From Paenibacillus harenae DSM 16969 (GTDB lineage: Bacteria; Bacillota; Bacilli; Paenibacillales; Paenibacillaceae): 64,000 nt of DNA. A program made the position numbers and the translations under genes. The notes under the pieces are model-generated. The model saw only the letters and a list, made by a program, of their open reading frames with translations, had not been told where the DNA came from and did not search any database. The stretch lies in assembly GCF_000422465.1 (NCBI RefSeq), contig NZ_KE383843.1, positions 1-64,000 on the forward strand, given 5' to 3'. Of the stretch, positions 1 through 64,000 are shown in pieces (position 1 is the first letter of the stretch; each line of letters starts with the position of its first letter).

Positions 1-2802
1 GCTGGTTGCAGCAGGAACATTGTTGAACTGAATGCCATTGCCGCTCACATGAAGATACTCAACCGCTTGACCGCCTGACGCTGAGGAGTCATTGTAGACA
101 GAAGCGAATCCCAGCCTGGTCGCAGTTTCCGCTTCCATTGGCGCAGGAGAAACCCGAATATGGTCAAGGTTAATGATTCCCGTATCGCCATTGTCATATT
201 TGTAAGCGATCGTATTGACGCCGGCATTTAATGTCACCGTTTCCGTTTGATTGCCCCATGTATCCCAGTTCGCGAGAATAGGCAAGCTTGTCTGCTTGAT
301 TTTCGTTCCATTTACAATAAGACTCACTGTAGCCGGATTAGAAGCGGCATTGCCGTAACGTGCAGTTACTTTGTATTCTCCTGTAGCCGGAACGTTAACG
401 TTAAAAGTCGCTGTTCCTCCAAAATTCCAGAATCCATCCAGAAAGCCGCTGCCCGTGTATCCCGAATGATTTGTATTAACCTTAACCCCGCCTGATAGCT
501 CAGCTTGTTCGGCTTCAAGTTGAATGGCAGCTTCATTCGAATGAGACAACATCGCAACCAGGAAGGTCAGGGGCGAGTTGTAATTCAAGGCTTGCTCGTT
601 GGTTTCCCAGTCGAGGGAGGAACCGTTGTATGCCTTGCCGCTGAAGGTATAGCGTCCGTTGTTATTCGGACCGCCAGGCATGTAACCGCTCGGCATCTCC
701 AAGAGATAGTCTTGATTGTAAATTTCATGAATGGTTCTAGTCACCCGGCGCTCCCCGTGCCCGGTAATATAGCTCATCTGAAGCGGGTTAATCCCAAGCA
801 GATAGTTCAGATTGCCGGCGGCTACCTTCCGGACATCTTCATTATCCAGGCCGAGAATGCGGCTGCCGATCGCGAGGCCAACCGGAACGCCGGCCGCATT
901 GGAGTTCGCTCCCCAATAGAAATCATTTAAAGTGGCATTCCGCCACACAGCCTTATTCAAATTGGCGTTGATGATCAAGTTACGCCATTGGATGAATTTG
1001 TCGGTGAACCAAGTCTTGACTGCGGCGTTCGGCTGCCCGCCCATCATGTAATGGTAGAATCCGATCCTATGCAAAGAGCCGATATTGTGCGAGAACGTTT
1101 CTTCCTCGAATGCAGAAGCGAAATTCAAGTAATTGGCGACGACATAATCGTTATACACTTGCTCTCCGGTTGCCCGGTACAGCGTCGCTGCGGCATAGAA
1201 GCGGTCGTTCACATCGCTGCTAGAGTTGTATGGACCATCCGGCTGCGGGATGAATTCCGGATGCTCCTCCAGATAGTTCCATCCGCGGAGAGCGGCGGCC
1301 TTCAACGTCTCGGCATAAGCCGCCAACCCCGGAACATCCTTCATGACGATATACGCATGAGCCAGAGCCCCGACTGCAGCGCCGGTGTGGAACGTCGGTA
1401 TGAGTCTGTTGCTTGCCGATCCATCCATGATAAAGCGATTCGGCTCGTTATCCCGAATGACGAAAGCATAGAAGCCTCCTGTGGCCTCATCCTGCATTTT
1501 GAGAATAAAATCCGTTTCAACCTTGATCTCGTCCAGCAGATCCGGGATGCCGTTTCCGCTTTCCGGGATATTCAGCGAATGGTCCTGGAATTGGCTCGGA
1601 AAGCTCTCGTACGCCCAGAGGAGATCGGAGATGGCTGTCGCTCCCACTGTGACATATTTACCCAAGTCGCCGGCATCCCACCAGCCGCCACCAACATCCT
1701 TCGTGATCGTCGGATTGGACTGGAACGGAAGGTTGTAATCTTCCTTGTGCTCGCCGGTCCTGGCGAAGATCCCTGCGTGTTCCGCTGACAGATCCTCATT
1801 GGCACGCTGGAAGTAGAAGAACTTCTGCACATCTCTCAAAAGACTGTTATAAATGCTGCCGTCTCCAATCTGGAAGGCAACGGAAGGTTCCGAGATCCCA
1901 TCGACAGTCAGCACATATTCGCCCGGTTCGTTCAGGCCGGTGAAGTCCGCCTTCAGCACCTTCTCCCCGGAGGAAGCATCATAGGCTGCGACCAAGGACA
2001 ACGCGCCGGAGTAAGCGACGCTCATATCCGATGCCTTTTTCACCTGAAAAGGAGTGCCGGGCAATGCGGTCAACTCGTCGTAATAGCCGCTCACCAAAGC
2101 ATATTTCTCGCCGTCAAGAATATAACCGACCTGATTTACCTTGATCGGGGCATAACTTGCCGCCTTATCCGGCGATTTGATGACGATGTTGCTGAGCCAG
2201 AACGTCGTCGGGAAGGTACTCCCTTTGAATCTCAGCATTTGCACGCTGGAACTATGGAATATGCTATTGGCGTTAAAGATGTTCTTCAATGGAATGGAAT
2301 AATGCTTCCATTCGGTCGTAAGACTCTCCGGAAAGGAAATCAAGGCTTCCTCGGAGGTTTGATGCGGAGTCGTGTCATTATCCTTATAAAACTCGCCGTT
2401 GACCAGCCTTTCCGAGACGACGTCCATGAAGCCCACGGAGAAGGTTTCGCCGCCGACCGCTCCGACCGCATCGAACTCCAATGTGCCATTCACGTACGGG
2501 CTTAAATCCAAGGTTTGCCAGCCGTTCGTGATATAATTGGCTACCCAAGAGTCGTTGGTTGCGATCTTCTTCGCTGCCTTGCCCTGATAGGTTTCATCGG
2601 TTACCGTATTGCCGTGGCCATATGCATAATCATTGATCATAAGATCCTTCAGCTTGTTCCATTCCGCACCGCCGGGAGGCAGATAAGGATCGCTGTCAGC
2701 AGCTGCGGCGGGTAGCGCGCACATCAGCAGAAGTGAAACGGACATGCATAAGGAAATGAGTTGTTTGATGATGCGAAGCGACTTTTTCTTTGTTTTCATC
2801 AT
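1..2802 (-). CDS. Secreted GH9 glycoside hydrolase with C-terminal CBM35-like modules (3' end outside window)
   Basis: This frame is open from an ATG at 2802 to the window edge, so the C-terminus is missing. The start follows AAAGGAG by six bases; a second ATG follows at 2799. An N-terminal signal peptide ends near AAA-ADS. Then come a beta-sandwich domain, a CelD-type Ig-like domain (about residues 215-310) and a GH9 catalytic domain carrying GGWWDAGD and the HxMGFYHYMMG segment. From about position 548 leftwards the sequence changes to a CBM35-like module (starts QLEAEQAELSGGVKVN, contains SGFLDGFW), followed by a second similar module from about 150. Expected role: extracellular endo- or exo-acting beta-glucan hydrolase bound to its substrate. 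It is a tandem paralogue of the gene at 3067-5970, nearly identical in the catalytic core and unrelated downstream of it. It has its own operator-promoter (2876-2941). GH9 family is firm; substrate is not. Confidence 0.9.
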   Translation of the reverse strand, partial: MMKTKKKSLRIIKQLISLCMSVSLLLMCALPAAAADSDPYLPPGGAEWNKLKDLMINDYAYGHGNTVTDETYQGKAAKKIATNDSWVANYITNGWQTLDLSPYVNGTLEFDAVGAVGGETFSVGFMDVVSERLVNGEFYKDNDTTPHQTSEEALISFPESLTTEWKHYSIPLKNIFNANSIFHSSSVQMLRFKGSTFPTTFWLSNIVIKSPDKAASYAPIKVNQVGYILDGEKYALVSGYYDELTALPGTPFQVKKASDMSVAYSGALSLVAAYDASSGEKVLKADFTGLNEPGEYVLTVDGISEPSVAFQIGDGSIYNSLLRDVQKFFYFQRANEDLSAEHAGIFARTGEHKEDYNLPFQSNPTITKDVGGGWWDAGDLGKYVTVGATAISDLLWAYESFPSQFQDHSLNIPESGNGIPDLLDEIKVETDFILKMQDEATGGFYAFVIRDNEPNRFIMDGSASNRLIPTFHTGAAVGALAHAYIVMKDVPGLAAYAETLKAAALRGWNYLEEHPEFIPQPDGPYNSSSDVNDRFYAAATLYRATGEQVYNDYVVANYLNFASAFEEETFSHNIGSLHRIGFYHYMMGGQPNAAVKTWFTDKFIQWRNLIINANLNKAVWRNATLNDFYWGANSNAAGVPVGLAIGSRILGLDNEDVRKVAAGNLNYLLGINPLQMSYITGHGERRVTRTIHEIYNQDYLLEMPSGYMPGGPNNNGRYTFSGKAYNGSSLDWETNEQALNYNSPLTFLVAMLSHSNEAAIQLEAEQAELSGGVKVNTNHSGYTGSGFLDGFWNFGGTATFNVNVPATGEYKVTARYGNAASNPATVSLIVNGTKIKQTSLPILANWDTWGNQTETVTLNAGVNTIAYKYDNGDTGIINLDHIRVSPAPMEAETATRLGFASVYNDSSASGGQAVEYLHVSGNGIQFNNVPAATS

Positions 2803-2834
2803 GATAGTCTCCTTTATTTTAAGTCTTTGCTTCA

Positions 2835-2848
2835 TGAAAACGCATACA
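2835..2848 (-). promoter_or_regulatory. cre-like site (CcpA) in GH9 leader
   Basis: Minus strand reads TGTATGCGTTTTCA, 13 of 14 positions matching the cre consensus TGWAANCGNTNWCA. It lies about 30 bp downstream of the -10 box at 2876-2881, a position suited to roadblock repression by CcpA-HPr(Ser-P). The equivalent place in the paralogous GH9 leader holds a similar site. Confidence 0.55.
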
Positions 2849-2875
2849 TTTATATGATACTATATTACATCATCG

Positions 2876-2941
2876 ATTATATTACATTGCTAGATAATAA
2901 ACCTTGATTTTCAAGCCAGGAAAATAGCATCATATAGACAT
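2876..2941 (-). promoter_or_regulatory. Operator-promoter module, copy A (drives GH9 gene 1-2802)
   Basis: The -10 box TATAAT occupies 2876-2881 on the minus strand. Nineteen bases upstream begins a 40-bp element (2901-2941) shared with four other sites in the window; plus-strand text begins ACCTTGATTTTCAAGCC and continues GGAAAATAGCATCATATAG. The element covers the place of the -35 box, which is otherwise poor (AGGTTT), as expected for a promoter that depends on an activator. The candidate activator is the AraC-type protein at 6702-7574 (inference). Confidence 0.8.
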
Positions 2942-3017
2942 TCCCCCTCAATGATTGATCTGCTTCTTTTGCTGTTATAGCGGCTCCACCACCTTGATGG
3001 ATGATTCAAACCAATTA

Positions 3018-3050
3018 AAATACCTCCGAACCATTCCGGTCGGAGGTATC
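3018..3050 (-). terminator. Rho-independent terminator of GH9 gene 3067-5970
   Basis: A perfect 10-bp inverted repeat (ATACCTCCGA / TCGGAGGTAT) with a 10-base loop lies 17 bases past the stop codon. On the minus strand it runs into an ATTTTAATT tract. Confidence 0.8.
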
Positions 3051-3066
3051 AAGCTTCTGAACAAGC

Positions 3067-5970
3067 TTATTTATTTCCTGACTGATCATGGGGAACCGTT
3101 ACGGTGACAGATGCTTCCGTAACATTCCCTGCTCGATCTATCGCTCTGTAAGTAATTGTATAAACCAGAGGATCTTTACCCTTGGCTTTTTTGGCCAGCA
3201 GCATGAATTCCGTATCGAATGTGCCGAAATCGGCTTCTTGTACCATGGATTCGTAGCTGTCGACGACTACGTTCGGCGTAATGGACAGCAATTTCACCTG
3301 AGACAGCTCATCCCCGGTTTCAACGGTTGCCGTTACCTTAACCAGACGGTTGTTGGCCGGCCACAATGTTTCCTTATTCAGGACAACATTCAGGGTAGGA
3401 GCAACCGTATCAATGATCAAGCTTCTGTACGCCCACTCCGACCAGGCGCCCCGATTGTCCTTCAATCGAACCCTGATCGACCAATCTCCGTCCGCCAATC
3501 CATCCAATGTGTATGAACCGGATGCGCCAGCCCGTTCACCGCTGTCCGCGTCAACCGTCTCCCAACCGTTGCCGGAGGCTTGAACCTGATAGGCAGCTTG
3601 TACATCCGCATCGTCGGCGTCAAGGAACGTCCAGTCAATCTGCGGATTATTCAAATGGATTGCCTGGCCTTCCTCATACGAGGTGATCGAGACGGCTGGA
3701 GCCGAATTCGATTCGGACAACATCGCAACCAAGAAGGTCAGGGGCGAGTTGTAATTCAAGGCTTGCTCATTGGTTTCCCAGTCGATGGAGGAACCGTTGT
3801 AAGCCTTGGCGCTGAAGGTATAGCGTCCGTTGTTATTCGGACCGCCAGGCATGTAACCGCTCGGCATCTCCAAGAGATAGTCGCCATTGTAAACTTCATG
3901 GATGGTTCTCGTCACCCGGCGCTCTCCGTGCCCGGAAATATAGCTCATCTGCAGCGGGTTTATCCCAAGCAGATAGTTCAGATTGCCGCTTGCTACATTT
4001 CGGTCATCTTCATTATACAGTCCAAGTAGGCGGCTGCCGATCGCGAGGCCGACCGGAATGCCGGCATTATTGGAGTTCGCTCCCCAATAAAATCCATCCA
4101 GGGTGGAATTCCCCCACACCGATTTATTCCTATTGGCATTGATGATAATGTCACGCCATTGTACAAATTTGTCGGCAAACCATGTCTTCACTGCGGCGTT
4201 CGGCTGCTCCCCCATCATATAATGGTAGAATCCCATCCTATGCAAGGAGCCAGTATTGTGCGAGAACGTTTCATCCTCGAAAATGGAAGCGAAATTCAAG
4301 TAATTAGCGACGACGTAATCGTTATACACTTGCTCTCCGGTTGCCCGGTACAGCGTCGCTGCGGCATAGAAGCGGTCGTTCACATCGCTGCTGGAGTTGT
4401 ATGGACCATCCGGCTGCGGGATGAATTCCGGATGCTCCTCCAGATAGTTCCATCCGCGGAGAGCGGCGACCTTCAATGTCTCGGCATAATCCGTTAACCC
4501 GGGAAAATCCTTCATGACGATATACGCATGAGCCAGAGCCCCAACTGCTGCGCCGGTGTGGAACGTCGGTATGAGTCTATTGCTTGCCGTTCCATCCATG
4601 ATATAGCGATTCGGCGCATGATCCCGAATGACGTAAGCATAGAAGCCTCCTGTGGCCTCATCCTGCATTTTGAGAATAAAATCCGTTTCAACCTTGATCT
4701 CGTCCAGCAAATCCGGGATGCCGTTTCCGCTTTCCGGGATATTCATCGAATGATCCTGGAATTGGCTCGGAAAGCTCTCGTATGCCCAGAGGAGATCAGA
4801 GATGGCTGTCGCTCCCACTGTGACATATTTGCCCAAGTCGCCGGCATCCCACCATCCGCCGGAAACATCCTTTGTGATCGTCGGATCGGATTGGAACGGA
4901 AGGTTGTGGTCTTCCTTGCGATCGCCGGTCCTGGCGAAGATCCCTGCGTGTTCCGCTAACAGATCCTCATTGGCGCGCTGGAAGTAGAAGAACTTCTGCA
5001 CATCTTTCAAGAGAGTGCTATAAATGCTGCCATCGCCGATCTGGAAGGCAATGGAAGGTTCAGCGATCCCATCCACAGTCAGCACATATTCGCCCGGTTC
5101 GTTCAGGCCGGTGAAGTCCGCCTTCAGCACCTTCTCCCCGGAGGAAGCATCATAGGCTGCGACCAAGGACAACGCGCCGGAGTAAGCGACGCTCATATCC
5201 GATGCCTTTTTCACCTGAAAAGGTGTGCCAGGCATCGCAGTCAGCTCGTCGTAATAGCCGCTTACCAGAGCGTATTTCTCGCCATCAACAATATAACCAA
5301 TCTGATTCACCTTGATCGGAGCATAACTTGCCGCCTTATCAGGCGATTTGATGACAATATTGCTGATCCAGAACGTTTTCGGATTATTATCACCGGTGAA
5401 GTTCAGCAACTGCACACTGGAACTGCTGAATATGCTGTTGGAATCAAAGATATCCTTCAGCGGAACAGAATAATGTCTCCATTCTGTCGTAAGTTCCTCT
5501 CCTAACGGAATCGATGCAGTCACAGCGGTTTGATGCGGATGCTCATCGTTATCCTTAAAAAACTCTCCGCCCTCCAACCGTTCCGTAACGACATCAACAA
5601 ATCCCACGGAGAAGGTTTCGCCGCCAACCGCTCCGACCGCATCGAACTCTAATGTGCCATTCTCGTACGGGCTTATATCCAACGTCTGCCAACCGTTCAG
5701 GGTATAATTGGCCCCCCAAAAGCTGTCGACAGCGATTTTCCTCCCTGCCTTGCCCAGATAGGTTGCATCGGTTACCGTATTGCCGTAGCCGTATGCAAAA
5801 TCGTTGATCGCGAGTTCCTTCAGCTTGTTCCAGTCCGCGCCTCCGGGAGGCAGAAACGGATCGTTGTCATCAGCTGCGGCGGGAATCGCGCACATCAGCA
5901 GAAGCGAAACGGACACAAATAATGAAACGATTGATTGGGTGAATCCACTCGACTTTTTCCTTATGTTCAT
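3067..5970 (-). CDS. Secreted GH9 glycoside hydrolase with C-terminal Ig-like domains
   Basis: The product has 967 residues. A signal peptide (about 1-33, hydrophobic VSVSLLLMCAIPAAA) is followed by a beta-sandwich, probably carbohydrate-binding, domain (45-210), a CelD-type Ig-like domain (215-310) and a GH9 catalytic domain (320-755). Visible signatures are GGWWDAGD (about 370, catalytic base region), the NPLQMSYISGHGERR segment (GH9 His signature) and NEQALNYNSPL (about 731, general-acid Glu region). The C-terminus has an Ig-like domain (760-850) and a further beta-rich domain ending HDQSGNK. It replaces the CBM35-like modules of the neighbouring paralogue. Role: extracellular beta-glucan cleavage, for example cellulose, mixed-linkage glucan or xyloglucan. 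The start follows AAAAGGAG. It has its own operator-promoter (6036-6101) and terminator (3018-3050). Confidence 0.93.
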   Translation of the reverse strand: MNIRKKSSGFTQSIVSLFVSVSLLLMCAIPAAADDNDPFLPPGGADWNKLKELAINDFAYGYGNTVTDATYLGKAGRKIAVDSFWGANYTLNGWQTLDISPYENGTLEFDAVGAVGGETFSVGFVDVVTERLEGGEFFKDNDEHPHQTAVTASIPLGEELTTEWRHYSVPLKDIFDSNSIFSSSSVQLLNFTGDNNPKTFWISNIVIKSPDKAASYAPIKVNQIGYIVDGEKYALVSGYYDELTAMPGTPFQVKKASDMSVAYSGALSLVAAYDASSGEKVLKADFTGLNEPGEYVLTVDGIAEPSIAFQIGDGSIYSTLLKDVQKFFYFQRANEDLLAEHAGIFARTGDRKEDHNLPFQSDPTITKDVSGGWWDAGDLGKYVTVGATAISDLLWAYESFPSQFQDHSMNIPESGNGIPDLLDEIKVETDFILKMQDEATGGFYAYVIRDHAPNRYIMDGTASNRLIPTFHTGAAVGALAHAYIVMKDFPGLTDYAETLKVAALRGWNYLEEHPEFIPQPDGPYNSSSDVNDRFYAAATLYRATGEQVYNDYVVANYLNFASIFEDETFSHNTGSLHRMGFYHYMMGEQPNAAVKTWFADKFVQWRDIIINANRNKSVWGNSTLDGFYWGANSNNAGIPVGLAIGSRLLGLYNEDDRNVASGNLNYLLGINPLQMSYISGHGERRVTRTIHEVYNGDYLLEMPSGYMPGGPNNNGRYTFSAKAYNGSSIDWETNEQALNYNSPLTFLVAMLSESNSAPAVSITSYEEGQAIHLNNPQIDWTFLDADDADVQAAYQVQASGNGWETVDADSGERAGASGSYTLDGLADGDWSIRVRLKDNRGAWSEWAYRSLIIDTVAPTLNVVLNKETLWPANNRLVKVTATVETGDELSQVKLLSITPNVVVDSYESMVQEADFGTFDTEFMLLAKKAKGKDPLVYTITYRAIDRAGNVTEASVTVTVPHDQSGNK

Positions 5971-6005
5971 CTAGCTAGTCTCCTTTTTTTAATAGTTTTA
6001 TTTTA

Positions 6006-6019
6006 CGAAAGCGCATACA
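6006..6019 (-). promoter_or_regulatory. cre-like site (CcpA) in GH9 leader
   Basis: Minus strand reads TGTATGCGCTTTCG, 12 of 14 matches to TGWAANCGNTNWCA, about 20 bp downstream of the -10 box at 6036-6041. The position matches the cre-like site in the paralogous leader at 2835-2848, suggesting carbon catabolite repression of both GH9 genes. Confidence 0.5.
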
Positions 6020-6035
6020 TATGGCCTTCTAAATG

Positions 6036-6101
6036 ATTATATGACACAGCTTGATTACAAAACCTTGATTTTCAGGCCACAAAATAGCACGAAAATGACA
6101 T
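6036..6101 (-). promoter_or_regulatory. Operator-promoter module, copy B (drives GH9 gene 3067-5970)
   Basis: TATAAT (-10) is at 6036-6041. The 40-bp operator occupies 6062-6101 (plus text begins ACCTTGATTTTCAGGCCAC). Spacing from operator to -10 is 20 bp here, against 19 in the other copies. Two half-sites, TGTCATTTTC and TGGCCTGAAA on the minus strand, start exactly 21 bp apart. The module overlaps the 3' end of the GH95 fragment. Confidence 0.8.
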
Positions 6102-6462
6102 ATAAGACCCCTGCGGCCGCCTGAAACTTTACCACCGACACACCATCGCTTTGAGCCAGTACAGAGCCGTCTGCCCGCGTTACGCGAATGGCGCTCGAAA
6201 CGCGTATGCTGCATAGAGCATCCCGCGCCGCTCTCAGTTCGGCTTCGGCAATATGTCCGTCTTTCCAGGCCATATCGACCTCGAAACCGCCCCGCGCCCG
6301 CAAACCGCTGACAAAAGCGGTCGGCCACGCTGCCGGAAGTGCCGGAAGCAGACGGATTTCTCCGCTATGACTCTGCGGCAGCATCTCCGCGATACCGGCG
6401 GTGCCGCCGAAATTGCCGTCGATCTGAAGCGGAGGATGCGCATCGAACAAATTCGGGCACGT
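6055..6462 (-). pseudogene. C-terminal fragment of a GH95 alpha-L-fucosidase-type gene
   Basis: Reading leftwards from about 6462 the translation [20 protein letters not shown] and the following LLPALPAAW and [11 protein letters not shown] segments match the C-terminal part of the intact GH95 enzyme at 38521-40896 ([20 protein letters not shown]). The roughly 650 upstream residues, including the catalytic Asn-rich segment and the acid Glu region, are absent. Homology starts abruptly about 35 bp downstream of the -10 box of operator copy C, as if an internal deletion joined the promoter to the 3' end of the gene. The usual stop appears lost: the frame runs through operator copy B to a TAA at 6055. 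No plausible start or ribosome binding site serves the frame. It should be inactive. Confidence 0.85.
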
Positions 6463-6495
6463 TATTCAACCTTTCTGCGATACAAAATATTTCCA

Positions 6496-6561
6496 ATTAT
6501 ATAGCAAGGCACACCAAGGAGCCTTGATTTTCTAGTCATTGAAATAGCATATTAGAGACAT
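6496..6561 (-). promoter_or_regulatory. Operator-promoter module, copy C (drives only a GH95 stump)
   Basis: TATAAT (-10) is at 6496-6501 and the operator at 6521-6561 (plus text GCCTTGATTTTCTAGTC, then GAAATAGCATATTAGAGAC). The 19-bp spacing matches copies A, D and E. Downstream there is only the truncated GH95 fragment, then operator copy B. Confidence 0.75.
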
Positions 6562-6633
6562 CCTAACTTTCCAGATTATTCAGATTCATTCTGAATTAGA
6601 TATACTTGGAATCGTGTAATGTAAGCTCGGCGC

Positions 6634-6664
6634 AAAAAAAGCCGCCAAAACGAGATTGAGCGGC
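6634..6664 (-). terminator. Rho-independent terminator of the AraC-type gene
   Basis: On the minus strand GCCGCTCAATC...TTGGCGGC forms a short GC-rich stem followed by seven T residues. It lies 38 bases past the stop codon of the regulator at 6702-7574. Confidence 0.85.
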
Positions 6665-6701
6665 AAATCTAGAAGTGCACAATTCTATATCGTATTTACT
6701 G

Positions 6702-7574
6702 CTACAGTACCACCTTTCGTCCGTTTCTTTCGCGTTGATAAGATTGCCGGCTCATTCTGTAAGCCCTGGGTGATTGCCCGTAAGTACGGGTAAACTGACG
6801 GGTGAAATAATTGCTGTCGTTAAACCCGCATTTGCCGGATATCTCCGTAATGGAGAGGTTAGTCTGTTTTAATAGCGTACATGCGCGCTCTAATCGGATC
6901 GTCTGCAGATAAGAAATCGGCGTCGTTTGATAATAGGCTTGGAAGGTCCTGTTCAAGTGCCGGACCGAAATGTCAGTTTCGGCTGCGATCTTCTCCAAAG
7001 TTAGCGGCTCGTTATAATGATCTCCGATATAGGAGATCACATTCGCCAGATGCATCTGATTTCTCGTCATGCCCTTCTCCGTACTGTCATACTGTCTGGA
7101 CAAATAGACCGCAAGCGCCAAAAACTGAGAAATCAGCATTGTCTGATACCCCTGAAGCCTACTCTTATGTTCATCGATCATGGCAGAGATCAGCGAGGAG
7201 ACATATTCAAAGCTGGAAATTGATAAACTTAGCTTGCTGCTATAGGTATGAAAATTGCGATATTCACTTGAAGTCCATAAGTCCGGACCGGCTGACAGCA
7301 GTATATCGGAACGGTACATAATATTGCAAATCTTAAAATTATTAGGATTCTTGTATGCATGGCAGGTCCCTTCGTTCAAGACAAATACATCACCCTTCTT
7401 GATTAAGGAGCTTTCGGTATTGACGATATGCGTAGCATTCCCCTCTAACACAATCACCATCTCGGAGAAGCCGTTATGCTTGTGAAAGTCTGTGTCCTCG
7501 TCGTGCCCGCCGTATTGGATAAAGAATGGGAAAGTCTCGTCCTTCGTAAACCATTCCAAATAAACGATCTTCAA
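6702..7574 (-). CDS. AraC-family transcriptional regulator with N-terminal cupin domain
   Basis: The 290-residue length is typical of the one-component AraC class. The N-terminal half is a cupin-like ligand-binding domain (about 5-150; the HKHNGFSEMVIVLEG segment, then KKGDVFVLNEG). The C-terminal 100 residues hold two helix-turn-helix motifs (LEKIAAETDISVRHLNRTF and ITEISGKCGFNDSNYFTRQF), with the family-typical GQSPRAYR end. It should sense a sugar or oligosaccharide in the cytoplasm and activate nearby promoters. It lies next to three of the five copies of the shared operator, whose 21-bp half-site spacing suits this family, so it is my first candidate for the regulator; this is inference. 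It is transcribed divergently from the two-component genes at 7884. Confidence 0.93.
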   Translation of the reverse strand: MKIVYLEWFTKDETFPFFIQYGGHDEDTDFHKHNGFSEMVIVLEGNATHIVNTESSLIKKGDVFVLNEGTCHAYKNPNNFKICNIMYRSDILLSAGPDLWTSSEYRNFHTYSSKLSLSISSFEYVSSLISAMIDEHKSRLQGYQTMLISQFLALAVYLSRQYDSTEKGMTRNQMHLANVISYIGDHYNEPLTLEKIAAETDISVRHLNRTFQAYYQTTPISYLQTIRLERACTLLKQTNLSITEISGKCGFNDSNYFTRQFTRTYGQSPRAYRMSRQSYQRERNGRKVVL

Positions 7575-7883
7575 AATGTCACCCTCCCCTGAACCCAGCC
7601 TCCCGTTAGGGAATTCTTATAATTAGCCGCTCGTTACTCTTCTTTAGAATAACGGAATAAGCAATCTAGCTAGGTGTGAGGGCTGTTTCGACATTTAGAG
7701 CTTTGGATGGAGGTTATCGAACAAAGTTCTTACCTTGAGCAACCGTTTTCTACCCATTCAGCATAAAAGAACCGAGTAGAGCTGGAATAGGTAATTCCTT
7801 GTCATTGAACACACGCTCCATCTAATGTTATAATTTAAGACGCTTACAATAACCGTTCTCCTATGATTCCCGAAAGTGAGTAG
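7575..7883. other. Divergent intergenic region between the AraC-type gene and the sensor kinase
   Basis: This 309-bp stretch has no coding potential on either strand that I can support. It contains the plus-strand promoter at 7805-7834. I found no copy of the 40-bp operator here and no clear terminator. Confidence 0.6.
7805..7834 (+). promoter_or_regulatory. Sigma-A-type promoter of the kinase/regulator/lipoprotein operon
   Basis: TTGAAC at 7805-7810 and TATAAT at 7829-7834 are separated by 18 bp. The promoter lies about 45 bp before the start codon at 7884. Confidence 0.65.
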
Positions 7884-9659
7884 ATGCTTAAGATGCCCGG
7901 ACATCCCGTCAATCACGGTCGCATAGCGGCACGATCCCTCCGGCGAACCCTTGTCATCTACCTGATGCTCGGCTGCCTGCTTCCGCTCGTTCTGGTCGGT
8001 GTCCTTACCTACTCATCCATATACTCGATTCTCTCAAACAAGATTAAAAGTGGAGTCAGCGCCACCCTGATGCAGGAGGCCGCCAACCTCGAAAACGCTG
8101 TCATCAACCTGGATTTAGCAACCAAGCAGTTTGCGCTGGACGGTCAGATCGTGAACAAGGTGTCGGACTATCTGTCATTGCGGGACAGCCAGGTTTTTAA
8201 CAAAACCCAGATTATGGACTCCATTAAGGAGAGGATGAATCTGGCCGCCTTCACCAACCCTTATCTGGGCTTGACCGCCTTCCTGGAGCTTGGGGAGTCC
8301 GGGAACGCCGAGTCGGTTCTCTTCGCCAATCCGGACATCGGCAAGACCTTCAGCAGCAGTACCCTGCCGGAATTCATCCATTACAACGGGGCGGATTATT
8401 TCGGCCCCCATCCGACCCAATACGGCAGCAGGGGCAGCTTGGTCCTATCGGCAATGCGCGCCGTCAGCGTTTCAGGCAAACGTCCCTTATTCCTCTATAT
8501 GGAGACCCATTACAGTCTTATAGATAATATTTTGAACAAGCAATCTTATGGCATGAAAGTATCGCATGTCCTTGTCAACGTGAACAATAAGACAGCCTAT
8601 GTTGAGGACCCGGAGCTGCCTCAGAATATAAGAGATGCCATCAGTCAAAATAAGATCGGTGACTACCGGTTCCTCTCGTCCCGCCATTTGTTCCGCTACG
8701 CCAGCAGCCAAGGCTGGCAGCTCATTGGAGTTGTCCATAATTCCACCTTTAACAGCGAGATTGTGGCTTGGTTTAGGACCATGATCCTTGTGGCACTGTC
8801 CACCCTGATCTTCGCTGTGCTGCTGGCCTGGCTCATCTGGAGACACATCTACCGGCCTCTGCATAAGGTCAATGTGGAGATCGTCCGCATGGTCGAGAAC
8901 CGCTCCAGTCAGGTCTCGTACACGAATGTCCAGGAGTTCAACTTCGTCCTGGAGAACTTCCAGGAGATGAAGGATCAGATCAACCGAATGATTCACACGG
9001 TGGAAACCAACGAGAAGGAGAAGGGCCGGTTCGAGGTGGAAAAGCTGCTCAGCCAGATCAACCCCCATTTCCTTCACAATACCTTGAATACGGTCCAATG
9101 GCTGGCCCGGATGAATGGCCAGCAGGACATCGACAAGCTGGTCACTCTCTTGATCAAGGTCCTGCACTACAACCTGGGGAAAAAAAGCCTGATCGTTACC
9201 GTGGCCGACGAGATCGACGCGTTGCGCAACTATATGGACCTGCAGCGCATACGGTATGATTATGAATTCCATTACTCGCTGGATTCGGATGACGAAGCCC
9301 TTCATGTGGCGGTTCCCCGGTTCCTTCTGCAGCCGTTGGTCGAGAACGCCATCTACCATGGGACCGGTGATCACGGCGGAAAGGTCGCCGTCACGATCCG
9401 GATCAAAGACGATAGTTGGGTGATGCTCCGGGTGGAAGACAACGGAACGGGGATGGATCAGGAGACGGCGGAACGGCTCCTTACGGATGATGAAGCAGGC
9501 AGGAAGCGGGGGTTGGGCATCGGGCTGTCCTATGTGCATCGGATGCTGAAGCGGTATTATGGAGTTCATATGAAGCTAAGCATAGAGAGCGAACAGAATG
9601 TCGGAACGATCATTACCATTGTGATACCCATGAGAAGGATGGAGGAGTTCGATGATTAA
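7884..9659 (+). CDS. YesM-type sensor histidine kinase
   Basis: The 591-residue membrane kinase has a first transmembrane helix (about 25-48), a large extracytoplasmic sensor (48-290, probably Cache-like), a second helix (297-320), a HAMP-like linker, a His_kinase domain with QINPHFLHNT (phospho-acceptor His near 395) and a HATPase domain with LVENAIYHG, VEDNGTGMD and GLGIGLSY. It should sense an extracellular glycan signal and phosphorylate the regulator encoded directly after it. Their reading frames overlap by eight bases, so they are translationally coupled. The start at 7884 has only a weak GTGAG close by; the next in-frame ATG (7893) is an alternative. Confidence 0.93.
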   Translation: MLKMPGHPVNHGRIAARSLRRTLVIYLMLGCLLPLVLVGVLTYSSIYSILSNKIKSGVSATLMQEAANLENAVINLDLATKQFALDGQIVNKVSDYLSLRDSQVFNKTQIMDSIKERMNLAAFTNPYLGLTAFLELGESGNAESVLFANPDIGKTFSSSTLPEFIHYNGADYFGPHPTQYGSRGSLVLSAMRAVSVSGKRPLFLYMETHYSLIDNILNKQSYGMKVSHVLVNVNNKTAYVEDPELPQNIRDAISQNKIGDYRFLSSRHLFRYASSQGWQLIGVVHNSTFNSEIVAWFRTMILVALSTLIFAVLLAWLIWRHIYRPLHKVNVEIVRMVENRSSQVSYTNVQEFNFVLENFQEMKDQINRMIHTVETNEKEKGRFEVEKLLSQINPHFLHNTLNTVQWLARMNGQQDIDKLVTLLIKVLHYNLGKKSLIVTVADEIDALRNYMDLQRIRYDYEFHYSLDSDDEALHVAVPRFLLQPLVENAIYHGTGDHGGKVAVTIRIKDDSWVMLRVEDNGTGMDQETAERLLTDDEAGRKRGLGIGLSYVHRMLKRYYGVHMKLSIESEQNVGTIITIVIPMRRMEEFDD

Positions 9660-11064
9660 AGCCGTTATAGTGGATGACGAGAAGCTGGTCCGCAAAGGGT
9701 TAATCTCCATGATCAACTGGTCGGCCTTAGGCATTGCCATCGTTGGGGAAGCGGCAGACGGACCCTCCGCATTGAAGCTAATCCGGTCCACGCCGGTCGA
9801 CCTGATGTTCACGGATATCACCATGCCCGGAATGTCCGGCCTTGAGTTGATCCAGCAGACCCGGCTGCAATTCCCCCATGTTCGCACAGTCGTACTGACC
9901 TGTCATCATGAATTCGATTATATTCAAGAAGCTCTGCGGCTCGGTGTGATCGATTACATCGTGAAGACGCTATTGGAAATGGAAAATGCGGACGACACCA
10001 TCGCCCGGATCATCGAACGGTACCGCTGGGAGGAAGCCATGCGGGCGAGCTCTTCGAACGGTTCCGCCGAAAGGCTCATGCCGGCCTCATCCGCCCTCGT
10101 CTTCCGTCCCCTGCTGCCGGAATCAGAGAAGAGCGAGTTGTTCGCTCTGTCTCCCGTACGGAACAATCCGTTCATCGAGTGGGAGGAGGGTGGCATGGTG
10201 CCGCTGGTCCATCCCATACCATCGGACGGATTGGTTAGGGAGCTGACCCGTGCGATAAGAGAACGGTGGGAGATTACGCTGATTACGGATCTCCAGGATG
10301 TTCCTCTGGAAGAGTTCAAGGAGACGGTGCGGATGCATCTGGAGAACGCCCTGTTCTATCACAGCCGATCCGGAACGTTGGCCCAATTGACCTACGGGAA
10401 GTTGATCCACTCTTCCCCCTCCCGTTCCGGGAATGACTCGGCTCCGGGGGAGGAGTGGCTGAACCGGCATCAGGACCTGCGGTGGGCATTCGGCACGGAG
10501 GATTGGAACCGCCTGATCGGCGAGGTGGAGGAACGCCGTCCCGGTTCGGACCGGCTGCTGGCGTTCGGCGAAGCCCTGTGCAGAGATTGGAAAGGCAGCT
10601 TATTCAGCCAGACGGAAGCGGAGCATCTGCTCGAAGACTCCCGCTCGTGCCGGAATTGGCCTGATTGGACGGTCTGGCTTAGACGGATCGCGGATCTTGC
10701 GAAGCGGCGGATGCTGGATCTGGGCCTGTCCAAAGAAGTCATCCTGTGCCTGATCCGGGCCATGATCTATATGAGACTCCATGCATACGACAAGATGAAC
10801 CAGGCCGATGTAGCAGATCATGTGAACATGAGCCGCAGCTACTTCAGCCAATGCTTCTCCCGTTTCGCCGGACAGCCTTTCAAAGACGTGCTGCGCATGA
10901 TGCGGATGGAACGAGCCAAGGCTTATCTGTTGGAGAGCGATACCCCGGTCTATGAGATCGCCATGTCCGTCGGCTTCGAGGATGACAAGTACTTCAGCAA
11001 GCTGTTCCGGGATCTGTTCGGCAAGTATCCCACAGAGTTTCGGATGAACGGGAAACCGTTCTGA
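9652..11064 (+). CDS. YesN-type response regulator (REC + AraC helix-turn-helix)
   Basis: The product has 470 residues. The receiver domain (1-120) shows the VDDEK acidic pocket, the phospho-acceptor Asp in LMFTDITMPGMSG (about 56) and a TC/K switch region. A poorly conserved middle (130-360) precedes a C-terminal AraC domain (about 370-470) with ADVADHVNMSRSYFSQCFSRF and IAMSVGFEDDKYFSKLFR. A GGAGGAG precedes the ATG, which lies inside the kinase gene. It probably controls the downstream lipoprotein or other glycan genes. Confidence 0.93.
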   Translation: MIKAVIVDDEKLVRKGLISMINWSALGIAIVGEAADGPSALKLIRSTPVDLMFTDITMPGMSGLELIQQTRLQFPHVRTVVLTCHHEFDYIQEALRLGVIDYIVKTLLEMENADDTIARIIERYRWEEAMRASSSNGSAERLMPASSALVFRPLLPESEKSELFALSPVRNNPFIEWEEGGMVPLVHPIPSDGLVRELTRAIRERWEITLITDLQDVPLEEFKETVRMHLENALFYHSRSGTLAQLTYGKLIHSSPSRSGNDSAPGEEWLNRHQDLRWAFGTEDWNRLIGEVEERRPGSDRLLAFGEALCRDWKGSLFSQTEAEHLLEDSRSCRNWPDWTVWLRRIADLAKRRMLDLGLSKEVILCLIRAMIYMRLHAYDKMNQADVADHVNMSRSYFSQCFSRFAGQPFKDVLRMMRMERAKAYLLESDTPVYEIAMSVGFEDDKYFSKLFRDLFGKYPTEFRMNGKPF

Positions 11065-11089
11065 ATAAGTTGTCGGGAGGAGAGTTCAA

Positions 11090-12724
11090 GTGAAAAGGCG
11101 TTGGTTTATTCTTACTTGCTTGCTAGCCCTGTTCATAAACGCATGTTCAGACCACGCCGGGACTTCTCGGGATTCCTCCATCGACGCTGCTGTGGGGGAG
11201 CTTGCCTTCAGTAGAATGGTTGAACCGGTCACCATGCGGGTTGGCATGCCGATCCCGGCCACCCTCGATAACCCGGTTGTCCGGTATATCGAAGAGCTGT
11301 CTAACGTCAAGGTCGTTCCCTCTTGGGAAGCGGAGGGGGCGGATTCCTATAATCAAATGGTCGAGCTGGCCATTGCCAGCAAGGATCTGCCGGACGCCAT
11401 GATCGTGAACCGGAGCCAGCTTCGCAAGTTGACGGAGATGGACATGATCCAGGACCTAGGCGCCATCTATGAAACCTACGCTTCCAAGCTGGTTAAGGAC
11501 ATCTATGCTTCGGCGAACAATACCGCCCTGCAGGCTGCCAGCATCGGCGGCAAGCTCTATGCGCTGCCCAATGCGACCTATGAATCCGATTCTCATTCCT
11601 TGCTCTGGGTACGCCAGGATTGGCTTGACAAGTTGCATCTTCCGACTCCAAGGACCTTGACCGATGTGGAGCAGATCGCCCAGGCTTTCATCAACATGGA
11701 CCCTGACGGAGACGGGAAAGACAATACGATAGGACTGTGCGGCTATCGGAATATCGTCTACGGCAAGCATCCTGCGGTGTGCGGCTTTGACTCCATCTTC
11801 CACGCGTTCGGGGCTTACCCGAAGAATTGGATCAAGGACTCCACAGGACGGATCCTCTATGGTTCCATCATGCCGGAGAACAAACAGGCACTTTCCAAGC
11901 TGGCGGATTGGTATAAGCGGGGGCTCATCGATAACCGATTCGCCCTCAACAAGAATACCCATGAACCGATCCATTCGAGCAAGACCGGACTGTTTTTCGG
12001 ACCATGGTGGGCGCCTTATTGGCCTTTGGGAAATTTCAACAGCATCGATCCGAGCGCGGATTGGAAGGCCTATCCGGTTCCCCTGAATGAGGATGGCAAA
12101 TTCGTAACCCACATCGCTCCTGTCATGAACAGCTATCTGGTCGTGCGCAAGGGATACCCGCATCCTGAAGCCGTCGTCAAGGTTCTGAACATCGAAACCC
12201 GGCTGAATCGGAAGCAGGATCCCAATAATGAAAAAGTAAAAAAGCTGGAGGACGAGCTCCTCCGTGGCGGGATTCAGTTGCGTAATTACTTCCCGATTGA
12301 TCACCTCTTGGACTTCACCGATGCCATCGAGAAGCGATACGTGGATGTCGAGAGTGTCCTCCAGGGAAAGAAGGATCCAGCTTCACTCGATGTAGAGTCA
12401 AGGCTCGTCTACGAAAGTATCGTTCAGGAGAAGGCTCACCCCAAGAGCAACGTCTACAACAGTATGACAGCCTTGGCCTTCCAAACCGGCGTGAAGGCAC
12501 TGGTCACTACCCCTATGGTTAAAGTCCGGGGCGTATTCTACGATACGTCAGATTCCATGCCCAACTACTGGGGTGAATTGGAGCGATTGGAAAACGATAC
12601 CTTCCTAAAGATTGTCATGGGCGAGCTTCCGGTGGAAGCCTTCGACGATTACGTCAAGACCTGGATGGATTCCGGCGGCGGCACGATCACCGACGAGGTG
12701 AAGTACGCTGTAACGGGGAAGTAA
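11090..12724 (+). CDS. Solute-binding lipoprotein (LplA/YtcQ-type) in a kinase-regulator operon
   Basis: The 544-residue family-1-type extracellular binding protein has a signal peptide and the lipobox INAC (Cys about 19), so it should be anchored outside the membrane. The fold features typical of oligosaccharide-binding lipoproteins are visible (KDLPDAMIVNRSQL, GKLYALPN, DPDGDGKDNTIGL). It starts 26 bp after the regulator stop, behind GGGAGGAG, so it is co-transcribed with the kinase and regulator. No permease genes accompany it in this transcript; the nearest importer is on the other strand and has its own binding protein. It may feed shared permeases or present ligand to the kinase sensor (inference). 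Confidence 0.9.
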   Translation: MKRRWFILTCLLALFINACSDHAGTSRDSSIDAAVGELAFSRMVEPVTMRVGMPIPATLDNPVVRYIEELSNVKVVPSWEAEGADSYNQMVELAIASKDLPDAMIVNRSQLRKLTEMDMIQDLGAIYETYASKLVKDIYASANNTALQAASIGGKLYALPNATYESDSHSLLWVRQDWLDKLHLPTPRTLTDVEQIAQAFINMDPDGDGKDNTIGLCGYRNIVYGKHPAVCGFDSIFHAFGAYPKNWIKDSTGRILYGSIMPENKQALSKLADWYKRGLIDNRFALNKNTHEPIHSSKTGLFFGPWWAPYWPLGNFNSIDPSADWKAYPVPLNEDGKFVTHIAPVMNSYLVVRKGYPHPEAVVKVLNIETRLNRKQDPNNEKVKKLEDELLRGGIQLRNYFPIDHLLDFTDAIEKRYVDVESVLQGKKDPASLDVESRLVYESIVQEKAHPKSNVYNSMTALAFQTGVKALVTTPMVKVRGVFYDTSDSMPNYWGELERLENDTFLKIVMGELPVEAFDDYVKTWMDSGGGTITDEVKYAVTGK

Positions 12725-12839
12725 GGAGAGGCTGCATAAAGTAAGCAGCTCAGTGTCAGATTCCCTCCTTAAGCACTCCAACCCGCTCCCTCTTGCCACA
12801 GCTTTTCGGGAATTGGACTTTTGATAAAATCAAAGCCTC

Positions 12840-12873
12840 AAAAAAAGAGGAGCAGGCATCAATCCTGCTTCTC
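12840..12873 (-). terminator. Rho-independent terminator behind the glycosidase remnant
   Basis: On the minus strand GAGAAGCAGG and CCTGCTCCTC pair with one mismatch around a 7-base loop, followed by seven T residues. It ends the transcript from operator copy D, leaving a transcribed unit of only about 140 bases. Confidence 0.75.
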
Positions 12874-13013
12874 CGTGAATTATTATCCCAACCTTTTCCT
12901 TTCATAGCGAACCAGCCTGCATCAATAATATAATACGTAATAGGCTTGCCCTTCAGTTGCTGAGCAAATCTGGCTAAGATTGTTTGATGCGATACCAAAG
13001 TCCTTCCATTCGG
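12874..13013 (-). pseudogene. Remnant of an alpha-galactosidase-like (GH27/GH36 clan) gene
   Basis: The open frame contains ARFAQQLKGKPITYYIIDAG then WFAMKGKGWDNN. This resembles the start of the catalytic barrel in alpha-galactosidase-type enzymes, where an IDAGWY-like segment follows a strand. About 45 recognisable residues survive between the -10 box of operator copy D and a terminator. Everything upstream (the N-terminal domain) and downstream (the catalytic Asp segments) is gone. The family call rests on this short segment only. It cannot be functional. Confidence 0.55.
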
Positions 13014-13078
13014 ATTATAAAACACGACATTAGATTGAACCTTGATCTTCAGGTCATCGATTAGCATGATTTAGCCAA
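13014..13078 (-). promoter_or_regulatory. Operator-promoter module, copy D (drives only a glycosidase stump)
   Basis: TATAAT (-10) is at 13014-13019 and the operator at 13039-13078 (plus text ACCTTGATCTTCAGGTCATC, then GATTAGCATGATTTAGCC). The spacing is 19 bp as in copies A, C and E. It lies just past the terminator of the importer operon and points at the remnant at 12874-13013. Confidence 0.75.
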
Positions 13079-13118
13079 TTGCATTCCAGGCGCTTTGTGT
13101 TTCTACACTGTTGAAGAT

Positions 13119-13156
13119 AAAAAAAATTCCGCGAGCTTATTTCGCCCACGGAATTT
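13119..13156 (-). terminator. Rho-independent terminator of the importer operon 13185-16961
   Basis: On the minus strand AAATTCCGTG pairs with CGCGGAATTT (one G-T-type mismatch) around a 15-base loop, followed by eight T residues, about 28 bases after the stop codon at 13185. Confidence 0.85.
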
Positions 13157-13184
13157 GATCTTCACGAAGCTCTTTCCTGGTTGA

Positions 13185-14939
13185 TTACTTTTTCAAAGCC
13201 GCACCGACCGTTTTTTCGTAATTCTCGGCTTGCCACTTAACTACTTCATCGTAGCCCAGGCCTTTGGCTTTCGATACCATTTCCTCATTCAACCTGGTAA
13301 ACTCATTATCGTCCTTCGCGTACATCATCTTCCAGGAATATTCCTTGATAACTTTGCCCACTTCGGATTTCTTCTGCTTAATGCTGGACGGTTCCTCCGT
13401 TCGAGCTTGCTCGCTAAAGTATGGAGGCTGCACGGCTACTTTGTTGTTTTTGACAACATAGTCTTTCACCGTCAGTTCACCCATAGCGTCCCGCCAGCTC
13501 TTCGTGACCGGATTCGGATTGTTCTCCAAATAAGAGGTCCACATCGTGTGATCGTACGGTTCCCCTGTTTCCGGATTGATCGTGGACAAATTAAGCGTAC
13601 TGTTGTTGATTTGGTTTCCTCCGTCCTTGAACAGCCCGCCGCCATATTCGTCAGGCATATTGACGGAGTTGGTGATCGCTTTGTAACCAAATTCGGTCAG
13701 AGTCGGCTTGCCGTCCTGGATATCCCACATCAAGCCCTTCGGACCTGTTCGACTCTCCTGAACGCCCTCCGGCGAGAACATCCAGTTCATGAATTGCATC
13801 ACGCGCTCCGGATATTTGGTCTTCGCGCCAATAGACCAATACCAATTACCGCCATAAGGATTGTATCCGACAGTAGACATTTGCTCTTCGGCGAATGGCA
13901 CGAACGCGAAGCCTTTGCCTTCGTTCACGTGCTCCTCGGTGTTGTAGCCATCGGTAACCCAAGGGAATTGCGCGAATAGAACTTGACCGTCACTATACTT
14001 GTTAGCCACGTCGGGAAACTTCTGCGTCAAAGAATCCGGATCGAGCAGCCCCATCTTATTCGCTTCAAAGAAAAATTTCAAGCCCCTCATGTAGGCGCTG
14101 TTTTCGTCGATCAAGCCTTGCCACTTCGCTTCATCGGCTTTCGTTAGGATTAAGTCGGCGATGTTAAATCCGTCCCCTACATTATAGCCGTATAATGCGG
14201 CAATGGATCCGACGTTCATTGAACCGGTGCCGTCCCAATCCGACCATAACGAAAACCCATACACAGGCTTGCCGGAGTCACTCTTCGGACTAAGCTCCTG
14301 CATTTGTTTCATAACGGAAAGGTAGTCTTCCACCGTCTTGATTTCCGGGCTTCCCAGTTGTTGATATAAGTCCCAACGAAGCCACGGGCCAAACGTCATA
14401 TTGGCGCCTTCGCTCGGGCCGCTGCCGCTTCCGACGTTATGGCCGACAGCGTAAACCGCCGTGCCGCCGCCATACTGCTTGCTGATGGCATCGAGCGACT
14501 GACCGGCATATTCCTTAATGTCCCGGCCGTATTTGTCAAGCAGGCCGTCCTTGTTCCAATCCAGCAGCAAGCCGGCTTTGGTAGCATCCACTATATTGAT
14601 TGCGACCGCGATGTCGCCCAAATCACCGGAGGCCATCATCGTAGATTCTCTTTGCCCGCCGGAAATAATGTTTAATTTGATGTTAAACTTATCCTTGATC
14701 AACTTCCCGAACCAACCCGGTTGCTCACCGGCATAGTTGGACAGGTTCGAGAACACATTCAGCGTGATCTCCGGTTGCTCCGAAGGATCGGGGCTTACTT
14801 CCGTCTCTGCGTTATTGCCTGCCTTGCTTCCCGAGTTGCTTCCCGAGTTGCTTCCCGCTGAACCGGAGCACGCGGATAAGAATACAAGCATGGCGATAAT
14901 CGCGACAGCAGCTGCTGTCCATTTATTTCTTTTTGTCAT
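13185..14939 (-). CDS. Solute-binding lipoprotein of an oligosaccharide ABC importer (LplA-type)
   Basis: The product is about 584 residues long if translation starts at the ATG at 14939 (MTKRNKWTAA), which lies 11 bases after AAGGAGG; an upstream in-frame codon at 14972 lacks a good site. It has a signal peptide with lipobox LSAC, then a Ser/Gly/Asn-rich linker encoded by short DNA repeats (about 14826-14850), then the binding protein fold. It should capture oligosaccharides at the cell surface for the two permeases encoded upstream. It is third in the operon 16961-13185, which is read from operator copy E, and is followed by a strong terminator. Confidence 0.92.
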   Translation of the reverse strand: MTKRNKWTAAAVAIIAMLVFLSACSGSAGSNSGSNSGSKAGNNAETEVSPDPSEQPEITLNVFSNLSNYAGEQPGWFGKLIKDKFNIKLNIISGGQRESTMMASGDLGDIAVAINIVDATKAGLLLDWNKDGLLDKYGRDIKEYAGQSLDAISKQYGGGTAVYAVGHNVGSGSGPSEGANMTFGPWLRWDLYQQLGSPEIKTVEDYLSVMKQMQELSPKSDSGKPVYGFSLWSDWDGTGSMNVGSIAALYGYNVGDGFNIADLILTKADEAKWQGLIDENSAYMRGLKFFFEANKMGLLDPDSLTQKFPDVANKYSDGQVLFAQFPWVTDGYNTEEHVNEGKGFAFVPFAEEQMSTVGYNPYGGNWYWSIGAKTKYPERVMQFMNWMFSPEGVQESRTGPKGLMWDIQDGKPTLTEFGYKAITNSVNMPDEYGGGLFKDGGNQINNSTLNLSTINPETGEPYDHTMWTSYLENNPNPVTKSWRDAMGELTVKDYVVKNNKVAVQPPYFSEQARTEEPSSIKQKKSEVGKVIKEYSWKMMYAKDDNEFTRLNEEMVSKAKGLGYDEVVKWQAENYEKTVGAALKK

Positions 14940-15068
14940 GTCTTTGTCAACCTCCTTGTCATGTACCTGCAAAAACCTTCTCTTTCATTGCTGAGAATGC
15001 TGACTCCCATTTGGTGAATTTTCATGCTTACAACGACCCGCCCTCACCTCCTTCCCGGTACTCCCCAT

Positions 15069-15950
15069 TTACCCCTTTACAGCGCCGATCATGATTCCTT
15101 TGACAAAGTATCGTTGGAAGAACGGATAGACGAGCAATATCGGAATGACGACAACCATTGATACCGTCGTCCGAATCGAAGTAGCCGTCTGTATATTGGC
15201 CAAATTTTCGCTAGCCCCGGACTGCATCAGAGTTGCCAACGATGTAGCTCCGTTAAAATAGCGATACAGAATAAATTGCAGCGTAAACAGGTTCGAATCC
15301 GTGACCAGAAACAACGTGTCCTGGAACGAGTTCCACTGTCCGATGGCCGTGAAGATGGCGATCGTGGCCAGAATCGGCGTGATCAAAGGCATGACGATCT
15401 TCCAGAAGATCGTCAAATTGCCTGCTCCCTCGAGTTGCGCCGATTCCTGCAGGGAAATCGGCGTCGACTCGACAAACGTTTTGACAAGGATGATGAAGAA
15501 CGGCGAGACGATCCCAGGCACAACATAGGCCAGGAAATTGTTGATGAGGCCAAGCTTAAGCATGACCAGGAACCAGGGAATCAAACCGGCATTAAAGTAC
15601 ATTGTGGTGATGAGGAATCGGTACCAGAACTTGCGCCCCCACATTGTAGGTTTCGAAAACAAGTAACCAAGAAAACCCGAAGCGGCCACGGTCAGCACCG
15701 TGCCGATCACAGTGCGTCCAAAGGATACAAGCGTGGCTTGGCTCAGCCCTGGAATCTTGAACACTTGTATATAGTTGCTGAAATGAATCTCTTGGGGGTA
15801 GAACATAACAAGTCCTCTGCTGCTCAAGTCGTTACTGCTGATTGTATTGATGAACAAATAATAAAACGGAAAGAAACAAGCCAAAGTAAATAAGGCAAAC
15901 AGCGTATAGTTAACTACGTCAAAAATTGTAATCCTGTTATTTTTCCCCAT
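15069..15950 (-). CDS. ABC sugar permease, YtcP-type (MalG-like)
   Basis: The 293-residue inner-membrane subunit has about six transmembrane helices. The EAA loop that docks to the ATPase is visible as ESAQLEGAGNLTIFWKIVMP. The protein ends in FFQRYFVKGIMIGAVKG, the characteristic YtcP C-terminus. It pairs with the LplB-type permease 24 bp upstream and the binding lipoprotein downstream. No ATPase gene is present in the operon. Confidence 0.93.
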   Translation of the reverse strand: MGKNNRITIFDVVNYTLFALFTLACFFPFYYLFINTISSNDLSSRGLVMFYPQEIHFSNYIQVFKIPGLSQATLVSFGRTVIGTVLTVAASGFLGYLFSKPTMWGRKFWYRFLITTMYFNAGLIPWFLVMLKLGLINNFLAYVVPGIVSPFFIILVKTFVESTPISLQESAQLEGAGNLTIFWKIVMPLITPILATIAIFTAIGQWNSFQDTLFLVTDSNLFTLQFILYRYFNGATSLATLMQSGASENLANIQTATSIRTTVSMVVVIPILLVYPFFQRYFVKGIMIGAVKG

Positions 15951-15974
15951 GTTGTTTCTCCTTCCTCGGATGAC

Positions 15975-16961
15975 TCAGATGACGCCTTCGCCGCGAACCA
16001 GCTTAGACAGGCTGTTGGCTGCAAACAGCAAGACCAAGCTGACAATCGATTTCAGAATACTGATCGCTGTCGCGAACCCGAAGTTGTTGTTTACCACCCC
16101 GACGTTGTATACGTAAAGATCAAGCACCTCGATATGACTCATGTTCATCGCGTTCGAGAACACAAAATATTGCTCAAATCCATTATTGATAAAACCCGCG
16201 ATCCCGAGTATGAGCAGCACGAAGAATGTCGGCATAATCCCGGGAACCGTCACGTGCCACATCAGCCGGAACCGGCTTGCTCCGTCCACTCTCGCCGCCT
16301 CATACAATTCCGGATCGATGCCCGTAATCGCGGCAATGTACAAGATCGCTCCCCAGCCGAGTCCTTTCCATACCCCCCACAAAGTCATAGACAGCCAGGT
16401 GTGGTTGTCCGATCCAAGAATATTCAGCGGCTGTTCGATCAAGCCCATGCTCATGAGCAAGTTGTTCAGTAAGCCATTGTCGACAGAAAACAACATGAAG
16501 GCGAAGGAGTACACCAGCACCCAACTGATAAAGTTCGGCAGAGTAGTCAGCGTCTGTACGATTCTCTTAAATGAATTGTTCTTTATTTCCATCAAGAATA
16601 TCGCGAATATAACCGGAAGAACCGAAGTCAGAATGCCAAGCGCGCTGATCGCGAACGTGTTTCGCAAGACTCTGAGAACTTCCTCCATCTGGTACGGATT
16701 CGACACCAACGATGTAAACCATTGCAGGCCAACAAACTCGGTTTGGGACAATGGAATGCCGGGTCTGTAGTCGTAGAAGGCATAGATCCAGCCGTAAAGC
16801 GGCAAATAAGAGAATATAAAGACGAGCACCAGAAAAGGAAAAGCCATGAAGAATAATTTATGCTTCTCTTTAAACGGATACCGCTTCATCGCAACTGACG
16901 TATAAGCTTGATCATTCAGTTTCGCTTCCATCTTGCTCCCCCCACCCGGTTGATTTGACAT
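15975..16961 (-). CDS. ABC sugar permease, LplB-type (MalF-like)
   Basis: The 328-residue product (318 if translation begins at 16931) has six predicted transmembrane helices and an EAA loop reading ELYEAARVDGASRFRLMWHV. It is first in the operon with the YtcP-type permease and the binding lipoprotein. Two starts are possible: ATG at 16961, 10 bases after GGGAG, or ATG at 16931, four bases after GGGGGGAG. Expression should come from operator copy E at 17279-17343, leaving an untranslated leader of about 310 bases. Confidence 0.92.
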   Translation of the reverse strand: MSNQPGGGSKMEAKLNDQAYTSVAMKRYPFKEKHKLFFMAFPFLVLVFIFSYLPLYGWIYAFYDYRPGIPLSQTEFVGLQWFTSLVSNPYQMEEVLRVLRNTFAISALGILTSVLPVIFAIFLMEIKNNSFKRIVQTLTTLPNFISWVLVYSFAFMLFSVDNGLLNNLLMSMGLIEQPLNILGSDNHTWLSMTLWGVWKGLGWGAILYIAAITGIDPELYEAARVDGASRFRLMWHVTVPGIMPTFFVLLILGIAGFINNGFEQYFVFSNAMNMSHIEVLDLYVYNVGVVNNNFGFATAISILKSIVSLVLLFAANSLSKLVRGEGVI

Positions 16962-17278
16962 CTCAACAACAACTCCCTCTATATTTTTTTTGTGTCCTCA
17001 TCGAATGACAAAGAAGGATCGCTGTCTGGCTGCGCGACACGGATCGGTTCAGGAGCCGCCGGGCTGCTTGGCTGCGAACGAAACAGCCGCCTCCAGCGCA
17101 TACATTCGTTGTCACGTTATAGGGTATCAATGAAAGTAGCGTCTCCGAACGTGTAACCGCTTACTTTTTACAAAGCCGAATATATTGTCTTGTAGTCGGC
17201 CTTCATGCTAACCCCCATTTTCGCTATGCTGACAATTCTACTCACACTCCCGATTTCTTGAATTTCTCTTCAATACGG
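16962..17278 (-). other. Long 5' leader of the importer operon
   Basis: About 310 bases separate the -10 box of copy E from the first gene. On the minus strand there is a possible 12-codon leader peptide (ATG near 17204, preceded by GGGGG, product MKADYKTIYSAL). Its coding sequence overlaps a stem formed by AAGGCCGA and TCGGCTTT. I recognise no known riboswitch. A role in attenuation is a guess. Confidence 0.3.
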
Positions 17279-17343
17279 ATTATATATGATGTTATAACAC
17301 TAAACCTTGAATTTCAGGACAAAAAGTAGCATGATATAGACTT
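17279..17343 (-). promoter_or_regulatory. Operator-promoter module, copy E (drives importer operon)
   Basis: TATAAT (-10) is at 17279-17284 and the operator at 17304-17343 (plus text ACCTTGAATTTCAGGAC, then AAAAAGTAGCATGATATAG), with 19 bp between them. On the minus strand the half-sites GTCTATATCATG and GTCCTGAAATTC start 21 bp apart. A further partial match to the promoter-proximal half (TTTGATTTTCAATTCATGG) lies about 57 bp upstream at 17362-17380. Confidence 0.82.
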
Positions 17344-17381
17344 CATTTATTAAAACAATATCTTTGATTTTCAATTCATGG

Positions 17382-17416
17382 AAAAAAATTGCCCCCTGCA
17401 CTAAAGTACAGGGGGC
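17382..17416 (-). terminator. Rho-independent terminator of the LamG-containing lyase-like gene
   Basis: On the minus strand GCCCCCTGTA and TGCAGGGGGC form a strong stem with a short loop, followed by AATTTTTTT, about 110 bases after the stop codon at 17528. Confidence 0.9.
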
Positions 17417-17527
17417 GCACGGAAATGCCAGCTTGCTAAAACAAATTGAAGCCGATGACTGAAACTCACTCTTCTATAACTTTGTTGCGCTGCGACATCC
17501 CAGCTTTACATGAACTATCCGCCTATT

Positions 17528-20500
17528 TCAATCCTGCAAGGCAGCGATCTCGCCGGCAGAGAGAGCTTGGTTATAGATCGTGAAATCATCCACTCGCCCG
17601 TCGAGATACGGATCGGCGGTATATTGGGAACGGCCGATCCAATTTTGATTCGTAGCTCCCAGATCGGACGGTTTAATGGTCATCGACGTATTGCTCCCCA
17701 CTTCAAGACCGTCGACATAGAGCGTACCGGTCGAACCATTTAAAGTGACGGCCACATGATGCCAGCCTCCCGTAGGCAGCGTCGACTGCCCGTCAATGAT
17801 TTGTTCGCTCGAACCATTGTTCTTGATCGAAAAGCGGATCTTTCCATTCGCTCCGTTTTTCGGCGTGAGGAACATATTGGTCGAAGTTCCGGAACCGAAA
17901 TCAAAAATACGCGTCCAGTTGTTAGCGCTATCCAGATTTACCCAAGCCGCAATGGTGATCGTGTCGGCCCCGGAGACAATACCGGAAGGAAGTGCAATAT
18001 AGCCGTTTGTTCCGTTAAGATCTGCTGCGTTGCCGCTCATGCCTGCTGTCCAGGTTGCACCGCCATTTAGAGTCCCGTTATTGAAGTCTCCAGACGCGTC
18101 TACAACTGCTGTCCCGCTTGTTTGGTCAAATTTATACCAGGTGATCAGACCGGCCGTGGCAAGGGAGGCGATCTCGTCGGCAGGCAGAGCTTCGTTATAA
18201 ATTCGGAAGTCATCAACTCGTCCGTCGAGGTACGGATCGGAGAATTGGGAGCGGCCGATCCAATTCTGAGTCGTTGCGCCCAGATCGGACGGTTTAATCG
18301 TCATCGACGTATTGCTCCCTGCTTGGGCACCGTCAACATAGAGAATGCCGGTGGATCCATTTAATGTGACGGCCACATGATGCCAGCCTCCAATTGCCAG
18401 CGCCTCAGTCCCATCGATGATTTGTTCGCTTGAACCATTGTTCTTGATCGCAAAGCGGATTTTTCCATTCGCTCCATTTTTCGGCGTGAGGTACATAGTG
18501 GTCGAAGTTCCGGAACCGAAATCAAAAATACGTGCCCAGTTGCTCACACTATCCAGATTCACCCAAGCCGCAATGGTGATCGTATCGGCCCCGGAGATAC
18601 TACCTGCAGGAAGCGCAATATAGTCGTCTGTTCCGTCAAGCTCCGCTGCGCCTCCGAATTGACCTGCCGTCCAGGCTGCACCGCCATTGATCGTCGCGTT
18701 ATTGCCGTATCCCGATGCGTCTGCGGCTTTAGTTCCGCTTGTTTCGTCGAATTTATACCAGGATATAAGGCTGACGTCCGGCATACTGCCCGTTGTTGCC
18801 GAAGCAATTGCCGACACGCTTGATTCTCCTGCTGCATTTACTGCCGTTACCTTGTAATAGTAGGTTGTGTTCGCCTTCAATCCCAGGCTGGCATACGATG
18901 TTCCTGTGATCAAATCGCTATTTGCCTTGGTATAGATGTCATTCTCCGCCAAAGAATCGGCGACGTATACATGATATCCCGTTGCTCCCGGTACAGCCGA
19001 CCAGCTTAAGGCAATTGAACTCTGGTCTGCAGTTGTTGCCGCTATACCTGTTGGCGCTGCCGTTACGGTGCCCAATGTTTGTCCGTTCATCACACTGACA
19101 ACTTCCGATGAACTTATCGCACGGGTATAGATTCTGAAATCATCCACCCGTCCGTCGAGATACGGGTCGGAGTATTGGGAGCGTCCGATCCAATTCTGAG
19201 TCGTTGCGCCCAGATCGGACGGTTTAATCGTCATCGACGTATTGCTCCCTACTTGGGCACCGTCAACATAGAGAGTGCCGGTTGAACCATTTAATGTGAC
19301 GGCCACATGATGCCAGCCTCCCGTCGGCAGCGCCGATTGGCCTTCAATGAATTGCTCACTCGAATTATTATTTTTGATCGCAAAGCGGATTTTTTCATTT
19401 GCTCCGTTTTTCGGCGTAAGTAACATATAGGTAGAGGTTCCCGAACCGAAATCAAATATACGCGTCCAGTTGCTCACGGTATCCAGATTAACCCACGCCG
19501 CAACCGTGATTGTGTCGGCATCGGAGACACTACCTGCAGGAAGCGCAATATAGCCGTTTGTCCCGTCAAGATCTACTGCGTTGCCTGTTGGCCCGGCTGT
19601 CCAGGCTGCGCCGCCATATACTGTCCCGGTATTGCCATATCCAGATGCGTCTGCGGCAGAAGTCCCGCTCGTTTCATCAAATTTATACCAGGCTTTTAAA
19701 TTGGTGTCGACGATGACTTTTACGGTTGCATGATAAGCTTGACCGTTATATGTCGCGGTAATCGTAGCCGTACCCACACTTATCCCGGTCACCAAACCTG
19801 CCGAATCGACGGTTGCCACAGCCGGGTCGGATGAGGTAAAGCTTGCTTGACTTGTAAGCTCCTGGCTGCTTCGATCCGGATGAATGACTCTTAGTACGGA
19901 TTGGTGCGTATGATTGACATTAAGGACATAATTGCTTACATCAAAGGCCGGAACGCCGGTTCGTCCCGTTGTTGCCGATACAACGGCCGACGTCGGTCCG
20001 CCGGACACTCCTGCCTTGTAATAGTAGATCGTATTATGTGATAAGCCTGTATCGCTATAAGACGTTGTTGTCATTGGCGCACTGTTAATCTGTGTATACG
20101 TTCCATTTTCTTCTGTTGATCTGTAAATGTTGTAACCGAGCGCTCCCGATACAGCCGTCCAGCTTAAGTTGATCGCATCCGAGCCGTCCATCGTTGCCGT
20201 TAGTCCTGTTATGCCGCCTAAGGAGATCTTGTTGCTCAAGCCATCCGCTATAGCCGCATCAGGCGTGTACAACAAAGTCGCAAGCGGATAATCCTTTCCT
20301 GCAACTTCCGGCATTCTCGTTTCATAGGCATAGGCCAAGTATTTGAATTTTTCCTGGGTCATATCCTGCCCTTCAATATATTTATAATAGTTATATAGAA
20401 CACTTAAGTAAGGATCGAATCTACCCCTGCCCGGCCATGGGCTTATCGACTCAAAATATTGGAATGTGCTGCTTTGATTTGCCCATGCAGGTGAATATAA

Positions 20501-21679
20501 AACATCATAACCCAAATGATATTTCAGAGCATAAGTCGTCCCTTCCAGCAAGCGGTCATCGAGGAAATTGAATGCATTCACCGCATTCGCTGCAGTTGAC
20601 ATCGTTCCATCTTCCGGGTCAACCTTCGTCCCTTGGGCATAGATCGTTTGCGCCAATGTAGACAGTCCGGCGATATCGGCGTAAGTATGCCCCTGATCGC
20701 GCCCCATTTCGATTAACTGCACATGATAATCCGACGGGTCGAGCGGTTCACCTGTCATTTCATTTTTCGTCATCCACCTCATCTGCTGCTTGATCGAACC
20801 GTTTCTTCCCCCATCATCGCCTAATGCATTCACTGTTGTTGCTTCTACGGCTTCCGCATAAAGCTCCAAGTCATTTGTAAAGATCGCTCGCGCCATGGTT
20901 CCCATAACCGTGAATTGGTGCTGATTCATGAAAAAATAATGCGCGTTATAAGTGACCGAGCAAAGTTCCATCATATTGATAAAATTCTGAGTATCGGTTT
21001 CATTCCATTTCAGACTCCCCGTCGGTGTATCGGAATAACGCAAAATTTCTGCCGCTGCTGCGAGCAAATAAGTCATCGTTGCGAAACGGAAGCTCGTATG
21101 CGCAGCGACAGACTGGATGCCGGCATAAGATCTTATGATATACATCGCATTCGAACGATACGTTTCATCACCGGTAATGTACCACATAATGGCTTGATGA
21201 AAAGCAGTTTCGGAATCCGTATTCGCACGGGTTCCCGCATAGTCGCTGGGATTGGAGTAATAGATCCCATCGATGGTTGCAGCCCAGGGGCCGCGGATAT
21301 TTACAAACACGTCTCTTCCTTCTTCATAGAATATACGCGGAGTTTTGCCGGATCTGCGATCGCTCGCAAACGCCTGGAACGCCGTATTCCATGGCTCGTC
21401 CCCTGCTCTTACATGATCGCGCATATTGTCCAGATCGGCCAGCGACATGGCAATGCCCGGATGATGGATCTTCGCCGTTTCCGTGTTTCCGCTAGCGTCC
21501 GTGTAAGAAGCATTTACATCGGCACTTACTGCCTGCGGTTTGTAAGAAGTAACGAGCGGCGAAACAGCCGCATTCGCTGTTTCGATGCCTCCAAAACCTG
21601 TAAAAGTCATGGCTAACGTAAAACAAAGAATACTAGAAATAACCTTCTTGGTAAGCGCTCTTATTTGCGATAAGTCCAT
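17528..21679 (-). CDS. Secreted alginate-lyase-like enzyme with Ig/FN3 and three LamG modules
   Basis: The product is about 1383 residues from the ATG at 21679 (MDLSQIRALT), which follows AAAGGAGG by eight bases; an earlier ATG at 21706 lies ahead of that site. After the signal peptide (ends near NAA, residue 38) comes an alginate-lyase-like alpha-helical domain (about 77-476) with MNQHQFTVMG and EMGRDQGHTYADI, the likely active-site segments. Then follow FN3 (493-568), a Big2-type bacterial Ig domain (580-655), LamG (660-857), FN3 (873-963) and two more LamG modules (966-1170 and 1178-1383). It should cleave an acidic or helical-barrel-type substrate outside the cell while the LamG modules bind glycan. 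Substrate is unknown. The three LamG modules are almost identical in DNA. It has a terminator of its own. Confidence 0.85.
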   Translation of the reverse strand: MDLSQIRALTKKVISSILCFTLAMTFTGFGGIETANAAVSPLVTSYKPQAVSADVNASYTDASGNTETAKIHHPGIAMSLADLDNMRDHVRAGDEPWNTAFQAFASDRRSGKTPRIFYEEGRDVFVNIRGPWAATIDGIYYSNPSDYAGTRANTDSETAFHQAIMWYITGDETYRSNAMYIIRSYAGIQSVAAHTSFRFATMTYLLAAAAEILRYSDTPTGSLKWNETDTQNFINMMELCSVTYNAHYFFMNQHQFTVMGTMARAIFTNDLELYAEAVEATTVNALGDDGGRNGSIKQQMRWMTKNEMTGEPLDPSDYHVQLIEMGRDQGHTYADIAGLSTLAQTIYAQGTKVDPEDGTMSTAANAVNAFNFLDDRLLEGTTYALKYHLGYDVLYSPAWANQSSTFQYFESISPWPGRGRFDPYLSVLYNYYKYIEGQDMTQEKFKYLAYAYETRMPEVAGKDYPLATLLYTPDAAIADGLSNKISLGGITGLTATMDGSDAINLSWTAVSGALGYNIYRSTEENGTYTQINSAPMTTTSYSDTGLSHNTIYYYKAGVSGGPTSAVVSATTGRTGVPAFDVSNYVLNVNHTHQSVLRVIHPDRSSQELTSQASFTSSDPAVATVDSAGLVTGISVGTATITATYNGQAYHATVKVIVDTNLKAWYKFDETSGTSAADASGYGNTGTVYGGAAWTAGPTGNAVDLDGTNGYIALPAGSVSDADTITVAAWVNLDTVSNWTRIFDFGSGTSTYMLLTPKNGANEKIRFAIKNNNSSEQFIEGQSALPTGGWHHVAVTLNGSTGTLYVDGAQVGSNTSMTIKPSDLGATTQNWIGRSQYSDPYLDGRVDDFRIYTRAISSSEVVSVMNGQTLGTVTAAPTGIAATTADQSSIALSWSAVPGATGYHVYVADSLAENDIYTKANSDLITGTSYASLGLKANTTYYYKVTAVNAAGESSVSAIASATTGSMPDVSLISWYKFDETSGTKAADASGYGNNATINGGAAWTAGQFGGAAELDGTDDYIALPAGSISGADTITIAAWVNLDSVSNWARIFDFGSGTSTTMYLTPKNGANGKIRFAIKNNGSSEQIIDGTEALAIGGWHHVAVTLNGSTGILYVDGAQAGSNTSMTIKPSDLGATTQNWIGRSQFSDPYLDGRVDDFRIYNEALPADEIASLATAGLITWYKFDQTSGTAVVDASGDFNNGTLNGGATWTAGMSGNAADLNGTNGYIALPSGIVSGADTITIAAWVNLDSANNWTRIFDFGSGTSTNMFLTPKNGANGKIRFSIKNNGSSEQIIDGQSTLPTGGWHHVAVTLNGSTGTLYVDGLEVGSNTSMTIKPSDLGATNQNWIGRSQYTADPYLDGRVDDFTIYNQALSAGEIAALQD
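17530..19700 (-). repeat. Three near-identical LamG-encoding repeats, about 600 bp each
   Basis: Copies lie at about 17530-18145, 18170-18780 and 19110-19700. They share long stretches such as the one around CAGATCGGACGGTTTAAT (17661, 18281 and 19211) that encodes IKPSDLGATTQNWIGRSQ. An FN3 domain separates the third from the second. The similarity points to recent intragenic duplication or conversion. Confidence 0.9.
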
Positions 21680-21712
21680 ATCATTTGCCTCCTTTTTTTC
21701 GAACATTCATAG

Positions 21713-21734
21713 CCTGATTTTCTGACCACAATAG
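21713..21734 (-). promoter_or_regulatory. Degenerate half of the shared operator
   Basis: Plus text CCTGATTTTCTGACCACAATAG matches the promoter-proximal half of copy B with one base missing. The distal half is not recognisable. The place where the -10 box should be is occupied by the AAAGGAGG of the gene starting at 21679, so it cannot act like the five full copies. Confidence 0.4.
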
Positions 21735-21875
21735 AATTTATAAGTTTCCGAGTCATCGGAGACCGAAATTCTATTTGGCGATAAAACCTACCTCTAAACG
21801 CGGTCGTTCATCTTTGAGAGGCCTCGATAGAGGTTTTCTCATAACCTCCCGCATAGCTCTTACAGCTTAATGAAG

Positions 21876-21911
21876 AGAGGCCCTAACCTCAAAATCGAGA
21901 TTGGGGCCTCT
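21876..21911 (-). terminator. Strong inverted repeat downstream of the 2332-residue protein gene
   Basis: AGAGGCCC and GGGCCTCT pair, and the inner arms (AACCTC / GAGATT) extend the stem, 43 bases after the stop codon at 21954. The T tract is poor, so it may terminate weakly or protect the mRNA end. Confidence 0.55.
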
Positions 21912-21953
21912 GATCACGCTTTCGCCAGATGCTCCCGCGAAATTCCGTTTGAG

Positions 21954-24900
21954 CTAGATCACGATCCGAGCCCAGCGGATCAGATTATTCGCTTGCTCTT
22001 GCGTGAAATATTTCCCGGTTTGATCCGTTACCTGTTTGATATAGTCGGCCATCATGCTCTTCGCAGCGTCTATTTTTCCTTGGCCGGCCGCAGCTTTCGC
22101 CTGGTCCAGCTTTTGATTCAGCGATTTCGCCACGGGATCCGATGCTTTGGCATTCGTCTCCTGCAGGAATACGTTCGTCACGGTCTTCAAGCTGTCAAAC
22201 GTGACCATCACCGTAAACGTATGGTCGGCTGTCGTCTGATTGCCCGCCATATCCTCCACTGTGACCGTAGCCGTATGCTCGCCGGATTCCAGCGTATACG
22301 CCTTGACCTGAAGCACCGGCTGATCGCACGGCGAATAAGTGACGCCGGATACGGTGTCAACCGCATTGCATGTGATATTGATCGTCTGATCAATGGTATA
22401 CGAAGCTTCGCCGGCAATCGTGACTTGCGGTGCAGTCAGATCGATCTTGACATTCACCGATTTCGGATAGACCGAATCGGTCACCGTAACCGGTCGATAC
22501 AGCATTTGGTTCGCGCCTTCTTGGCTCAGTGTAACGGGCGCTTCATAGGCGAACCAGTTGCTGCCGCCGTCCACACTGTACTGCACATTCCCTTGAGCCG
22601 ACAACGTCACCGTTACCGGCGCCGTGTACCACCCGTTCAGGCCGTTCGGTTCGGAAGGATCGAGCGACGCCGTGATCTTGATCTCCAGTTCTTCCAGTGC
22701 TTGCAGCAGACTTGCAGCTGCCGCATCAATCTCCTCCTGGGTTGCATCGGCATTCCCGCCCACAAGCTCCGCTTCGGAGACCGCCATCTGCAGGACCGCT
22801 ACACTTTCTTCGGTATAATATTCGGCATTAATGGCAGCAGCTTCTTCCAGCAGAACCGTAAGCAAGCTGTTGTCGATCCATTTCGCCGTATTGTTGTAAA
22901 CGGCCTGGATTTCTTCCGCGCTCAAGGCATAGTTGTAGATGCGGAACTCGTCGATCATGCCGCTCAGCAGCGGATCGTTAAACTGGCTCTTGCCGATGTA
23001 GTTTTTCTTCGGTTTGAAATTGCTCGGCTTGATCGTAAAATTGCCGGCTGTTGCTTTCTCCTCGCCGTTCACATACAGCTTCGCCGTACCGCCGCCGAGC
23101 GTCACCGCTACATGCACCCACTTATTGCTAGCGAGCTGCGAGGTTTGAATAATCTGTTCGCCGCCGCCGTTCTTGATCGCGAAACGCAGCGTATTGTTGC
23201 CGGACCTTGGCGTGAGGAACATAAACTGATTGGTGTCGTTGCCAAAGTCAAAGATGCGCTGCCACTGGTTGCCGCCCTTCCAGTACACCCAGGTTGCAAA
23301 TGTCATCTCGTCGTAATTGGCAACCGGATGCGTCTCAGGCAGCATCACATGGTGTTGTCCGTTCAGATCGACAGCCTGTCCGATCTTGCCGGCCGGATAT
23401 TCAGGGGTTCCATAAACGGTTCCGCCCGTCGATCCGATGGCATTGTCCGCGTTGCCTTCGAACGAATAAAGCGAGATAGGAATGTGAACAAGCAACCCTT
23501 CAGCCTGGTCAAGCTCAGCTATAAGCTTCAGCTTATCGGCTCCCGGCTTCATGATCTCCGTTTCGATTCGCTCTGCCTCTTTGAAGTACAGGTAGTAGCT
23601 GCCCTTCGTGTAGTCAGCTGCCGGAAGGATATGAAGCATTACCTTGAAGTCCACGGTTTGGCTAACACTAAAGCTTCCGTTGCTGACGGTAAAAGTTACA
23701 GGATGACTTCCATAATTCGCTTGATCCGGAGTCCATGTGAAAGTGCCTTTCGGTACGTCAAATACCGCACCTGCAGGTAAATTCTCGGCACTATAAACAA
23801 GCGGCTCATTCGTTGGATCGGTTGCAGGCACCTGATAGGTAAATAACTTCTCCGCCATCAGTTCAACGGTCGCAACGGATTCGAAAACCGGCTGCCCTTT
23901 GACCGTGATCTTGACCGTTTTGGAAGAAGACAATTCACCGGCTGTTGCGGTAAAGATTACAGAATATATGCCGCCTTGTTCTTTACTTGGCGTCCAGTCG
24001 AAGACCTGAGTATCCGCGTTGAAGGTTGCTCCCTCAGGCAGACCGCTGATCCCGTAAACGATTCCGGCAGTTTCAGTCTCCGCTTGAACGGTGAATGTAA
24101 GTTTACTTTCCGCAATGACGGTTTTATTTCCTATGGAAGCAATCACCGGCATTCCCGGAATATACTGCAGTCCTTCCAGCGCCGTCACCAAGCTCTCTGC
24201 CGCCGCATCGATCTCTTCCTGTGTTGCACTGGCGTTGCCTTCTAACGATGTTGCTGCAGTTACAGCCTGCTCGAGAGACTGCAAGCTTTCAGCCGTATAA
24301 ACCTCAGCAGCAATTGCAGCAGCTGATTCATCCAGCAAGTACGCAAGCAAGGTTTTGTCAATGCCTCTCTCAAGGAACTCTACTTCCTGAAAGTTCACGA
24401 AACCGGAATGATCATCATAGATTCGGATATAACGGTATGGCGTCGTATCCGGATTGATTGCGGAATACCATTTGAATTCCGTTACGGCGGTAATCTTATG
24501 CAGATCTACCCAATTCACTCCATCGTTAGAGCCTTTGAATATCGTATTGTTGGCACGGCTTAAATGGCTCTGCCTTGGAAGATAGCGGAAGGTGTCAACC
24601 ACTTTTTCATTACCTGCGCCAAAATCTACATCAACCCAGCTTACAGCTGACCTGGTATGGGTAAGGTTAGTCTCTATGCCATCGAATATGAACCATCCGT
24701 TTTGTTCTTCAGAGATATTATCATTACCCCAGCCTTTTTCGGAGGCTCTGACCATAGAAGGCTGTACCTGAACTTTCGCCAGATTCACCCTGAACGAAAC
24801 TAATAATTTTTTCGCCTCATAAATGTCGTTAATAAGCTTCGCCTCATCAAATTCCGGGCCTGCCATCTCCGCTTTGATTCGATCCAATACCTTATGGAAC

Positions 24901-27900
24901 TGGTAGAAGCTCGCCTTCGTATAGTCGGTAGCCGGCAAGCTCTCCGCATCCTCCAGCACCGTCGAAATCGAATCCGCATAAGCGCTTGCGGCGGCCGAGA
25001 ACGGTTGCGGGGAGCCGTCGCCGTGAACGGCCATCACCTTGTAATGCACGCTGCCGAACCGCAGGCCGTCCTGGAATGAAGTCGCTCTTGTACCCTTGAG
25101 AACCTCCTCCCAAGGAGAGCCGTCTTCCAGTTCTGTTGTGCCTGGTTTCAATACCGGATCGGTCAAGCTCGCCTCTTCATCATAGGTGCGATATACGTTG
25201 AACCAGGAGGCTTGCTTCGGTTTATTCCAGTTCAGCGTTATCTGATCCTTCACTCTGGCGGCGAAAGGAGTGACGATGCCTTGCGGCGTTTCCGTTATCG
25301 TGACTTCGCTGAATTGCGCCTGATCGCTTGCGGTTACTCCGGTATAGTACGCATAAGGCAGCAAGGTAGACATCTTCGTCACATACGTCCAATTCGTCCC
25401 ATCCTTGGATACGAAGGCGTACACGGTCTGCGAATCATGATCCCGCATCAGTTTGACGTACGGATACTCTGCCGCGGTGTAGCCTTGAATATTCGCATTC
25501 AGCGGGCTTGCGACCGGAATCGAAAATTGAGCGAACGAGACCCTCGTGCGGTTTTGCAGCACAAGGCCGCCGTTCTCGTTCGCACCGAAATAGATGTAGC
25601 GGGCTTTGTCCTTTGTGAGCCGGTCGCGCATCATAATGCCGCCCGCTTCACCCGAAGCGCTGCCGATCTTCGCACTGACGGAGCTGTTGCCGGAAGCGAC
25701 CCGGCTTACAAAATGCAGCGAATCGTTAATATCCCGCTTGTAAATATTGGAGTCGTCTCCTTGATCGAAACCTGTCCCGTTGACAGCATCGATCGATACG
25801 GAAGAACCGTCGATTACTGCGTTGCCTCCCGTGGTCCCGATCCGGTCGTCGCGCCATGCCTCATCGGTATTACCGGATATCGGCGCCGTCAAATCCGCTT
25901 TCGCGCGCCACGAATCCCAGCCCGCTCCGTTCCCGTTGACGGCCGAAACTTTATAGTAGTACACGTTGCCGTTATGAACCGTTGTGTCTTTGTAGTAATT
26001 GCCGGTTACTCCTTCAGCGATAATCACATAAGGTCCGTCTTCCGCTTCCGAACGTTTAATCGTGTAGGATTGCCCGCCTGAAGTCGTTTTCCAGGTGATG
26101 CCGACATAACCGTTGCCTGCAAGCGCATGGACAAAGTCAACATGGAACGGCTTCGAAGCGAGTTCGAAATCCGACGTCAATTTCAGCACCATTGCCGTTT
26201 TGGGCTGGACGGTCACTTTGCCGTTCACGACCGGCACATTCGTCCCCGTGACAAGATCGAGCACCTCGCTGCCCGCGAAGTCGGCCGGCAGTTCTACCTC
26301 GTATGTCATCTTGTTGCCGTACTCGTCGCGGGTCGTGTTGAAAATCATGAAATACTTGCCGTACCTTGACGTAGACAATTCCGGATAATTGTTGTAAGGA
26401 TTGTCTATTTCAAAGTTGTCGCGGTTAATCGTTCCTACGCCCGGCTGATAAGAAGCTGGCACAGCTTCGCCTGCCAGCACCGGCGGCGCACCGGTCCAAT
26501 TCAAATTTTGCGCCGATCCGGAATGATAATCCCAGTCGATCTGGGGTGCCCGCAAGTAGTAATCTTCATACCGGAATCGGTTATTCGCGGCGATCTGGAC
26601 GACATGATCGTAATTGTCTTTGATCACATGGAGGCGTCCATTGCTTGCCATACCGCGATTGCGGAAATTCAGCTCGCCGAACATTCTGAAATCGCCGTCT
26701 CTTACCGACACGTACATATTGTCGATATCCGCCCATGCCAACTGCTCGTAGTCGTCCGGATTGACTCCGAGCGCGGCAATTTCTTCCGGCTTATAAACGT
26801 CGAAATCCGTGTGCGGAAGAACAACCCCAGCCATCGCATTACCGTCAAATCGTCCGTAATTGGCCCGGCCTTCCGTGATGTAATGGTAGGTTTCTTCAAG
26901 CAGAAAATTTACTCCGCTCATGCTTCCTCTATATCCGAAGTCTTTCACATGCAACAGCTGGCGATCCGCAAGCTGCTGCTGCACGAAACCGACCGCTTCT
27001 CCCGCATATTGCCAGTACTTGTCCCACTCCGGACCGCTGTATCTTTGCTCGTTCCCGGCCATCGCCATTTCCAGGGATGCGAACTGCAAGCTCATTCCTC
27101 TGCCGGTTCTCGCGCCGTATGCCATGAAGCCGGAAAAGCTTTGATTTCGCTCATCGGTCACTTGTTCCGCTCTCATGATTCTTTTACCGTCGCCATCCAA
27201 TGACGGATAACGGACAAATCCGCGGGCGTGGATGGATGTAAGCGCCGCTTTCAGGATTTCGTCGTTAACCTCTTCGTCGCCGGCGTGGCCGAGCGTTTTA
27301 TAGAAATAAACCAAAAGATAGTTGGCGGCCTCGCCGTAGTTGGCTACATAACCGTTTTCCCTTGTAAGTCCAGCCTCGGTTAAGCCGGTATAATGCTTGC
27401 CGTAAGGCAATCTTCTAACCACGTTGCCTTCCGCGTCCAGCTTGCTCTTAGCCAGCCCTTTGCCGACAATGTGGACGAAATCGTCCGTAAAGACCGCGCT
27501 TCCATCATGTTTAAACAGGGAATGGTACAAATCCAATTCTTCGCCGCCGGGACCGACCAGCACCTCTTCACCCAGGAATGGCGCGATCCCCAAAGTTTCA
27601 AGCAGGATTCGGTGACTGCGCTCTTTGCCTTCAAAGAATGGCGAGCCGATGATGCGCAGCCCCTCGTGAGATTTCCACGCACCTTCGTACATATAAACGA
27701 CCTGGTTATATATATATGAAAGCCGCGCACGGGCAAAGTCGAAGTTCGCTTTCATCACCCGTTCCCAGGCTGCGCGCCGAGTCAATTCGCCGCCGTCCCA
27801 GTCTACGCCCGCCAGAGAAAATTCCCCTTCTGTTGTTCCGGTCGCGAACGGTTCATCCAGAAACTCATTAAACGCCGCTTCTCCATAAACGGAATCGTCC

Positions 27901-28952
27901 TTAATCAGATTTTCGACGATGTACAGCGCTTCGCCAAGAGCCATATAGTAACCGCCCCAGTCGCCCTGATGTCCGCCGCGCAGCACGAGTCTCGTATTGC
28001 CGTAATAATCTTTCACATGGTTATCGATCGTCTTGAATATGCGCTGAAGCGCCGCTCTTTTCTCCTCCGGCGTCTGCGCCGGAGACCAATCGTACTTCAA
28101 CACGTTGGCGTAAAATTTTAGCTCTTCAATATATTTGTGGATCGCCAACTTGCCGCCAGCGCTTCCATCCACTTTGGCCGATAAATTGTTAAACAGATTA
28201 ACCTGTTCTTGCACGTAGCCATCGATCAGAGCCTGTTTCTCCGCATCCGTCAGATCCGGCGCCAGCATGTTATCCGGATTCTGGTCGGGCTTGAATTTAA
28301 AGCCCTGCTTTTCCCCATCCGCATGAATATAGGCTTGTGTATGGGTATAGGCGCTATAATAGCCCCTTGAAACAGTCGTCATACTGTTCCAGGGATGGGA
28401 TTTAATCGTGATCTCGACCGTATCCTTCCCAACCGTTGATTCCAGCGGAAGCATGATCGTTTTGTAAAAAAAGCGGTTCGAAAGCACCCAGCCCGTGTTT
28501 ATAGGTTCATAATCCCCATTTGTGGTATATCCAATCTGCTCCCCGTTAATATGAATCATTTCGTTGGAGGTGGACGATTCTTCCCCTGAAAATTTCACGG
28601 TGAAATAGTTGCGGAGATACGGATCGACTTTCATTGTAAAAGTCAACTCCCCCCCGCCCCCATCAGCTGTGCGAATATTCGACACACGGGCTGTTTCGCC
28701 CATGAAACCGGTAATTACGCTCGTAAAGGCGTCCTTGAAGTTGTGAGCGCTTTCAGAATCAATATTGCCGAAATCAAGCTTGTCCAAATAACCGTTAGTT
28801 GTCGGCCCTTCTTCCGCATGCACCACCTTACCTGGCACGGGTACGAGCCCCGGGAAAATCAACGCGGCGATCAAGAGAATAATCATGACCCTTCCGGATT
28901 GTCGTTTCGTTTTCTTTACTCGTTTGAATACGTCCCCTATGGAACCTTTCAT
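21954..28952 (-). CDS. Giant secreted multimodular protein, probable polysaccharide-active enzyme of unrecognised family
   Basis: About 2332 residues from the ATG at 28952, nine bases after AAAGGAG; the frame is open to 29024 but that start lacks support. A signal peptide ends at VVHA. The first 900 residues are an alpha-helix-rich region I do not recognise, with segments such as GGHQGDWGGYYMALGE, YMYEGAWKSHEGLRIIG and DERNQSFSGFMAYGARTGRG; the layout resembles alpha/alpha-toroid lyases. Then come FN3 (930-1015), a DUF1349-like sandwich (1027-1220), FN3 (1224-1330), an F5/8-type discoidin domain (1387-1527), FIVAR (1530-1594), two putative-Ig domains (1597-1767), LamG (1824-2020), FIVAR (2027-2090), two Ig-like domains and a helical C-terminus. 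There is no sortase or SLH motif. It should act extracellularly; the reaction is unknown. Confidence 0.85.
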   Translation of the reverse strand: MKGSIGDVFKRVKKTKRQSGRVMIILLIAALIFPGLVPVPGKVVHAEEGPTTNGYLDKLDFGNIDSESAHNFKDAFTSVITGFMGETARVSNIRTADGGGGELTFTMKVDPYLRNYFTVKFSGEESSTSNEMIHINGEQIGYTTNGDYEPINTGWVLSNRFFYKTIMLPLESTVGKDTVEITIKSHPWNSMTTVSRGYYSAYTHTQAYIHADGEKQGFKFKPDQNPDNMLAPDLTDAEKQALIDGYVQEQVNLFNNLSAKVDGSAGGKLAIHKYIEELKFYANVLKYDWSPAQTPEEKRAALQRIFKTIDNHVKDYYGNTRLVLRGGHQGDWGGYYMALGEALYIVENLIKDDSVYGEAAFNEFLDEPFATGTTEGEFSLAGVDWDGGELTRRAAWERVMKANFDFARARLSYIYNQVVYMYEGAWKSHEGLRIIGSPFFEGKERSHRILLETLGIAPFLGEEVLVGPGGEELDLYHSLFKHDGSAVFTDDFVHIVGKGLAKSKLDAEGNVVRRLPYGKHYTGLTEAGLTRENGYVANYGEAANYLLVYFYKTLGHAGDEEVNDEILKAALTSIHARGFVRYPSLDGDGKRIMRAEQVTDERNQSFSGFMAYGARTGRGMSLQFASLEMAMAGNEQRYSGPEWDKYWQYAGEAVGFVQQQLADRQLLHVKDFGYRGSMSGVNFLLEETYHYITEGRANYGRFDGNAMAGVVLPHTDFDVYKPEEIAALGVNPDDYEQLAWADIDNMYVSVRDGDFRMFGELNFRNRGMASNGRLHVIKDNYDHVVQIAANNRFRYEDYYLRAPQIDWDYHSGSAQNLNWTGAPPVLAGEAVPASYQPGVGTINRDNFEIDNPYNNYPELSTSRYGKYFMIFNTTRDEYGNKMTYEVELPADFAGSEVLDLVTGTNVPVVNGKVTVQPKTAMVLKLTSDFELASKPFHVDFVHALAGNGYVGITWKTTSGGQSYTIKRSEAEDGPYVIIAEGVTGNYYKDTTVHNGNVYYYKVSAVNGNGAGWDSWRAKADLTAPISGNTDEAWRDDRIGTTGGNAVIDGSSVSIDAVNGTGFDQGDDSNIYKRDINDSLHFVSRVASGNSSVSAKIGSASGEAGGIMMRDRLTKDKARYIYFGANENGGLVLQNRTRVSFAQFSIPVASPLNANIQGYTAAEYPYVKLMRDHDSQTVYAFVSKDGTNWTYVTKMSTLLPYAYYTGVTASDQAQFSEVTITETPQGIVTPFAARVKDQITLNWNKPKQASWFNVYRTYDEEASLTDPVLKPGTTELEDGSPWEEVLKGTRATSFQDGLRFGSVHYKVMAVHGDGSPQPFSAAASAYADSISTVLEDAESLPATDYTKASFYQFHKVLDRIKAEMAGPEFDEAKLINDIYEAKKLLVSFRVNLAKVQVQPSMVRASEKGWGNDNISEEQNGWFIFDGIETNLTHTRSAVSWVDVDFGAGNEKVVDTFRYLPRQSHLSRANNTIFKGSNDGVNWVDLHKITAVTEFKWYSAINPDTTPYRYIRIYDDHSGFVNFQEVEFLERGIDKTLLAYLLDESAAAIAAEVYTAESLQSLEQAVTAATSLEGNASATQEEIDAAAESLVTALEGLQYIPGMPVIASIGNKTVIAESKLTFTVQAETETAGIVYGISGLPEGATFNADTQVFDWTPSKEQGGIYSVIFTATAGELSSSKTVKITVKGQPVFESVATVELMAEKLFTYQVPATDPTNEPLVYSAENLPAGAVFDVPKGTFTWTPDQANYGSHPVTFTVSNGSFSVSQTVDFKVMLHILPAADYTKGSYYLYFKEAERIETEIMKPGADKLKLIAELDQAEGLLVHIPISLYSFEGNADNAIGSTGGTVYGTPEYPAGKIGQAVDLNGQHHVMLPETHPVANYDEMTFATWVYWKGGNQWQRIFDFGNDTNQFMFLTPRSGNNTLRFAIKNGGGEQIIQTSQLASNKWVHVAVTLGGGTAKLYVNGEEKATAGNFTIKPSNFKPKKNYIGKSQFNDPLLSGMIDEFRIYNYALSAEEIQAVYNNTAKWIDNSLLTVLLEEAAAINAEYYTEESVAVLQMAVSEAELVGGNADATQEEIDAAAASLLQALEELEIKITASLDPSEPNGLNGWYTAPVTVTLSAQGNVQYSVDGGSNWFAYEAPVTLSQEGANQMLYRPVTVTDSVYPKSVNVKIDLTAPQVTIAGEASYTIDQTINITCNAVDTVSGVTYSPCDQPVLQVKAYTLESGEHTATVTVEDMAGNQTTADHTFTVMVTFDSLKTVTNVFLQETNAKASDPVAKSLNQKLDQAKAAAGQGKIDAAKSMMADYIKQVTDQTGKYFTQEQANNLIRWARIVI

Positions 28953-29077
28953 AAGACATTTCTCCTTTTTTTGAGTGATTCTTCTATTCCCAATCTTGCT
29001 TCGTATACTCTTGTCTTGCCTCACCCCCCTTTCGGAGTACCTGCCATGCCAATATTCCGCGGAAGTAAATTCTCCTT

Positions 29078-29191
29078 TTAATAGAATTCAATGTTATATG
29101 CATGCTCGCCAATAACGAAATTACCGGACTCCGGGCTCAGAATGTGCCGGCCATTGATTCTCAAATTATGGTGGTTAAGTCCCTTGCAAGT
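29078..29191 (-). other. In-frame coding-like extension behind the TGA of the six-hairpin enzyme gene
   Basis: After the TGA at 29192-29194 the same frame stays open for 37 codons to a TAA at 29078-29080. It encodes a plausible protein end (NLRINGRHIL, then SPESGNFVIGEHAYNIEFY). This may be the original C-terminus cut off by a CGA-to-TGA change, or rarely read through. An AAAAGGAG follows the TAA with no start codon nearby, so further sequence may have been lost here. Confidence 0.45.
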
Positions 29192-31117
29192 TCATCTACT
29201 CTCGTCTCCGCCAGATGTTAGGTTTAGTTCGAATTCTCCTACCGCCTCCATGCCCACCCGGCGCAATACTTCAAGCCGGAAGGCTGTCGGCCACGCAACC
29301 AGCCATTCCGAAACGCCGAACGGCTCCGCCCAGCGGGTGTGAAAGAAGCCTTCGCTTTGGCTGCCCTCCGGACGCAGCTTGCCATTGATCATCAGGCTGC
29401 CGTCCGAAATGCCGATCGTCGCATTCGCCCATGCGGCGATGGCTCTTTCGCGCCACATCATGTTTCCGGTCAGTGCAGCCAGTTCAAGCCAGTCCTCGAC
29501 AAAAGCTAGCGCGAATGGATCGATATGATGGTGCTGAGTGGATACTGCCGTCCCTCCGAACGTATCGTACCCGATGTCTCCCAGTCCGGTCCTTGAGTCA
29601 TACCCAACAGTATGATGCCACTGCCATGTTGCCAGATACCAGGCGGCATGCTCCGCCAATTCGAGATACGTCAGCTTGCCGGTAACTCGGAACAGCGCAA
29701 GACCCGCTTTGAGCAAAGGAATTGCCGACTCCTTGTCTACGCAATAGGTATCCAGCGCCCCCGCCGTCGTGTAGCCGTTGCTCTGCAGCTCCCTCATATA
29801 ATAGCGGTAGCCAAGCTCCGCCCCATGAAGGTAGGCTTCATTGCCTGTAAGCTCGTATGCCTTGACCAGAGGCGGGACTAGGAAGCAGCCGACCGTGCCC
29901 TCCGGATCATGCGGAGTCCCGTCGTTCTTCCACGACTTCCCGATCCGGCCTTCCGGCGATTGCACGGATAAGACGAAATCACAAATGCCGAGCGCGGTTT
30001 CGCGGTAGATCGGCCGCTCCACTCCGCATCTCCGGGCCAATTCTTCCGCCTCGAACAGGTTTAACGCAGCCGTGCCGAGGTTGCAGGCGTCCTGCACTTC
30101 CTGCTCTGCCGGCTTGAATTGCAAGACGTAGTCGTACTCACAATGAATCATCCCGTTCGGCAGCCTTCCGCCGGCTGTCCAGCCGTCCAGTACGGCGAGG
30201 CCTCTACGAAGCGAATCCTCATTGCCGGAATTCAAATAATCTGCAAGCATCGAATTGGCCAGGGAAGCGTTCTGCCCGCACCAGCCGATTGCGTAATTGC
30301 GAGCTTGTCGCCACTTCTCTCCGTCCCATTTTCTGCCGAGCGAGAATCCCCGAAAATCCCCGTCTTCGGCCCATAGGCTATTCTTGGCATACGCCATGCC
30401 CAGTTCCCAGATGCGCTCTGGTTCATACCTTGCCCGAACCGGACGTTGTTGCAGCCGCCAGGCCTCTTCGAGCATCATTCTCCACGACGTGCGCGGCTCT
30501 GTGTAAGCATGTAGCGTCAGAAATGCACGGGCCGTAAACGTCTCGCCCGGCACAAAGTTCCTCTCCGCTTCGTATGCCTCGCCGTAACGGTCTCGGTCAT
30601 CGTAGGTCGCGGGCGACTCTACCTCCGGCCAGATCAGCCGGTGGATGACTCGTCCTCCAGCCGGCACGAGCGAGCAGGAAAAGCCTTGCATAACACGGGG
30701 AGGCTCGCCGAACAAGGCCACGGCAACACCGCCTCCCTCGGAGTAGGTTGCGCCGGCCACCGCCGTCCGATGCCACGCAAATACCCAAGGCTGTCCATCT
30801 CGCTCCAGCCCTTTCGGCTCCAGGCCGCTGCCCCAACCGTTCCCGTTGTAGGTGACGGAAGGAATCATATAATACTCAGGCTCGTAGTCGGCGGCGAAAT
30901 CCATCGATAGCTTGCACGAAGCAGGCGACTCGCCTTGATAAGTGAACTTCCGCGTCCATTGCGCCAGTCCTTCCCTTAGCAGTTTGAATGTATCGGTTGC
31001 TGCGAAGCGTTCGTCTTCGAACGGCAAGACGTCGCCGATGGTCCTACCGCCCAAGCGGAACCTATAGCCGTTGTCATTTTCACGTTGTTTCCAGTTGATC
31101 TCCACCGTCATCACCAT
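29192..31117 (-). CDS. Cytoplasmic six-hairpin-glycosidase-like protein, function unknown
   Basis: The 641-residue protein has no signal peptide. An N-terminal beta-rich part (1-210; YMIPSVTYNGNGWGSG, WVFAWHRTAVAG) precedes an alpha-helix-rich part (220-620) with repeated helical pairs and motifs such as NYAIGWCGQNASLANSMLAD, DTYCVDKESAIPLLKAG and STQHHHIDPFALAFVEDW. This looks like an alpha/alpha six-hairpin glycosidase barrel. I cannot name the family. It is fifth in a minus-strand series after the binding protein and permeases (35017-31241), so it probably acts on the imported oligosaccharide. The start at 31117 lacks a good ribosome binding site. The frame continues for 37 codons past its TGA. 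Confidence 0.75.
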   Translation of the reverse strand: MVMTVEINWKQRENDNGYRFRLGGRTIGDVLPFEDERFAATDTFKLLREGLAQWTRKFTYQGESPASCKLSMDFAADYEPEYYMIPSVTYNGNGWGSGLEPKGLERDGQPWVFAWHRTAVAGATYSEGGGVAVALFGEPPRVMQGFSCSLVPAGGRVIHRLIWPEVESPATYDDRDRYGEAYEAERNFVPGETFTARAFLTLHAYTEPRTSWRMMLEEAWRLQQRPVRARYEPERIWELGMAYAKNSLWAEDGDFRGFSLGRKWDGEKWRQARNYAIGWCGQNASLANSMLADYLNSGNEDSLRRGLAVLDGWTAGGRLPNGMIHCEYDYVLQFKPAEQEVQDACNLGTAALNLFEAEELARRCGVERPIYRETALGICDFVLSVQSPEGRIGKSWKNDGTPHDPEGTVGCFLVPPLVKAYELTGNEAYLHGAELGYRYYMRELQSNGYTTAGALDTYCVDKESAIPLLKAGLALFRVTGKLTYLELAEHAAWYLATWQWHHTVGYDSRTGLGDIGYDTFGGTAVSTQHHHIDPFALAFVEDWLELAALTGNMMWRERAIAAWANATIGISDGSLMINGKLRPEGSQSEGFFHTRWAEPFGVSEWLVAWPTAFRLEVLRRVGMEAVGEFELNLTSGGDESR

Positions 31118-31240
31118 TTTCTTGTCATATTACAGAAGCTGATTTGAAAACGCCGCGGATTTTTGAGTCTTCCTCCCGCATGCCTGGCTTGTCAAGAATT
31201 CGGTCTTGCCGCTCCCACTTCTCCACATCATCGGAACAGT

Positions 31241-32164
31241 CTACTCTTTTATAGAACCGAGCAGCACGCCTTTTATAAAAAACTTCTGCGCAAAAGGGTA
31301 CATAATGACCATCGGAATCGACGAGATAACCATCGCCGCCAGCTGAAGGGTTCGGGCTGTAACAATTCCCGCACCTTGAGCTTTTGAATAGAGTGCTTCG
31401 ACTGCGGCATTGTTGGCGCCCGCGACATTAGCCATCTGTTCAACCGCATTACTCGACTGTATCAGCTTTAAGATCAGGTACTGCAGCGTCTGCAAATCAG
31501 CGGATTGGGTGAAATACAGCGTCGCTCCGTAATCGTTCCATACGCCGACTGCCGTAAACACCGAAAGAGCAGCCAAAACCGGCTTCGATAACGGGATAAC
31601 AATACGGAAGAACATCGTATACTCATTCGCTCCATCCATTTTGGCCGATTCGAACAGAGCTTCGGGAATCGCCTTGAAATTCGCATTGAAAATAATGACA
31701 TTCCAAAATCCGCCAAAAAGGGCAGGGATGATGTAAACCCAGTAAGTATCATATAAACCGAGCCAATTCAACAGCATAAACGAAGGAATCAGACCGCCGC
31801 TAAAGTACATGCTCGTAAAGCCAATTGCCACATACCATTTTTTCCCTTTTAAATAAGAACGGGAAAAAGCGTAAGTAAACATCGCCGTATACAGAATAGA
31901 GATAACCGTTACAATCACCGTCCGCGAACCGCTAATCCATGCAGCCTTGAGCATCCCCGGATCCGACATAACCGTCGCCCAGCTCGCCCATGTAAATTCT
32001 CTTGGCCAAGCAAATATAGGTCCGCGCACAAGATTGTCGCCTGTATTCAAAGAATTGACGACAGAAAACCAAAACGGATATATCGTCACGATCATTATAG
32101 CGATCATGATGACGACATTCGTCACATTAAAAGTACGTTCTCTCCAGCTCCTGCCTCCGACCAT
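31241..32164 (-). CDS. ABC sugar permease, YtcP-type (MalG-like)
   Basis: The 307-residue membrane protein has six predicted helices, an EAA loop (ESAKMDGANEYTMFFRIVIP) and the family end FAQKFFIKGVLLGSIKE. The ATG follows GGAGG by eight bases. It forms an importer with the LplB-type permease upstream and the lipoprotein at 33320-35017; the ATPase must come from elsewhere. An enzyme of unknown function follows in the same direction. Confidence 0.93.
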   Translation of the reverse strand: MVGGRSWRERTFNVTNVVIMIAIMIVTIYPFWFSVVNSLNTGDNLVRGPIFAWPREFTWASWATVMSDPGMLKAAWISGSRTVIVTVISILYTAMFTYAFSRSYLKGKKWYVAIGFTSMYFSGGLIPSFMLLNWLGLYDTYWVYIIPALFGGFWNVIIFNANFKAIPEALFESAKMDGANEYTMFFRIVIPLSKPVLAALSVFTAVGVWNDYGATLYFTQSADLQTLQYLILKLIQSSNAVEQMANVAGANNAAVEALYSKAQGAGIVTARTLQLAAMVISSIPMVIMYPFAQKFFIKGVLLGSIKE

Positions 32165-32248
32165 TCCGGACGCCTCCTAAAAGTTATTCTCGCTGCTTCC
32201 CTAAATCATCTTCTCTGCAAGCGAAAAACTCGCTTCGGAAGCATACGT

Positions 32249-33229
32249 TTAAAACAAACCTGATTTTGTAAGCTTCTTGGATAGATGGTTGGCTCCAAGC
32301 AGCAGCGCAAGCGCAAACACCGATTTCATTAACCCGATCGCCGTAGCCGAAGCAAACTGGAACTGCCCAAGACCCGTTCGATACACGTAAGTGTCAATAA
32401 CTTGACTGGTCGGCATGTTCAAAGAGTTTTGCAGGACGTAAATCTGCGTAAAGTTATTGTTCAGCATGCCGCTTATTGCGAATATGACCAGAATCATAAC
32501 CGTAGGCAAAATGCCGGGCAGCGTGATGTGCAGCATTCGTTTCAAACGGCTCGCCCCGTCGATAGCGGCAGCCTCATATAAAGACTGGTCGATGCCTGCC
32601 ATGGCAGCCAAATACAAGATGGCGCCCCAGCCTATTTCTTTCAATAAATTGGTTCCGATGGCGATGCCCCAGAAATATTTTGGCTCGCCCAGAAACAGAA
32701 TAGCCTCATCGATCAGGCCCAGCTTCAGGAGTAAAAAATTTACGATGCCGCCATCCGGATTGAGCAGCGTAATGAACAACCCGCCAAAGATAACCCAGGA
32801 AAGAAAATGCGGCAGATACGTGACGGTTTGTACAAACGATTTAAACTTGGCATTCTGGATCTCGTTTAAGAGCAGCGCGAAAATCAGGGTTACCGGGATC
32901 CCGATCAGCGACCCCAAGAGATTGATGCCTAGCGTATTTCTCACCATGGGCCAAAACTCAAAGTTCCGGAAAATCGTCATAAAGTTCTCGAAATTGTTCC
33001 ATTGACTCGTGAAAATCCCTTTAAAACCCGAGATGGGATCGTAGGCCTTGAATGCCATCAACAGCCCGGACATCGGGATAAAATCGAATATGACAATGAT
33101 AATAATTGCTGGCCAAAGCATCGTCATGAGCTCCAACTGGGTTCGAAGATCGTGCCCGAGCCTGAACGTTTTTTTTCTTTTGATATTTGCTGTCGGGATG
33201 CCTCCCTGGGTGGCGCCTTTTGCCATCAT
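32249..33229 (-). CDS. ABC sugar permease, LplB-type (MalF-like)
   Basis: The 326-residue membrane protein has six predicted helices and an EAA loop reading SLYEAAAIDGASRLKRMLHI. It starts behind GGGAGGGA and ends 84 bp before the YtcP-type gene. A strong hairpin separates it from the binding-protein gene upstream, which may lower permease expression relative to the lipoprotein. Confidence 0.93.
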   Translation of the reverse strand: MMAKGATQGGIPTANIKRKKTFRLGHDLRTQLELMTMLWPAIIIIVIFDFIPMSGLLMAFKAYDPISGFKGIFTSQWNNFENFMTIFRNFEFWPMVRNTLGINLLGSLIGIPVTLIFALLLNEIQNAKFKSFVQTVTYLPHFLSWVIFGGLFITLLNPDGGIVNFLLLKLGLIDEAILFLGEPKYFWGIAIGTNLLKEIGWGAILYLAAMAGIDQSLYEAAAIDGASRLKRMLHITLPGILPTVMILVIFAISGMLNNNFTQIYVLQNSLNMPTSQVIDTYVYRTGLGQFQFASATAIGLMKSVFALALLLGANHLSKKLTKSGLF

Positions 33230-33257
33230 TCGTCCCTCCCTTGAAAAACAATGATAA

Positions 33258-33295
33258 TGCCAAAGTGCAGCATGGAATGCACATGCACTTTGGCA
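33258..33295 (-). terminator. Intercistronic hairpin between binding-protein and permease genes
   Basis: A perfect 12-bp inverted repeat (TGCCAAAGTGCA / TGCACTTTGGCA) with a 14-base loop lies 24 bases after the lipoprotein stop codon. The following minus-strand sequence (TTATCATTG) is a poor T tract, so it is more likely an mRNA-stabilising or partial terminator element that raises binding protein over permease. Confidence 0.7.
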
Positions 33296-33319
33296 CTATT
33301 CATCACTCGAATCTTACAA

Positions 33320-35017
33320 TTATGAATTAACGCCTTTAACCGTTACGCCCATTTCCTGAGACTTCTTCTGAAGTTCCGCGTCCAGCGCCGCATCAAGCTC
33401 GTCGACCTTCAATTGTTTCATCTTAGTGACAAACTCGTCATAGAGTTTGTTGAACGCTGCCTCATCCTTCGCGAGTACCATCTTGGCAACCTGAGCTTCA
33501 TAATATAGCTGGATTTGATCTCTTGTGATTGCATTTTTGCTTCCCGGTGCATAGAAATCGCCAGGCAATGTCAGTACGGAAGCATCATATCTAACGACTT
33601 CCGGTGATCTGCCGTAAGCGGTCTTCGCTTCCATCTCAATCAATCCTCCGGCGCCTTCCCTCTTTGTCGGAGCAGGCTGCACGTTTTCAAGAAATGCCAT
33701 ATTGACGAATTGCCAGAAGATATCCACTGCCGTTTTGCTGCTGTCCTTCTGAGCTTGAATTCCTTCATCCGTTCTTGTAATGAGACCTTTGTCGTCTTTC
33801 GTGTAATGGACGCCTTCGATACCAAAGTTACTGAGCGTCATCCCCTCGGCACTGGTCACATAACTAAGCCATTTCGCCAACTTTTCCGGTTCCTTTGTCG
33901 ATTTGGAAATCATCGTTTGCATCCAGCCGCGTCCCGGTTCGGACCAGAACGGGAACACCGGCTTTGTGCCTTCACTCGACAAGATCGCACCGGGCGAAAC
34001 CCAGAAATCAAGCTGTTCAAATTTGCCTTTGGGCGTCCCTCCGATGAACATGAACACACGTTTGGACAAGAGGTTCGCTTCGATCGACGCTTCATCCGTC
34101 GTCATCTGGCCGGGGTCGAAGTACCCGCCTTGGGCCGCCTTAAACAGGAATTGAATGGCATGCTTGTTTTCAGGAGACATGTAAATATTTCTAAATTTCC
34201 CGTCTTTGTCAATTGGCATCGCGCCAAAAGATTTTTGAAGGTATTGGAGCGTTTCGCCATGGTAGTTTTTGCCGTGAATCTGAAGCGGCATGACAGGCTG
34301 TCCGTCAACCGTCAGTTTCATGTCCTTTACCTTCTTAAGAGCCGCGAGCACGCCATCTTCGGTTTTCAGATCGGTAAGGGCAATGCCGGCCTCTTTCAAA
34401 ATATTCGCGTTGACTAATACGCCTTTGTTTTCAGCATACTTCGCTACATCCGCAAAGTAGTCGCTTGACGGAGGATATACCTCTCTCGCGTCATCGCTGA
34501 CCATGTGACTTCCAATCGCGAACCAGCCGCCATAATGCTTGACCATTTGCTCCTTCACATCTGCTGGAAAATCTTTGAGCAAATGGGATTCCGGATCGTA
34601 TTTCTCGAGAAATTCTTCCAGCTCCCAAACTTTGCCGGCATCAACCAGCTTCTTGCCCATATCCGGGCCTATGGTCGTGATGACATCCGGGAAACCGTCC
34701 GACGTTGAAACCATCATCAGATTCAATTTCGTATCGCCGTCTTGCGCCGGAATGTTGTAGCTGAAGGTAAGCCCTGTCTTTTTCGTCAATTCGCCCATAA
34801 CGGTACCTTCGTCCGTGTTCCATTGAGGCGGGTTCCAACCTCCTACTGTAGCGAACCAGTTCAAATTAACCGGTGCCGCAGACGCGCCCGGCGAAGCAGT
34901 CGCTCCGGTATCCGCCGAATTCGTCGGCTCGGTGCCGCTTCCCGATTTATTGGCGCTGCAGCCTGACAACGCAATCGTTGCGGCCAACGCCAGAATTGTA
35001 AACCCTTTCATTTTCAT
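33320..35017 (-). CDS. Solute-binding lipoprotein of an oligosaccharide ABC importer
   Basis: About 565 residues with signal peptide and lipobox LSGC, followed by a Thr/Ser/Ala-rich linker and an LplA-type binding domain. Segments typical of the group include TSDGFPDVITTIGPDMGKKL and the KVPAQ-like inner hinge. Of three close ATGs, the one at 35017 lies nine bases after AGGGGG and is preferred over that at 35026. It is first of an importer gene set (35017-31241) directly downstream of a kinase/regulator pair, the common arrangement in which the regulator controls the importer. Confidence 0.92.
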   Translation of the reverse strand: MKMKGFTILALAATIALSGCSANKSGSGTEPTNSADTGATASPGASAAPVNLNWFATVGGWNPPQWNTDEGTVMGELTKKTGLTFSYNIPAQDGDTKLNLMMVSTSDGFPDVITTIGPDMGKKLVDAGKVWELEEFLEKYDPESHLLKDFPADVKEQMVKHYGGWFAIGSHMVSDDAREVYPPSSDYFADVAKYAENKGVLVNANILKEAGIALTDLKTEDGVLAALKKVKDMKLTVDGQPVMPLQIHGKNYHGETLQYLQKSFGAMPIDKDGKFRNIYMSPENKHAIQFLFKAAQGGYFDPGQMTTDEASIEANLLSKRVFMFIGGTPKGKFEQLDFWVSPGAILSSEGTKPVFPFWSEPGRGWMQTMISKSTKEPEKLAKWLSYVTSAEGMTLSNFGIEGVHYTKDDKGLITRTDEGIQAQKDSSKTAVDIFWQFVNMAFLENVQPAPTKREGAGGLIEMEAKTAYGRSPEVVRYDASVLTLPGDFYAPGSKNAITRDQIQLYYEAQVAKMVLAKDEAAFNKLYDEFVTKMKQLKVDELDAALDAELQKKSQEMGVTVKGVNS

Positions 35018-35132
35018 ATTAATCATCCCCCTGCATATATTGTTTACTGCTTCTTTAGCATAACGGCATACGTACAGACAGCCTATGTTTCCATTTTAAT
35101 CTTTTTGTGCTTTTCGATAATTTTGGACAAGG

Positions 35133-36590
35133 CTACAATTTACGAAACTTACCCGGTGTTATTCCGAAATACTTTTTGAAAATTTTGTTGAAATGAAAAT
35201 AATCCCGGTACCCTGCCCGCTCCACGATCTCTTGTATGGATAACGAAGTATCCTGCAGCAATTCTTTAGCCAGATTCAACCTTTTGTTCATCACATACTC
35301 CATATACGTTTTTCCCGTTTCCTTCTTCATAAGTGCGCTCACATATCCGACAGTGATATGGAACTTCTTTGACAAATCAACGAGCATAATATCCTCCGTA
35401 AAGTTGGCATCGATATATTCGATGATTTTCTTTACCATCTCATTGGAAATGTGCAGCTCTTCGCCGGTTTGCTGCCGGAAAATGGCCTTCAGCTTTCCGA
35501 ACAACTCCTCGACCGAGCGGTACTGGCGAAACAATTGATCGTAGTTCATGTATTCGATTTCATAATCTGCGTCGGTACTGCTGTAATATTTGTAAGAGAG
35601 CAAAACGATTTGATTGTACAGCGCGCATAATTGGTCGATCTGCATGGACCGCTCTTTGCATTCGGCGCATAGCTCATCCAGCAATCTGTTCACTTGCTCC
35701 GGCTTTTGCTCCTTTACGGCCACTTCGATTTGCAGGATCGTTCCCATCCATGCCGACGCATGATCGGCTGCCTGTTTATATTCGATGATCCGGCTTTCGA
35801 GCCGGGTGAAGAAGCTGCAAAGGGCAATATCCGATTCCTGATAGAGCTTGGCGACAGGCGTAGAATAGACACCGATTCCGCTGATCCCGATACACCGGGC
35901 GTCGGATAAATGATTTGAAATAAAATCAAGTAAACCGGTCGGATACTTCAATTCGTCATAATTGATCAGGAAGGAGACTTTATTCTGTCCCGTACGAAAC
36001 CGCAAATAACGGATCCCGGAGAACGCCGGCTGCGTCTCGCCCGCATCGGGAAACGATGAATCCTGGTACAGACAGCTTATGAACCGGAAGTGGGGATAAT
36101 CGCAATCAATTCCCCGGCTGGACAAGAAGTTCCGCAGCTTCATATTCTCATCGGACTCGAATATTTCGAAGAGATCGTCCAGCAGCAGTTCCAGTCCTTT
36201 TTGCACTTTCTGCTTCTCCTCGAGCGTCGCTTTCAACCGTTCCAACGCATCGGTCAGCTTGTCCTTATCGATCTGCTTAAGCAGGTAATCGAAGGCTCCG
36301 AACCGCAGCGCTTTCTGGGCATATTCAAACTCCGAATATCCGCTGATCATAATCACGTTGCTCCTCAAATCGTGGAAACGGATTTGCTCCAGAAGCTCAA
36401 TCCCGTTCAAACCGGGCATGCGGATATCCGAAATCACGACATCCGGCTTCTTCTCCAGAATGATCTCCAGAGCCGACAGTCCGTTGTGCGCCTCTCCGAT
36501 AACGGTAAAGCCGAGCCTTTCCCATTCGATCATTTCTCTAATCCTGTACACAACCCATGGTTCATCGTCTGCGATCAATACCGTAAACAT
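35133..36590 (-). CDS. YesN-type response regulator (REC + AraC helix-turn-helix)
   Basis: About 485 residues from the ATG at 36590 (MFTVLIADDE), which lies eight bases after GGAGG and just behind the kinase stop; a longer frame to 36617 has no site. The receiver domain has IADDEPW, phospho-acceptor Asp in VVISDIRMPGLNG and the Ser/Lys switch residues. The C-terminal 100 residues hold two helix-turn-helix motifs (LVDLSKKFHITVGYVSALM and IQEIVERAGYRDYFHFNKIF). It should activate the importer genes starting at 35017 when phosphorylated by the adjacent kinase. Confidence 0.94.
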   Translation of the reverse strand: MFTVLIADDEPWVVYRIREMIEWERLGFTVIGEAHNGLSALEIILEKKPDVVISDIRMPGLNGIELLEQIRFHDLRSNVIMISGYSEFEYAQKALRFGAFDYLLKQIDKDKLTDALERLKATLEEKQKVQKGLELLLDDLFEIFESDENMKLRNFLSSRGIDCDYPHFRFISCLYQDSSFPDAGETQPAFSGIRYLRFRTGQNKVSFLINYDELKYPTGLLDFISNHLSDARCIGISGIGVYSTPVAKLYQESDIALCSFFTRLESRIIEYKQAADHASAWMGTILQIEVAVKEQKPEQVNRLLDELCAECKERSMQIDQLCALYNQIVLLSYKYYSSTDADYEIEYMNYDQLFRQYRSVEELFGKLKAIFRQQTGEELHISNEMVKKIIEYIDANFTEDIMLVDLSKKFHITVGYVSALMKKETGKTYMEYVMNKRLNLAKELLQDTSLSIQEIVERAGYRDYFHFNKIFKKYFGITPGKFRKL

Positions 36591-36591
36591 G

Positions 36592-38340
36592 TTATTCAAC
36601 CTCCAATGGTTCCGCATGGTCTTGTAAGGGGAAAGTGATTATAACGGTAGTTCCGGTACCGCGTTTGCTATAGATGGACATGTCGGCCTTGTCTCCGTAT
36701 AAAAGCTTGATTCTCCGGTTAATATTGGGTAAACCGATTCCTTTCGTTGCTTCCCTCGCCATCCAGCCTTGGCTTTCAAACTGCCTAAGCCGGGCGACCA
36801 ACTCTTTCAATTGGATTTCATCCATCCCGTATCCGTTATCCTGTACGATGTATTGAACCTGGTTCTGCTCCGTCATCTTCACTTCCACTCGAACGACGCC
36901 GCTGTCGATCTTCATCTCCAATCCGTGAAACACGGCATTTTCCACCATCGGCTGAAGAAGCATTTTAATTGTTTTCTGCTTCAACAAACGTTCATCCGCA
37001 TCGACGACGACCCGGATTTTCCCCATGAAGCGGTATTCGATGATTTTCGCGTATTCCTTAATGTGCGATATTTCATCCTGAATGGTGCTGAAATCGCCTC
37101 CTTTGACCGAATACCTGAACATATTGGATAAGGAGGCGGAGATTTCGCCTATATCCTGAGCCTTGTAAAAGATGGCCATAGCGCTTATACATTCCAGCGT
37201 ATTGTACAAAAAATGGGGGTTAATCTGATTGCGAAAGGCCGAAATTTCCATCTGATTTTTTGTAATTTCGATTTCGTACTTTTGCTTTTGCGTCAACTGA
37301 ATTTCTTTGCTTAAGCTGTCGATTTCGTCCAGCATTTTATTCAGGTTGGCGGCGAGTACGCCGATTTCGTTACGGTAGATCACAGAAAAGCGGCTTTCTC
37401 CCCCCGTCTTCGGGTAGGACTTCATAAAATCCATGAGCGCTTTTACCGGTCGTAAGATACGGGTGAAAAAAATGATCAGGAAGAGGCCGAGCAAACAAAA
37501 CATGACCGCATATGTCGTGATGTTCAGCCGTTGAACGATATTCAATTCCTGCAGCAGCTCGTTCTTCGGTATGACGCTGATCAGCTCCCACCCGGTCCGG
37601 GACAGCGTTCTCGTCTGCATGATATATCGACTGTCGTTTTTCCATTTCTCCAACTGGGATATATGGAGGCTGGAGGGGTTCCCATCGCTTGCCATCATAT
37701 TTTTATTCTGGTCCAGAAGAAGCAGCCGGGAATTGGCTGTCATTTTTGCATTGTTCAATATATTGCGGAAATTGCCGACATCCATGAGAAAAACGCTTGT
37801 CCCCATGTATACTTTAGCCGGTGTGATTTCCAAATTATAAACCGGAACGGAGATGGAATAGTTTGGCATTATTTTGCCCGTATTCGGGTTAGACAATAAA
37901 CCGGAATATTCGATCCTTGGAGGCGGCAGTCGGACGGTTTCGCCGATTCCCATACCCGAATCGGCGATCATCTTTCCTTCCGGGTTGTAAAGCTGGATGC
38001 CCCGGATATTCGCTTTCAATGCTGTAGTATTGGAGAAAACCGATTCGATCGCGTCGTACATGAGAATCCTGGACAAAAAATCCTCCAAGCCCAAGTAGTT
38101 TTGCACCGTCGGACTATACAGCATCGAATCCGAGATTCTCTCCATATCCGTATAAAAGCTTCCCATATTATCTTCAACCTGATTCAATAATTTGGCGGCG
38201 GAGTCCGTTACCTTGCTCTCGACGATGCGCTTAGCAATCGTGTTCGAGATAACGAATGAGATCAGCAGGATGATGAGCATCAACAATATCAAATAAAGGA
38301 TTTGCCTCGTAAGGCTAAGTGTACGAAAGTGTCTCATCAT
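36592..38340 (-). CDS. YesM-type sensor histidine kinase
   Basis: About 582 residues from the ATG at 38340 (MMRHFRTLSL), behind AGAGGAC; the same frame is open to 38517 but that stretch is intergenic and includes a terminator. Two transmembrane helices (about 12-36 and 285-310) flank a Cache-like sensor. The cytoplasmic part has FRNQINPHFLYNTLECISAM with the phospho-acceptor His, and HATPase motifs LQPMVENAVFHG, VQDNGYGMD and KGIGLPNI. It is coupled to the downstream regulator with one base between stop and start. Confidence 0.93.
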   Translation of the reverse strand: MMRHFRTLSLTRQILYLILLMLIILLISFVISNTIAKRIVESKVTDSAAKLLNQVEDNMGSFYTDMERISDSMLYSPTVQNYLGLEDFLSRILMYDAIESVFSNTTALKANIRGIQLYNPEGKMIADSGMGIGETVRLPPPRIEYSGLLSNPNTGKIMPNYSISVPVYNLEITPAKVYMGTSVFLMDVGNFRNILNNAKMTANSRLLLLDQNKNMMASDGNPSSLHISQLEKWKNDSRYIMQTRTLSRTGWELISVIPKNELLQELNIVQRLNITTYAVMFCLLGLFLIIFFTRILRPVKALMDFMKSYPKTGGESRFSVIYRNEIGVLAANLNKMLDEIDSLSKEIQLTQKQKYEIEITKNQMEISAFRNQINPHFLYNTLECISAMAIFYKAQDIGEISASLSNMFRYSVKGGDFSTIQDEISHIKEYAKIIEYRFMGKIRVVVDADERLLKQKTIKMLLQPMVENAVFHGLEMKIDSGVVRVEVKMTEQNQVQYIVQDNGYGMDEIQLKELVARLRQFESQGWMAREATKGIGLPNINRRIKLLYGDKADMSIYSKRGTGTTVIITFPLQDHAEPLEVE

Positions 38341-38464
38341 GATTAACAAGTCCTCTTCGCTTTGATTTTTATGATAAATCGCATAGAACGCCTCCGTAGG
38401 CGCAGCCTGAACCATCCTTTGCTCTGACCTATGAATCAAAACGTTCGATTCCCATATAAGAATA

Positions 38465-38489
38465 GAGCGGCTCCCTTCGGATGCCGCTC
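38465..38489 (-). terminator. Terminator-like hairpin behind the GH95 gene
   Basis: GAGCGGC and GCCGCTC pair around an 11-base loop about 30 bases after the GH95 stop codon, followed on the minus strand by TATTCTTATAT. The weak T tract suggests partial read-through into the kinase gene. Confidence 0.6.
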
Positions 38490-38520
38490 GCTGCCAATTT
38501 CTATCCTCGTGCGCCATTAC

Positions 38521-40896
38521 TTAATCGGCCGATAAGACGTAACGTTTTCCGCTTTCAGCATGGAACCCGATGCAGCCGCTCCCCATTTGAGAATAAGTTA
38601 CTTCTTCGCCATCTTGCGTAATCCTGACCTTCCGATTAACAAGCACTATGCAAGTCTGCGTTATTGAAACTGCGATTTCCGCTTTTGACAATGCTCCGTT
38701 CATCCACTCCAAATCGACTTCATATCCGCCTCTGCCGCACAGTCCTTTGACATATCCGTCTTTCCAGGCATCGGGTAACGCCGGCAACAGTTCCAAATAT
38801 CCTTGATGCGATTGCAGCAGCATCTCCGCAATTCCCGCTGTAGCCGCAAAGTTGCCGTCGATCTGGAATGGAGGATGCGCACCGAACAGATTGGCATATA
38901 CGCCGCCTCTGTGAGCATTCATCGGTTCGTCGCCCTTAACGAGCGTCAACATATTCGAGACTAATCGCTCTGCGCGGTTGCCGTCTTTGAATCTTGCCCA
39001 TAAACCGACTTTCCAGCCGAGACTCCATCCCGTTCCCCCGTCTCCTCTGATTTCGAGCGAAGTCTTCGCTGCTTGGAAGAGGTCGGGGGCGGACTGCTCC
39101 GTAATAAGCCGCCCAGGGTACACCCCAACAAGGTGGGAGACGTGGCGATGATGGACATCCTCGCCTTCGAAATCTTTGGACCATTCTTGCAATTGGCCGT
39201 GCTTGCCGATTTGCAGGGGCAGCAGCCGTTGCTTCGTTTCCTGAAGGGTCAGGACAAAATCTTCATCGATCTCCAGTCGCTGCGCCGACAGGATGCAGTT
39301 GTCGAACAGTTCCGCGATCAAGGATAAATCCATCGTCGTCGCTTCACTTACAGCGAAGCGCTTGTCCCCCGTCATGATTTTCAGCTCGGGAGAAGTCGAT
39401 GGCGAAGTGATGAAATGACCGTCCTTATTTTCGATCAGCCAGTCCAGACAGAACAACGCCGCTTCCTTCATGATCGGGTATGCCGTATTCCGCAAGTAGG
39501 CTTCGTCCCCGCTAAATGCGTAATGCTCCCACAGATGTTGAGTCAGCCATACGCCGCCCATCGGCCAATACGCCCACACCGGGTCTCCGTCTCCATAATC
39601 GCCCACCGGCGCCGTTTGCCCCCACATATCGGCATTATGGTGCGCTACCCATCCTCTTGCGCCATAGTTCGTTTCCGCCGTCTTCTTGCCGTTTTCCGCC
39701 AGCCTGCCGATGAAATCGATCAACGGCCCGTGCAGCTCCGCCATATTGCAAGTTTCTGCAGGCCAGTAGTTCATCTCCGCATTAATATTTAGCGTATAAT
39801 TGCTGCTCCACGGCGCCCTCGTCTCCTCATTCCATATGCCTTGAAGATTGGCCGGCTGAGTTCCCGGACGCGAGCTGGCGATCATCAAATACCGACCATA
39901 ATGAAACAAGAGCTCAACCAGGCCCGGATCGCCGCTCCCGTAATCGGAAATTCGGCGATCCGTAGGCATATCTTCGGGAGCCTTGCTTTGTCCCAGATGC
40001 AGGGCAACCCTGCCGAACAGCTTGCAATGATCATCCAGATGACGATTCAGAATATCCTTGTATTCCTTCCCGCATATGGAACGAATCACCGTGTCGGTCC
40101 ATTGTCCCGGATCGCGATCAGGACCGCTCGCGCCAAGTCCTGAGTCAAAGCTGGTCGCCGCGCTGAAGTACAAGGTTGCGGCAGTCGCTCCCATAACATG
40201 CAAACCGTCCGCATCGGCCTTCACCGTTCCGCCTTCAAGGGCGACAGCCAGGCGTCCTTGGAATTTCAAGCCTCTGGACGTTTCCGGATCGCCGTATCGC
40301 ACAGGATACTCAGCATCACGGTAACTGGGCTCGACGTGCTCCGGCGCAACGCCGGAAATCGTAAAGTGGCCGCCGTCCACTTTCGACACATAGCGGAGCG
40401 GGCTGTCCAGCCTGGCCCGGAAGCTGAGGAAGCCCTCCTTGCTTGCCGTTAACCGTACAACAATCGCCTGATCAGGATGCGTTGCGAATATTTCGCGTGT
40501 GTATTGAACGCCGCCGATGCTATAGGCAACAGTCGCGACGCCGATCGAGAGATCGAGCTTCCGGCTATAATCGCGGCGGCTTACCTGACCGTGATCCATC
40601 ACGATATGTAAATCGCCGAAAGGCAAATAGGATTGGGTATAAGGACCCATCATTTCCTTACAGAGCCGATCCGCTTCCTCGTACTTTTCTTGTGCGATAA
40701 GTTCCCTCACCTTCGGCAAGACTTCTTTCGCTGCAGGATTATTCCAATCCTTGGGATACCCTGACCAAAGCGTATCTTCATTCAAAGCGATGCGTTCTTT
40801 CTCCACACCGCCAAACACCATCGCGCCAAGTTTGCCGTTCCCGACGGGAAGGGCTTCCGTCCAATAAACGGCGGGAGATTGAAATTGAATATTCAT
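38521..40896 (-). CDS. GH95 alpha-L-fucosidase-type enzyme, cytoplasmic
   Basis: The 791-residue length is standard for the family. The N-terminal beta domain starts with [20 protein letters not shown]; the family's GDLHI and RDYSRKLDL segments follow. The (alpha/alpha)6 barrel carries [16 protein letters not shown] (the two catalytic-water Asn residues), an [13 protein letters not shown] segment (general-acid Glu region) and [15 protein letters not shown] (catalytic Asp region). No signal peptide is present, so it acts on imported oligosaccharides, removing alpha-L-fucose or alpha-L-galactose. It lies 31 bp after the GH31 gene in the enzyme operon. A degraded relative of this gene is at 6055-6462. 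Confidence 0.93.
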
Positions 40897-40926
40897 AAGG
40901 GATTTCCTGTCCTCTCTTCAACTTTA

Positions 40927-42936
40927 TTATATTTTTCCGATGAGATACGCTTGTTTTCCGTCCCGTAAAAATACCGGAATCGTGCTTAGAGGAGCTTCCG
41001 CATGAATGGTTTGTCCGCCTTCGAAGATCCTTCCTGTACGCGCATCCGTCCAACTTGAACCTTCAGGCAGATAAACCTCTCTTGATACAGCGCCTTCATA
41101 AAGGATGGGGGCAACCAACAGATCCGGACCATACATATATTCGTCCTTCATATCCCAAACCTTATCGTCATTCTGGAATTCATAGAAGAGCGGCCTCATC
41201 ACCGGCGCGCCTTTCTCATGGGCTTCTTTCATCAGCTCACGGGTATAATCCCTTAAGGCTTCTCGCAATTCCATATATCTAACCAATATATCGTAAGCCT
41301 CGTCCCCAAAGCTCCATACCTCGTTGTTTCCGCCGGTATTTAATGCTTTGCTGCCGTCTTTTCTGAATACTTCCTTGCCGCCCCTGCGATCGCCATGCAA
41401 TCTCATAACAGGACAGAAAGCCCCCCATTGGAACCATCTGATTAGCAGCTCGCGGAATTTGGGATCGTCTGGGTGACCTCCTGCAAAGCCTCCGATATCC
41501 GTCGTCCACCAAGGAATCCCCGCCATTCCCATATGAAGGCCTGCAACGATTTGTTTTCTGAAATCTTCAAATGAAGAATGAATATCTCCCGACCACACTA
41601 ATGCGCCGTATCGCTGGCTGCCTGCCCAAGCGCACCGAACCGTGTTTACGATATTGTCCTGCCCTTCCGCCTGCATGCCGTCATAAAAGGTTTTGGAATA
41701 GCGCTGCGGATATATATTTCCGATTTGAACATTAGGTCCCATAGCGTAGCGGTAATTATCGAAATCATATACATCGTATTCAGGTTCTGCTTCATCCAGC
41801 CAGAAGATATTGATTCCATAATCGTAATAATTCTTCTTGATTTTTGACCATACATACTCCCTGGCTTTAGGGTTTGTAGCATCAAAATAAATACTGGAAG
41901 GGAACCAATCCATCATGGCAACCTGGACTCCCCTTTCCGCTTTAATCAAATAACCCTTTTGGCGCATTTCTTCAAAATTTTCGCTATAGCGGTCAACCTG
42001 AGGCCAAACCGAAACCATCAATTCGATTCCCATGGATTTCAGCTCATCCACCATTGCCTTCGGATCGGGGAAAAATTCTTCCTCAAATCTGAAGTCCCCC
42101 TGTTTGGGCCAGTGGAAAAAATCGACTACGATTACATCGATCGGCAGCTTTCTTCTCTTATATTCCCTTGCAACCTTGAGCAGCTGTTCCTGATTATAAT
42201 ATCTTAATTTGCACTGCCAGAAGCCAAGTCCATATTCCGGCATCATGGGAACGGTACCAACCGCTTTTCCGTACGCGGCTTCGATTTCTGCCGGCGAATC
42301 GCCTGCCGTTATCCAATAATCCATCTGTTTGGTGCTTTCTGCAACCCATTCGGTTCGATTATTCGCGAAGTTCACTTTTCCGATCGCCGGATTATGCCAT
42401 AAGAAGCCATACCCTTTGCTGGAATAATAGAACGGAACACTGGCTTGGGAATTACGGTGGGCCAATTCTAGCGTGGAGCCTTTCAAATCAAAGGTTTCTT
42501 GCTGGTATTGACCCATTCCGTAGATACGTTCACCCTCATTTCCGACAAAGGAAACCGTTAATTGATGATCCCCGCCGATAATTGGCTTGAATGCTCTTGA
42601 CCGAAGCTTCAAAGCTCCTCCGCCGCCTATTTCTTGAAGCAATAATTCTCCTTTATCATTGTAAAAGGAAATTCGTCCCGGAGTATCCCACCACGAATGT
42701 CTGACCTCCGCCTTTATCTTACCGTTTTGAATGGTAGCGGTTTGAGCATCATGATCGATCTCTATCGCAGCTTCCGCATCGCCATTAACAGGCAGCAAGG
42801 CAAAGTCCGTATCCCGTATTTCACCCATCATTCGGGAGCGGATACGTAAACTGTTTTCGCCCCAAGCTTCCATTTGCAAGGTCTCCCCGTTATACTCAAA
42901 AATCAGCTTCCCATTTTCGGCAGTAAAAAAATTCAT
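40927..42936 (-). CDS. GH31 alpha-xylosidase-type enzyme, cytoplasmic
   Basis: About 669 residues from the ATG at 42936 (MNFFTAEN), behind GGGGAAGGGG; the frame is open to 42963. The catalytic barrel has FWLDEAEPE, with the nucleophile Asp in the WLDxxEPE form seen in alpha-xylosidases acting on xyloglucan oligosaccharides, and LVWSGDIHSSF with the general-acid Asp. PIDVIVVDFFHWP and WWTTDIGGFAGG are further GH31 signatures. No signal peptide. Upstream and downstream genes are GH43-like and GH95, so it is one of a set of exo-acting side-chain enzymes. Alpha-glucosidase activity cannot be excluded. Confidence 0.9.
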   Translation of the reverse strand: MNFFTAENGKLIFEYNGETLQMEAWGENSLRIRSRMMGEIRDTDFALLPVNGDAEAAIEIDHDAQTATIQNGKIKAEVRHSWWDTPGRISFYNDKGELLLQEIGGGGALKLRSRAFKPIIGGDHQLTVSFVGNEGERIYGMGQYQQETFDLKGSTLELAHRNSQASVPFYYSSKGYGFLWHNPAIGKVNFANNRTEWVAESTKQMDYWITAGDSPAEIEAAYGKAVGTVPMMPEYGLGFWQCKLRYYNQEQLLKVAREYKRRKLPIDVIVVDFFHWPKQGDFRFEEEFFPDPKAMVDELKSMGIELMVSVWPQVDRYSENFEEMRQKGYLIKAERGVQVAMMDWFPSSIYFDATNPKAREYVWSKIKKNYYDYGINIFWLDEAEPEYDVYDFDNYRYAMGPNVQIGNIYPQRYSKTFYDGMQAEGQDNIVNTVRCAWAGSQRYGALVWSGDIHSSFEDFRKQIVAGLHMGMAGIPWWTTDIGGFAGGHPDDPKFRELLIRWFQWGAFCPVMRLHGDRRGGKEVFRKDGSKALNTGGNNEVWSFGDEAYDILVRYMELREALRDYTRELMKEAHEKGAPVMRPLFYEFQNDDKVWDMKDEYMYGPDLLVAPILYEGAVSREVYLPEGSSWTDARTGRIFEGGQTIHAEAPLSTIPVFLRDGKQAYLIGKI

Positions 42937-42959
42937 GCTTATCCCCTTCCCCAGTCCTA

Positions 42960-43883
42960 TCAATCTTCCGCTCCAAGATTTAACTCAAACTCCTTGTCGC
43001 GGTCACAGATCAGCACACCGTCCACAACTTCCAGCTTGGCCACCTGAATCGACGAACGACGCGTTCCATAGCTCGAATCTTCATGATGCCTATTAACACG
43101 GCCAGGATGAGTGAAATAGAAGATATACCCCTCATCTCCTTGTACGACCACATCTGCGTGAAGGCCGATCGTCCCGTCATCCTCACGTTTGCCAGGTTGG
43201 TCGAGAATGAGGCCGTTTCGTTCCCACGTCTGAAGATCATCGGAGCGGTACACGCCTTGTCCTCTCCATTCGTCTATAATAAGCCAATAATATCCTTGTA
43301 AGTGAAACACATTCGGTCCTTCGTGGTTTCTTTCGGTTATCACCGGACCAATCGGCTGCCAATCATACAGATCCTTGCTCTCGGCAGCGTAGGTATGATT
43401 CCGCTGCTTAAACCACATTCGAAACATGCCGTTCGGCAGTTGGTAAACACAGGCATCGATCACGTTCTCCTCACTAATTCCAAGCGTGGACCGGAACTCC
43501 CAACGAATAAGGTCGGGGCTTGTATAATGCCTGATACGAGCCTTGCCCGTCCAATCTTCCGGTACGCCGTGGACGTAAGTGACATACATATGGTACAGCC
43601 CATCATGCCAAATGATTTCTGGCGCCCAGAACGTATTTCTGCCCCATTCTGTTTCGAGACCTTCCAGGGTTCCCCGGTATAACCAGGTTGATCCGCCATC
43701 CGATGAAGAAGCAACACCGAGATCGGTACCATGCACCCATCCGAATTTCGGACCCTCCTGCGTTGCACGGCGGTTCGTATAGATCATCCACCATTCCTTG
43801 GCCTGCCGATTCCAAATAACGACAGGATCTGCCGCTCCGTCATAGATGGGGTCCCTAAACAAAGGCGATTTCATTGATTTCAT
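42960..43883 (-). CDS. GH43-like five-bladed beta-propeller glycosidase
   Basis: The 307-residue single-domain protein has no signal peptide. Candidate active-site acids are visible: Asp in DGAADPVVIW, Asp in ENVIDACVYQLPNGM and Glu in RNHEGPNVF. These correspond to the base, pKa-tuning and acid positions of clan GH-F propellers. It may be an alpha-L-arabinofuranosidase or beta-xylosidase or belong to a neighbouring propeller family such as GH117-like. It starts one base after the stop codon of the larger GH43 gene and its stop lies about 24 bp before the preferred GH31 start, so the four enzyme genes form a tight operon. Confidence 0.8.
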   Translation of the reverse strand: MKSMKSPLFRDPIYDGAADPVVIWNRQAKEWWMIYTNRRATQEGPKFGWVHGTDLGVASSSDGGSTWLYRGTLEGLETEWGRNTFWAPEIIWHDGLYHMYVTYVHGVPEDWTGKARIRHYTSPDLIRWEFRSTLGISEENVIDACVYQLPNGMFRMWFKQRNHTYAAESKDLYDWQPIGPVITERNHEGPNVFHLQGYYWLIIDEWRGQGVYRSDDLQTWERNGLILDQPGKREDDGTIGLHADVVVQGDEGYIFYFTHPGRVNRHHEDSSYGTRRSSIQVAKLEVVDGVLICDRDKEFELNLGAED

Positions 43884-45446
43884 TCATTCTCCACTCCTCG
43901 CAACCTCATAACAAAATTGGTCTACATCAATATAACCCTGTTCACTCTCGCAGTTATAGCTGTATAACCCGATCCGATCTCCCCTGTAATTCCCCCACCC
44001 CAGCTGATATGCGTCTCCAAAGCTTGTGAAATTCAACCCATCAACGCTATATTCGAACCGGTTGATTCCGTCTATGTTCCACACAGACCTTAACCAAAGG
44101 GTGGAACCCGTTAATTCCGGACCCCATTCTACGGTACCCGAATGGTTAAACTTCAGAACCCTTGTCCCATTCTGCTGTTGAACGCCAATCGTGCAATAGG
44201 TTTGCGCAAAATGGCAAAGCCCCGCTTCTTGCCCGTCCGCCATGCCGTTGATTTCTATTGTTACGGTTGCCGCATTGTGAACGGTTCTAAACGCTCGTTG
44301 TGAAATGACGTTGCAGACGCTAAAAAAATTATCCTTATCGATGGGTTGGCTTGCGTAAAGACGCAAATAGCCGGGCCGTTCCGTTAACGACCATTTGTCG
44401 GCTCTTGGCTGATGGTTCCATTCCCAATTCGGCTCAAGCACCGCCCGGTCAAAATCGTCATTCGCGGCAAGAACCGTCGCGGGGTGTCCGTTGATGGGCT
44501 TCCTGCCTCCCCATACCATCTCCCCGATTCCGTCGCCGTCCGTATCGATTCCGATGATCGGCCATCCGTCAACCCATGTTACGGGCAGCAAGTGAAGCGT
44601 TCTCCCTTCGTAATACCCGCCCGTTCCTTGATGACTAATGAAATACCACTCCCCGGAAACCGTCTGGATAAGTCCGCCTTGGTTCGGCTCCCGGTCTACA
44701 TCCATGCCGTGCGTATGGATAATTTCCTTTTCCTCATAGGGCCCATAAATATGTTCCGACCTTAACATCATAACGACTCTGACTTCAACGCCTTCCTTAC
44801 AGCGAACCTCGCTGTGGAAAAAATAGTAGGTTCCATTTATTTTGTAGAGCTTATTGGCTTCGCTCCCTTTGTATTGATGGATAATCGTATCGCTGTCATG
44901 CAACAGCTCTTTGCCGTCTTCACTAAGCTTAATTAAATGGATATGATAGTTATCGGCAAAATGAGTGGCAACCAGGTAGCCTTGTCCGTCATCGTCCCAG
45001 AATGGACAGCAATCGTCCCAGCCGGTGACCTCCCAAACCCGATGAAGCGGCTCCCAAAGTCCAGCCGGATCGGAAGCCGTGCTCATAAACAATCCTTCAT
45101 CGGGCGTGAAAAAATACACCCAATATTTATCCTTATGGAATCGGATGGCGCCGGCCCAGACTCCTCTGCCGTAACGATTCATGCGATCGTAATTGTATTC
45201 CGGGCCGATGCTTGTCAAATCTTGCACGACATGCCCGATCATGCTCCAATTCACAAGATCCTTGGAATGCAGCACCGCCATCCCCGGAGAGCAATGCAAA
45301 GTAGAGGAGATACCGTAATAATCATCCCCGACTCGAATGACATCCGGATCGCTGTAATCGCCGGGCAAGACAGGATTGACATAGGTACCGTCCCCCTGAT
45401 CTCCCCAGGATCCCTTCTGTGATAATAGATAGGAATTATCCTCCAT
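43884..45446 (-). CDS. GH43 glycosidase with C-terminal beta-sandwich, cytoplasmic
   Basis: The 520-residue protein lacks a signal peptide. The propeller (about 20-325) begins NPVLPGDYSDPDVIRVGDDY (base Asp), continues with DDCCPFWDDDGQGYLVA (pKa-tuning Asp) and FFHSEVRCKEGVEVR plus REPNQGGLIQ (candidate acid Glu). The C-terminal 180 residues form a concanavalin-type sandwich, as in XynB-like beta-xylosidases and arabinofuranosidases. It is the first enzyme gene after the importer (49067-45558), separated from the binding-protein gene by a hairpin. Likely removes arabinose or xylose from imported oligosaccharides. Confidence 0.9.
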   Translation of the reverse strand: MEDNSYLLSQKGSWGDQGDGTYVNPVLPGDYSDPDVIRVGDDYYGISSTLHCSPGMAVLHSKDLVNWSMIGHVVQDLTSIGPEYNYDRMNRYGRGVWAGAIRFHKDKYWVYFFTPDEGLFMSTASDPAGLWEPLHRVWEVTGWDDCCPFWDDDGQGYLVATHFADNYHIHLIKLSEDGKELLHDSDTIIHQYKGSEANKLYKINGTYYFFHSEVRCKEGVEVRVVMMLRSEHIYGPYEEKEIIHTHGMDVDREPNQGGLIQTVSGEWYFISHQGTGGYYEGRTLHLLPVTWVDGWPIIGIDTDGDGIGEMVWGGRKPINGHPATVLAANDDFDRAVLEPNWEWNHQPRADKWSLTERPGYLRLYASQPIDKDNFFSVCNVISQRAFRTVHNAATVTIEINGMADGQEAGLCHFAQTYCTIGVQQQNGTRVLKFNHSGTVEWGPELTGSTLWLRSVWNIDGINRFEYSVDGLNFTSFGDAYQLGWGNYRGDRIGLYSYNCESEQGYIDVDQFCYEVARSGE

Positions 45447-45521
45447 AACAATATAATCCTTTCCATTTTAAATTTGGCTTTATAACAAGCACGATGCTCT
45501 AGCGCCGAAACAATGACGGAA

Positions 45522-45552
45522 AGTCCGGAACACGTCGTGCATGTTCCGGACT
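45522..45552 (-). terminator. Intercistronic hairpin between binding-protein and enzyme genes
   Basis: A perfect 11-bp inverted repeat (AGTCCGGAACA / TGTTCCGGACT) begins six bases after the lipoprotein stop codon at 45558. The minus-strand downstream sequence (TTCCGTC) is not a T tract. As at 33258-33295, it sits directly behind a binding-protein gene. Confidence 0.65.
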
Positions 45553-45557
45553 AAAAA

Positions 45558-47171
45558 TTACTTAATGCCTCTCTTGGCTGCCTCTTCGTTGACTTCTTTG
45601 ATCGCCTCCGGAACGCCTTTGGCGTCGTATCCCTTAACGATTTCTTTCCACTGGGCTATCGGATCTCCTTTGCCCAAAACGACTTTAACGATGTCATCCA
45701 TAATATTTGAGTCCACAGTCAATAACTTATTTTTCGCTGGAGTCGAAATCGCATCGAATTCAAAGTTAACAGGCATTGGCGTATCTTCTTGTTTAAATCG
45801 ATTGAAGGTATCAATCTGCAGCTTCATTAATGCGGCAGTTTCAGGGTCGGAGCTTACCACTTTTTTGCCCTTATACAGAAGGGGATCCCATGCGGCAAGC
45901 CAAACCAGTTTGTTCGTGATCGGATATTTGTCTGCAAGCGTTTCATCTTGTTTAAGCAGGGAAACATATTGTCCATTTTCCACTTTATAATCGACATTCT
46001 CGATTCCATTAATGCCCAGGACTCTGTATTCATCAGACATCATGTAATCCATCACTTGTAGCGCCCGTTTGAATTTTTCATCGCTGAGCGTACCTGGGAA
46101 AAACGTATTGGACCAGTAAGGAGCGCCAGCCAACGTATAGCGTTTGCCGTCAGCCGCAGGCCAAATATTCAGATATCCGATTGCTTTGGAAGCGCTGACA
46201 CCTGGATTCGCTTTTTTGAATGTGGCTACTTGATCGTCTGTTACGCCTTCCAGGCCGTAAAGCGCGAAGCTTTGGCCGGACAAAAACTTGTTCGTGCCGT
46301 CGGCGTCTTTCTGAATGGCAAAGTCCTTGTCAAGAACACCATCCGTATACAGTGTACGAAGCTGCTGGATTCCGGTATAGGCTCTCTCCGACGTAAAGGC
46401 AGGAATCCACTTGCCGTTCTCTTGAGTCCAGTTACGGGTGGCCACCATTTCAGGGAAGCTTCCCAGGAATTGCGTTAACAGGTAACCTTTGTTGTTAACC
46501 GTCAAGCCGGCGATTCCAGGATGCTGCTTCATGACGGCTTTGGTCATAGCCAGGAATTCCTCAAAGCTTTGCGGCTCTTTTGTAAATCCGGCTTGCTCCG
46601 CCCAATCCATCCGATAACGGATTGGTCTGCCCAACCTGGCGTCACCGATATCCTCGCTACCAAAACGCGGAATCGAATAAAATTTCCCATCAACCTTGAG
46701 CGGCTTCACAGACTCATCGGACATAAATTTTTGCAAATTCGGATATGGGCTCAAATCGTCAGGGAGCGGCTTGAGAACGCCTTGCTTGGCCCAGGTTTGG
46801 TACACCCCCATATCAACCTCGTTGGCGAACATATCGGGAAGCTGCTTGGACGCGGCCCATACTTTTGCCTTCTCCTGCCAGTCATTCCAGGTAATCTGAA
46901 TCGGTTTGATCGTAATGTTGAATTTCTCGGTCAAATCGTTGTAAACCGTATCATCCTTTGCATTCGGAGCTTCAAATCCCGCCTGGATGTCCCATACGGC
47001 AACGCTCAGCTCTATTGGCTTGCTCAAATCATCCGCGTTTTGTGTCGTGTTAGCCGCTTGGCCCGGGGATGTATTTGGAGACTGATCTCCCCCTTTTCCG
47101 CAGCCAGTTAACACTGTCATTACAGCAAGAAGCAGCGCCACCCCAACCTTTACTCTTTGTTTCAACTTCAT
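45558..47171 (-). CDS. Solute-binding lipoprotein of an oligosaccharide ABC importer
   Basis: The 537-residue LplA-type binding protein has a signal peptide with lipobox LTGC (Cys about 24) and a Thr/Gln/Asn-rich linker. The mature part contains AASKQLPDMFANEVDMGVYQ and a long C-terminal lobe. It starts behind AAGGAGGG and lies 65 bp after the YtcP-type permease gene, being third in the importer part of the operon 49067-38521. Its partners imply that it delivers side-chain-bearing oligosaccharides to the GH43, GH31 and GH95 enzymes encoded downstream. Confidence 0.92.
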   Translation of the reverse strand: MKLKQRVKVGVALLLAVMTVLTGCGKGGDQSPNTSPGQAANTTQNADDLSKPIELSVAVWDIQAGFEAPNAKDDTVYNDLTEKFNITIKPIQITWNDWQEKAKVWAASKQLPDMFANEVDMGVYQTWAKQGVLKPLPDDLSPYPNLQKFMSDESVKPLKVDGKFYSIPRFGSEDIGDARLGRPIRYRMDWAEQAGFTKEPQSFEEFLAMTKAVMKQHPGIAGLTVNNKGYLLTQFLGSFPEMVATRNWTQENGKWIPAFTSERAYTGIQQLRTLYTDGVLDKDFAIQKDADGTNKFLSGQSFALYGLEGVTDDQVATFKKANPGVSASKAIGYLNIWPAADGKRYTLAGAPYWSNTFFPGTLSDEKFKRALQVMDYMMSDEYRVLGINGIENVDYKVENGQYVSLLKQDETLADKYPITNKLVWLAAWDPLLYKGKKVVSSDPETAALMKLQIDTFNRFKQEDTPMPVNFEFDAISTPAKNKLLTVDSNIMDDIVKVVLGKGDPIAQWKEIVKGYDAKGVPEAIKEVNEEAAKRGIK

Positions 47172-47235
47172 CTGTAAACCCTCCTTTATGTTTTTGAAAC
47201 CTGAATATATATAACAACGGCCGAAGCCATTATTA

Positions 47236-48108
47236 TCATTCCTTTACGGAACCGATCATGATTCCCGCATTAAAATATTTCTGCAAGAAGGGATAAATCA
47301 TCAGAATCGGAACGGCGGAGACGATGATCATCGCCGACTTTACCGATTCGCTATACACGTTTTGAGTTTTTGCGGCCATCTGTGCGCCCATCGAATTATT
47401 CATGACCTGACTCAGATTAGTGATAGCATCTCTTAGCACAAGCTGCATCGGGTGCAGGCTGGTATCGTTAATAAACAGCATCGGCAGAAACCATTCATTC
47501 CATCGGTCAACCGCATAAAACAAGGACATGGTCGCCATAATAGGCAAAGAAACAGGTACAATGATACGAATGAGTATAATCAAATCGTTAGCCCCGTCGA
47601 TTTTTGCCGATTCCTCAAGAGAAGGATTGACGGACCCGAAGAAGTTTTTCATCAGGATCAAGTTAAATGCGTTTACAGCCACAGGCAAAATCATGACAAG
47701 CAAACTATTCTGCAGGTGAAGTCCCTGAATCGTCAAATATAAGGGAATAAGGCCGCCTGAAAAAAACATCGTCAAGATGATGCCAATAAAGATGATATTG
47801 CGCCCGGGCATCGAGCTCTTGGATAACGCATAAGCTCCTGCCGTCGTGACCGCCAGACTGACCAATGTGCCCGATACGGTCACGATAACCGATATCAACA
47901 AGCCATTGACGACCCGCCCTTGATGAAAGATATACTGATACGAAGAAAAATCAATCGATCGGGGCCAAATCATAACCCCTCCTGCCCTCATGTCCAATAT
48001 GGTGGACAAGGATTGAACAAGCGTCTGATAAAACGGGAATGCAGTCGCAATCGCGCCGAGCCCCAAGATGAGGGTGATAAGTGCATTAGATATCGAAAAC
48101 CGCTTCAA
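47236..48108 (-). CDS. ABC sugar permease, YtcP-type (MalG-like)
   Basis: The 290-residue membrane protein has six predicted helices, an EAA loop (ESAKIDGANDLIILIRIIVP) and the family end FLQKYFNAGIMIGSVKE. Translation starts at a TTG at 48108, seven bases after GGAGG, inside the end of the LplB-type gene, so the two permeases are translationally coupled. Confidence 0.92.
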   Translation of the reverse strand: MKRFSISNALITLILGLGAIATAFPFYQTLVQSLSTILDMRAGGVMIWPRSIDFSSYQYIFHQGRVVNGLLISVIVTVSGTLVSLAVTTAGAYALSKSSMPGRNIIFIGIILTMFFSGGLIPLYLTIQGLHLQNSLLVMILPVAVNAFNLILMKNFFGSVNPSLEESAKIDGANDLIILIRIIVPVSLPIMATMSLFYAVDRWNEWFLPMLFINDTSLHPMQLVLRDAITNLSQVMNNSMGAQMAAKTQNVYSESVKSAMIIVSAVPILMIYPFLQKYFNAGIMIGSVKE

Positions 48109-49067
48109 TAGAGGCCCTCCTCCTTAAAAACACGTTTCACAACAAAGTTTGCCCCGAACAAGAGCAAGCAACCGATGACCGATTTCAGCAAACCGACCGT
48201 TGTTGAGTAGCCGAACCCCGTAGCATCCACAAATGCGCTGCGGTACACGAACGTATCGAGGATATCGGCACGTTCATAAACGGCAGGGTTATACAAATTG
48301 AAGATTTGGTCGAATCCGCCGTTCATAATGCCGCCGACTGCCAATATAAGCATAATCGCGGCCGTATTGCGAAGCACCGGCCATGTAATGGCTTTCATTT
48401 GCTGGTAACGGTTAGCGCCGTCAATGTCCGCCGCCTCGTAAAGCTCGGGGTTGATGCCCGCGATGGCCGCCAGATAAATAATGGATGACCAGCCTGCTTC
48501 TTTCCAAATATTCGACGTGAAAATCAAGCCCAGAAAACTCCCGTTGTGTAACAGTATCGAATTTTTCTCGAATCCGAACAGCACCAGAATTTGATTGAGC
48601 ACACCTTGATCGTTCAGAATATTCGTGATGATTCCGCTTAACACGACCCAGCTGATGAAATGCGGAAACGTAAATACGGTTTGAAAGATCCGCTTTAGTC
48701 TTCCGAATCTCATTTCATTCAACAGGATCGCCAGCAGGATCGGAATCGGGAATTCGATAATCAAACGCCCAAAGCTGATGAGCAAGGTGTTATTAAACGC
48801 ATGCTTAAAGTTCGGATCGCCTAGTACATCACGAAAGTTTTGAAAGTTGTTCCAGGGACTATCCATAATCCCCAACATGTAATTGAAATCCTTAAAAGCC
48901 AGGATCACGCCGTACATAGGCACGTATGCGAAGATCAGAAAAAACAACACGGTTGGCAATACCATCATATAGAAGTACTTATGCTTGACGACTTCCCGCC
49001 ACTTGCGACGGTTGGCTTCTAATCCCGACTGCCTCCTGTACTTGATTTGGCTTACTGAATTTTGCAT
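48105..49067 (-). CDS. ABC sugar permease, LplB-type (MalF-like)
   Basis: About 320 residues from the ATG at 49067 (MQNSVSQIKY), behind GGAGGCGAGAGGG; an in-frame TTG at 49115 lies within the promoter and is rejected. Six transmembrane helices and an EAA loop reading ELYEAADIDGANRYQQMKAI are visible. It is the first gene of a minus-strand operon of importer plus four glycosidases. The promoter and a cre-like site lie about 40 bp upstream. Confidence 0.93.
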   Translation of the reverse strand: MQNSVSQIKYRRQSGLEANRRKWREVVKHKYFYMMVLPTVLFFLIFAYVPMYGVILAFKDFNYMLGIMDSPWNNFQNFRDVLGDPNFKHAFNNTLLISFGRLIIEFPIPILLAILLNEMRFGRLKRIFQTVFTFPHFISWVVLSGIITNILNDQGVLNQILVLFGFEKNSILLHNGSFLGLIFTSNIWKEAGWSSIIYLAAIAGINPELYEAADIDGANRYQQMKAITWPVLRNTAAIMLILAVGGIMNGGFDQIFNLYNPAVYERADILDTFVYRSAFVDATGFGYSTTVGLLKSVIGCLLLFGANFVVKRVFKEEGLY

Positions 49068-49104
49068 TATCCCTCTCGCCTCCAAATCTTCTCTATCAGG
49101 AAAA

Positions 49105-49124
49105 TTATAAAGCAAGCGCTTTCT
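49105..49124 (-). promoter_or_regulatory. -10 box with abutting cre-like site, importer/glycosidase operon
   Basis: TATAAT is at 49105-49110 on the minus strand. Directly upstream, 49111-49124 reads AGAAAGCGCTTGCT, close to the palindromic cre form TGAAAGCGCTTTCA (11 of 14). A CcpA complex there would block RNA polymerase. No convincing -35 box is present, suggesting activation by a regulator, probably the one encoded at 49258-50703. Confidence 0.55.
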
Positions 49125-49240
49125 TAAGGGTATGTCGCTCGATTAGCGGTTTTTATTTGTAACCTAAAACAACTACATGTTGAAAAAGGTAGGAAAATGT
49201 CGAAAAACTAATTCAAGAACAAGTTTTCGATAAGAAGTAC

Positions 49241-49269
49241 AAAAAAACAGCCCCTTGTCAAAAAGGAGC
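49241..49269 (-). terminator. Rho-independent terminator overlapping the regulator stop codon
   Basis: On the minus strand GCTCCTT and AAGGGGC pair (one G-T) and are followed by TGTTTTTTT. The TGA of the regulator gene at 49258 lies in the loop. Confidence 0.75.
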
Positions 49270-50703
49270 CGGAATGGAGTTATTCTGATTTTGGTCGAAG
49301 CGATACCCTCTTGGCGGAACGCCCATTATTTTTTTGAACATTTTACTGAAATAAAAATAATCCTTGTACCCTACCTGATCCGCGATTTCATTGATCGGGA
49401 TGGAGGTCGTCCGGAGCAGCACTGCAGCTTGGTTCATTCTAAGACCGGTTAAATATTCGGTAAAGGTTTTATCCAGTTCTTTACGGAATAATTGCGAGAT
49501 GTAATTCGGATTTAAGTTAAATCGTTTGCTTAAGCCCAATATTGTAATATCCTCGCCGAAATGCTCGTTGATGTACTCCAGCATGACAGAGAATGTACTG
49601 CTTCGTCCTGGTTGTACGGAAACCTGCTGATGATCGATCTGGCCCTTCTCCTCCTGGAATAATCGCTTTAAATCATCGATCATATCCCGAACATCTTCAA
49701 ACTGCTCTGCCAATTGTTCAAAAGAATAGAGATATAACTCGTCCGATCCCATTCCCTTTCGGCTTAACTGCGAAATGCAATCGTTATACAACAACAGGGC
49801 ATGCCGGATATTCAGATGGCCGCTCCGAAACATGGCCTGCAAAGAATCAAGCTGCGTTATAAACGCCTGCTCATCTCCTTCTGCCAGCATGGCAAATGCC
49901 GACTTCATGTCATTCGTTTGCCATGAATGTTCCCAGGTGAAAATTTCGGCTAGAGTGAAATATTGATAAGCCTGTAGTTCTGCTTCCTGGATGGCCAGCG
50001 CAAATCCCGCCGGATCGATACCCCGTTTGCTGAAACCGATACCTTTCAAGAATTGACGGTCTTCAGAAGCAAAGCTGGCCATTAACTCATCCGCGTCTCT
50101 GTCAGCCATCACGTATAAAAACTTGCGATAACCGATGCGTACCGTAAGGCATGGTATTTTCTCATGGATCGGCAGCTTGTCCCTTCTTACGGAAAGCATG
50201 ATCCGCAAGCCGTCTTCCTCGGAGCCGGCAATGCCGGCCAAAGCCAACTCATCCTGTAATCTGCTGTGTGCTTCCGGCGTACCGGATTCGATCAAATCAA
50301 GTATTTCCCCCTCAGGCAGCAGACGAGAGGCATCCAATTCCAGCTTTAGCTTCCTGAGATACCCCGTGATTTCCATTTCGTCGAAAGGCTTGAGGCAATA
50401 CCCGGAGATACCGTTCTGGATCGCCTTTTGCGCGAGAGCGAATTCCGCCAGTCCGCTGACGATAAGAAATTTGGCGGTTACGCCGGCATCGTCCAATCGT
50501 TTCTTCAGCTCCAGCCCGTTCATGCCGGGCATCCGGATATCGGAGAAAATCACGTCCGGACGTATTCGTTTGACCGCTTCCACAGCTTCTTCACCGCTTA
50601 ATGCATAGCCCGCAACTTCATAGCCGCTGCCCTTCCAGTCCACCGTCGCTTTAAGGCTTTTGATAACCAACTCTTCGTCGTCGACAAGAAAGACCTTATA
50701 CAT
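49258..50703 (-). CDS. YesN-type response regulator (REC + AraC helix-turn-helix)
   Basis: The 481-residue protein has a receiver domain with LVDDEEL, phospho-acceptor Asp in VIFSDIRMPGMNG and the switch region up to about 120. The C-terminal AraC domain contains ILGLSKRFNLNPNYISQLF and INEIADQVGYKDYFYFSKMF. Its ATG overlaps the stop codon of the kinase gene by one base and follows GGGAAGGG. Being directly upstream of the importer/glycosidase operon, it is the likely activator of that operon. Confidence 0.94.
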   Translation of the reverse strand: MYKVFLVDDEELVIKSLKATVDWKGSGYEVAGYALSGEEAVEAVKRIRPDVIFSDIRMPGMNGLELKKRLDDAGVTAKFLIVSGLAEFALAQKAIQNGISGYCLKPFDEMEITGYLRKLKLELDASRLLPEGEILDLIESGTPEAHSRLQDELALAGIAGSEEDGLRIMLSVRRDKLPIHEKIPCLTVRIGYRKFLYVMADRDADELMASFASEDRQFLKGIGFSKRGIDPAGFALAIQEAELQAYQYFTLAEIFTWEHSWQTNDMKSAFAMLAEGDEQAFITQLDSLQAMFRSGHLNIRHALLLYNDCISQLSRKGMGSDELYLYSFEQLAEQFEDVRDMIDDLKRLFQEEKGQIDHQQVSVQPGRSSTFSVMLEYINEHFGEDITILGLSKRFNLNPNYISQLFRKELDKTFTEYLTGLRMNQAAVLLRTTSIPINEIADQVGYKDYFYFSKMFKKIMGVPPRGYRFDQNQNNSIPAPF

Positions 50704-52466
50704 TACCCTTCCCTCCTGACCGGAATTGTAATCGAGACCGTCGTTCCGCCTGCGAGCTCGCTCGTTATCCCGATTCCGTACGCTTCTCCAAAACTGATGC
50801 GGATGCGGTCATGCACATTTGCAAGTCCAATGCCGGATTCGGAATAGCCGTCAAGGGTATCGGCTGGCGATTGGCGGCGTTCAATCGAAGCGTTAATCTC
50901 TGCCAACTTGACCGGACTTATTCCCGCACCGTTATCTTCGACGAATAGCAGCAAGTTCTCTCCGTCCCTATAACCTTTGATCCTGAGCATACCGGTTCGC
51001 TCAAGCGGCTCGATGCCATGCTTGATGGCATTCTCCACGATGGGCTGCAGAATCATTTTAGGGACTAGACAGGCGAGGCAATCCGAGCGTATATCGTATT
51101 CCACTTGCAGCCGTTTGCCGAATCGGATTTGATGAATGAAAATATAGTTTTTTACAATAATCAATTCCTTATCCAAGGAAACCATATCGGGTCCCTTGAT
51201 ACTGTAACGGAAAAACAATGAAAGCGCTTTTGTCAGTTCGAATATTTGCGAAGAGCCCTCATCCGCGGCAAGCCCTTTGATCGACTCCAGCGTATTGTAT
51301 AAGAAGTGCGGGTTGATTTGACTTTGCAGAAAGCTGAGCTCCGCTCTCCGCTTGATCAATTCCGTCTCGTAGAGGACACGCTTGCTCTCCAGCAAACGAT
51401 CCGTCAAATCCTCAATTTCCGCGAGCATTTCATTAAATCGCGAAGCCATAATAATCATTTCCGCATAACCATCCACTTCGACTCGTTTGCTGAGATTTTT
51501 TTTCTCCCCGAGCGTGACTTCCCCCATCAGTCTCATAAGCTTCTTCAACGGCTGCAGAATGTTGTTGCTTACGTACAGAAGCGGTATGATCATCAGAACG
51601 AGTGCGATTGCAACCATGATAAGCTGCTCTTGACGGATCTTGTTGAGGCCTTGAAGAAGCACACGATTCGGCATTTTAATAATAATCTCGCCGTTCAAAT
51701 CCGGAATGGCCTCCCTTTGAATCATATATTCATGCTTTTCATTCAACAATGTATCTTTAGGAATAGGCTCCCCCAGCATGCTTGAATCATCATTCGTATA
51801 AAGGAGACTTCCTTTACGATCCGTCATGTAAACGAAAGCTCCCTCGGGTAAAAGCACAGGGTTGCCGTCGCCGAATAACAATCGATTATTGATGAGCAGC
51901 AGTAAAGTGCCCAGTTCATTTTTGTCTGCCTCAAAATCAGTTGTAGAGTAGATACGGGCTCCCGCCACCAATACCGGCGTTGGATTATAAGGCAAATCAA
52001 TCATATTGAGTCCCAAAAAATAATACAAGTTATTTCGCGGAATTTCCCTGGAAAGTGGCGCGAGCTGATCCGCATTGGCCTGAAGATTGTAGACGACGCC
52101 GTTTTTGTCGACCAATGCGATATCCAGAATCCCCTCTTTCATCCCCGCCATGTCTGACAAATATGCTCTCAACTGGGTAAACAATTCAAACTTTTGGATT
52201 GGATCTGCAGCACTTAAAAATTTTTGTACGGTTTTGTTGTAGGCAACCGTCTCAATACTTCTCTTGTAATCATTATTGTTCGAAGAAATGGACTGATTCA
52301 GCTGTGAAATAACTCTTTTTACATTTTCTGTGTTATTCTTCTTTACAACATGGATGGCACTTATATAATTTGCCGCCATGATCAACAGCATAATCGACAC
52401 AATTAATAAGCCCAGTAAAGATAACTGAACCATAATGGGAAGCTTCTTAAGATAGGACAGTTTCAT
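50703..52466 (-). CDS. YesM-type sensor histidine kinase
   Basis: The 587-residue kinase has transmembrane helices at about 13-36 and 284-306 around an extracytoplasmic sensor. The cytoplasmic part shows a HAMP-like linker, LQSQINPHFLYNTLESIKG (phospho-acceptor His) and HATPase motifs LQPIVENAIKHG, VEDNGAGIS and SGIGLANV. It starts at ATG 52466 behind AAGGG. It partners the overlapping regulator gene and should respond to a glycan outside the cell. Confidence 0.94.
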   Translation of the reverse strand: MKLSYLKKLPIMVQLSLLGLLIVSIMLLIMAANYISAIHVVKKNNTENVKRVISQLNQSISSNNNDYKRSIETVAYNKTVQKFLSAADPIQKFELFTQLRAYLSDMAGMKEGILDIALVDKNGVVYNLQANADQLAPLSREIPRNNLYYFLGLNMIDLPYNPTPVLVAGARIYSTTDFEADKNELGTLLLLINNRLLFGDGNPVLLPEGAFVYMTDRKGSLLYTNDDSSMLGEPIPKDTLLNEKHEYMIQREAIPDLNGEIIIKMPNRVLLQGLNKIRQEQLIMVAIALVLMIIPLLYVSNNILQPLKKLMRLMGEVTLGEKKNLSKRVEVDGYAEMIIMASRFNEMLAEIEDLTDRLLESKRVLYETELIKRRAELSFLQSQINPHFLYNTLESIKGLAADEGSSQIFELTKALSLFFRYSIKGPDMVSLDKELIIVKNYIFIHQIRFGKRLQVEYDIRSDCLACLVPKMILQPIVENAIKHGIEPLERTGMLRIKGYRDGENLLLFVEDNGAGISPVKLAEINASIERRQSPADTLDGYSESGIGLANVHDRIRISFGEAYGIGITSELAGGTTVSITIPVRREG

Positions 52467-52732
52467 ATGGCTTTCCCTTCTTCGAAAATTAATTTGGTAA
52501 AATGTATTGTCTCAAATTCATTGCTTAATTAAAAGAGGCAAATAGTTGCTGCGATCTTAACCTCCCATAGCCCAACTCGATAACCGATCAGTTTGTCCAT
52601 AATTATCCTGAAGTATGTGTGTGACAATCGCCTTGCGACCGACCCTTCGAGCGGGGTCGAGTTTCGAATGGCCGCCGGACACGAAAGCAAGCGGTTTACG
52701 ATTTCAACGTTTATTGTGTAACAGACACAAGG
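52467..52732. other. Intergenic region between kinase operon and germination operon
   Basis: This 266-bp stretch has no supportable gene. A weak minus-strand promoter (TTGAGA, 17 bp, TTAATT) is possible near 52490-52520 for the kinase operon. A CGACCC/GGGTCG hairpin near 52639-52659 could end the germination operon, but it lacks a T tract. Confidence 0.35.
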
Positions 52733-52936
52733 TCATTTCCACGCAGGAAAAAGCGGGCGAACGGGAATAGGGAACCTCATTCCGGCTATGAAAAGGATAC
52801 CAATAGTCCAAGCTACAATCACCCAGCCCAGTAACACCCACTTTTCCGTACCTTTTCCGTATTTGTGCCAATACTGAAATTGCTGCACCGCGACAATGAT
52901 TGCCCCTAAAGTGAACAACGAAATAGATAACCACAT
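52733..52936 (-). CDS. Small two-helix membrane protein of the germination operon
   Basis: The 67-residue protein has two hydrophobic segments (about 3-17 and 33-50) joined by the basic stretch QYWHKYGKGTEKW, and a short C-terminal tail. Its ATG shares one base with the stop codon of the GerC-type gene (TGATG), so translation is coupled. Small membrane proteins are known as extra subunits in some ger operons (for example the GerD/2Ger-type or YvpB-like additions); I cannot assign this one to a named family. It should act with the receptor in the spore inner membrane. Confidence 0.7.
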   Translation of the reverse strand: MWLSISLFTLGAIIVAVQQFQYWHKYGKGTEKWVLLGWVIVAWTIGILFIAGMRFPIPVRPLFPAWK

Positions 52937-54105
52937 CACTTCTTAACCTCGTTTTCCGGGATAAACAGCTGTGCTCCAATGGAACCGACGCCGGTTATCT
53001 TGGCACTTACTTGCCATTTGATCGTTTGATCCGCATATATTTTCGGCCAATCCTTCTCAATCCGTTTCCAATAGTCGGGATACTTCTTATAAATCATTGC
53101 ACCCATGCCTGTGCTGTCCGTACGAAAATCTTTTTGCAAACGGCGAAACAGTGATTGAAACGTTTTTTCCATTTCTTCGGCGAAAGCTTTGTTCAGCTTC
53201 TCGATTATAGAGGGGTCAGATAGATCAAGATTGGTACGATTGTCCAAAATGCGCCCAACAGCCTGTACTTGAAAGGTGAATTTCGGTTCTCCTTTTGAGA
53301 TGGCTACCTTGCGCCGCAGCTTTAAACGGTCAAGACGTATGGAGAGATCCCCTTTGACCTTAGAGAGGTGGATCGTTATGCTTCCGCCTGTTTTTCCGCC
53401 CAGCATACCTGTCAAGGCAACGGCCTCTTTCCCCTTCACAAAACCTTTCAGCTTGTTATCGCGAAAGATAGCGATGCCGCTCATCATGATTTTGTTTTCT
53501 TTCGTTTTGGCAAAGCTTATCGCTATTGGCTGCTGCCCGGGCGTAGTTGAAGCGATAAAATAATCTTTTAACGAAGTCGGAATACGTGTTTTTCTAATGC
53601 TTAACTCCCGAAAGAGTTCCACATCGAAATTTTCCAGCGGAACTTGTAAATCCATAAGCTTTTCCGCTTTTGTGTTTTCGGCTACGACCAACAAGGTGCT
53701 TAACCGGTTCATTGGACTGCGGCTGATCTGATCGAGTAGGTCTTGAATTCCCTGGCGAGCCAACGCCTCACCTATAAGATAAACGCGGCGGTGAGAGGTT
53801 ACGATGTCCCGGGGCAGCATTCGCTCCACATTCGAACGCGCTTCGTCGATATTGCGTGCTTCCGTAACGATGTGGGTGACGGGTTCCTTCTTTTTTTGGC
53901 CTGATCCGGACTCCCCCGGCCCGCCAATCTGGATCGGCTCGGCGATATGTACATGTACCCGATAAATCCCCGGTTTTTGACCTTTGTCTACTCCGGTTAT
54001 CATCACAATGGCCACATCTATGATCTCTCTTCGATCCCAGCATCCTGTGCAAATCCATACCGTTAGCAATAGAACGGGAACTAAGAGGGCAATTTTTCTA
54101 TTCAA
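52936..54105 (-). CDS. GerC-type germinant receptor lipoprotein
   Basis: About 389 residues if translation begins at the TTG at 54105 (LNRKIALLVPV), 11 bases after GAGGAGG. The open frame reaches 54174 inside the GerA-type gene but the extra 23 residues would precede the signal peptide. The lipobox ICTGC followed by WDRREI is the Ger(x)C signature. The rest matches the three-domain family (NVERMLPRDIVTSHRRVYLIG; C-terminal QVSAKITGVGSI). It forms the outer-leaflet subunit of the germinant receptor with the two membrane subunits encoded upstream. Confidence 0.92.
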   Translation of the reverse strand: MNRKIALLVPVLLLTVWICTGCWDRREIIDVAIVMITGVDKGQKPGIYRVHVHIAEPIQIGGPGESGSGQKKKEPVTHIVTEARNIDEARSNVERMLPRDIVTSHRRVYLIGEALARQGIQDLLDQISRSPMNRLSTLLVVAENTKAEKLMDLQVPLENFDVELFRELSIRKTRIPTSLKDYFIASTTPGQQPIAISFAKTKENKIMMSGIAIFRDNKLKGFVKGKEAVALTGMLGGKTGGSITIHLSKVKGDLSIRLDRLKLRRKVAISKGEPKFTFQVQAVGRILDNRTNLDLSDPSIIEKLNKAFAEEMEKTFQSLFRRLQKDFRTDSTGMGAMIYKKYPDYWKRIEKDWPKIYADQTIKWQVSAKITGVGSIGAQLFIPENEVKK

Positions 54106-54160
54106 GCCGGATCCATCCTCCTCTTTTCCTGATTCCAACAAATCGATACTGAAAAAAGTA

Positions 54161-55543
54161 TTAAGGCCGCTCAAAGGGCTGCCGGATAATTAAATTTTTC
54201 AAGCTTTTCCATGTAAACGGAGCGACTGGAGTCAAATAAGGCATCCCTGCGGAGCGGAGGCCGGTCAAGTATACTTGGGTAAAAAACAAGCCCATCGCTA
54301 TGCCGAAAAAACCCAATCCTCCCGCTAACAAGAGCAGAATGATACGAAGAATCCGAATGGAAAACGTCGTCTCATAATGGGGAATCATCAGGGAGGCGAT
54401 GCCTGTAATGGAGACGACGATGATCATGGGAATTGATACGATGCCGGCCTGAACGATCGCTTGTCCGATGACCAAAGCGCCGACGACGCTGACAGCTTGA
54501 ACCAATACACGCGGCATTCGTACGATGGCTTCCCGTATGGCTTCAAAGATGCTTTCCATGATTAATGCTTCGACAAGTGCGGGGAAGGGAGAGGCTTCCC
54601 GGGATGCCGCAATGGACAGAAGCAGATTCGCGGGCAGCATTTCATTATGAAAGGTTGTGATTGCAACATACAAGGATGGCAGCAGCAGAGCCGAAAGTAT
54701 GAATACTGCCCGTATCCAGCGTAAAAACGTGGCGCTGCTGTAAGATAGATAAATATCTTCTACCGTTTCAAAGGAGTTCCAGAACGTAAAGGGAAAAAGC
54801 AATGCAATAGGCGTATTGTTGACGACTACAGCGACTCTGCCCTTCATCAGCGCATTAGCGACAACATCCGGCCGCTCCGTTTTTTGTACGGTAGGAAACC
54901 AGCTCAGCGGCTGGTCTTTAATGGACTCCGCAATATAATTGCTCCCTAAAAGATCTTCCAAATGGACACGATCCAAGCGTTTGGACATTTCCCCCACCAG
55001 TTCGTCGGGAGCCACCTGATCGAAGTATAACAACCGGACTTCAGTATGTGCGACCGATCCGAAATGCCATACCTTCATTCGGAGCTTTTCGCTTTTCGTG
55101 ATGCGGCGAATCAATGCGATATTGATATTAAGGTCCTCTGAGAATGCTTCCTGAGGACCGAGAACGGCTGTCTCGACGTGAGGCTCGGGCACTCCGCGAT
55201 TCGGGGATGCGGACACGTTCGCCAATATCACCTGATCTTTTCCGCATATAGCGACTGCTGCCTTGCCGAATAAAATCGCTTGCACCGTTTCTTGATAATT
55301 ATCTGTCAGCTGCACGGAAGGCGTTTTGATAAAAAGGGGTTCAGTCTCCTGATTTACCGATAACGGATCAACGATCTCCCGCTCGATCCGCTGCTCGTCC
55401 GCAAGGCCGGAAATATAAACGATCAGGGAAGCGCCTACAGAACGAAAGACCAGATCGGGCATGGAGCCTAACATGCGTTTCAGCTCCTCCGTAAACTGTT
55501 CCAAGTCAGTCGAATTTAATAAGCGTATCGATTGCTGTGCCAT
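54161..55543 (-). CDS. GerA-type germinant receptor subunit
   Basis: The 460-residue protein has a soluble N-terminal part (about 1-245; ends DIYLSYSSATFLRWIR) and five or so transmembrane helices (250-430) with the conserved PFPALVEALIMESIFEAIREA segment and the FTWKSLKN C-terminal motif. It builds the receptor core and probably the ion channel with the GerB and GerC subunits. It starts two bases after the GerB stop codon, which places it in the same transcript. Confidence 0.95.
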   Translation of the reverse strand: MAQQSIRLLNSTDLEQFTEELKRMLGSMPDLVFRSVGASLIVYISGLADEQRIEREIVDPLSVNQETEPLFIKTPSVQLTDNYQETVQAILFGKAAVAICGKDQVILANVSASPNRGVPEPHVETAVLGPQEAFSEDLNINIALIRRITKSEKLRMKVWHFGSVAHTEVRLLYFDQVAPDELVGEMSKRLDRVHLEDLLGSNYIAESIKDQPLSWFPTVQKTERPDVVANALMKGRVAVVVNNTPIALLFPFTFWNSFETVEDIYLSYSSATFLRWIRAVFILSALLLPSLYVAITTFHNEMLPANLLLSIAASREASPFPALVEALIMESIFEAIREAIVRMPRVLVQAVSVVGALVIGQAIVQAGIVSIPMIIVVSITGIASLMIPHYETTFSIRILRIILLLLAGGLGFFGIAMGLFFTQVYLTGLRSAGMPYLTPVAPFTWKSLKNLIIRQPFERP

Positions 55544-55544
55544 C

Positions 55545-56645
55545 CTAGCTCCCCCCTATGCCGACCATTTTTTTAAGTTTGATTACGAGTAAAGCAATCA
55601 TGGGAAAAATAACGTAAAAAGGCATAAAGACGACCCATGTGGCCCATTGATGACCAGTAAAAAGATGACTGCTGAGGCTCTCTGTCATGTAAAAAGCGAA
55701 TAGGAAAACGATTGCCGATACGGGGATGACGGCAGACCTGACGTTCACCTTCCACAGATCCGAAATCATCGCGCATGACGCGTAGGTGAAGATCGAAATT
55801 TTGAATAGCACACCGATCATAAAGGCGGTTACGATGAGCGGATCGATATTTTGGATAAAATCCGCAAAGTTGACCAAATGAAACGTTGCCATCAGGGGGA
55901 AGAAAGAACGGGAAAAAAGTTCCGGCCCGATCGTACTGATCGCCAGAATATCCAATATGATAAATATCAACCCAGCCGTTACACACGACAGCAAGGCGGC
56001 TTTTCGGAAGCCTTTGGGCGGCATCGTCTTTGACCAAAACGCGGCGAAAGCGAAGGCTTCCGCATACGGTACGGTCAAGTTCCCCGGAATTGCGGCTTTA
56101 ATAATCGGTTTCCATTCTGCGGCGACCGGAGTCAGCAACGATAAGTGAACGGTACCCGAAGCGACTAATAAAATGACTTCCAGCAGAAATATAATGAAGA
56201 TAACAGGAACATTCAACTCCGCCAAACGCCCCATTCGTTCCACTCCTGCATAACAAATGTAGGACACCAGGATCTGGAACAGAGCCATTGTTATCCCGAT
56301 TGGAGTCTTCGGAAGCAAAAATGTATTCGTTAGTTCTCCGATGTCACGCAAATCCCGTCCGGCTGAATAAATAAAAATAAAAACATAAGTCACACATAGG
56401 ATCGATCCGATAAATCGTCCGAATGAGACCGTTAATAATCCAGACCAATTCTTGTCTGTATGCGTTTCATAAAGTTTCGAATATAACCAAAGGAGGGCGG
56501 CGCCAAGAAGAATGCTAATGAAAGCGGTAATCCATGCGTCCTGCTTAGCAGAGCTTGCAATACCGAAGACAACGCTGGTTCCCAATAAAAACAGAAGCAA
56601 GAGGCCATACAACTGCCATGTGGATAAGGTCTTCACATATAACAT
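55545..56645 (-). CDS. GerB-type germinant receptor permease subunit
   Basis: The 366-residue APC-fold protein has ten predicted transmembrane helices (for example LYGLLLLFLLGTSVVFGIAS at the N-terminus). Members bind the small-molecule germinant. The sequence AAAAAAAGGATG places the ribosome binding site against the ATG at 56645, so the GTG three codons later (56636) may be the true start. It leads the operon GerB, GerA, GerC and small protein. A near-perfect palindrome lies 90 bp upstream. I could not find a convincing sigma-G promoter. Confidence 0.92.
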   Translation of the reverse strand: MLYVKTLSTWQLYGLLLLFLLGTSVVFGIASSAKQDAWITAFISILLGAALLWLYSKLYETHTDKNWSGLLTVSFGRFIGSILCVTYVFIFIYSAGRDLRDIGELTNTFLLPKTPIGITMALFQILVSYICYAGVERMGRLAELNVPVIFIIFLLEVILLVASGTVHLSLLTPVAAEWKPIIKAAIPGNLTVPYAEAFAFAAFWSKTMPPKGFRKAALLSCVTAGLIFIILDILAISTIGPELFSRSFFPLMATFHLVNFADFIQNIDPLIVTAFMIGVLFKISIFTYASCAMISDLWKVNVRSAVIPVSAIVFLFAFYMTESLSSHLFTGHQWATWVVFMPFYVIFPMIALLVIKLKKMVGIGGS

Positions 56646-56734
56646 CCTTTTTTTGTATTATTGTTCCATTTCATTCATTTTTGATGTATGCTCCTCAAAA
56701 GTATATTTCCATCTTGCGGTTCAATTGAGAAAAC

Positions 56735-56750
56735 GAACGATCCTTCGTTC
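56735..56750. promoter_or_regulatory. 16-bp palindrome, TetR-operator-like
   Basis: GAACGA-TCCT-TCGTTC is a perfect 6-bp dyad of the kind bound by TetR-family repressors. It lies upstream of the germination operon and near a truncated TetR-type gene (56927-57091), so it may be the leftover operator of that regulator. Confidence 0.45.
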
Positions 56751-56774
56751 TTGAATTGCGTTATTTTTAAAAGT

Positions 56775-56821
56775 AAAAAGCCGTCCTGAGAGGTCTATCG
56801 ACCTGCCGGGACGGCTTTTTC
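56775..56821. terminator. Bidirectional Rho-independent terminator
   Basis: AAAAAGCCGTCC and GGACGGCTTTTT form a perfect 12-bp stem with an interrupted loop (an inner AGGTC/GACCT stem extends it). T tracts exist on both strands. On the minus strand it follows the gene-end remnant at 56830-56893. Confidence 0.9.
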
Positions 56822-56829
56822 CCTATTCG

Positions 56830-56893
56830 TCATGACGGAGCTTCCCACTTCGTCCACAGCTCCTCGGGGTTCAGCTCATAAAAGCGGTTGTTG
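56830..56893 (-). pseudogene. C-terminal stub of an unidentified gene
   Basis: The frame NNRFYELNPEELWTKWEAPS ends in TGA at 56830, immediately before the strong terminator. It reads like a true protein end, but the frame has no start and is cut after about 20 codons. Too short to name. Confidence 0.4.
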
Positions 56894-56926
56894 TTTGTTT
56901 AGTTCTAACAATGTGGTCACCTCAAA

Positions 56927-57091
56927 TTATTTATAACCTATTACCGCGGTGAATGAATGAAGTTGAATCACAAAAAAAGACTGATGATTGCTGTTTTCAT
57001 ATTCTGATGAGAAAAAAATTTCTGCCGCTTTATCTAGAATAGCCTGAGCTTTTAAAGCCTTTGCTTCAGAAGTCATCGCACGTTTTGCCAT
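56927..57091 (-). pseudogene. Truncated TetR-family regulator (N-terminus only)
   Basis: The 54-codon frame begins MAKRAMTSEAKALKAQAILD, then AAEIFFSSEYEN, which is the first helix of a TetR DNA-binding domain. After residue 33 the TetR pattern (helix-turn-helix, then GVSKGTLY-type segment) is lost and the frame runs into unrelated sequence to a TAA. The gene has been cut by a deletion or rearrangement. Confidence 0.65.
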
Positions 57092-57184
57092 AATTCATCA
57101 CTCCATTTCGGAACGCGAACAACCCGAAAGTGGCACTTTTAAAGTGTCATCTTTCTTCAGTTGGTGCTCAGGGAAATTCTTATT

Positions 57185-57352
57185 TCAAACAGCACAGATA
57201 ATATGATGACCGGAGCAGCGACCGGCGATCGTATGGATATTGGGATAACGATTAAATACGTCGATATTCGCATAGAGAGCAAACCATAAGATGACGGGCA
57301 GCAGCAGCAGGCCCTGATCGCTTTCTGGGCACCGCCAGGGTAGCTGTTCCAT
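57185..57352 (-). pseudogene. Unidentified hydrophobic fragment
   Basis: The 55-codon minus-strand frame contains GLLLLPVILWFALYANIDVF, then NRYPNIHTIAG. It looks like the membrane-spanning end of a larger protein. On the plus strand, 57378-57464 encodes a similar hydrophobic end (LSLPVIAVMILWYAVGNHFY). Neither has an intact gene around it. I cannot assign either. Confidence 0.25.
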
Positions 57353-57442
57353 GCAAAATCAACAACATCAGGCAGCTTATCCCCCTATCTCTGCCCGTGA
57401 TTGCCGTTATGATTTTATGGTACGCCGTCGGTAATCACTTTT

Positions 57443-59202
57443 ATGCAATCGTTGCCGGTTAATGACTTAACGGATATAAGAGGTAACCTTACCGTACTGA
57501 TAGATGAATCAAAGGTGCATGAAATGATACGGCAAATTGAGCTGGCTAACCAAAGTTCCATTTATCTCCTGACCCAGAAACATGAACTCATCAGCAGCAC
57601 ACCTGGTGCGAAGCCATTGCCCTATTCCATTATGGAAGAACTGAAATCCGATTCAGGATTTTTAAATTACAGATTGAATGGCCAAGATGTTATGGTTTCG
57701 TACACAACCTCCGAACAAGTCGGTTGGTACTATATCTCTGTGATGCCTTTGGAAGTATATTTAAAAAGAATGAAAGAAATGGAGCATTTCGCATTCATCC
57801 TGTTGCTATTATTCCTATTTGCAGGCAGCGTCGCAGCTTACAGAATCGCTTATAAAAATTATTCTCCGATCAAAAAAATCGTCGAAACGATATCAGCCGG
57901 AACATCTAAACCGCATCAGCTTGCCATGAACGAGCTCGATTACATTATGGAGATGGTCAAAGTATCTTGGAATGAAGAGAAGGATATCAAGAATAAACTT
58001 GCTCAACAACTGCCGTTATTTCGCTCTAATTATTTGTATCGATTGATGCACGGTTATTTCAAGCCTCCAGAACAGATGAAACAGTCCCTTGAATTTATGG
58101 ACATTCATTTTTCGCATCCTCATTTCGTCGTCATTCTTGTTCAAGTTGGCAGTATGTCCAGATTCACACCGGACCAAAGCGAGAAACAATGGGCACTGGC
58201 TCGGTTTATTATCGGAAATCTGGCTGTAGATTCAGTCTTTGACATCCATACCGTCCATACCGTCGATTTAGAGAAAGACCGATTGGCATTGATAGTGAAT
58301 CTAGCAGAAGATCAGTTGGATCATCGAACATGCCGGATCAAAAGCTTCGTTTCGAAATTACATGATATGCTGGAGAATCGCTTTAAACTAGAGACAAGCT
58401 TTGCCGTAAGCAGGATTCATCAGGGCCAGCAGCAGGTTGGAGAAGCTTATTTGGAAGCCGCTGCTGCTTTGGAATACAAGCTGGTAAATGAACAGCAATC
58501 GATATTTTACTTTCATTCTATACGGCATGAGAAGTTACAATATCATTACCCTGTCGAAACGGAATTGCAATTAATGAATTGCATTCGAAGCGGTGATACT
58601 GAGCAAGTTGTCCTGCTGCTGACGGGATTGTTTGAAATGAATTTTCGCAACGAATCATTAGCTCCCGAGTTGGGAAGATGCTTGTTCTTCAGTCTCTCCG
58701 GAACCTTGTTGCGTATTTTGAATTCAGATACTCCTGTTCTTCGGGAATTTGCCGAGGGAGAAATAAATCCGGTTCGTTTGCTGCTTTCCTGCAAAACAAC
58801 CGACGAAATGTTTGCAAAAACCAAAGAGTTGTATGTATTGGTCACCGAATCTTTTAAACTGGAGCGGCGCGATCACAGTGTACAACTCCTCGAACAAATA
58901 CAAACCCATATCGATGCGAACTTTGCCGATCCTAACATGAGCTTAATTTGTTATCCGAACATCTGCAGATTACGCCACAATACATTTCGCAGTTTTTCAA
59001 AAAGATGAGCGGTTGGAATTTTAGCGATTATTTGACCAGCATTCGGTTAAATCACGCCAAAAAACTTATGGCAGATTCCGAGCTGACCAATGCTCAAATT
59101 GCAAGATTGGTCGGATATACAAGTGATACCGTGTTTATTCGAGTCTTCAAAAAGGTAGAAGGCCTTACCCCAGGAAATTATAGAGAAACGAAACCATTTT
59201 GA
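57443..59202 (+). pseudogene. Degraded AraC-type membrane regulator: 5' truncated and frameshifted
   Basis: The frame from 57443 to 59008 carries the end of an extracytoplasmic sensor, a transmembrane helix (about 115-135, FAFILLLLFLFAGSVAAYRI), a long cytoplasmic middle and the beginning of an AraC domain (IQTHIDANFADPNMSLI). It then shifts frame. The rest of the AraC domain (LSEHLQITPQYISQFFKKM, then IARLVGYTSDTVFIRVFKK) continues in the next frame to 59202. One missing base in TTAATTTG at about 58944 explains this. The usual first transmembrane helix and most of the sensor (about 200 residues) are missing upstream, where the sequence is scrambled. Intact relatives are 700-780-residue single-protein glycan regulators. 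It should be inactive. Confidence 0.85.
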
Positions 59203-59395
59203 CTCGAACGGACGAGCTGGATAGGATAAGCCACCATTAAGCTAAGAAGAATCAATACCCTATCGTCGTATTCGTTCAATGATATATTGTTCATCAAACT
59301 TAAAAGGAGACTTTCCCGGATGTCCGCCGCGGCTACCGGGTCGCTCAAGGCGAATCCTCCCTGATTGAGTAGATTCCAGAGCACCTAGCTCGATG

Positions 59396-61204
59396 TCACT
59401 GATCGCAAATATATGGGATCTTAACGACAACTGTAGTTCCAACACCAATTTGACTTTCTATCCCTAATCCATAACCTTCTCCAAACAGTAGTTTTATCCT
59501 GTTATCAATATTGGAAAGACCGATACTATCCCTGTGAAAACTGTCTTTCACTATCTCCGAATGTTTCATTTTCAGTTTCGCTTTGATGCTCTCCAGCTCA
59601 TCTTTGCCTATCCCTTTTCCAGAATCCGATACTTGAAAACATACATCTCCATTAGCATCTATTTTACCGTTCACGCGAAGATGGCCTCCATCGTCAATAC
59701 GTTCAAGTCCATGATATACGGCGTTCTCAACGATGGGCTGCAGTATCATTTTAGGAGTTTTCATTCCCATTAGTTTTTCATCAACATCGACTTCCATCGC
59801 AAACTTGTCTTCATATCTAATCGAGATAATTTTCATATACGACTTAATACACTCAATTTCTTCACTTATCAAAACAAGTTCGTCTTTTTTAATACTATAT
59901 CGAAATATCTTTGACATACATGAAGTGATCTGTGCGATTTCCTTGCTGCCGTATTCAAGCCCGATACTGCTTATGCAATTTAATGTATTATAAAGGAAAT
60001 GCGGGTTTATATGACTTTGTAACGCAGAAAATTCAGCCTGCTTTTGACTCAACTCTGATTCATACAATCTTGCCTGCGTATTAAAAATACTTCTTGTCAT
60101 CTCCTCCATCGTGTCAATCATGTTATTAATATCATATGCCAATACGCCAATTTCATTAGTTGAGCGTACCTTTACCCTAAAGCCCATGTCTCTTCCACCG
60201 ATTTTTCTCATATCCGCCACAAGACCCATCACAGGCCGAGTCAGACTATTTAAGAAAAAATACCCCAGAATAATCATAATTAGTATGATAGCAATCCCTG
60301 CTACAATACTATTAGTTTTAATAGCATTCATGTCCGCTGTCAGTTCATGCACCGGAATAATACTTACTATTCGCCACCCATCCGCCTGCTCCAAGCCTTT
60401 TTCCTGAACGATGACTTCTTTCCCATTTATTTTTGTTTTTATCCCTAAGGTATAACTATTCCGATCAACTGAAAGTATATCATTGACTAAATTGCTCCGT
60501 AAATTGGCATTATTTGAAGCAACGACCTCATTGCGGTTGTTTAGTATATATAAAGTAGAGCCTGTGGTTAATTCGGTATTTTCAACAAGTTCTTTTATTT
60601 TTTTCAAATTAACCACGACTGTAAAATAGCCTGATTTTCGAGAAAAATTAACCCCGCCAATAGATTCAATAATTGGTGCAATATAAAAGATATATTCTTC
60701 TCCTGTTTTATTGCTTATTAATAAGTTTGTAAACTCTCCTTTTTTATCAGACTCCCTATCATTTCTATATTCATTAATATAATCATCATATTGATTTAAA
60801 AAATAAACATTGCCAGTTTCAGCAGATAAACTGTAAATTCGTCTTCCTTGGTTGTCACTAATAACGATTCCATTCACATAAGAATTAAAGGACCTCATGT
60901 ATTCCATTAAATCAAGGACATAGACGCCTATTTCAAACCTCCTCTTATACTCGTCTGCAGTGGTAAATTCTTGTATAATTTTGTTGTTAACCGCTTTTTT
61001 TGAACTGATTTTAATCTCGTTTAGAACCGAATCTATCTTTTGCCGTGATTGTTCTATCATTTTATCTCCATATATTGCAGCTCTATTCTGCGTCAGGTTA
61101 TTAAAGCTATAATAAGAATAGAACCCCATTGTTGTAAATATTAGTACCGAGAAAAGAAATAGTAGTAAGATCTGATGTTTTAGTTTCAGTCTACCGATTC
61201 GCAA
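59396..61204 (-). CDS. YesM-type sensor histidine kinase
   Basis: The 602-residue protein begins at a TTG at 61204 (MRIGRLKLKH), eight bases after GGAG. Transmembrane helices lie at about 12-33 and 297-320, around a Cache-like sensor. The kinase core has LQSHINPHFLYNTLNCISSI and HATPase motifs LQPIVENAVYHG, VSDSGKGIG and DSIGLSNI. The base composition here is markedly more AT-rich than in the kinases at 7884 and 36592. It follows its regulator gene by 22 bp, the reverse of the kinase-first order seen in the other three pairs. Confidence 0.93.
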   Translation of the reverse strand: MRIGRLKLKHQILLLFLFSVLIFTTMGFYSYYSFNNLTQNRAAIYGDKMIEQSRQKIDSVLNEIKISSKKAVNNKIIQEFTTADEYKRRFEIGVYVLDLMEYMRSFNSYVNGIVISDNQGRRIYSLSAETGNVYFLNQYDDYINEYRNDRESDKKGEFTNLLISNKTGEEYIFYIAPIIESIGGVNFSRKSGYFTVVVNLKKIKELVENTELTTGSTLYILNNRNEVVASNNANLRSNLVNDILSVDRNSYTLGIKTKINGKEVIVQEKGLEQADGWRIVSIIPVHELTADMNAIKTNSIVAGIAIILIMIILGYFFLNSLTRPVMGLVADMRKIGGRDMGFRVKVRSTNEIGVLAYDINNMIDTMEEMTRSIFNTQARLYESELSQKQAEFSALQSHINPHFLYNTLNCISSIGLEYGSKEIAQITSCMSKIFRYSIKKDELVLISEEIECIKSYMKIISIRYEDKFAMEVDVDEKLMGMKTPKMILQPIVENAVYHGLERIDDGGHLRVNGKIDANGDVCFQVSDSGKGIGKDELESIKAKLKMKHSEIVKDSFHRDSIGLSNIDNRIKLLFGEGYGLGIESQIGVGTTVVVKIPYICDQ

Positions 61205-61225
61205 ATTCCCAACTCCGATCGGACA

Positions 61226-62662
61226 TCAACTTTTCCTGAATTTCGCAGGAGTTATCCCGCATTGTTTCTTAAATACTTTATTGAAATAATAGTAATCTAT
61301 ATACCCTACATTTGTAGCAATCTCTTCAACTGACAATTCGGTACACATCAATAGTTCGCAAGCTTCTTTTATTCTCAATTCTGTTACATATTCTGAAAAG
61401 GTTTTACCCAATTTTTTTTTAAATAGTTGGCAGCAGTATACTTGGTTTATGAAAAATTTAACGGATAAATCTTTAAGGTATAGCTTGTTCCGGTAATTAT
61501 TGTCTATATATCTAACCATCTGGTTAAAACAGGCGTTTATATCCCCGTCATATACGGATTGGTATTTCAGTTGCTTAATGTATGTTACAATGTCATATAA
61601 GAAACTGCATAGTGATTCAAAGTTTTCAAAACGCTCCTTCAGCTCTGAATAATTTAGGAACTCAAGTTCCAAGTCTCTCAACTCATCGTCATATGTGCTT
61701 ATCAATACACTGACCATTTGATTCCATAAATAAACTACCTCTCCCATACCTAAGTCATTTTGTTTGAAGAAATTCAGAACTCTCTCCATTATATCAACTA
61801 TTTCATCAAACTTTTTCACTTTAATAATGGATGTTATTTCATCTACAAACGCTTTAACCAAATGCAGCTTTTGGTCACATTCAAATAGCCCTTTTTCTTC
61901 ATGTATAAATGTTTTTGATGCTGCAATATCTGATTCCTTAATAAGTTTTGCGATATCTTTATAATGATGTGAAACCCCGCTAATTCCTACCGACTTAATA
62001 TCTGAACCAGCGAGAACTGCAAAATCAAATCCATCATACAGATCCATTTTTACCCGACTTTTGAGAATATATAGCGTCTTTTTTGAGCCAAGTTCAACTT
62101 CCAATGTTTTTTTATTATCGAAAAACTTTATTTTCTTATAATCCTTATTATCACGATTTGAATAAATTATTATTGCACGAAAATAATAGTCCGACGAATG
62201 GCTAAAAAAGTGAGTCAATCGTATTAATTCACCTTTATCAGTTGAGGTTAGAGCTTCTAATATAAGGTTATTTCGAATGCTTCTCTTCTTGGAAAAATGA
62301 AACTCCAGCTTGTCTAATAAGGGATCAGCCATCTCAATATCAATAGGCTTTAGGCAATAGTCCAGCGCACCGTACCTTAAGGCCTCCCGCGCATACTCAA
62401 ACTCGGCAAAGCCGCTCACAACAATAAAATCAACATCCAGCTCCTTTTCTTTGGTCATCCTGATAAGGTCAAGGCCGGATATTTCAGGCATTCTTATATC
62501 TGTAAAAACCAGATCGGGACGCTTCTCGCATATAAACTCGAATGCCTTTTGGGCGCTGGTAAATTGCCCTGTTATTTCGAAGCCGTATTTATTCCAGTTA
62601 AATGCATTCCGTATTCCTCTTATCGCCCATGGTTCGTCGTCTACAATAATCATACTATACAT
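61226..62662 (-). CDS. YesN-type response regulator (REC + AraC helix-turn-helix)
   Basis: About 478 residues from the ATG at 62662 (MYSMIIVDDE), six bases after AAGGGGG; the frame is open to 62680. Receiver motifs are IIVDDEPW, phospho-acceptor Asp in LVFTDIRMPEISG and a Val-Ser switch (VVSGF). The AraC domain contains LKDLSVKFFINQVYCCQLF and VEEIATNVGYIDYYYFNKVF. It partners the kinase downstream and probably controls the transporter whose binding protein lies upstream. The coding sequence is AT-rich compared with the left part of the window. Confidence 0.93.
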   Translation of the reverse strand: MYSMIIVDDEPWAIRGIRNAFNWNKYGFEITGQFTSAQKAFEFICEKRPDLVFTDIRMPEISGLDLIRMTKEKELDVDFIVVSGFAEFEYAREALRYGALDYCLKPIDIEMADPLLDKLEFHFSKKRSIRNNLILEALTSTDKGELIRLTHFFSHSSDYYFRAIIIYSNRDNKDYKKIKFFDNKKTLEVELGSKKTLYILKSRVKMDLYDGFDFAVLAGSDIKSVGISGVSHHYKDIAKLIKESDIAASKTFIHEEKGLFECDQKLHLVKAFVDEITSIIKVKKFDEIVDIMERVLNFFKQNDLGMGEVVYLWNQMVSVLISTYDDELRDLELEFLNYSELKERFENFESLCSFLYDIVTYIKQLKYQSVYDGDINACFNQMVRYIDNNYRNKLYLKDLSVKFFINQVYCCQLFKKKLGKTFSEYVTELRIKEACELLMCTELSVEEIATNVGYIDYYYFNKVFKKQCGITPAKFRKS

Positions 62663-62721
62663 AAAAAGCCCCCTTATCACTCCTGCATTGTCACATGAAT
62701 GTGTTTCGAAACCCGCTTCCT

Positions 62722-62735
62722 TGGAAGCGCTCTCA
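62722..62735. promoter_or_regulatory. cre-like site (CcpA) upstream of the regulator/kinase pair
   Basis: Plus strand reads TGGAAGCGCTCTCA, 13 of 14 matches to TGWAANCGNTNWCA. It lies 60 bp upstream of the regulator start at 62662. Confidence 0.5.
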
Positions 62736-62756
62736 TCAGTGCTTAAATGAATACAT

Positions 62757-62782
62757 ATAGGCCGCTGATATCAACGGCCTAT
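62757..62782 (-). terminator. Weak terminator-like hairpin behind the binding-protein gene
   Basis: ATAGGCCG and CGGCCTAT pair around a 10-base loop 14 bases after the lipoprotein stop codon; the following minus-strand TATTCATTT is only moderately T-rich. Confidence 0.5.
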
Positions 62783-62795
62783 ACGCTATGTTTTT

Positions 62796-64000
62796 TTACT
62801 TTTTATTTGATTGCATGGTCCTGTAGATTTTCACATTTTCCTCCATAACAGCCTGCCCGCCTGCTGCCATATACTCTGCAACCAGTTTATCATACAAACT
62901 GTCGAATTCTGAAGGATTAACGTAAATAAGTTTATCCGTCATCTGTTTGCTCATATCACCAAGTGTTTTGCCAAACTTAATGTTGGACTCATTTGGCGTA
63001 TCGAAGAAGTATTGTGTGTAAGTGTCCGTAGTATTGATTTTGTATGCTTCTTCTGCAACCTCTTCCATTCCAGGAAACACTGATGATAAAGCCTTGATAT
63101 TCTTCTCAGGGTCTCCCAGCTCCACACCATTGACAATCAATGTATAATCCAGATTCAGATAGGCGGTTTGCATATTGTCCCCAGTTTGATTGATAACCTG
63201 CGGAATACCATTAACCATCTTGTGATTAACCCCTTCCTCACCGTATTGCAGGAAGAATAACACTTCGGGGCTGGACATCCAATTCAGGTATTTAATGGCC
63301 AGCTCTGCATTTTTACTGCTCTTGGGGATAAAAACAAATATTCCATTTTCATTGTAAGCGATTTTCTTGTATTTGCCTTCATAATTCAGGAAAGTGTCAA
63401 TCGGAATAAAGTTTGCTTCAGGCACATTTGCTTTTAACGGGTCACTAATATTTTGTCTAAACGCATAATCCCAGTTTGCACCGAAGAATCCGACTTTTCC
63501 GTTTGTAACGTCTGCATCCGCCTGCTGCATTGTTTTGTCCAAAGCAAAATCAGGGCTAAGTAATTTTTCATGATAGAGCTTGTTGAGGAACTTAAGTCCT
63601 TCCTTATTTCCAGGTCTCAGCCAAGTCGGAACTGTAACGAATTCTTCATCCGACTGCTCCCCCCAGAATGACTCCATTAAATTTCCTGTGCCATAGTTCA
63701 TACCGGTAGCTGCCAATCCCCAAGGGATAACTCCATCTACGCCTCCTGGATTTTTATCTCTGAAGGCAACTAAAGTATTATATAATTCATCTCGATTAGT
63801 AGGAAGCGGCATCCCCAGTTTATCGAGCCAATCCTTTCTAATAAACAAACCTGTCCATGCTAGTGCAGTCCTTTTAGCAGGTATTGCCATTTGTTTTCCG
63901 TCAAAAACTCCATATGAAAGAACTGTCTCACCCAAATATTCCGTTAATTCCTTACCGTGCTCGGCCAATAATTCATCCAGCTGCATAATGCCATTAACTT
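62796..64000 (-). CDS. Solute-binding protein of an oligosaccharide ABC importer (5' end outside window)
   Basis: At least 400 residues are visible; the frame stays open to the window edge (VNGIMQLDELL at the end), so the signal peptide and lipobox are outside and the internal Met at 63986 is not the start. The group-typical segments WTGLFIRKDWLDKLGMPLPT, NPGGVDGVIPWGLAATG and the long C-terminal lobe identify an LplA/YtcQ-type binding protein. Permease genes are presumably upstream beyond the window. A regulator/kinase pair follows. Confidence 0.88.
   Translation of the reverse strand, partial: VNGIMQLDELLAEHGKELTEYLGETVLSYGVFDGKQMAIPAKRTALAWTGLFIRKDWLDKLGMPLPTNRDELYNTLVAFRDKNPGGVDGVIPWGLAATGMNYGTGNLMESFWGEQSDEEFVTVPTWLRPGNKEGLKFLNKLYHEKLLSPDFALDKTMQQADADVTNGKVGFFGANWDYAFRQNISDPLKANVPEANFIPIDTFLNYEGKYKKIAYNENGIFVFIPKSSKNAELAIKYLNWMSSPEVLFFLQYGEEGVNHKMVNGIPQVINQTGDNMQTAYLNLDYTLIVNGVELGDPEKNIKALSSVFPGMEEVAEEAYKINTTDTYTQYFFDTPNESNIKFGKTLGDMSKQMTDKLIYVNPSEFDSLYDKLVAEYMAAGGQAVMEENVKIYRTMQSNKK

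Follow-up and report, generated by a model that had tools for sequence, protein, structure and literature searches.

The N-terminal region of P0001, a secreted protein of 2332 amino acids encoded on the reverse strand at positions 21954–28952 of the window (the whole 64,000-nucleotide stretch of DNA analysed here), belongs to a real protein family, beyond chance, with five further copies in the same genome and 79 loci across phyla. The family, its domain layout, its residue conservation and its gene neighbours are direct results of computation; the activity is predicted, and the members are probably polysaccharide lyases from the toroid plus beta-sheet group that cleave a uronate-containing polymer by beta-elimination.

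A widespread family outside the searched libraries

The limits of P0001 follow from its translation and from a good ribosome-binding site, AAGGAG, lying just 5' of the ATG at position 28952. Judged by eye from the sequence, residues 1–46 (28815–28952, reverse strand) form a signal peptide with cleavage after VHA. In whole-protein scans against Pfam and NCBIfam (E ≤ 1), the best-scoring stretches all lay behind residue 1529, and weak FN3 and F5/8-like matches additionally appeared in Pfam when the protein was cut into pieces. The C-terminal binding and spacer modules (21954–26135, reverse strand) thus comprise FN3, F5/8-like, two FIVAR, two He_PIG, one laminin-G, a Big/OmpL47-like stretch and FIMAH. 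A preliminary description of this DNA had drawn the boundary of the N-terminal region at a first FN3 domain and counted about ten modules behind it; the series of modules is present, roughly eight or nine in number, and the FN3 match exists but is weak (PF00041, 14.7 bits against a cut-off of 25), with the F5/8-like match just under its own cut-off.

Ahead of these modules, residues ~54–930 had no match in Pfam, in NCBIfam or among PDB sequences, and residues 1–951 gave a single chance match (E 0.9) among the PDB sequences. The same held at the level of the family: no Pfam family matched more than three of 49 members at E ≤ 0.1, and a profile built from the 49 was without a PDB match at E ≤ 10. 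The earlier view that the N-terminal region (25900–28952) lacks a known family is therefore borne out by Pfam, NCBIfam and PDB sequence scans, and a literature search returned no publication recognisable from its title or the opening of its abstract as describing the family.

P0001 is one of six copies in its own genome; the other five are 63–78% identical to its N-terminal region and lie in open frames of 1857–2533 amino acids. Within the genus, 13 of 51 genomes carry the family, the own genome included, and this was the only carrier among 299 genomes sampled over the phylum. Further afield, a plasmid search added relatives from Sphingobium and from Halocatena marina, a haloarchaeon, at 23–28% identity. 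A scan of genome contigs with one peptide pattern, which contains E532, Y539 and G540, yielded 120 candidate stretches, 79 of which were confirmed as family loci. Identities were 60–96% in Paenibacillus, 48–56% in Streptomyces and Nonomuraea, 51% in Dysgonomonas and 36–40% in gut Clostridia, with more distant relatives (22–31%) in Bacteroidota, Verrucomicrobiota, Planctomycetota, Armatimonadota, Sphingobium, further Actinomycetota and haloarchaea. None of 26 pattern matches in viruses was confirmed. In four loci (L064, L092, L095 and L096), phmmer detected a second relative beside the first.

A 51-row tree contains a fully supported split between the clade of P0001 and a compact clade that includes the haloarchaea, with a warning from the tree program of long branches at the join of the two. 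Of the five other own-genome copies, three are paired with counterparts from other Paenibacillus species, which places these duplications before the separation of those species. Several side observations concern the same groups. Two short open frames (124 and 141 aa; G023:C4:423508-423849 and G029:C33:97536-97793) hold domain fragments 80–95% identical to the family and are perhaps decayed or truncated copies. A divergent relative, recognisable as pieces 31–37% identical, sits within a 3327-aa open frame of the same genus (G031:C1:1856553-1859465). In a haloarchaeal locus (L017:12800-16081), a 1094-aa protein with no Pfam match adjoins a family member; the equivalent protein in L096 (from 12677) is that locus's second, more distant family member.

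Predicted fold and comparison with known lyases

AlphaFold2 modelled the 901-residue region with a pLDDT of 88.1 and a pTM of 0.91, and its toroid plus beta-sheet part alone with values of 87.0 and 0.92. Three domains were delimited, all on the reverse strand: a CBM35/CBM6-like beta-sandwich from the model and VIA comparison (residues ~54–206, 28335–28793), present in 49/49 aligned members; an alpha/alpha toroid from the models and VIA (residues ~236–735, 26748–28247), proposed as the catalytic domain; and, from the models, an antiparallel beta-sheet domain carrying His775 (residues ~737–924, 26181–26744). The region had previously been called helix-rich, which applies to the ~500 middle residues, mainly helical, but not to the ~155 after the signal peptide, a beta-sandwich, or the last ~190, a beta-sheet. 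The accompanying guess of an alpha/alpha-toroid fold is supported by this predicted arrangement and by the leading VIA matches, which are lyases or an epimerase.

For the sandwich domain, VIA returned CBM35 structures 4qb2 (Z 12.0) and 2w47 (Z 12.1), as well as the C-terminal part of the GH146 structure 6yqh (Z 13.3). The two CBM35 entries, which hold glucuronic or anhydrogalacturonic acid, share the fold of the N-terminal domain at 7–14% identity; in the P0001 family, unlike a loose module, this domain is part of every one of the 49 members. For the toroid plus beta-sheet part, the two-domain alignments were weak throughout (8–10% identity, Z 8.0–10.2, 5.3–6.6 Å): PL35 8khw (Z 10.2, 359 aligned residues, 6.3 Å) and 8khv (Z 10.0, 359, 5.3 Å), PL17 7bjt (Z 10.1, 392, 6.0 Å), PL15 3a0o (Z 9.8, 387, 5.5 Å), dermatan-sulfate epimerase 1 6hzn (Z 8.9, 353, 6.2 Å) and PL33 8r72 (Z 8.0, 363, 6.6 Å). 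Among the first 12 VIA matches, 11 were lyases or dermatan-sulfate epimerase and one was a GH105 structure aligned on the toroid alone (4xuv, Z 10.0). Structure prediction and fold comparison thus place the region nearest, weakly, to PL35, PL17, PL15, PL33 and dermatan-sulfate epimerase. That the leading two-domain matches in these model comparisons all fall into one mechanistic group is a weak but consistent signal, and Z values near 10 at 5–6 Å may reflect only a common arrangement. PL8, PL12, PL21 and PL39 were not recognised among the 50 VIA matches displayed for the toroid plus beta model, which proves nothing. Foldseek gave 0/249 matches at E ≤ 0.001 for the toroid plus beta model; with the whole model it mainly found the N-terminal CBM-like domain, and its five matches at that threshold (three BIRC6 entries, a GH78 rhamnosidase and MiXBM) had query-length TM-scores of 0.08–0.12.

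The match to 6hzn raises the possibility of a uronyl C5-epimerase with a fold akin to that of dermatan-sulfate epimerase 1, and the PL33 paper (PMC11848413, in the portion consulted) notes a fold and a Tyr common to PL33 and DS-epi1. We nevertheless regard this as very improbable for a secreted multi-module protein encoded beside uptake genes, in a family of six copies of which four have an alginate-lyase-like gene downstream.

Profile comparisons were made against 10 PL8 proteins, eight of PL12/21 type and nine of PL15 type, some of them cut at locus ends, as well as against GH88-like and PF05426 profiles. With hhalign, the family reached at most 0.9% with any of these, while a positive control, PL12-type against PL15-type, reached 98.2%. 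Since PL8 against PL12-type, a related fold, gave only 0.1%, the family is no nearer to the tested families than PL8 is to PL12. Membership of PL8 was rejected, there being no Lyase_8_N or Lyase_8 match in Pfam and no more than 0.9% by hhalign. The PL8 His motif was likewise not found: in PL8 ChonAC the catalytic His stands nine residues before Tyr (Table 4 of PMC12088678, as excerpted), and in the P0001 family nearly all sequences have Glu seven residues before Tyr539, with no conserved His just before that Tyr. PL12/PL21 (Hepar_II_III) was excluded by the lack of PF16889 and PF07940 matches in Pfam and by 0.1% in hhalign. The previously reported failure to match PL8, PL12 or PL21 signatures therefore holds up in Pfam and in hhalign with a working control.

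Toroid plus beta-sheet folds agree weakly with PL15 (3a0o) and PL35 (8khw). The likeness to PL15 and PL17 oligo-alginate lyases (3a0o, 7bjt) consists of the two-domain alignments over 387 and 392 residues, set against 8–10% identity and 0.1% in hhalign with the nine PL15-type (PF16332) proteins, by which PL15 membership was rejected. The PL35 enzymes GAGase II and VII (8khv, 8khw), in the excerpts of their published description, share with the P0001 region the toroid plus beta-sheet and the order of Asn, Tyr and His. They differ from it in sequence (8% identity; no solved PL35 member matched the family profile among PDB sequences at E ≤ 10), and the P0001 family has an additional CBM35-like domain, a longer Asn–Tyr spacing, Gln beside the Asn, Glu seven residues before the Tyr and a His that is not always kept.

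PL33 BT4410 (8r72) is likewise alike in its two-domain alignment, and its Asn238, Tyr291 and His444, as given in the excerpted account, are ordered as Asn416, Tyr539 and His775; the order and domain positions of this triplet agree in a comparison by residue position, and His is often replaced in the P0001 family and so not strictly kept. PL33 is described in the consulted part of PMC11848413 as having two domains without an N-terminal sandwich, unlike the P0001 family. As the preliminary description had it, there is no sequence match to PL33: no solved member matched the family profile at E ≤ 10 among PDB sequences, which presumably include the PL33 structures.

Bacillus sp. GL1 has a giant gellan lyase of ~2475 aa. 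Its similar size and the glucuronic acid carried by gellan raise the question of whether the P0001 family is that of this enzyme, with an activity already in print; such an identity would overlap with the lyase assignment. Products of gellan are degraded with unsaturated glucuronyl hydrolase according to the excerpt of PMC7953866, but the same text places gellan lyases, with GL1 among the sources, in PL33, and no PDB chain, PL33 structures presumably among them, was found by the family profile at E ≤ 10. This identity is improbable in our estimate.

Conserved residues and the proposed elimination chemistry

Conservation was assessed in an alignment of 49 rows. Besides P0001 and the four second relatives, it took in 44 loci from the set of 79; those left out were near-duplicate, split or partial. 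The strongest conserved motif is RENGYVANYGE at residues 531–541, which includes E532, Y539, G540 and E541 (27330–27359, reverse strand), with Tyr539 as the proposed acid/base. E532, Y539 and G540 are each kept in 49/49 members, a constancy that is partly due to selection, as these residues are in the scan pattern. All four second relatives also retain them, although three of the four do not fit the pattern (that of L092 does). Lying outside the pattern are Trp332 (49/49), Arg602 and the proposed carboxylate-neutralising pair Asn416-Gln417 at the start of a toroid helix (27702–27707, reverse strand, codons checked), in which N is kept in 48/49 and Q in 49/49. Arg577 (46/49), Arg581 (45/49) and Arg602 (49/49; 27147–27224 for the three, reverse strand) are possible contacts to substrate carboxylates. 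Three segments singled out earlier as conserved-looking were located at residues 330–341, 420–434 and 603–622 and do not include the RENGYVANYGE motif; the first, containing Trp332, and the second, starting three residues past Asn416-Gln417, touch the conserved core, but the third, which follows the invariant Arg602, is less conserved.

His775 in the beta-sheet domain (26628–26630, reverse strand), a candidate partner of Tyr539, is present in 42 of the 45 members that reach it, being replaced by Arg in L020 and L031 and by Trp in L073. Only three of the six own-genome copies have it, with Arg in L002 and L003 and Asn in L004. Its loss in 3/45 members and in 3/6 own copies means that it is not essential throughout the family.

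The mechanistic group to which the leading two-domain matches belong employs an Asn as neutraliser and a Tyr as acid/base, together with a His (consulted parts of PMC11848413 and PMC12088678). By position in the sequence, Asn416, Tyr539 and His775 follow the order of this catalytic triplet and are candidate residues only. In the second model, Asn416 starts the toroid helix 206–225 and Tyr539 lies just before the later helix 332–344; His775 is ~38 residues into the beta domain, and the corresponding His is ~42 residues in for PL33 and ~50 for PL35, as reckoned from the domain limits and residue numbers in the excerpts of the same two papers. The Asn–Tyr spacing, which is 123 residues in the P0001 clade and 78–80 in the majority of compact members, exceeds the 53–63 reckoned from Table 4 of PMC12088678 and the PL33 residue numbers, both taken from excerpts.

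Acidic residues are conserved as well, and a glycoside hydrolase with an alpha/alpha toroid might use Glu532 (partly fixed by selection, as above), Glu541 and Asp742 (both 45/49) and Asp310 (47/49). The toroid-only VIA matches to GH105, GH88, GH15 and GH76 structures (Z 7–10), the loss of His775 from half of the own copies and the presence of neighbouring GH43, GH95 and arabinofuranosidase genes would all fit such an enzyme. The leading two-domain matches, on the other hand, are lyases and an epimerase, the near-invariant Asn-Gln and Tyr with their arginines suit a uronate carboxylate, and KduI and KduD genes stand beside the Sphingobium relatives, so that we consider a hydrolase unlikely. The original guess had left lyase and hydrolase side by side; the predicted fold supports it, and some genes nearby speak for a lyase.

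For the lyase, we infer an elimination chemistry, residue roles, a substrate class and a division of labour of the following kind. A uronic-acid-containing polymer would be bound in the cleft between the toroid and the beta-sheet domain, with Asn416-Gln417 and nearby arginines neutralising the uronate carboxylate at +1. Tyr539 would remove the C5 proton and protonate the leaving oxygen, producing a 4,5-unsaturated end, and His775 may assist where present. Binding to substrate or to cell-wall material would fall to the CBM35-like domain and the C-terminal modules; the PF05426-type enzyme encoded downstream would act on the same polymer, and the ABC transporter would import the resulting oligosaccharides. 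We give even weight to the further proposal that these proteins are the founding set of a new lyase family that spans bacteria and haloarchaea. Its variant active site would combine the Asn-Gln pair, a Tyr with an invariant Glu ahead of it, an arginine-rich carboxylate-binding site and a dispensable His in the beta domain, and an obligate CBM35-like domain would be part of the catalytic unit.

Gene neighbours and significance of the family

Directly downstream of P0001 lies a gene for a protein with a PF05426 alginate-lyase-like domain and three laminin-G modules by Pfam (17528–21706, reverse strand). Its N-terminal part alone had no PDB sequence match at E ≤ 1, and its profile found lectin-type modules in the PDB, with alginate lyases only at E 0.37–0.43. 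PF05426 proteins (PL5/PL38 type) are recurrent gene partners of the family, yet different proteins: the partner as a distant copy of the P0001 family was rejected by profile comparison (0.1%). In the own genome, a gene of this type lies directly downstream of four of the six copies, P0001 included. A PF05426 search located five places, of which three immediately follow a family copy. For these Pfam matches, the chance of such pairing within 10 kb is ~5e−5 if the genes are independently placed, a figure that overstates independence, as the partners may have duplicated along with their neighbours. The fourth partner was found by similarity, so that the Pfam count of partners is a lower bound. 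The partners fall into two subfamilies, with 70% and 23% identity to the partner of P0001.

Upstream, a 641-aa protein (29192–31117, reverse strand) had no Pfam, NCBIfam or PDB match over cut-off and no evident signal peptide; its orthologues adjoin orthologous family genes in L018, L019 and L033, and a relationship to GH88 was unsupported (hhalign 0.9–4.0%). Beyond it, Pfam identified ABC sugar-transport genes for permeases and a solute-binding protein (31241–35026, reverse strand; 32249–33229 assigned without a scan of its own). Elsewhere in the window, a run of genes for GH95, GH31, two GH43-type enzymes and a solute-binding protein, next to those for a sensor kinase and a response regulator, makes up a second sugar-utilisation cluster (38521–47171), and a 544-aa open frame on the forward strand (11090–12724) has no Pfam match at E ≤ 1e−4.

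Across 82 loci surveyed for neighbours (L015–L096), PF05426-type genes occur in 27, and all 18 aligned ones, including the partner of P0001, match PF05426 at E ≤ 0.01. In Sphingobium V4, the relative adjoins a GH88-like gene (PF07470, 7.1e−17), KduI (369.8 bits against a cut-off of 250) and KduD (390.7 against 338.85; NCBIfam curated cut-offs for both), and the same set stands beside the relative in Sphingobium TCM1. These are the only two of the 82 loci with KduI nearby. KduI and KduD process products of unsaturated uronates, according to the excerpt of PMC7953866. GH88-like genes occur in 11/82 loci and adjoin the relative in six of seven Clostridia loci; with 7–11 PF07470 matches in each of the four Clostridia host genomes searched, this neighbourhood is weaker as evidence there. 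Their scores against PF07470 are low, and they may belong to GH105 or GH154. The own genome has 19 PF07470 matches, all of them more than 35 kb from any family copy.

The neighbour scans took 53 of 64 genes around Clostridia relatives, among which GH43, PF05426 and GH28 recur in 7, 6 and 3, and 70 of 120 around distant relatives, where no listed Pfam family occurred in more than four. The Halocatena relatives are surrounded by genes with annotations as mannonate dehydratase, sulfatases and alpha-L-fucosidase. A Sphingobacteriaceae locus has the order family member, GH95, arabinofuranosidase, PF05426 and second family member. As a guess, this order, along with the GH95, GH31 and GH43-type genes in the window, hints at a plant heteropolysaccharide containing uronate, L-arabinose and either L-fucose or L-galactose.

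A predicted catalytic unit of ~900 residues thus occurs six times in one Paenibacillus-type genome, with relatives from soil, gut and salt habitats, and is given no name by Pfam, NCBIfam or PDB sequences. If its members are lyases, they would carry out a step in the breakdown of acidic polysaccharides, possibly plant gum, hemicellulose or microbial exopolysaccharide, that is absent from the annotation of all host organisms. The family would then also be a test of how much rearrangement the Asn/Tyr/His machinery tolerates in toroid lyases and in dermatan-sulfate epimerase.
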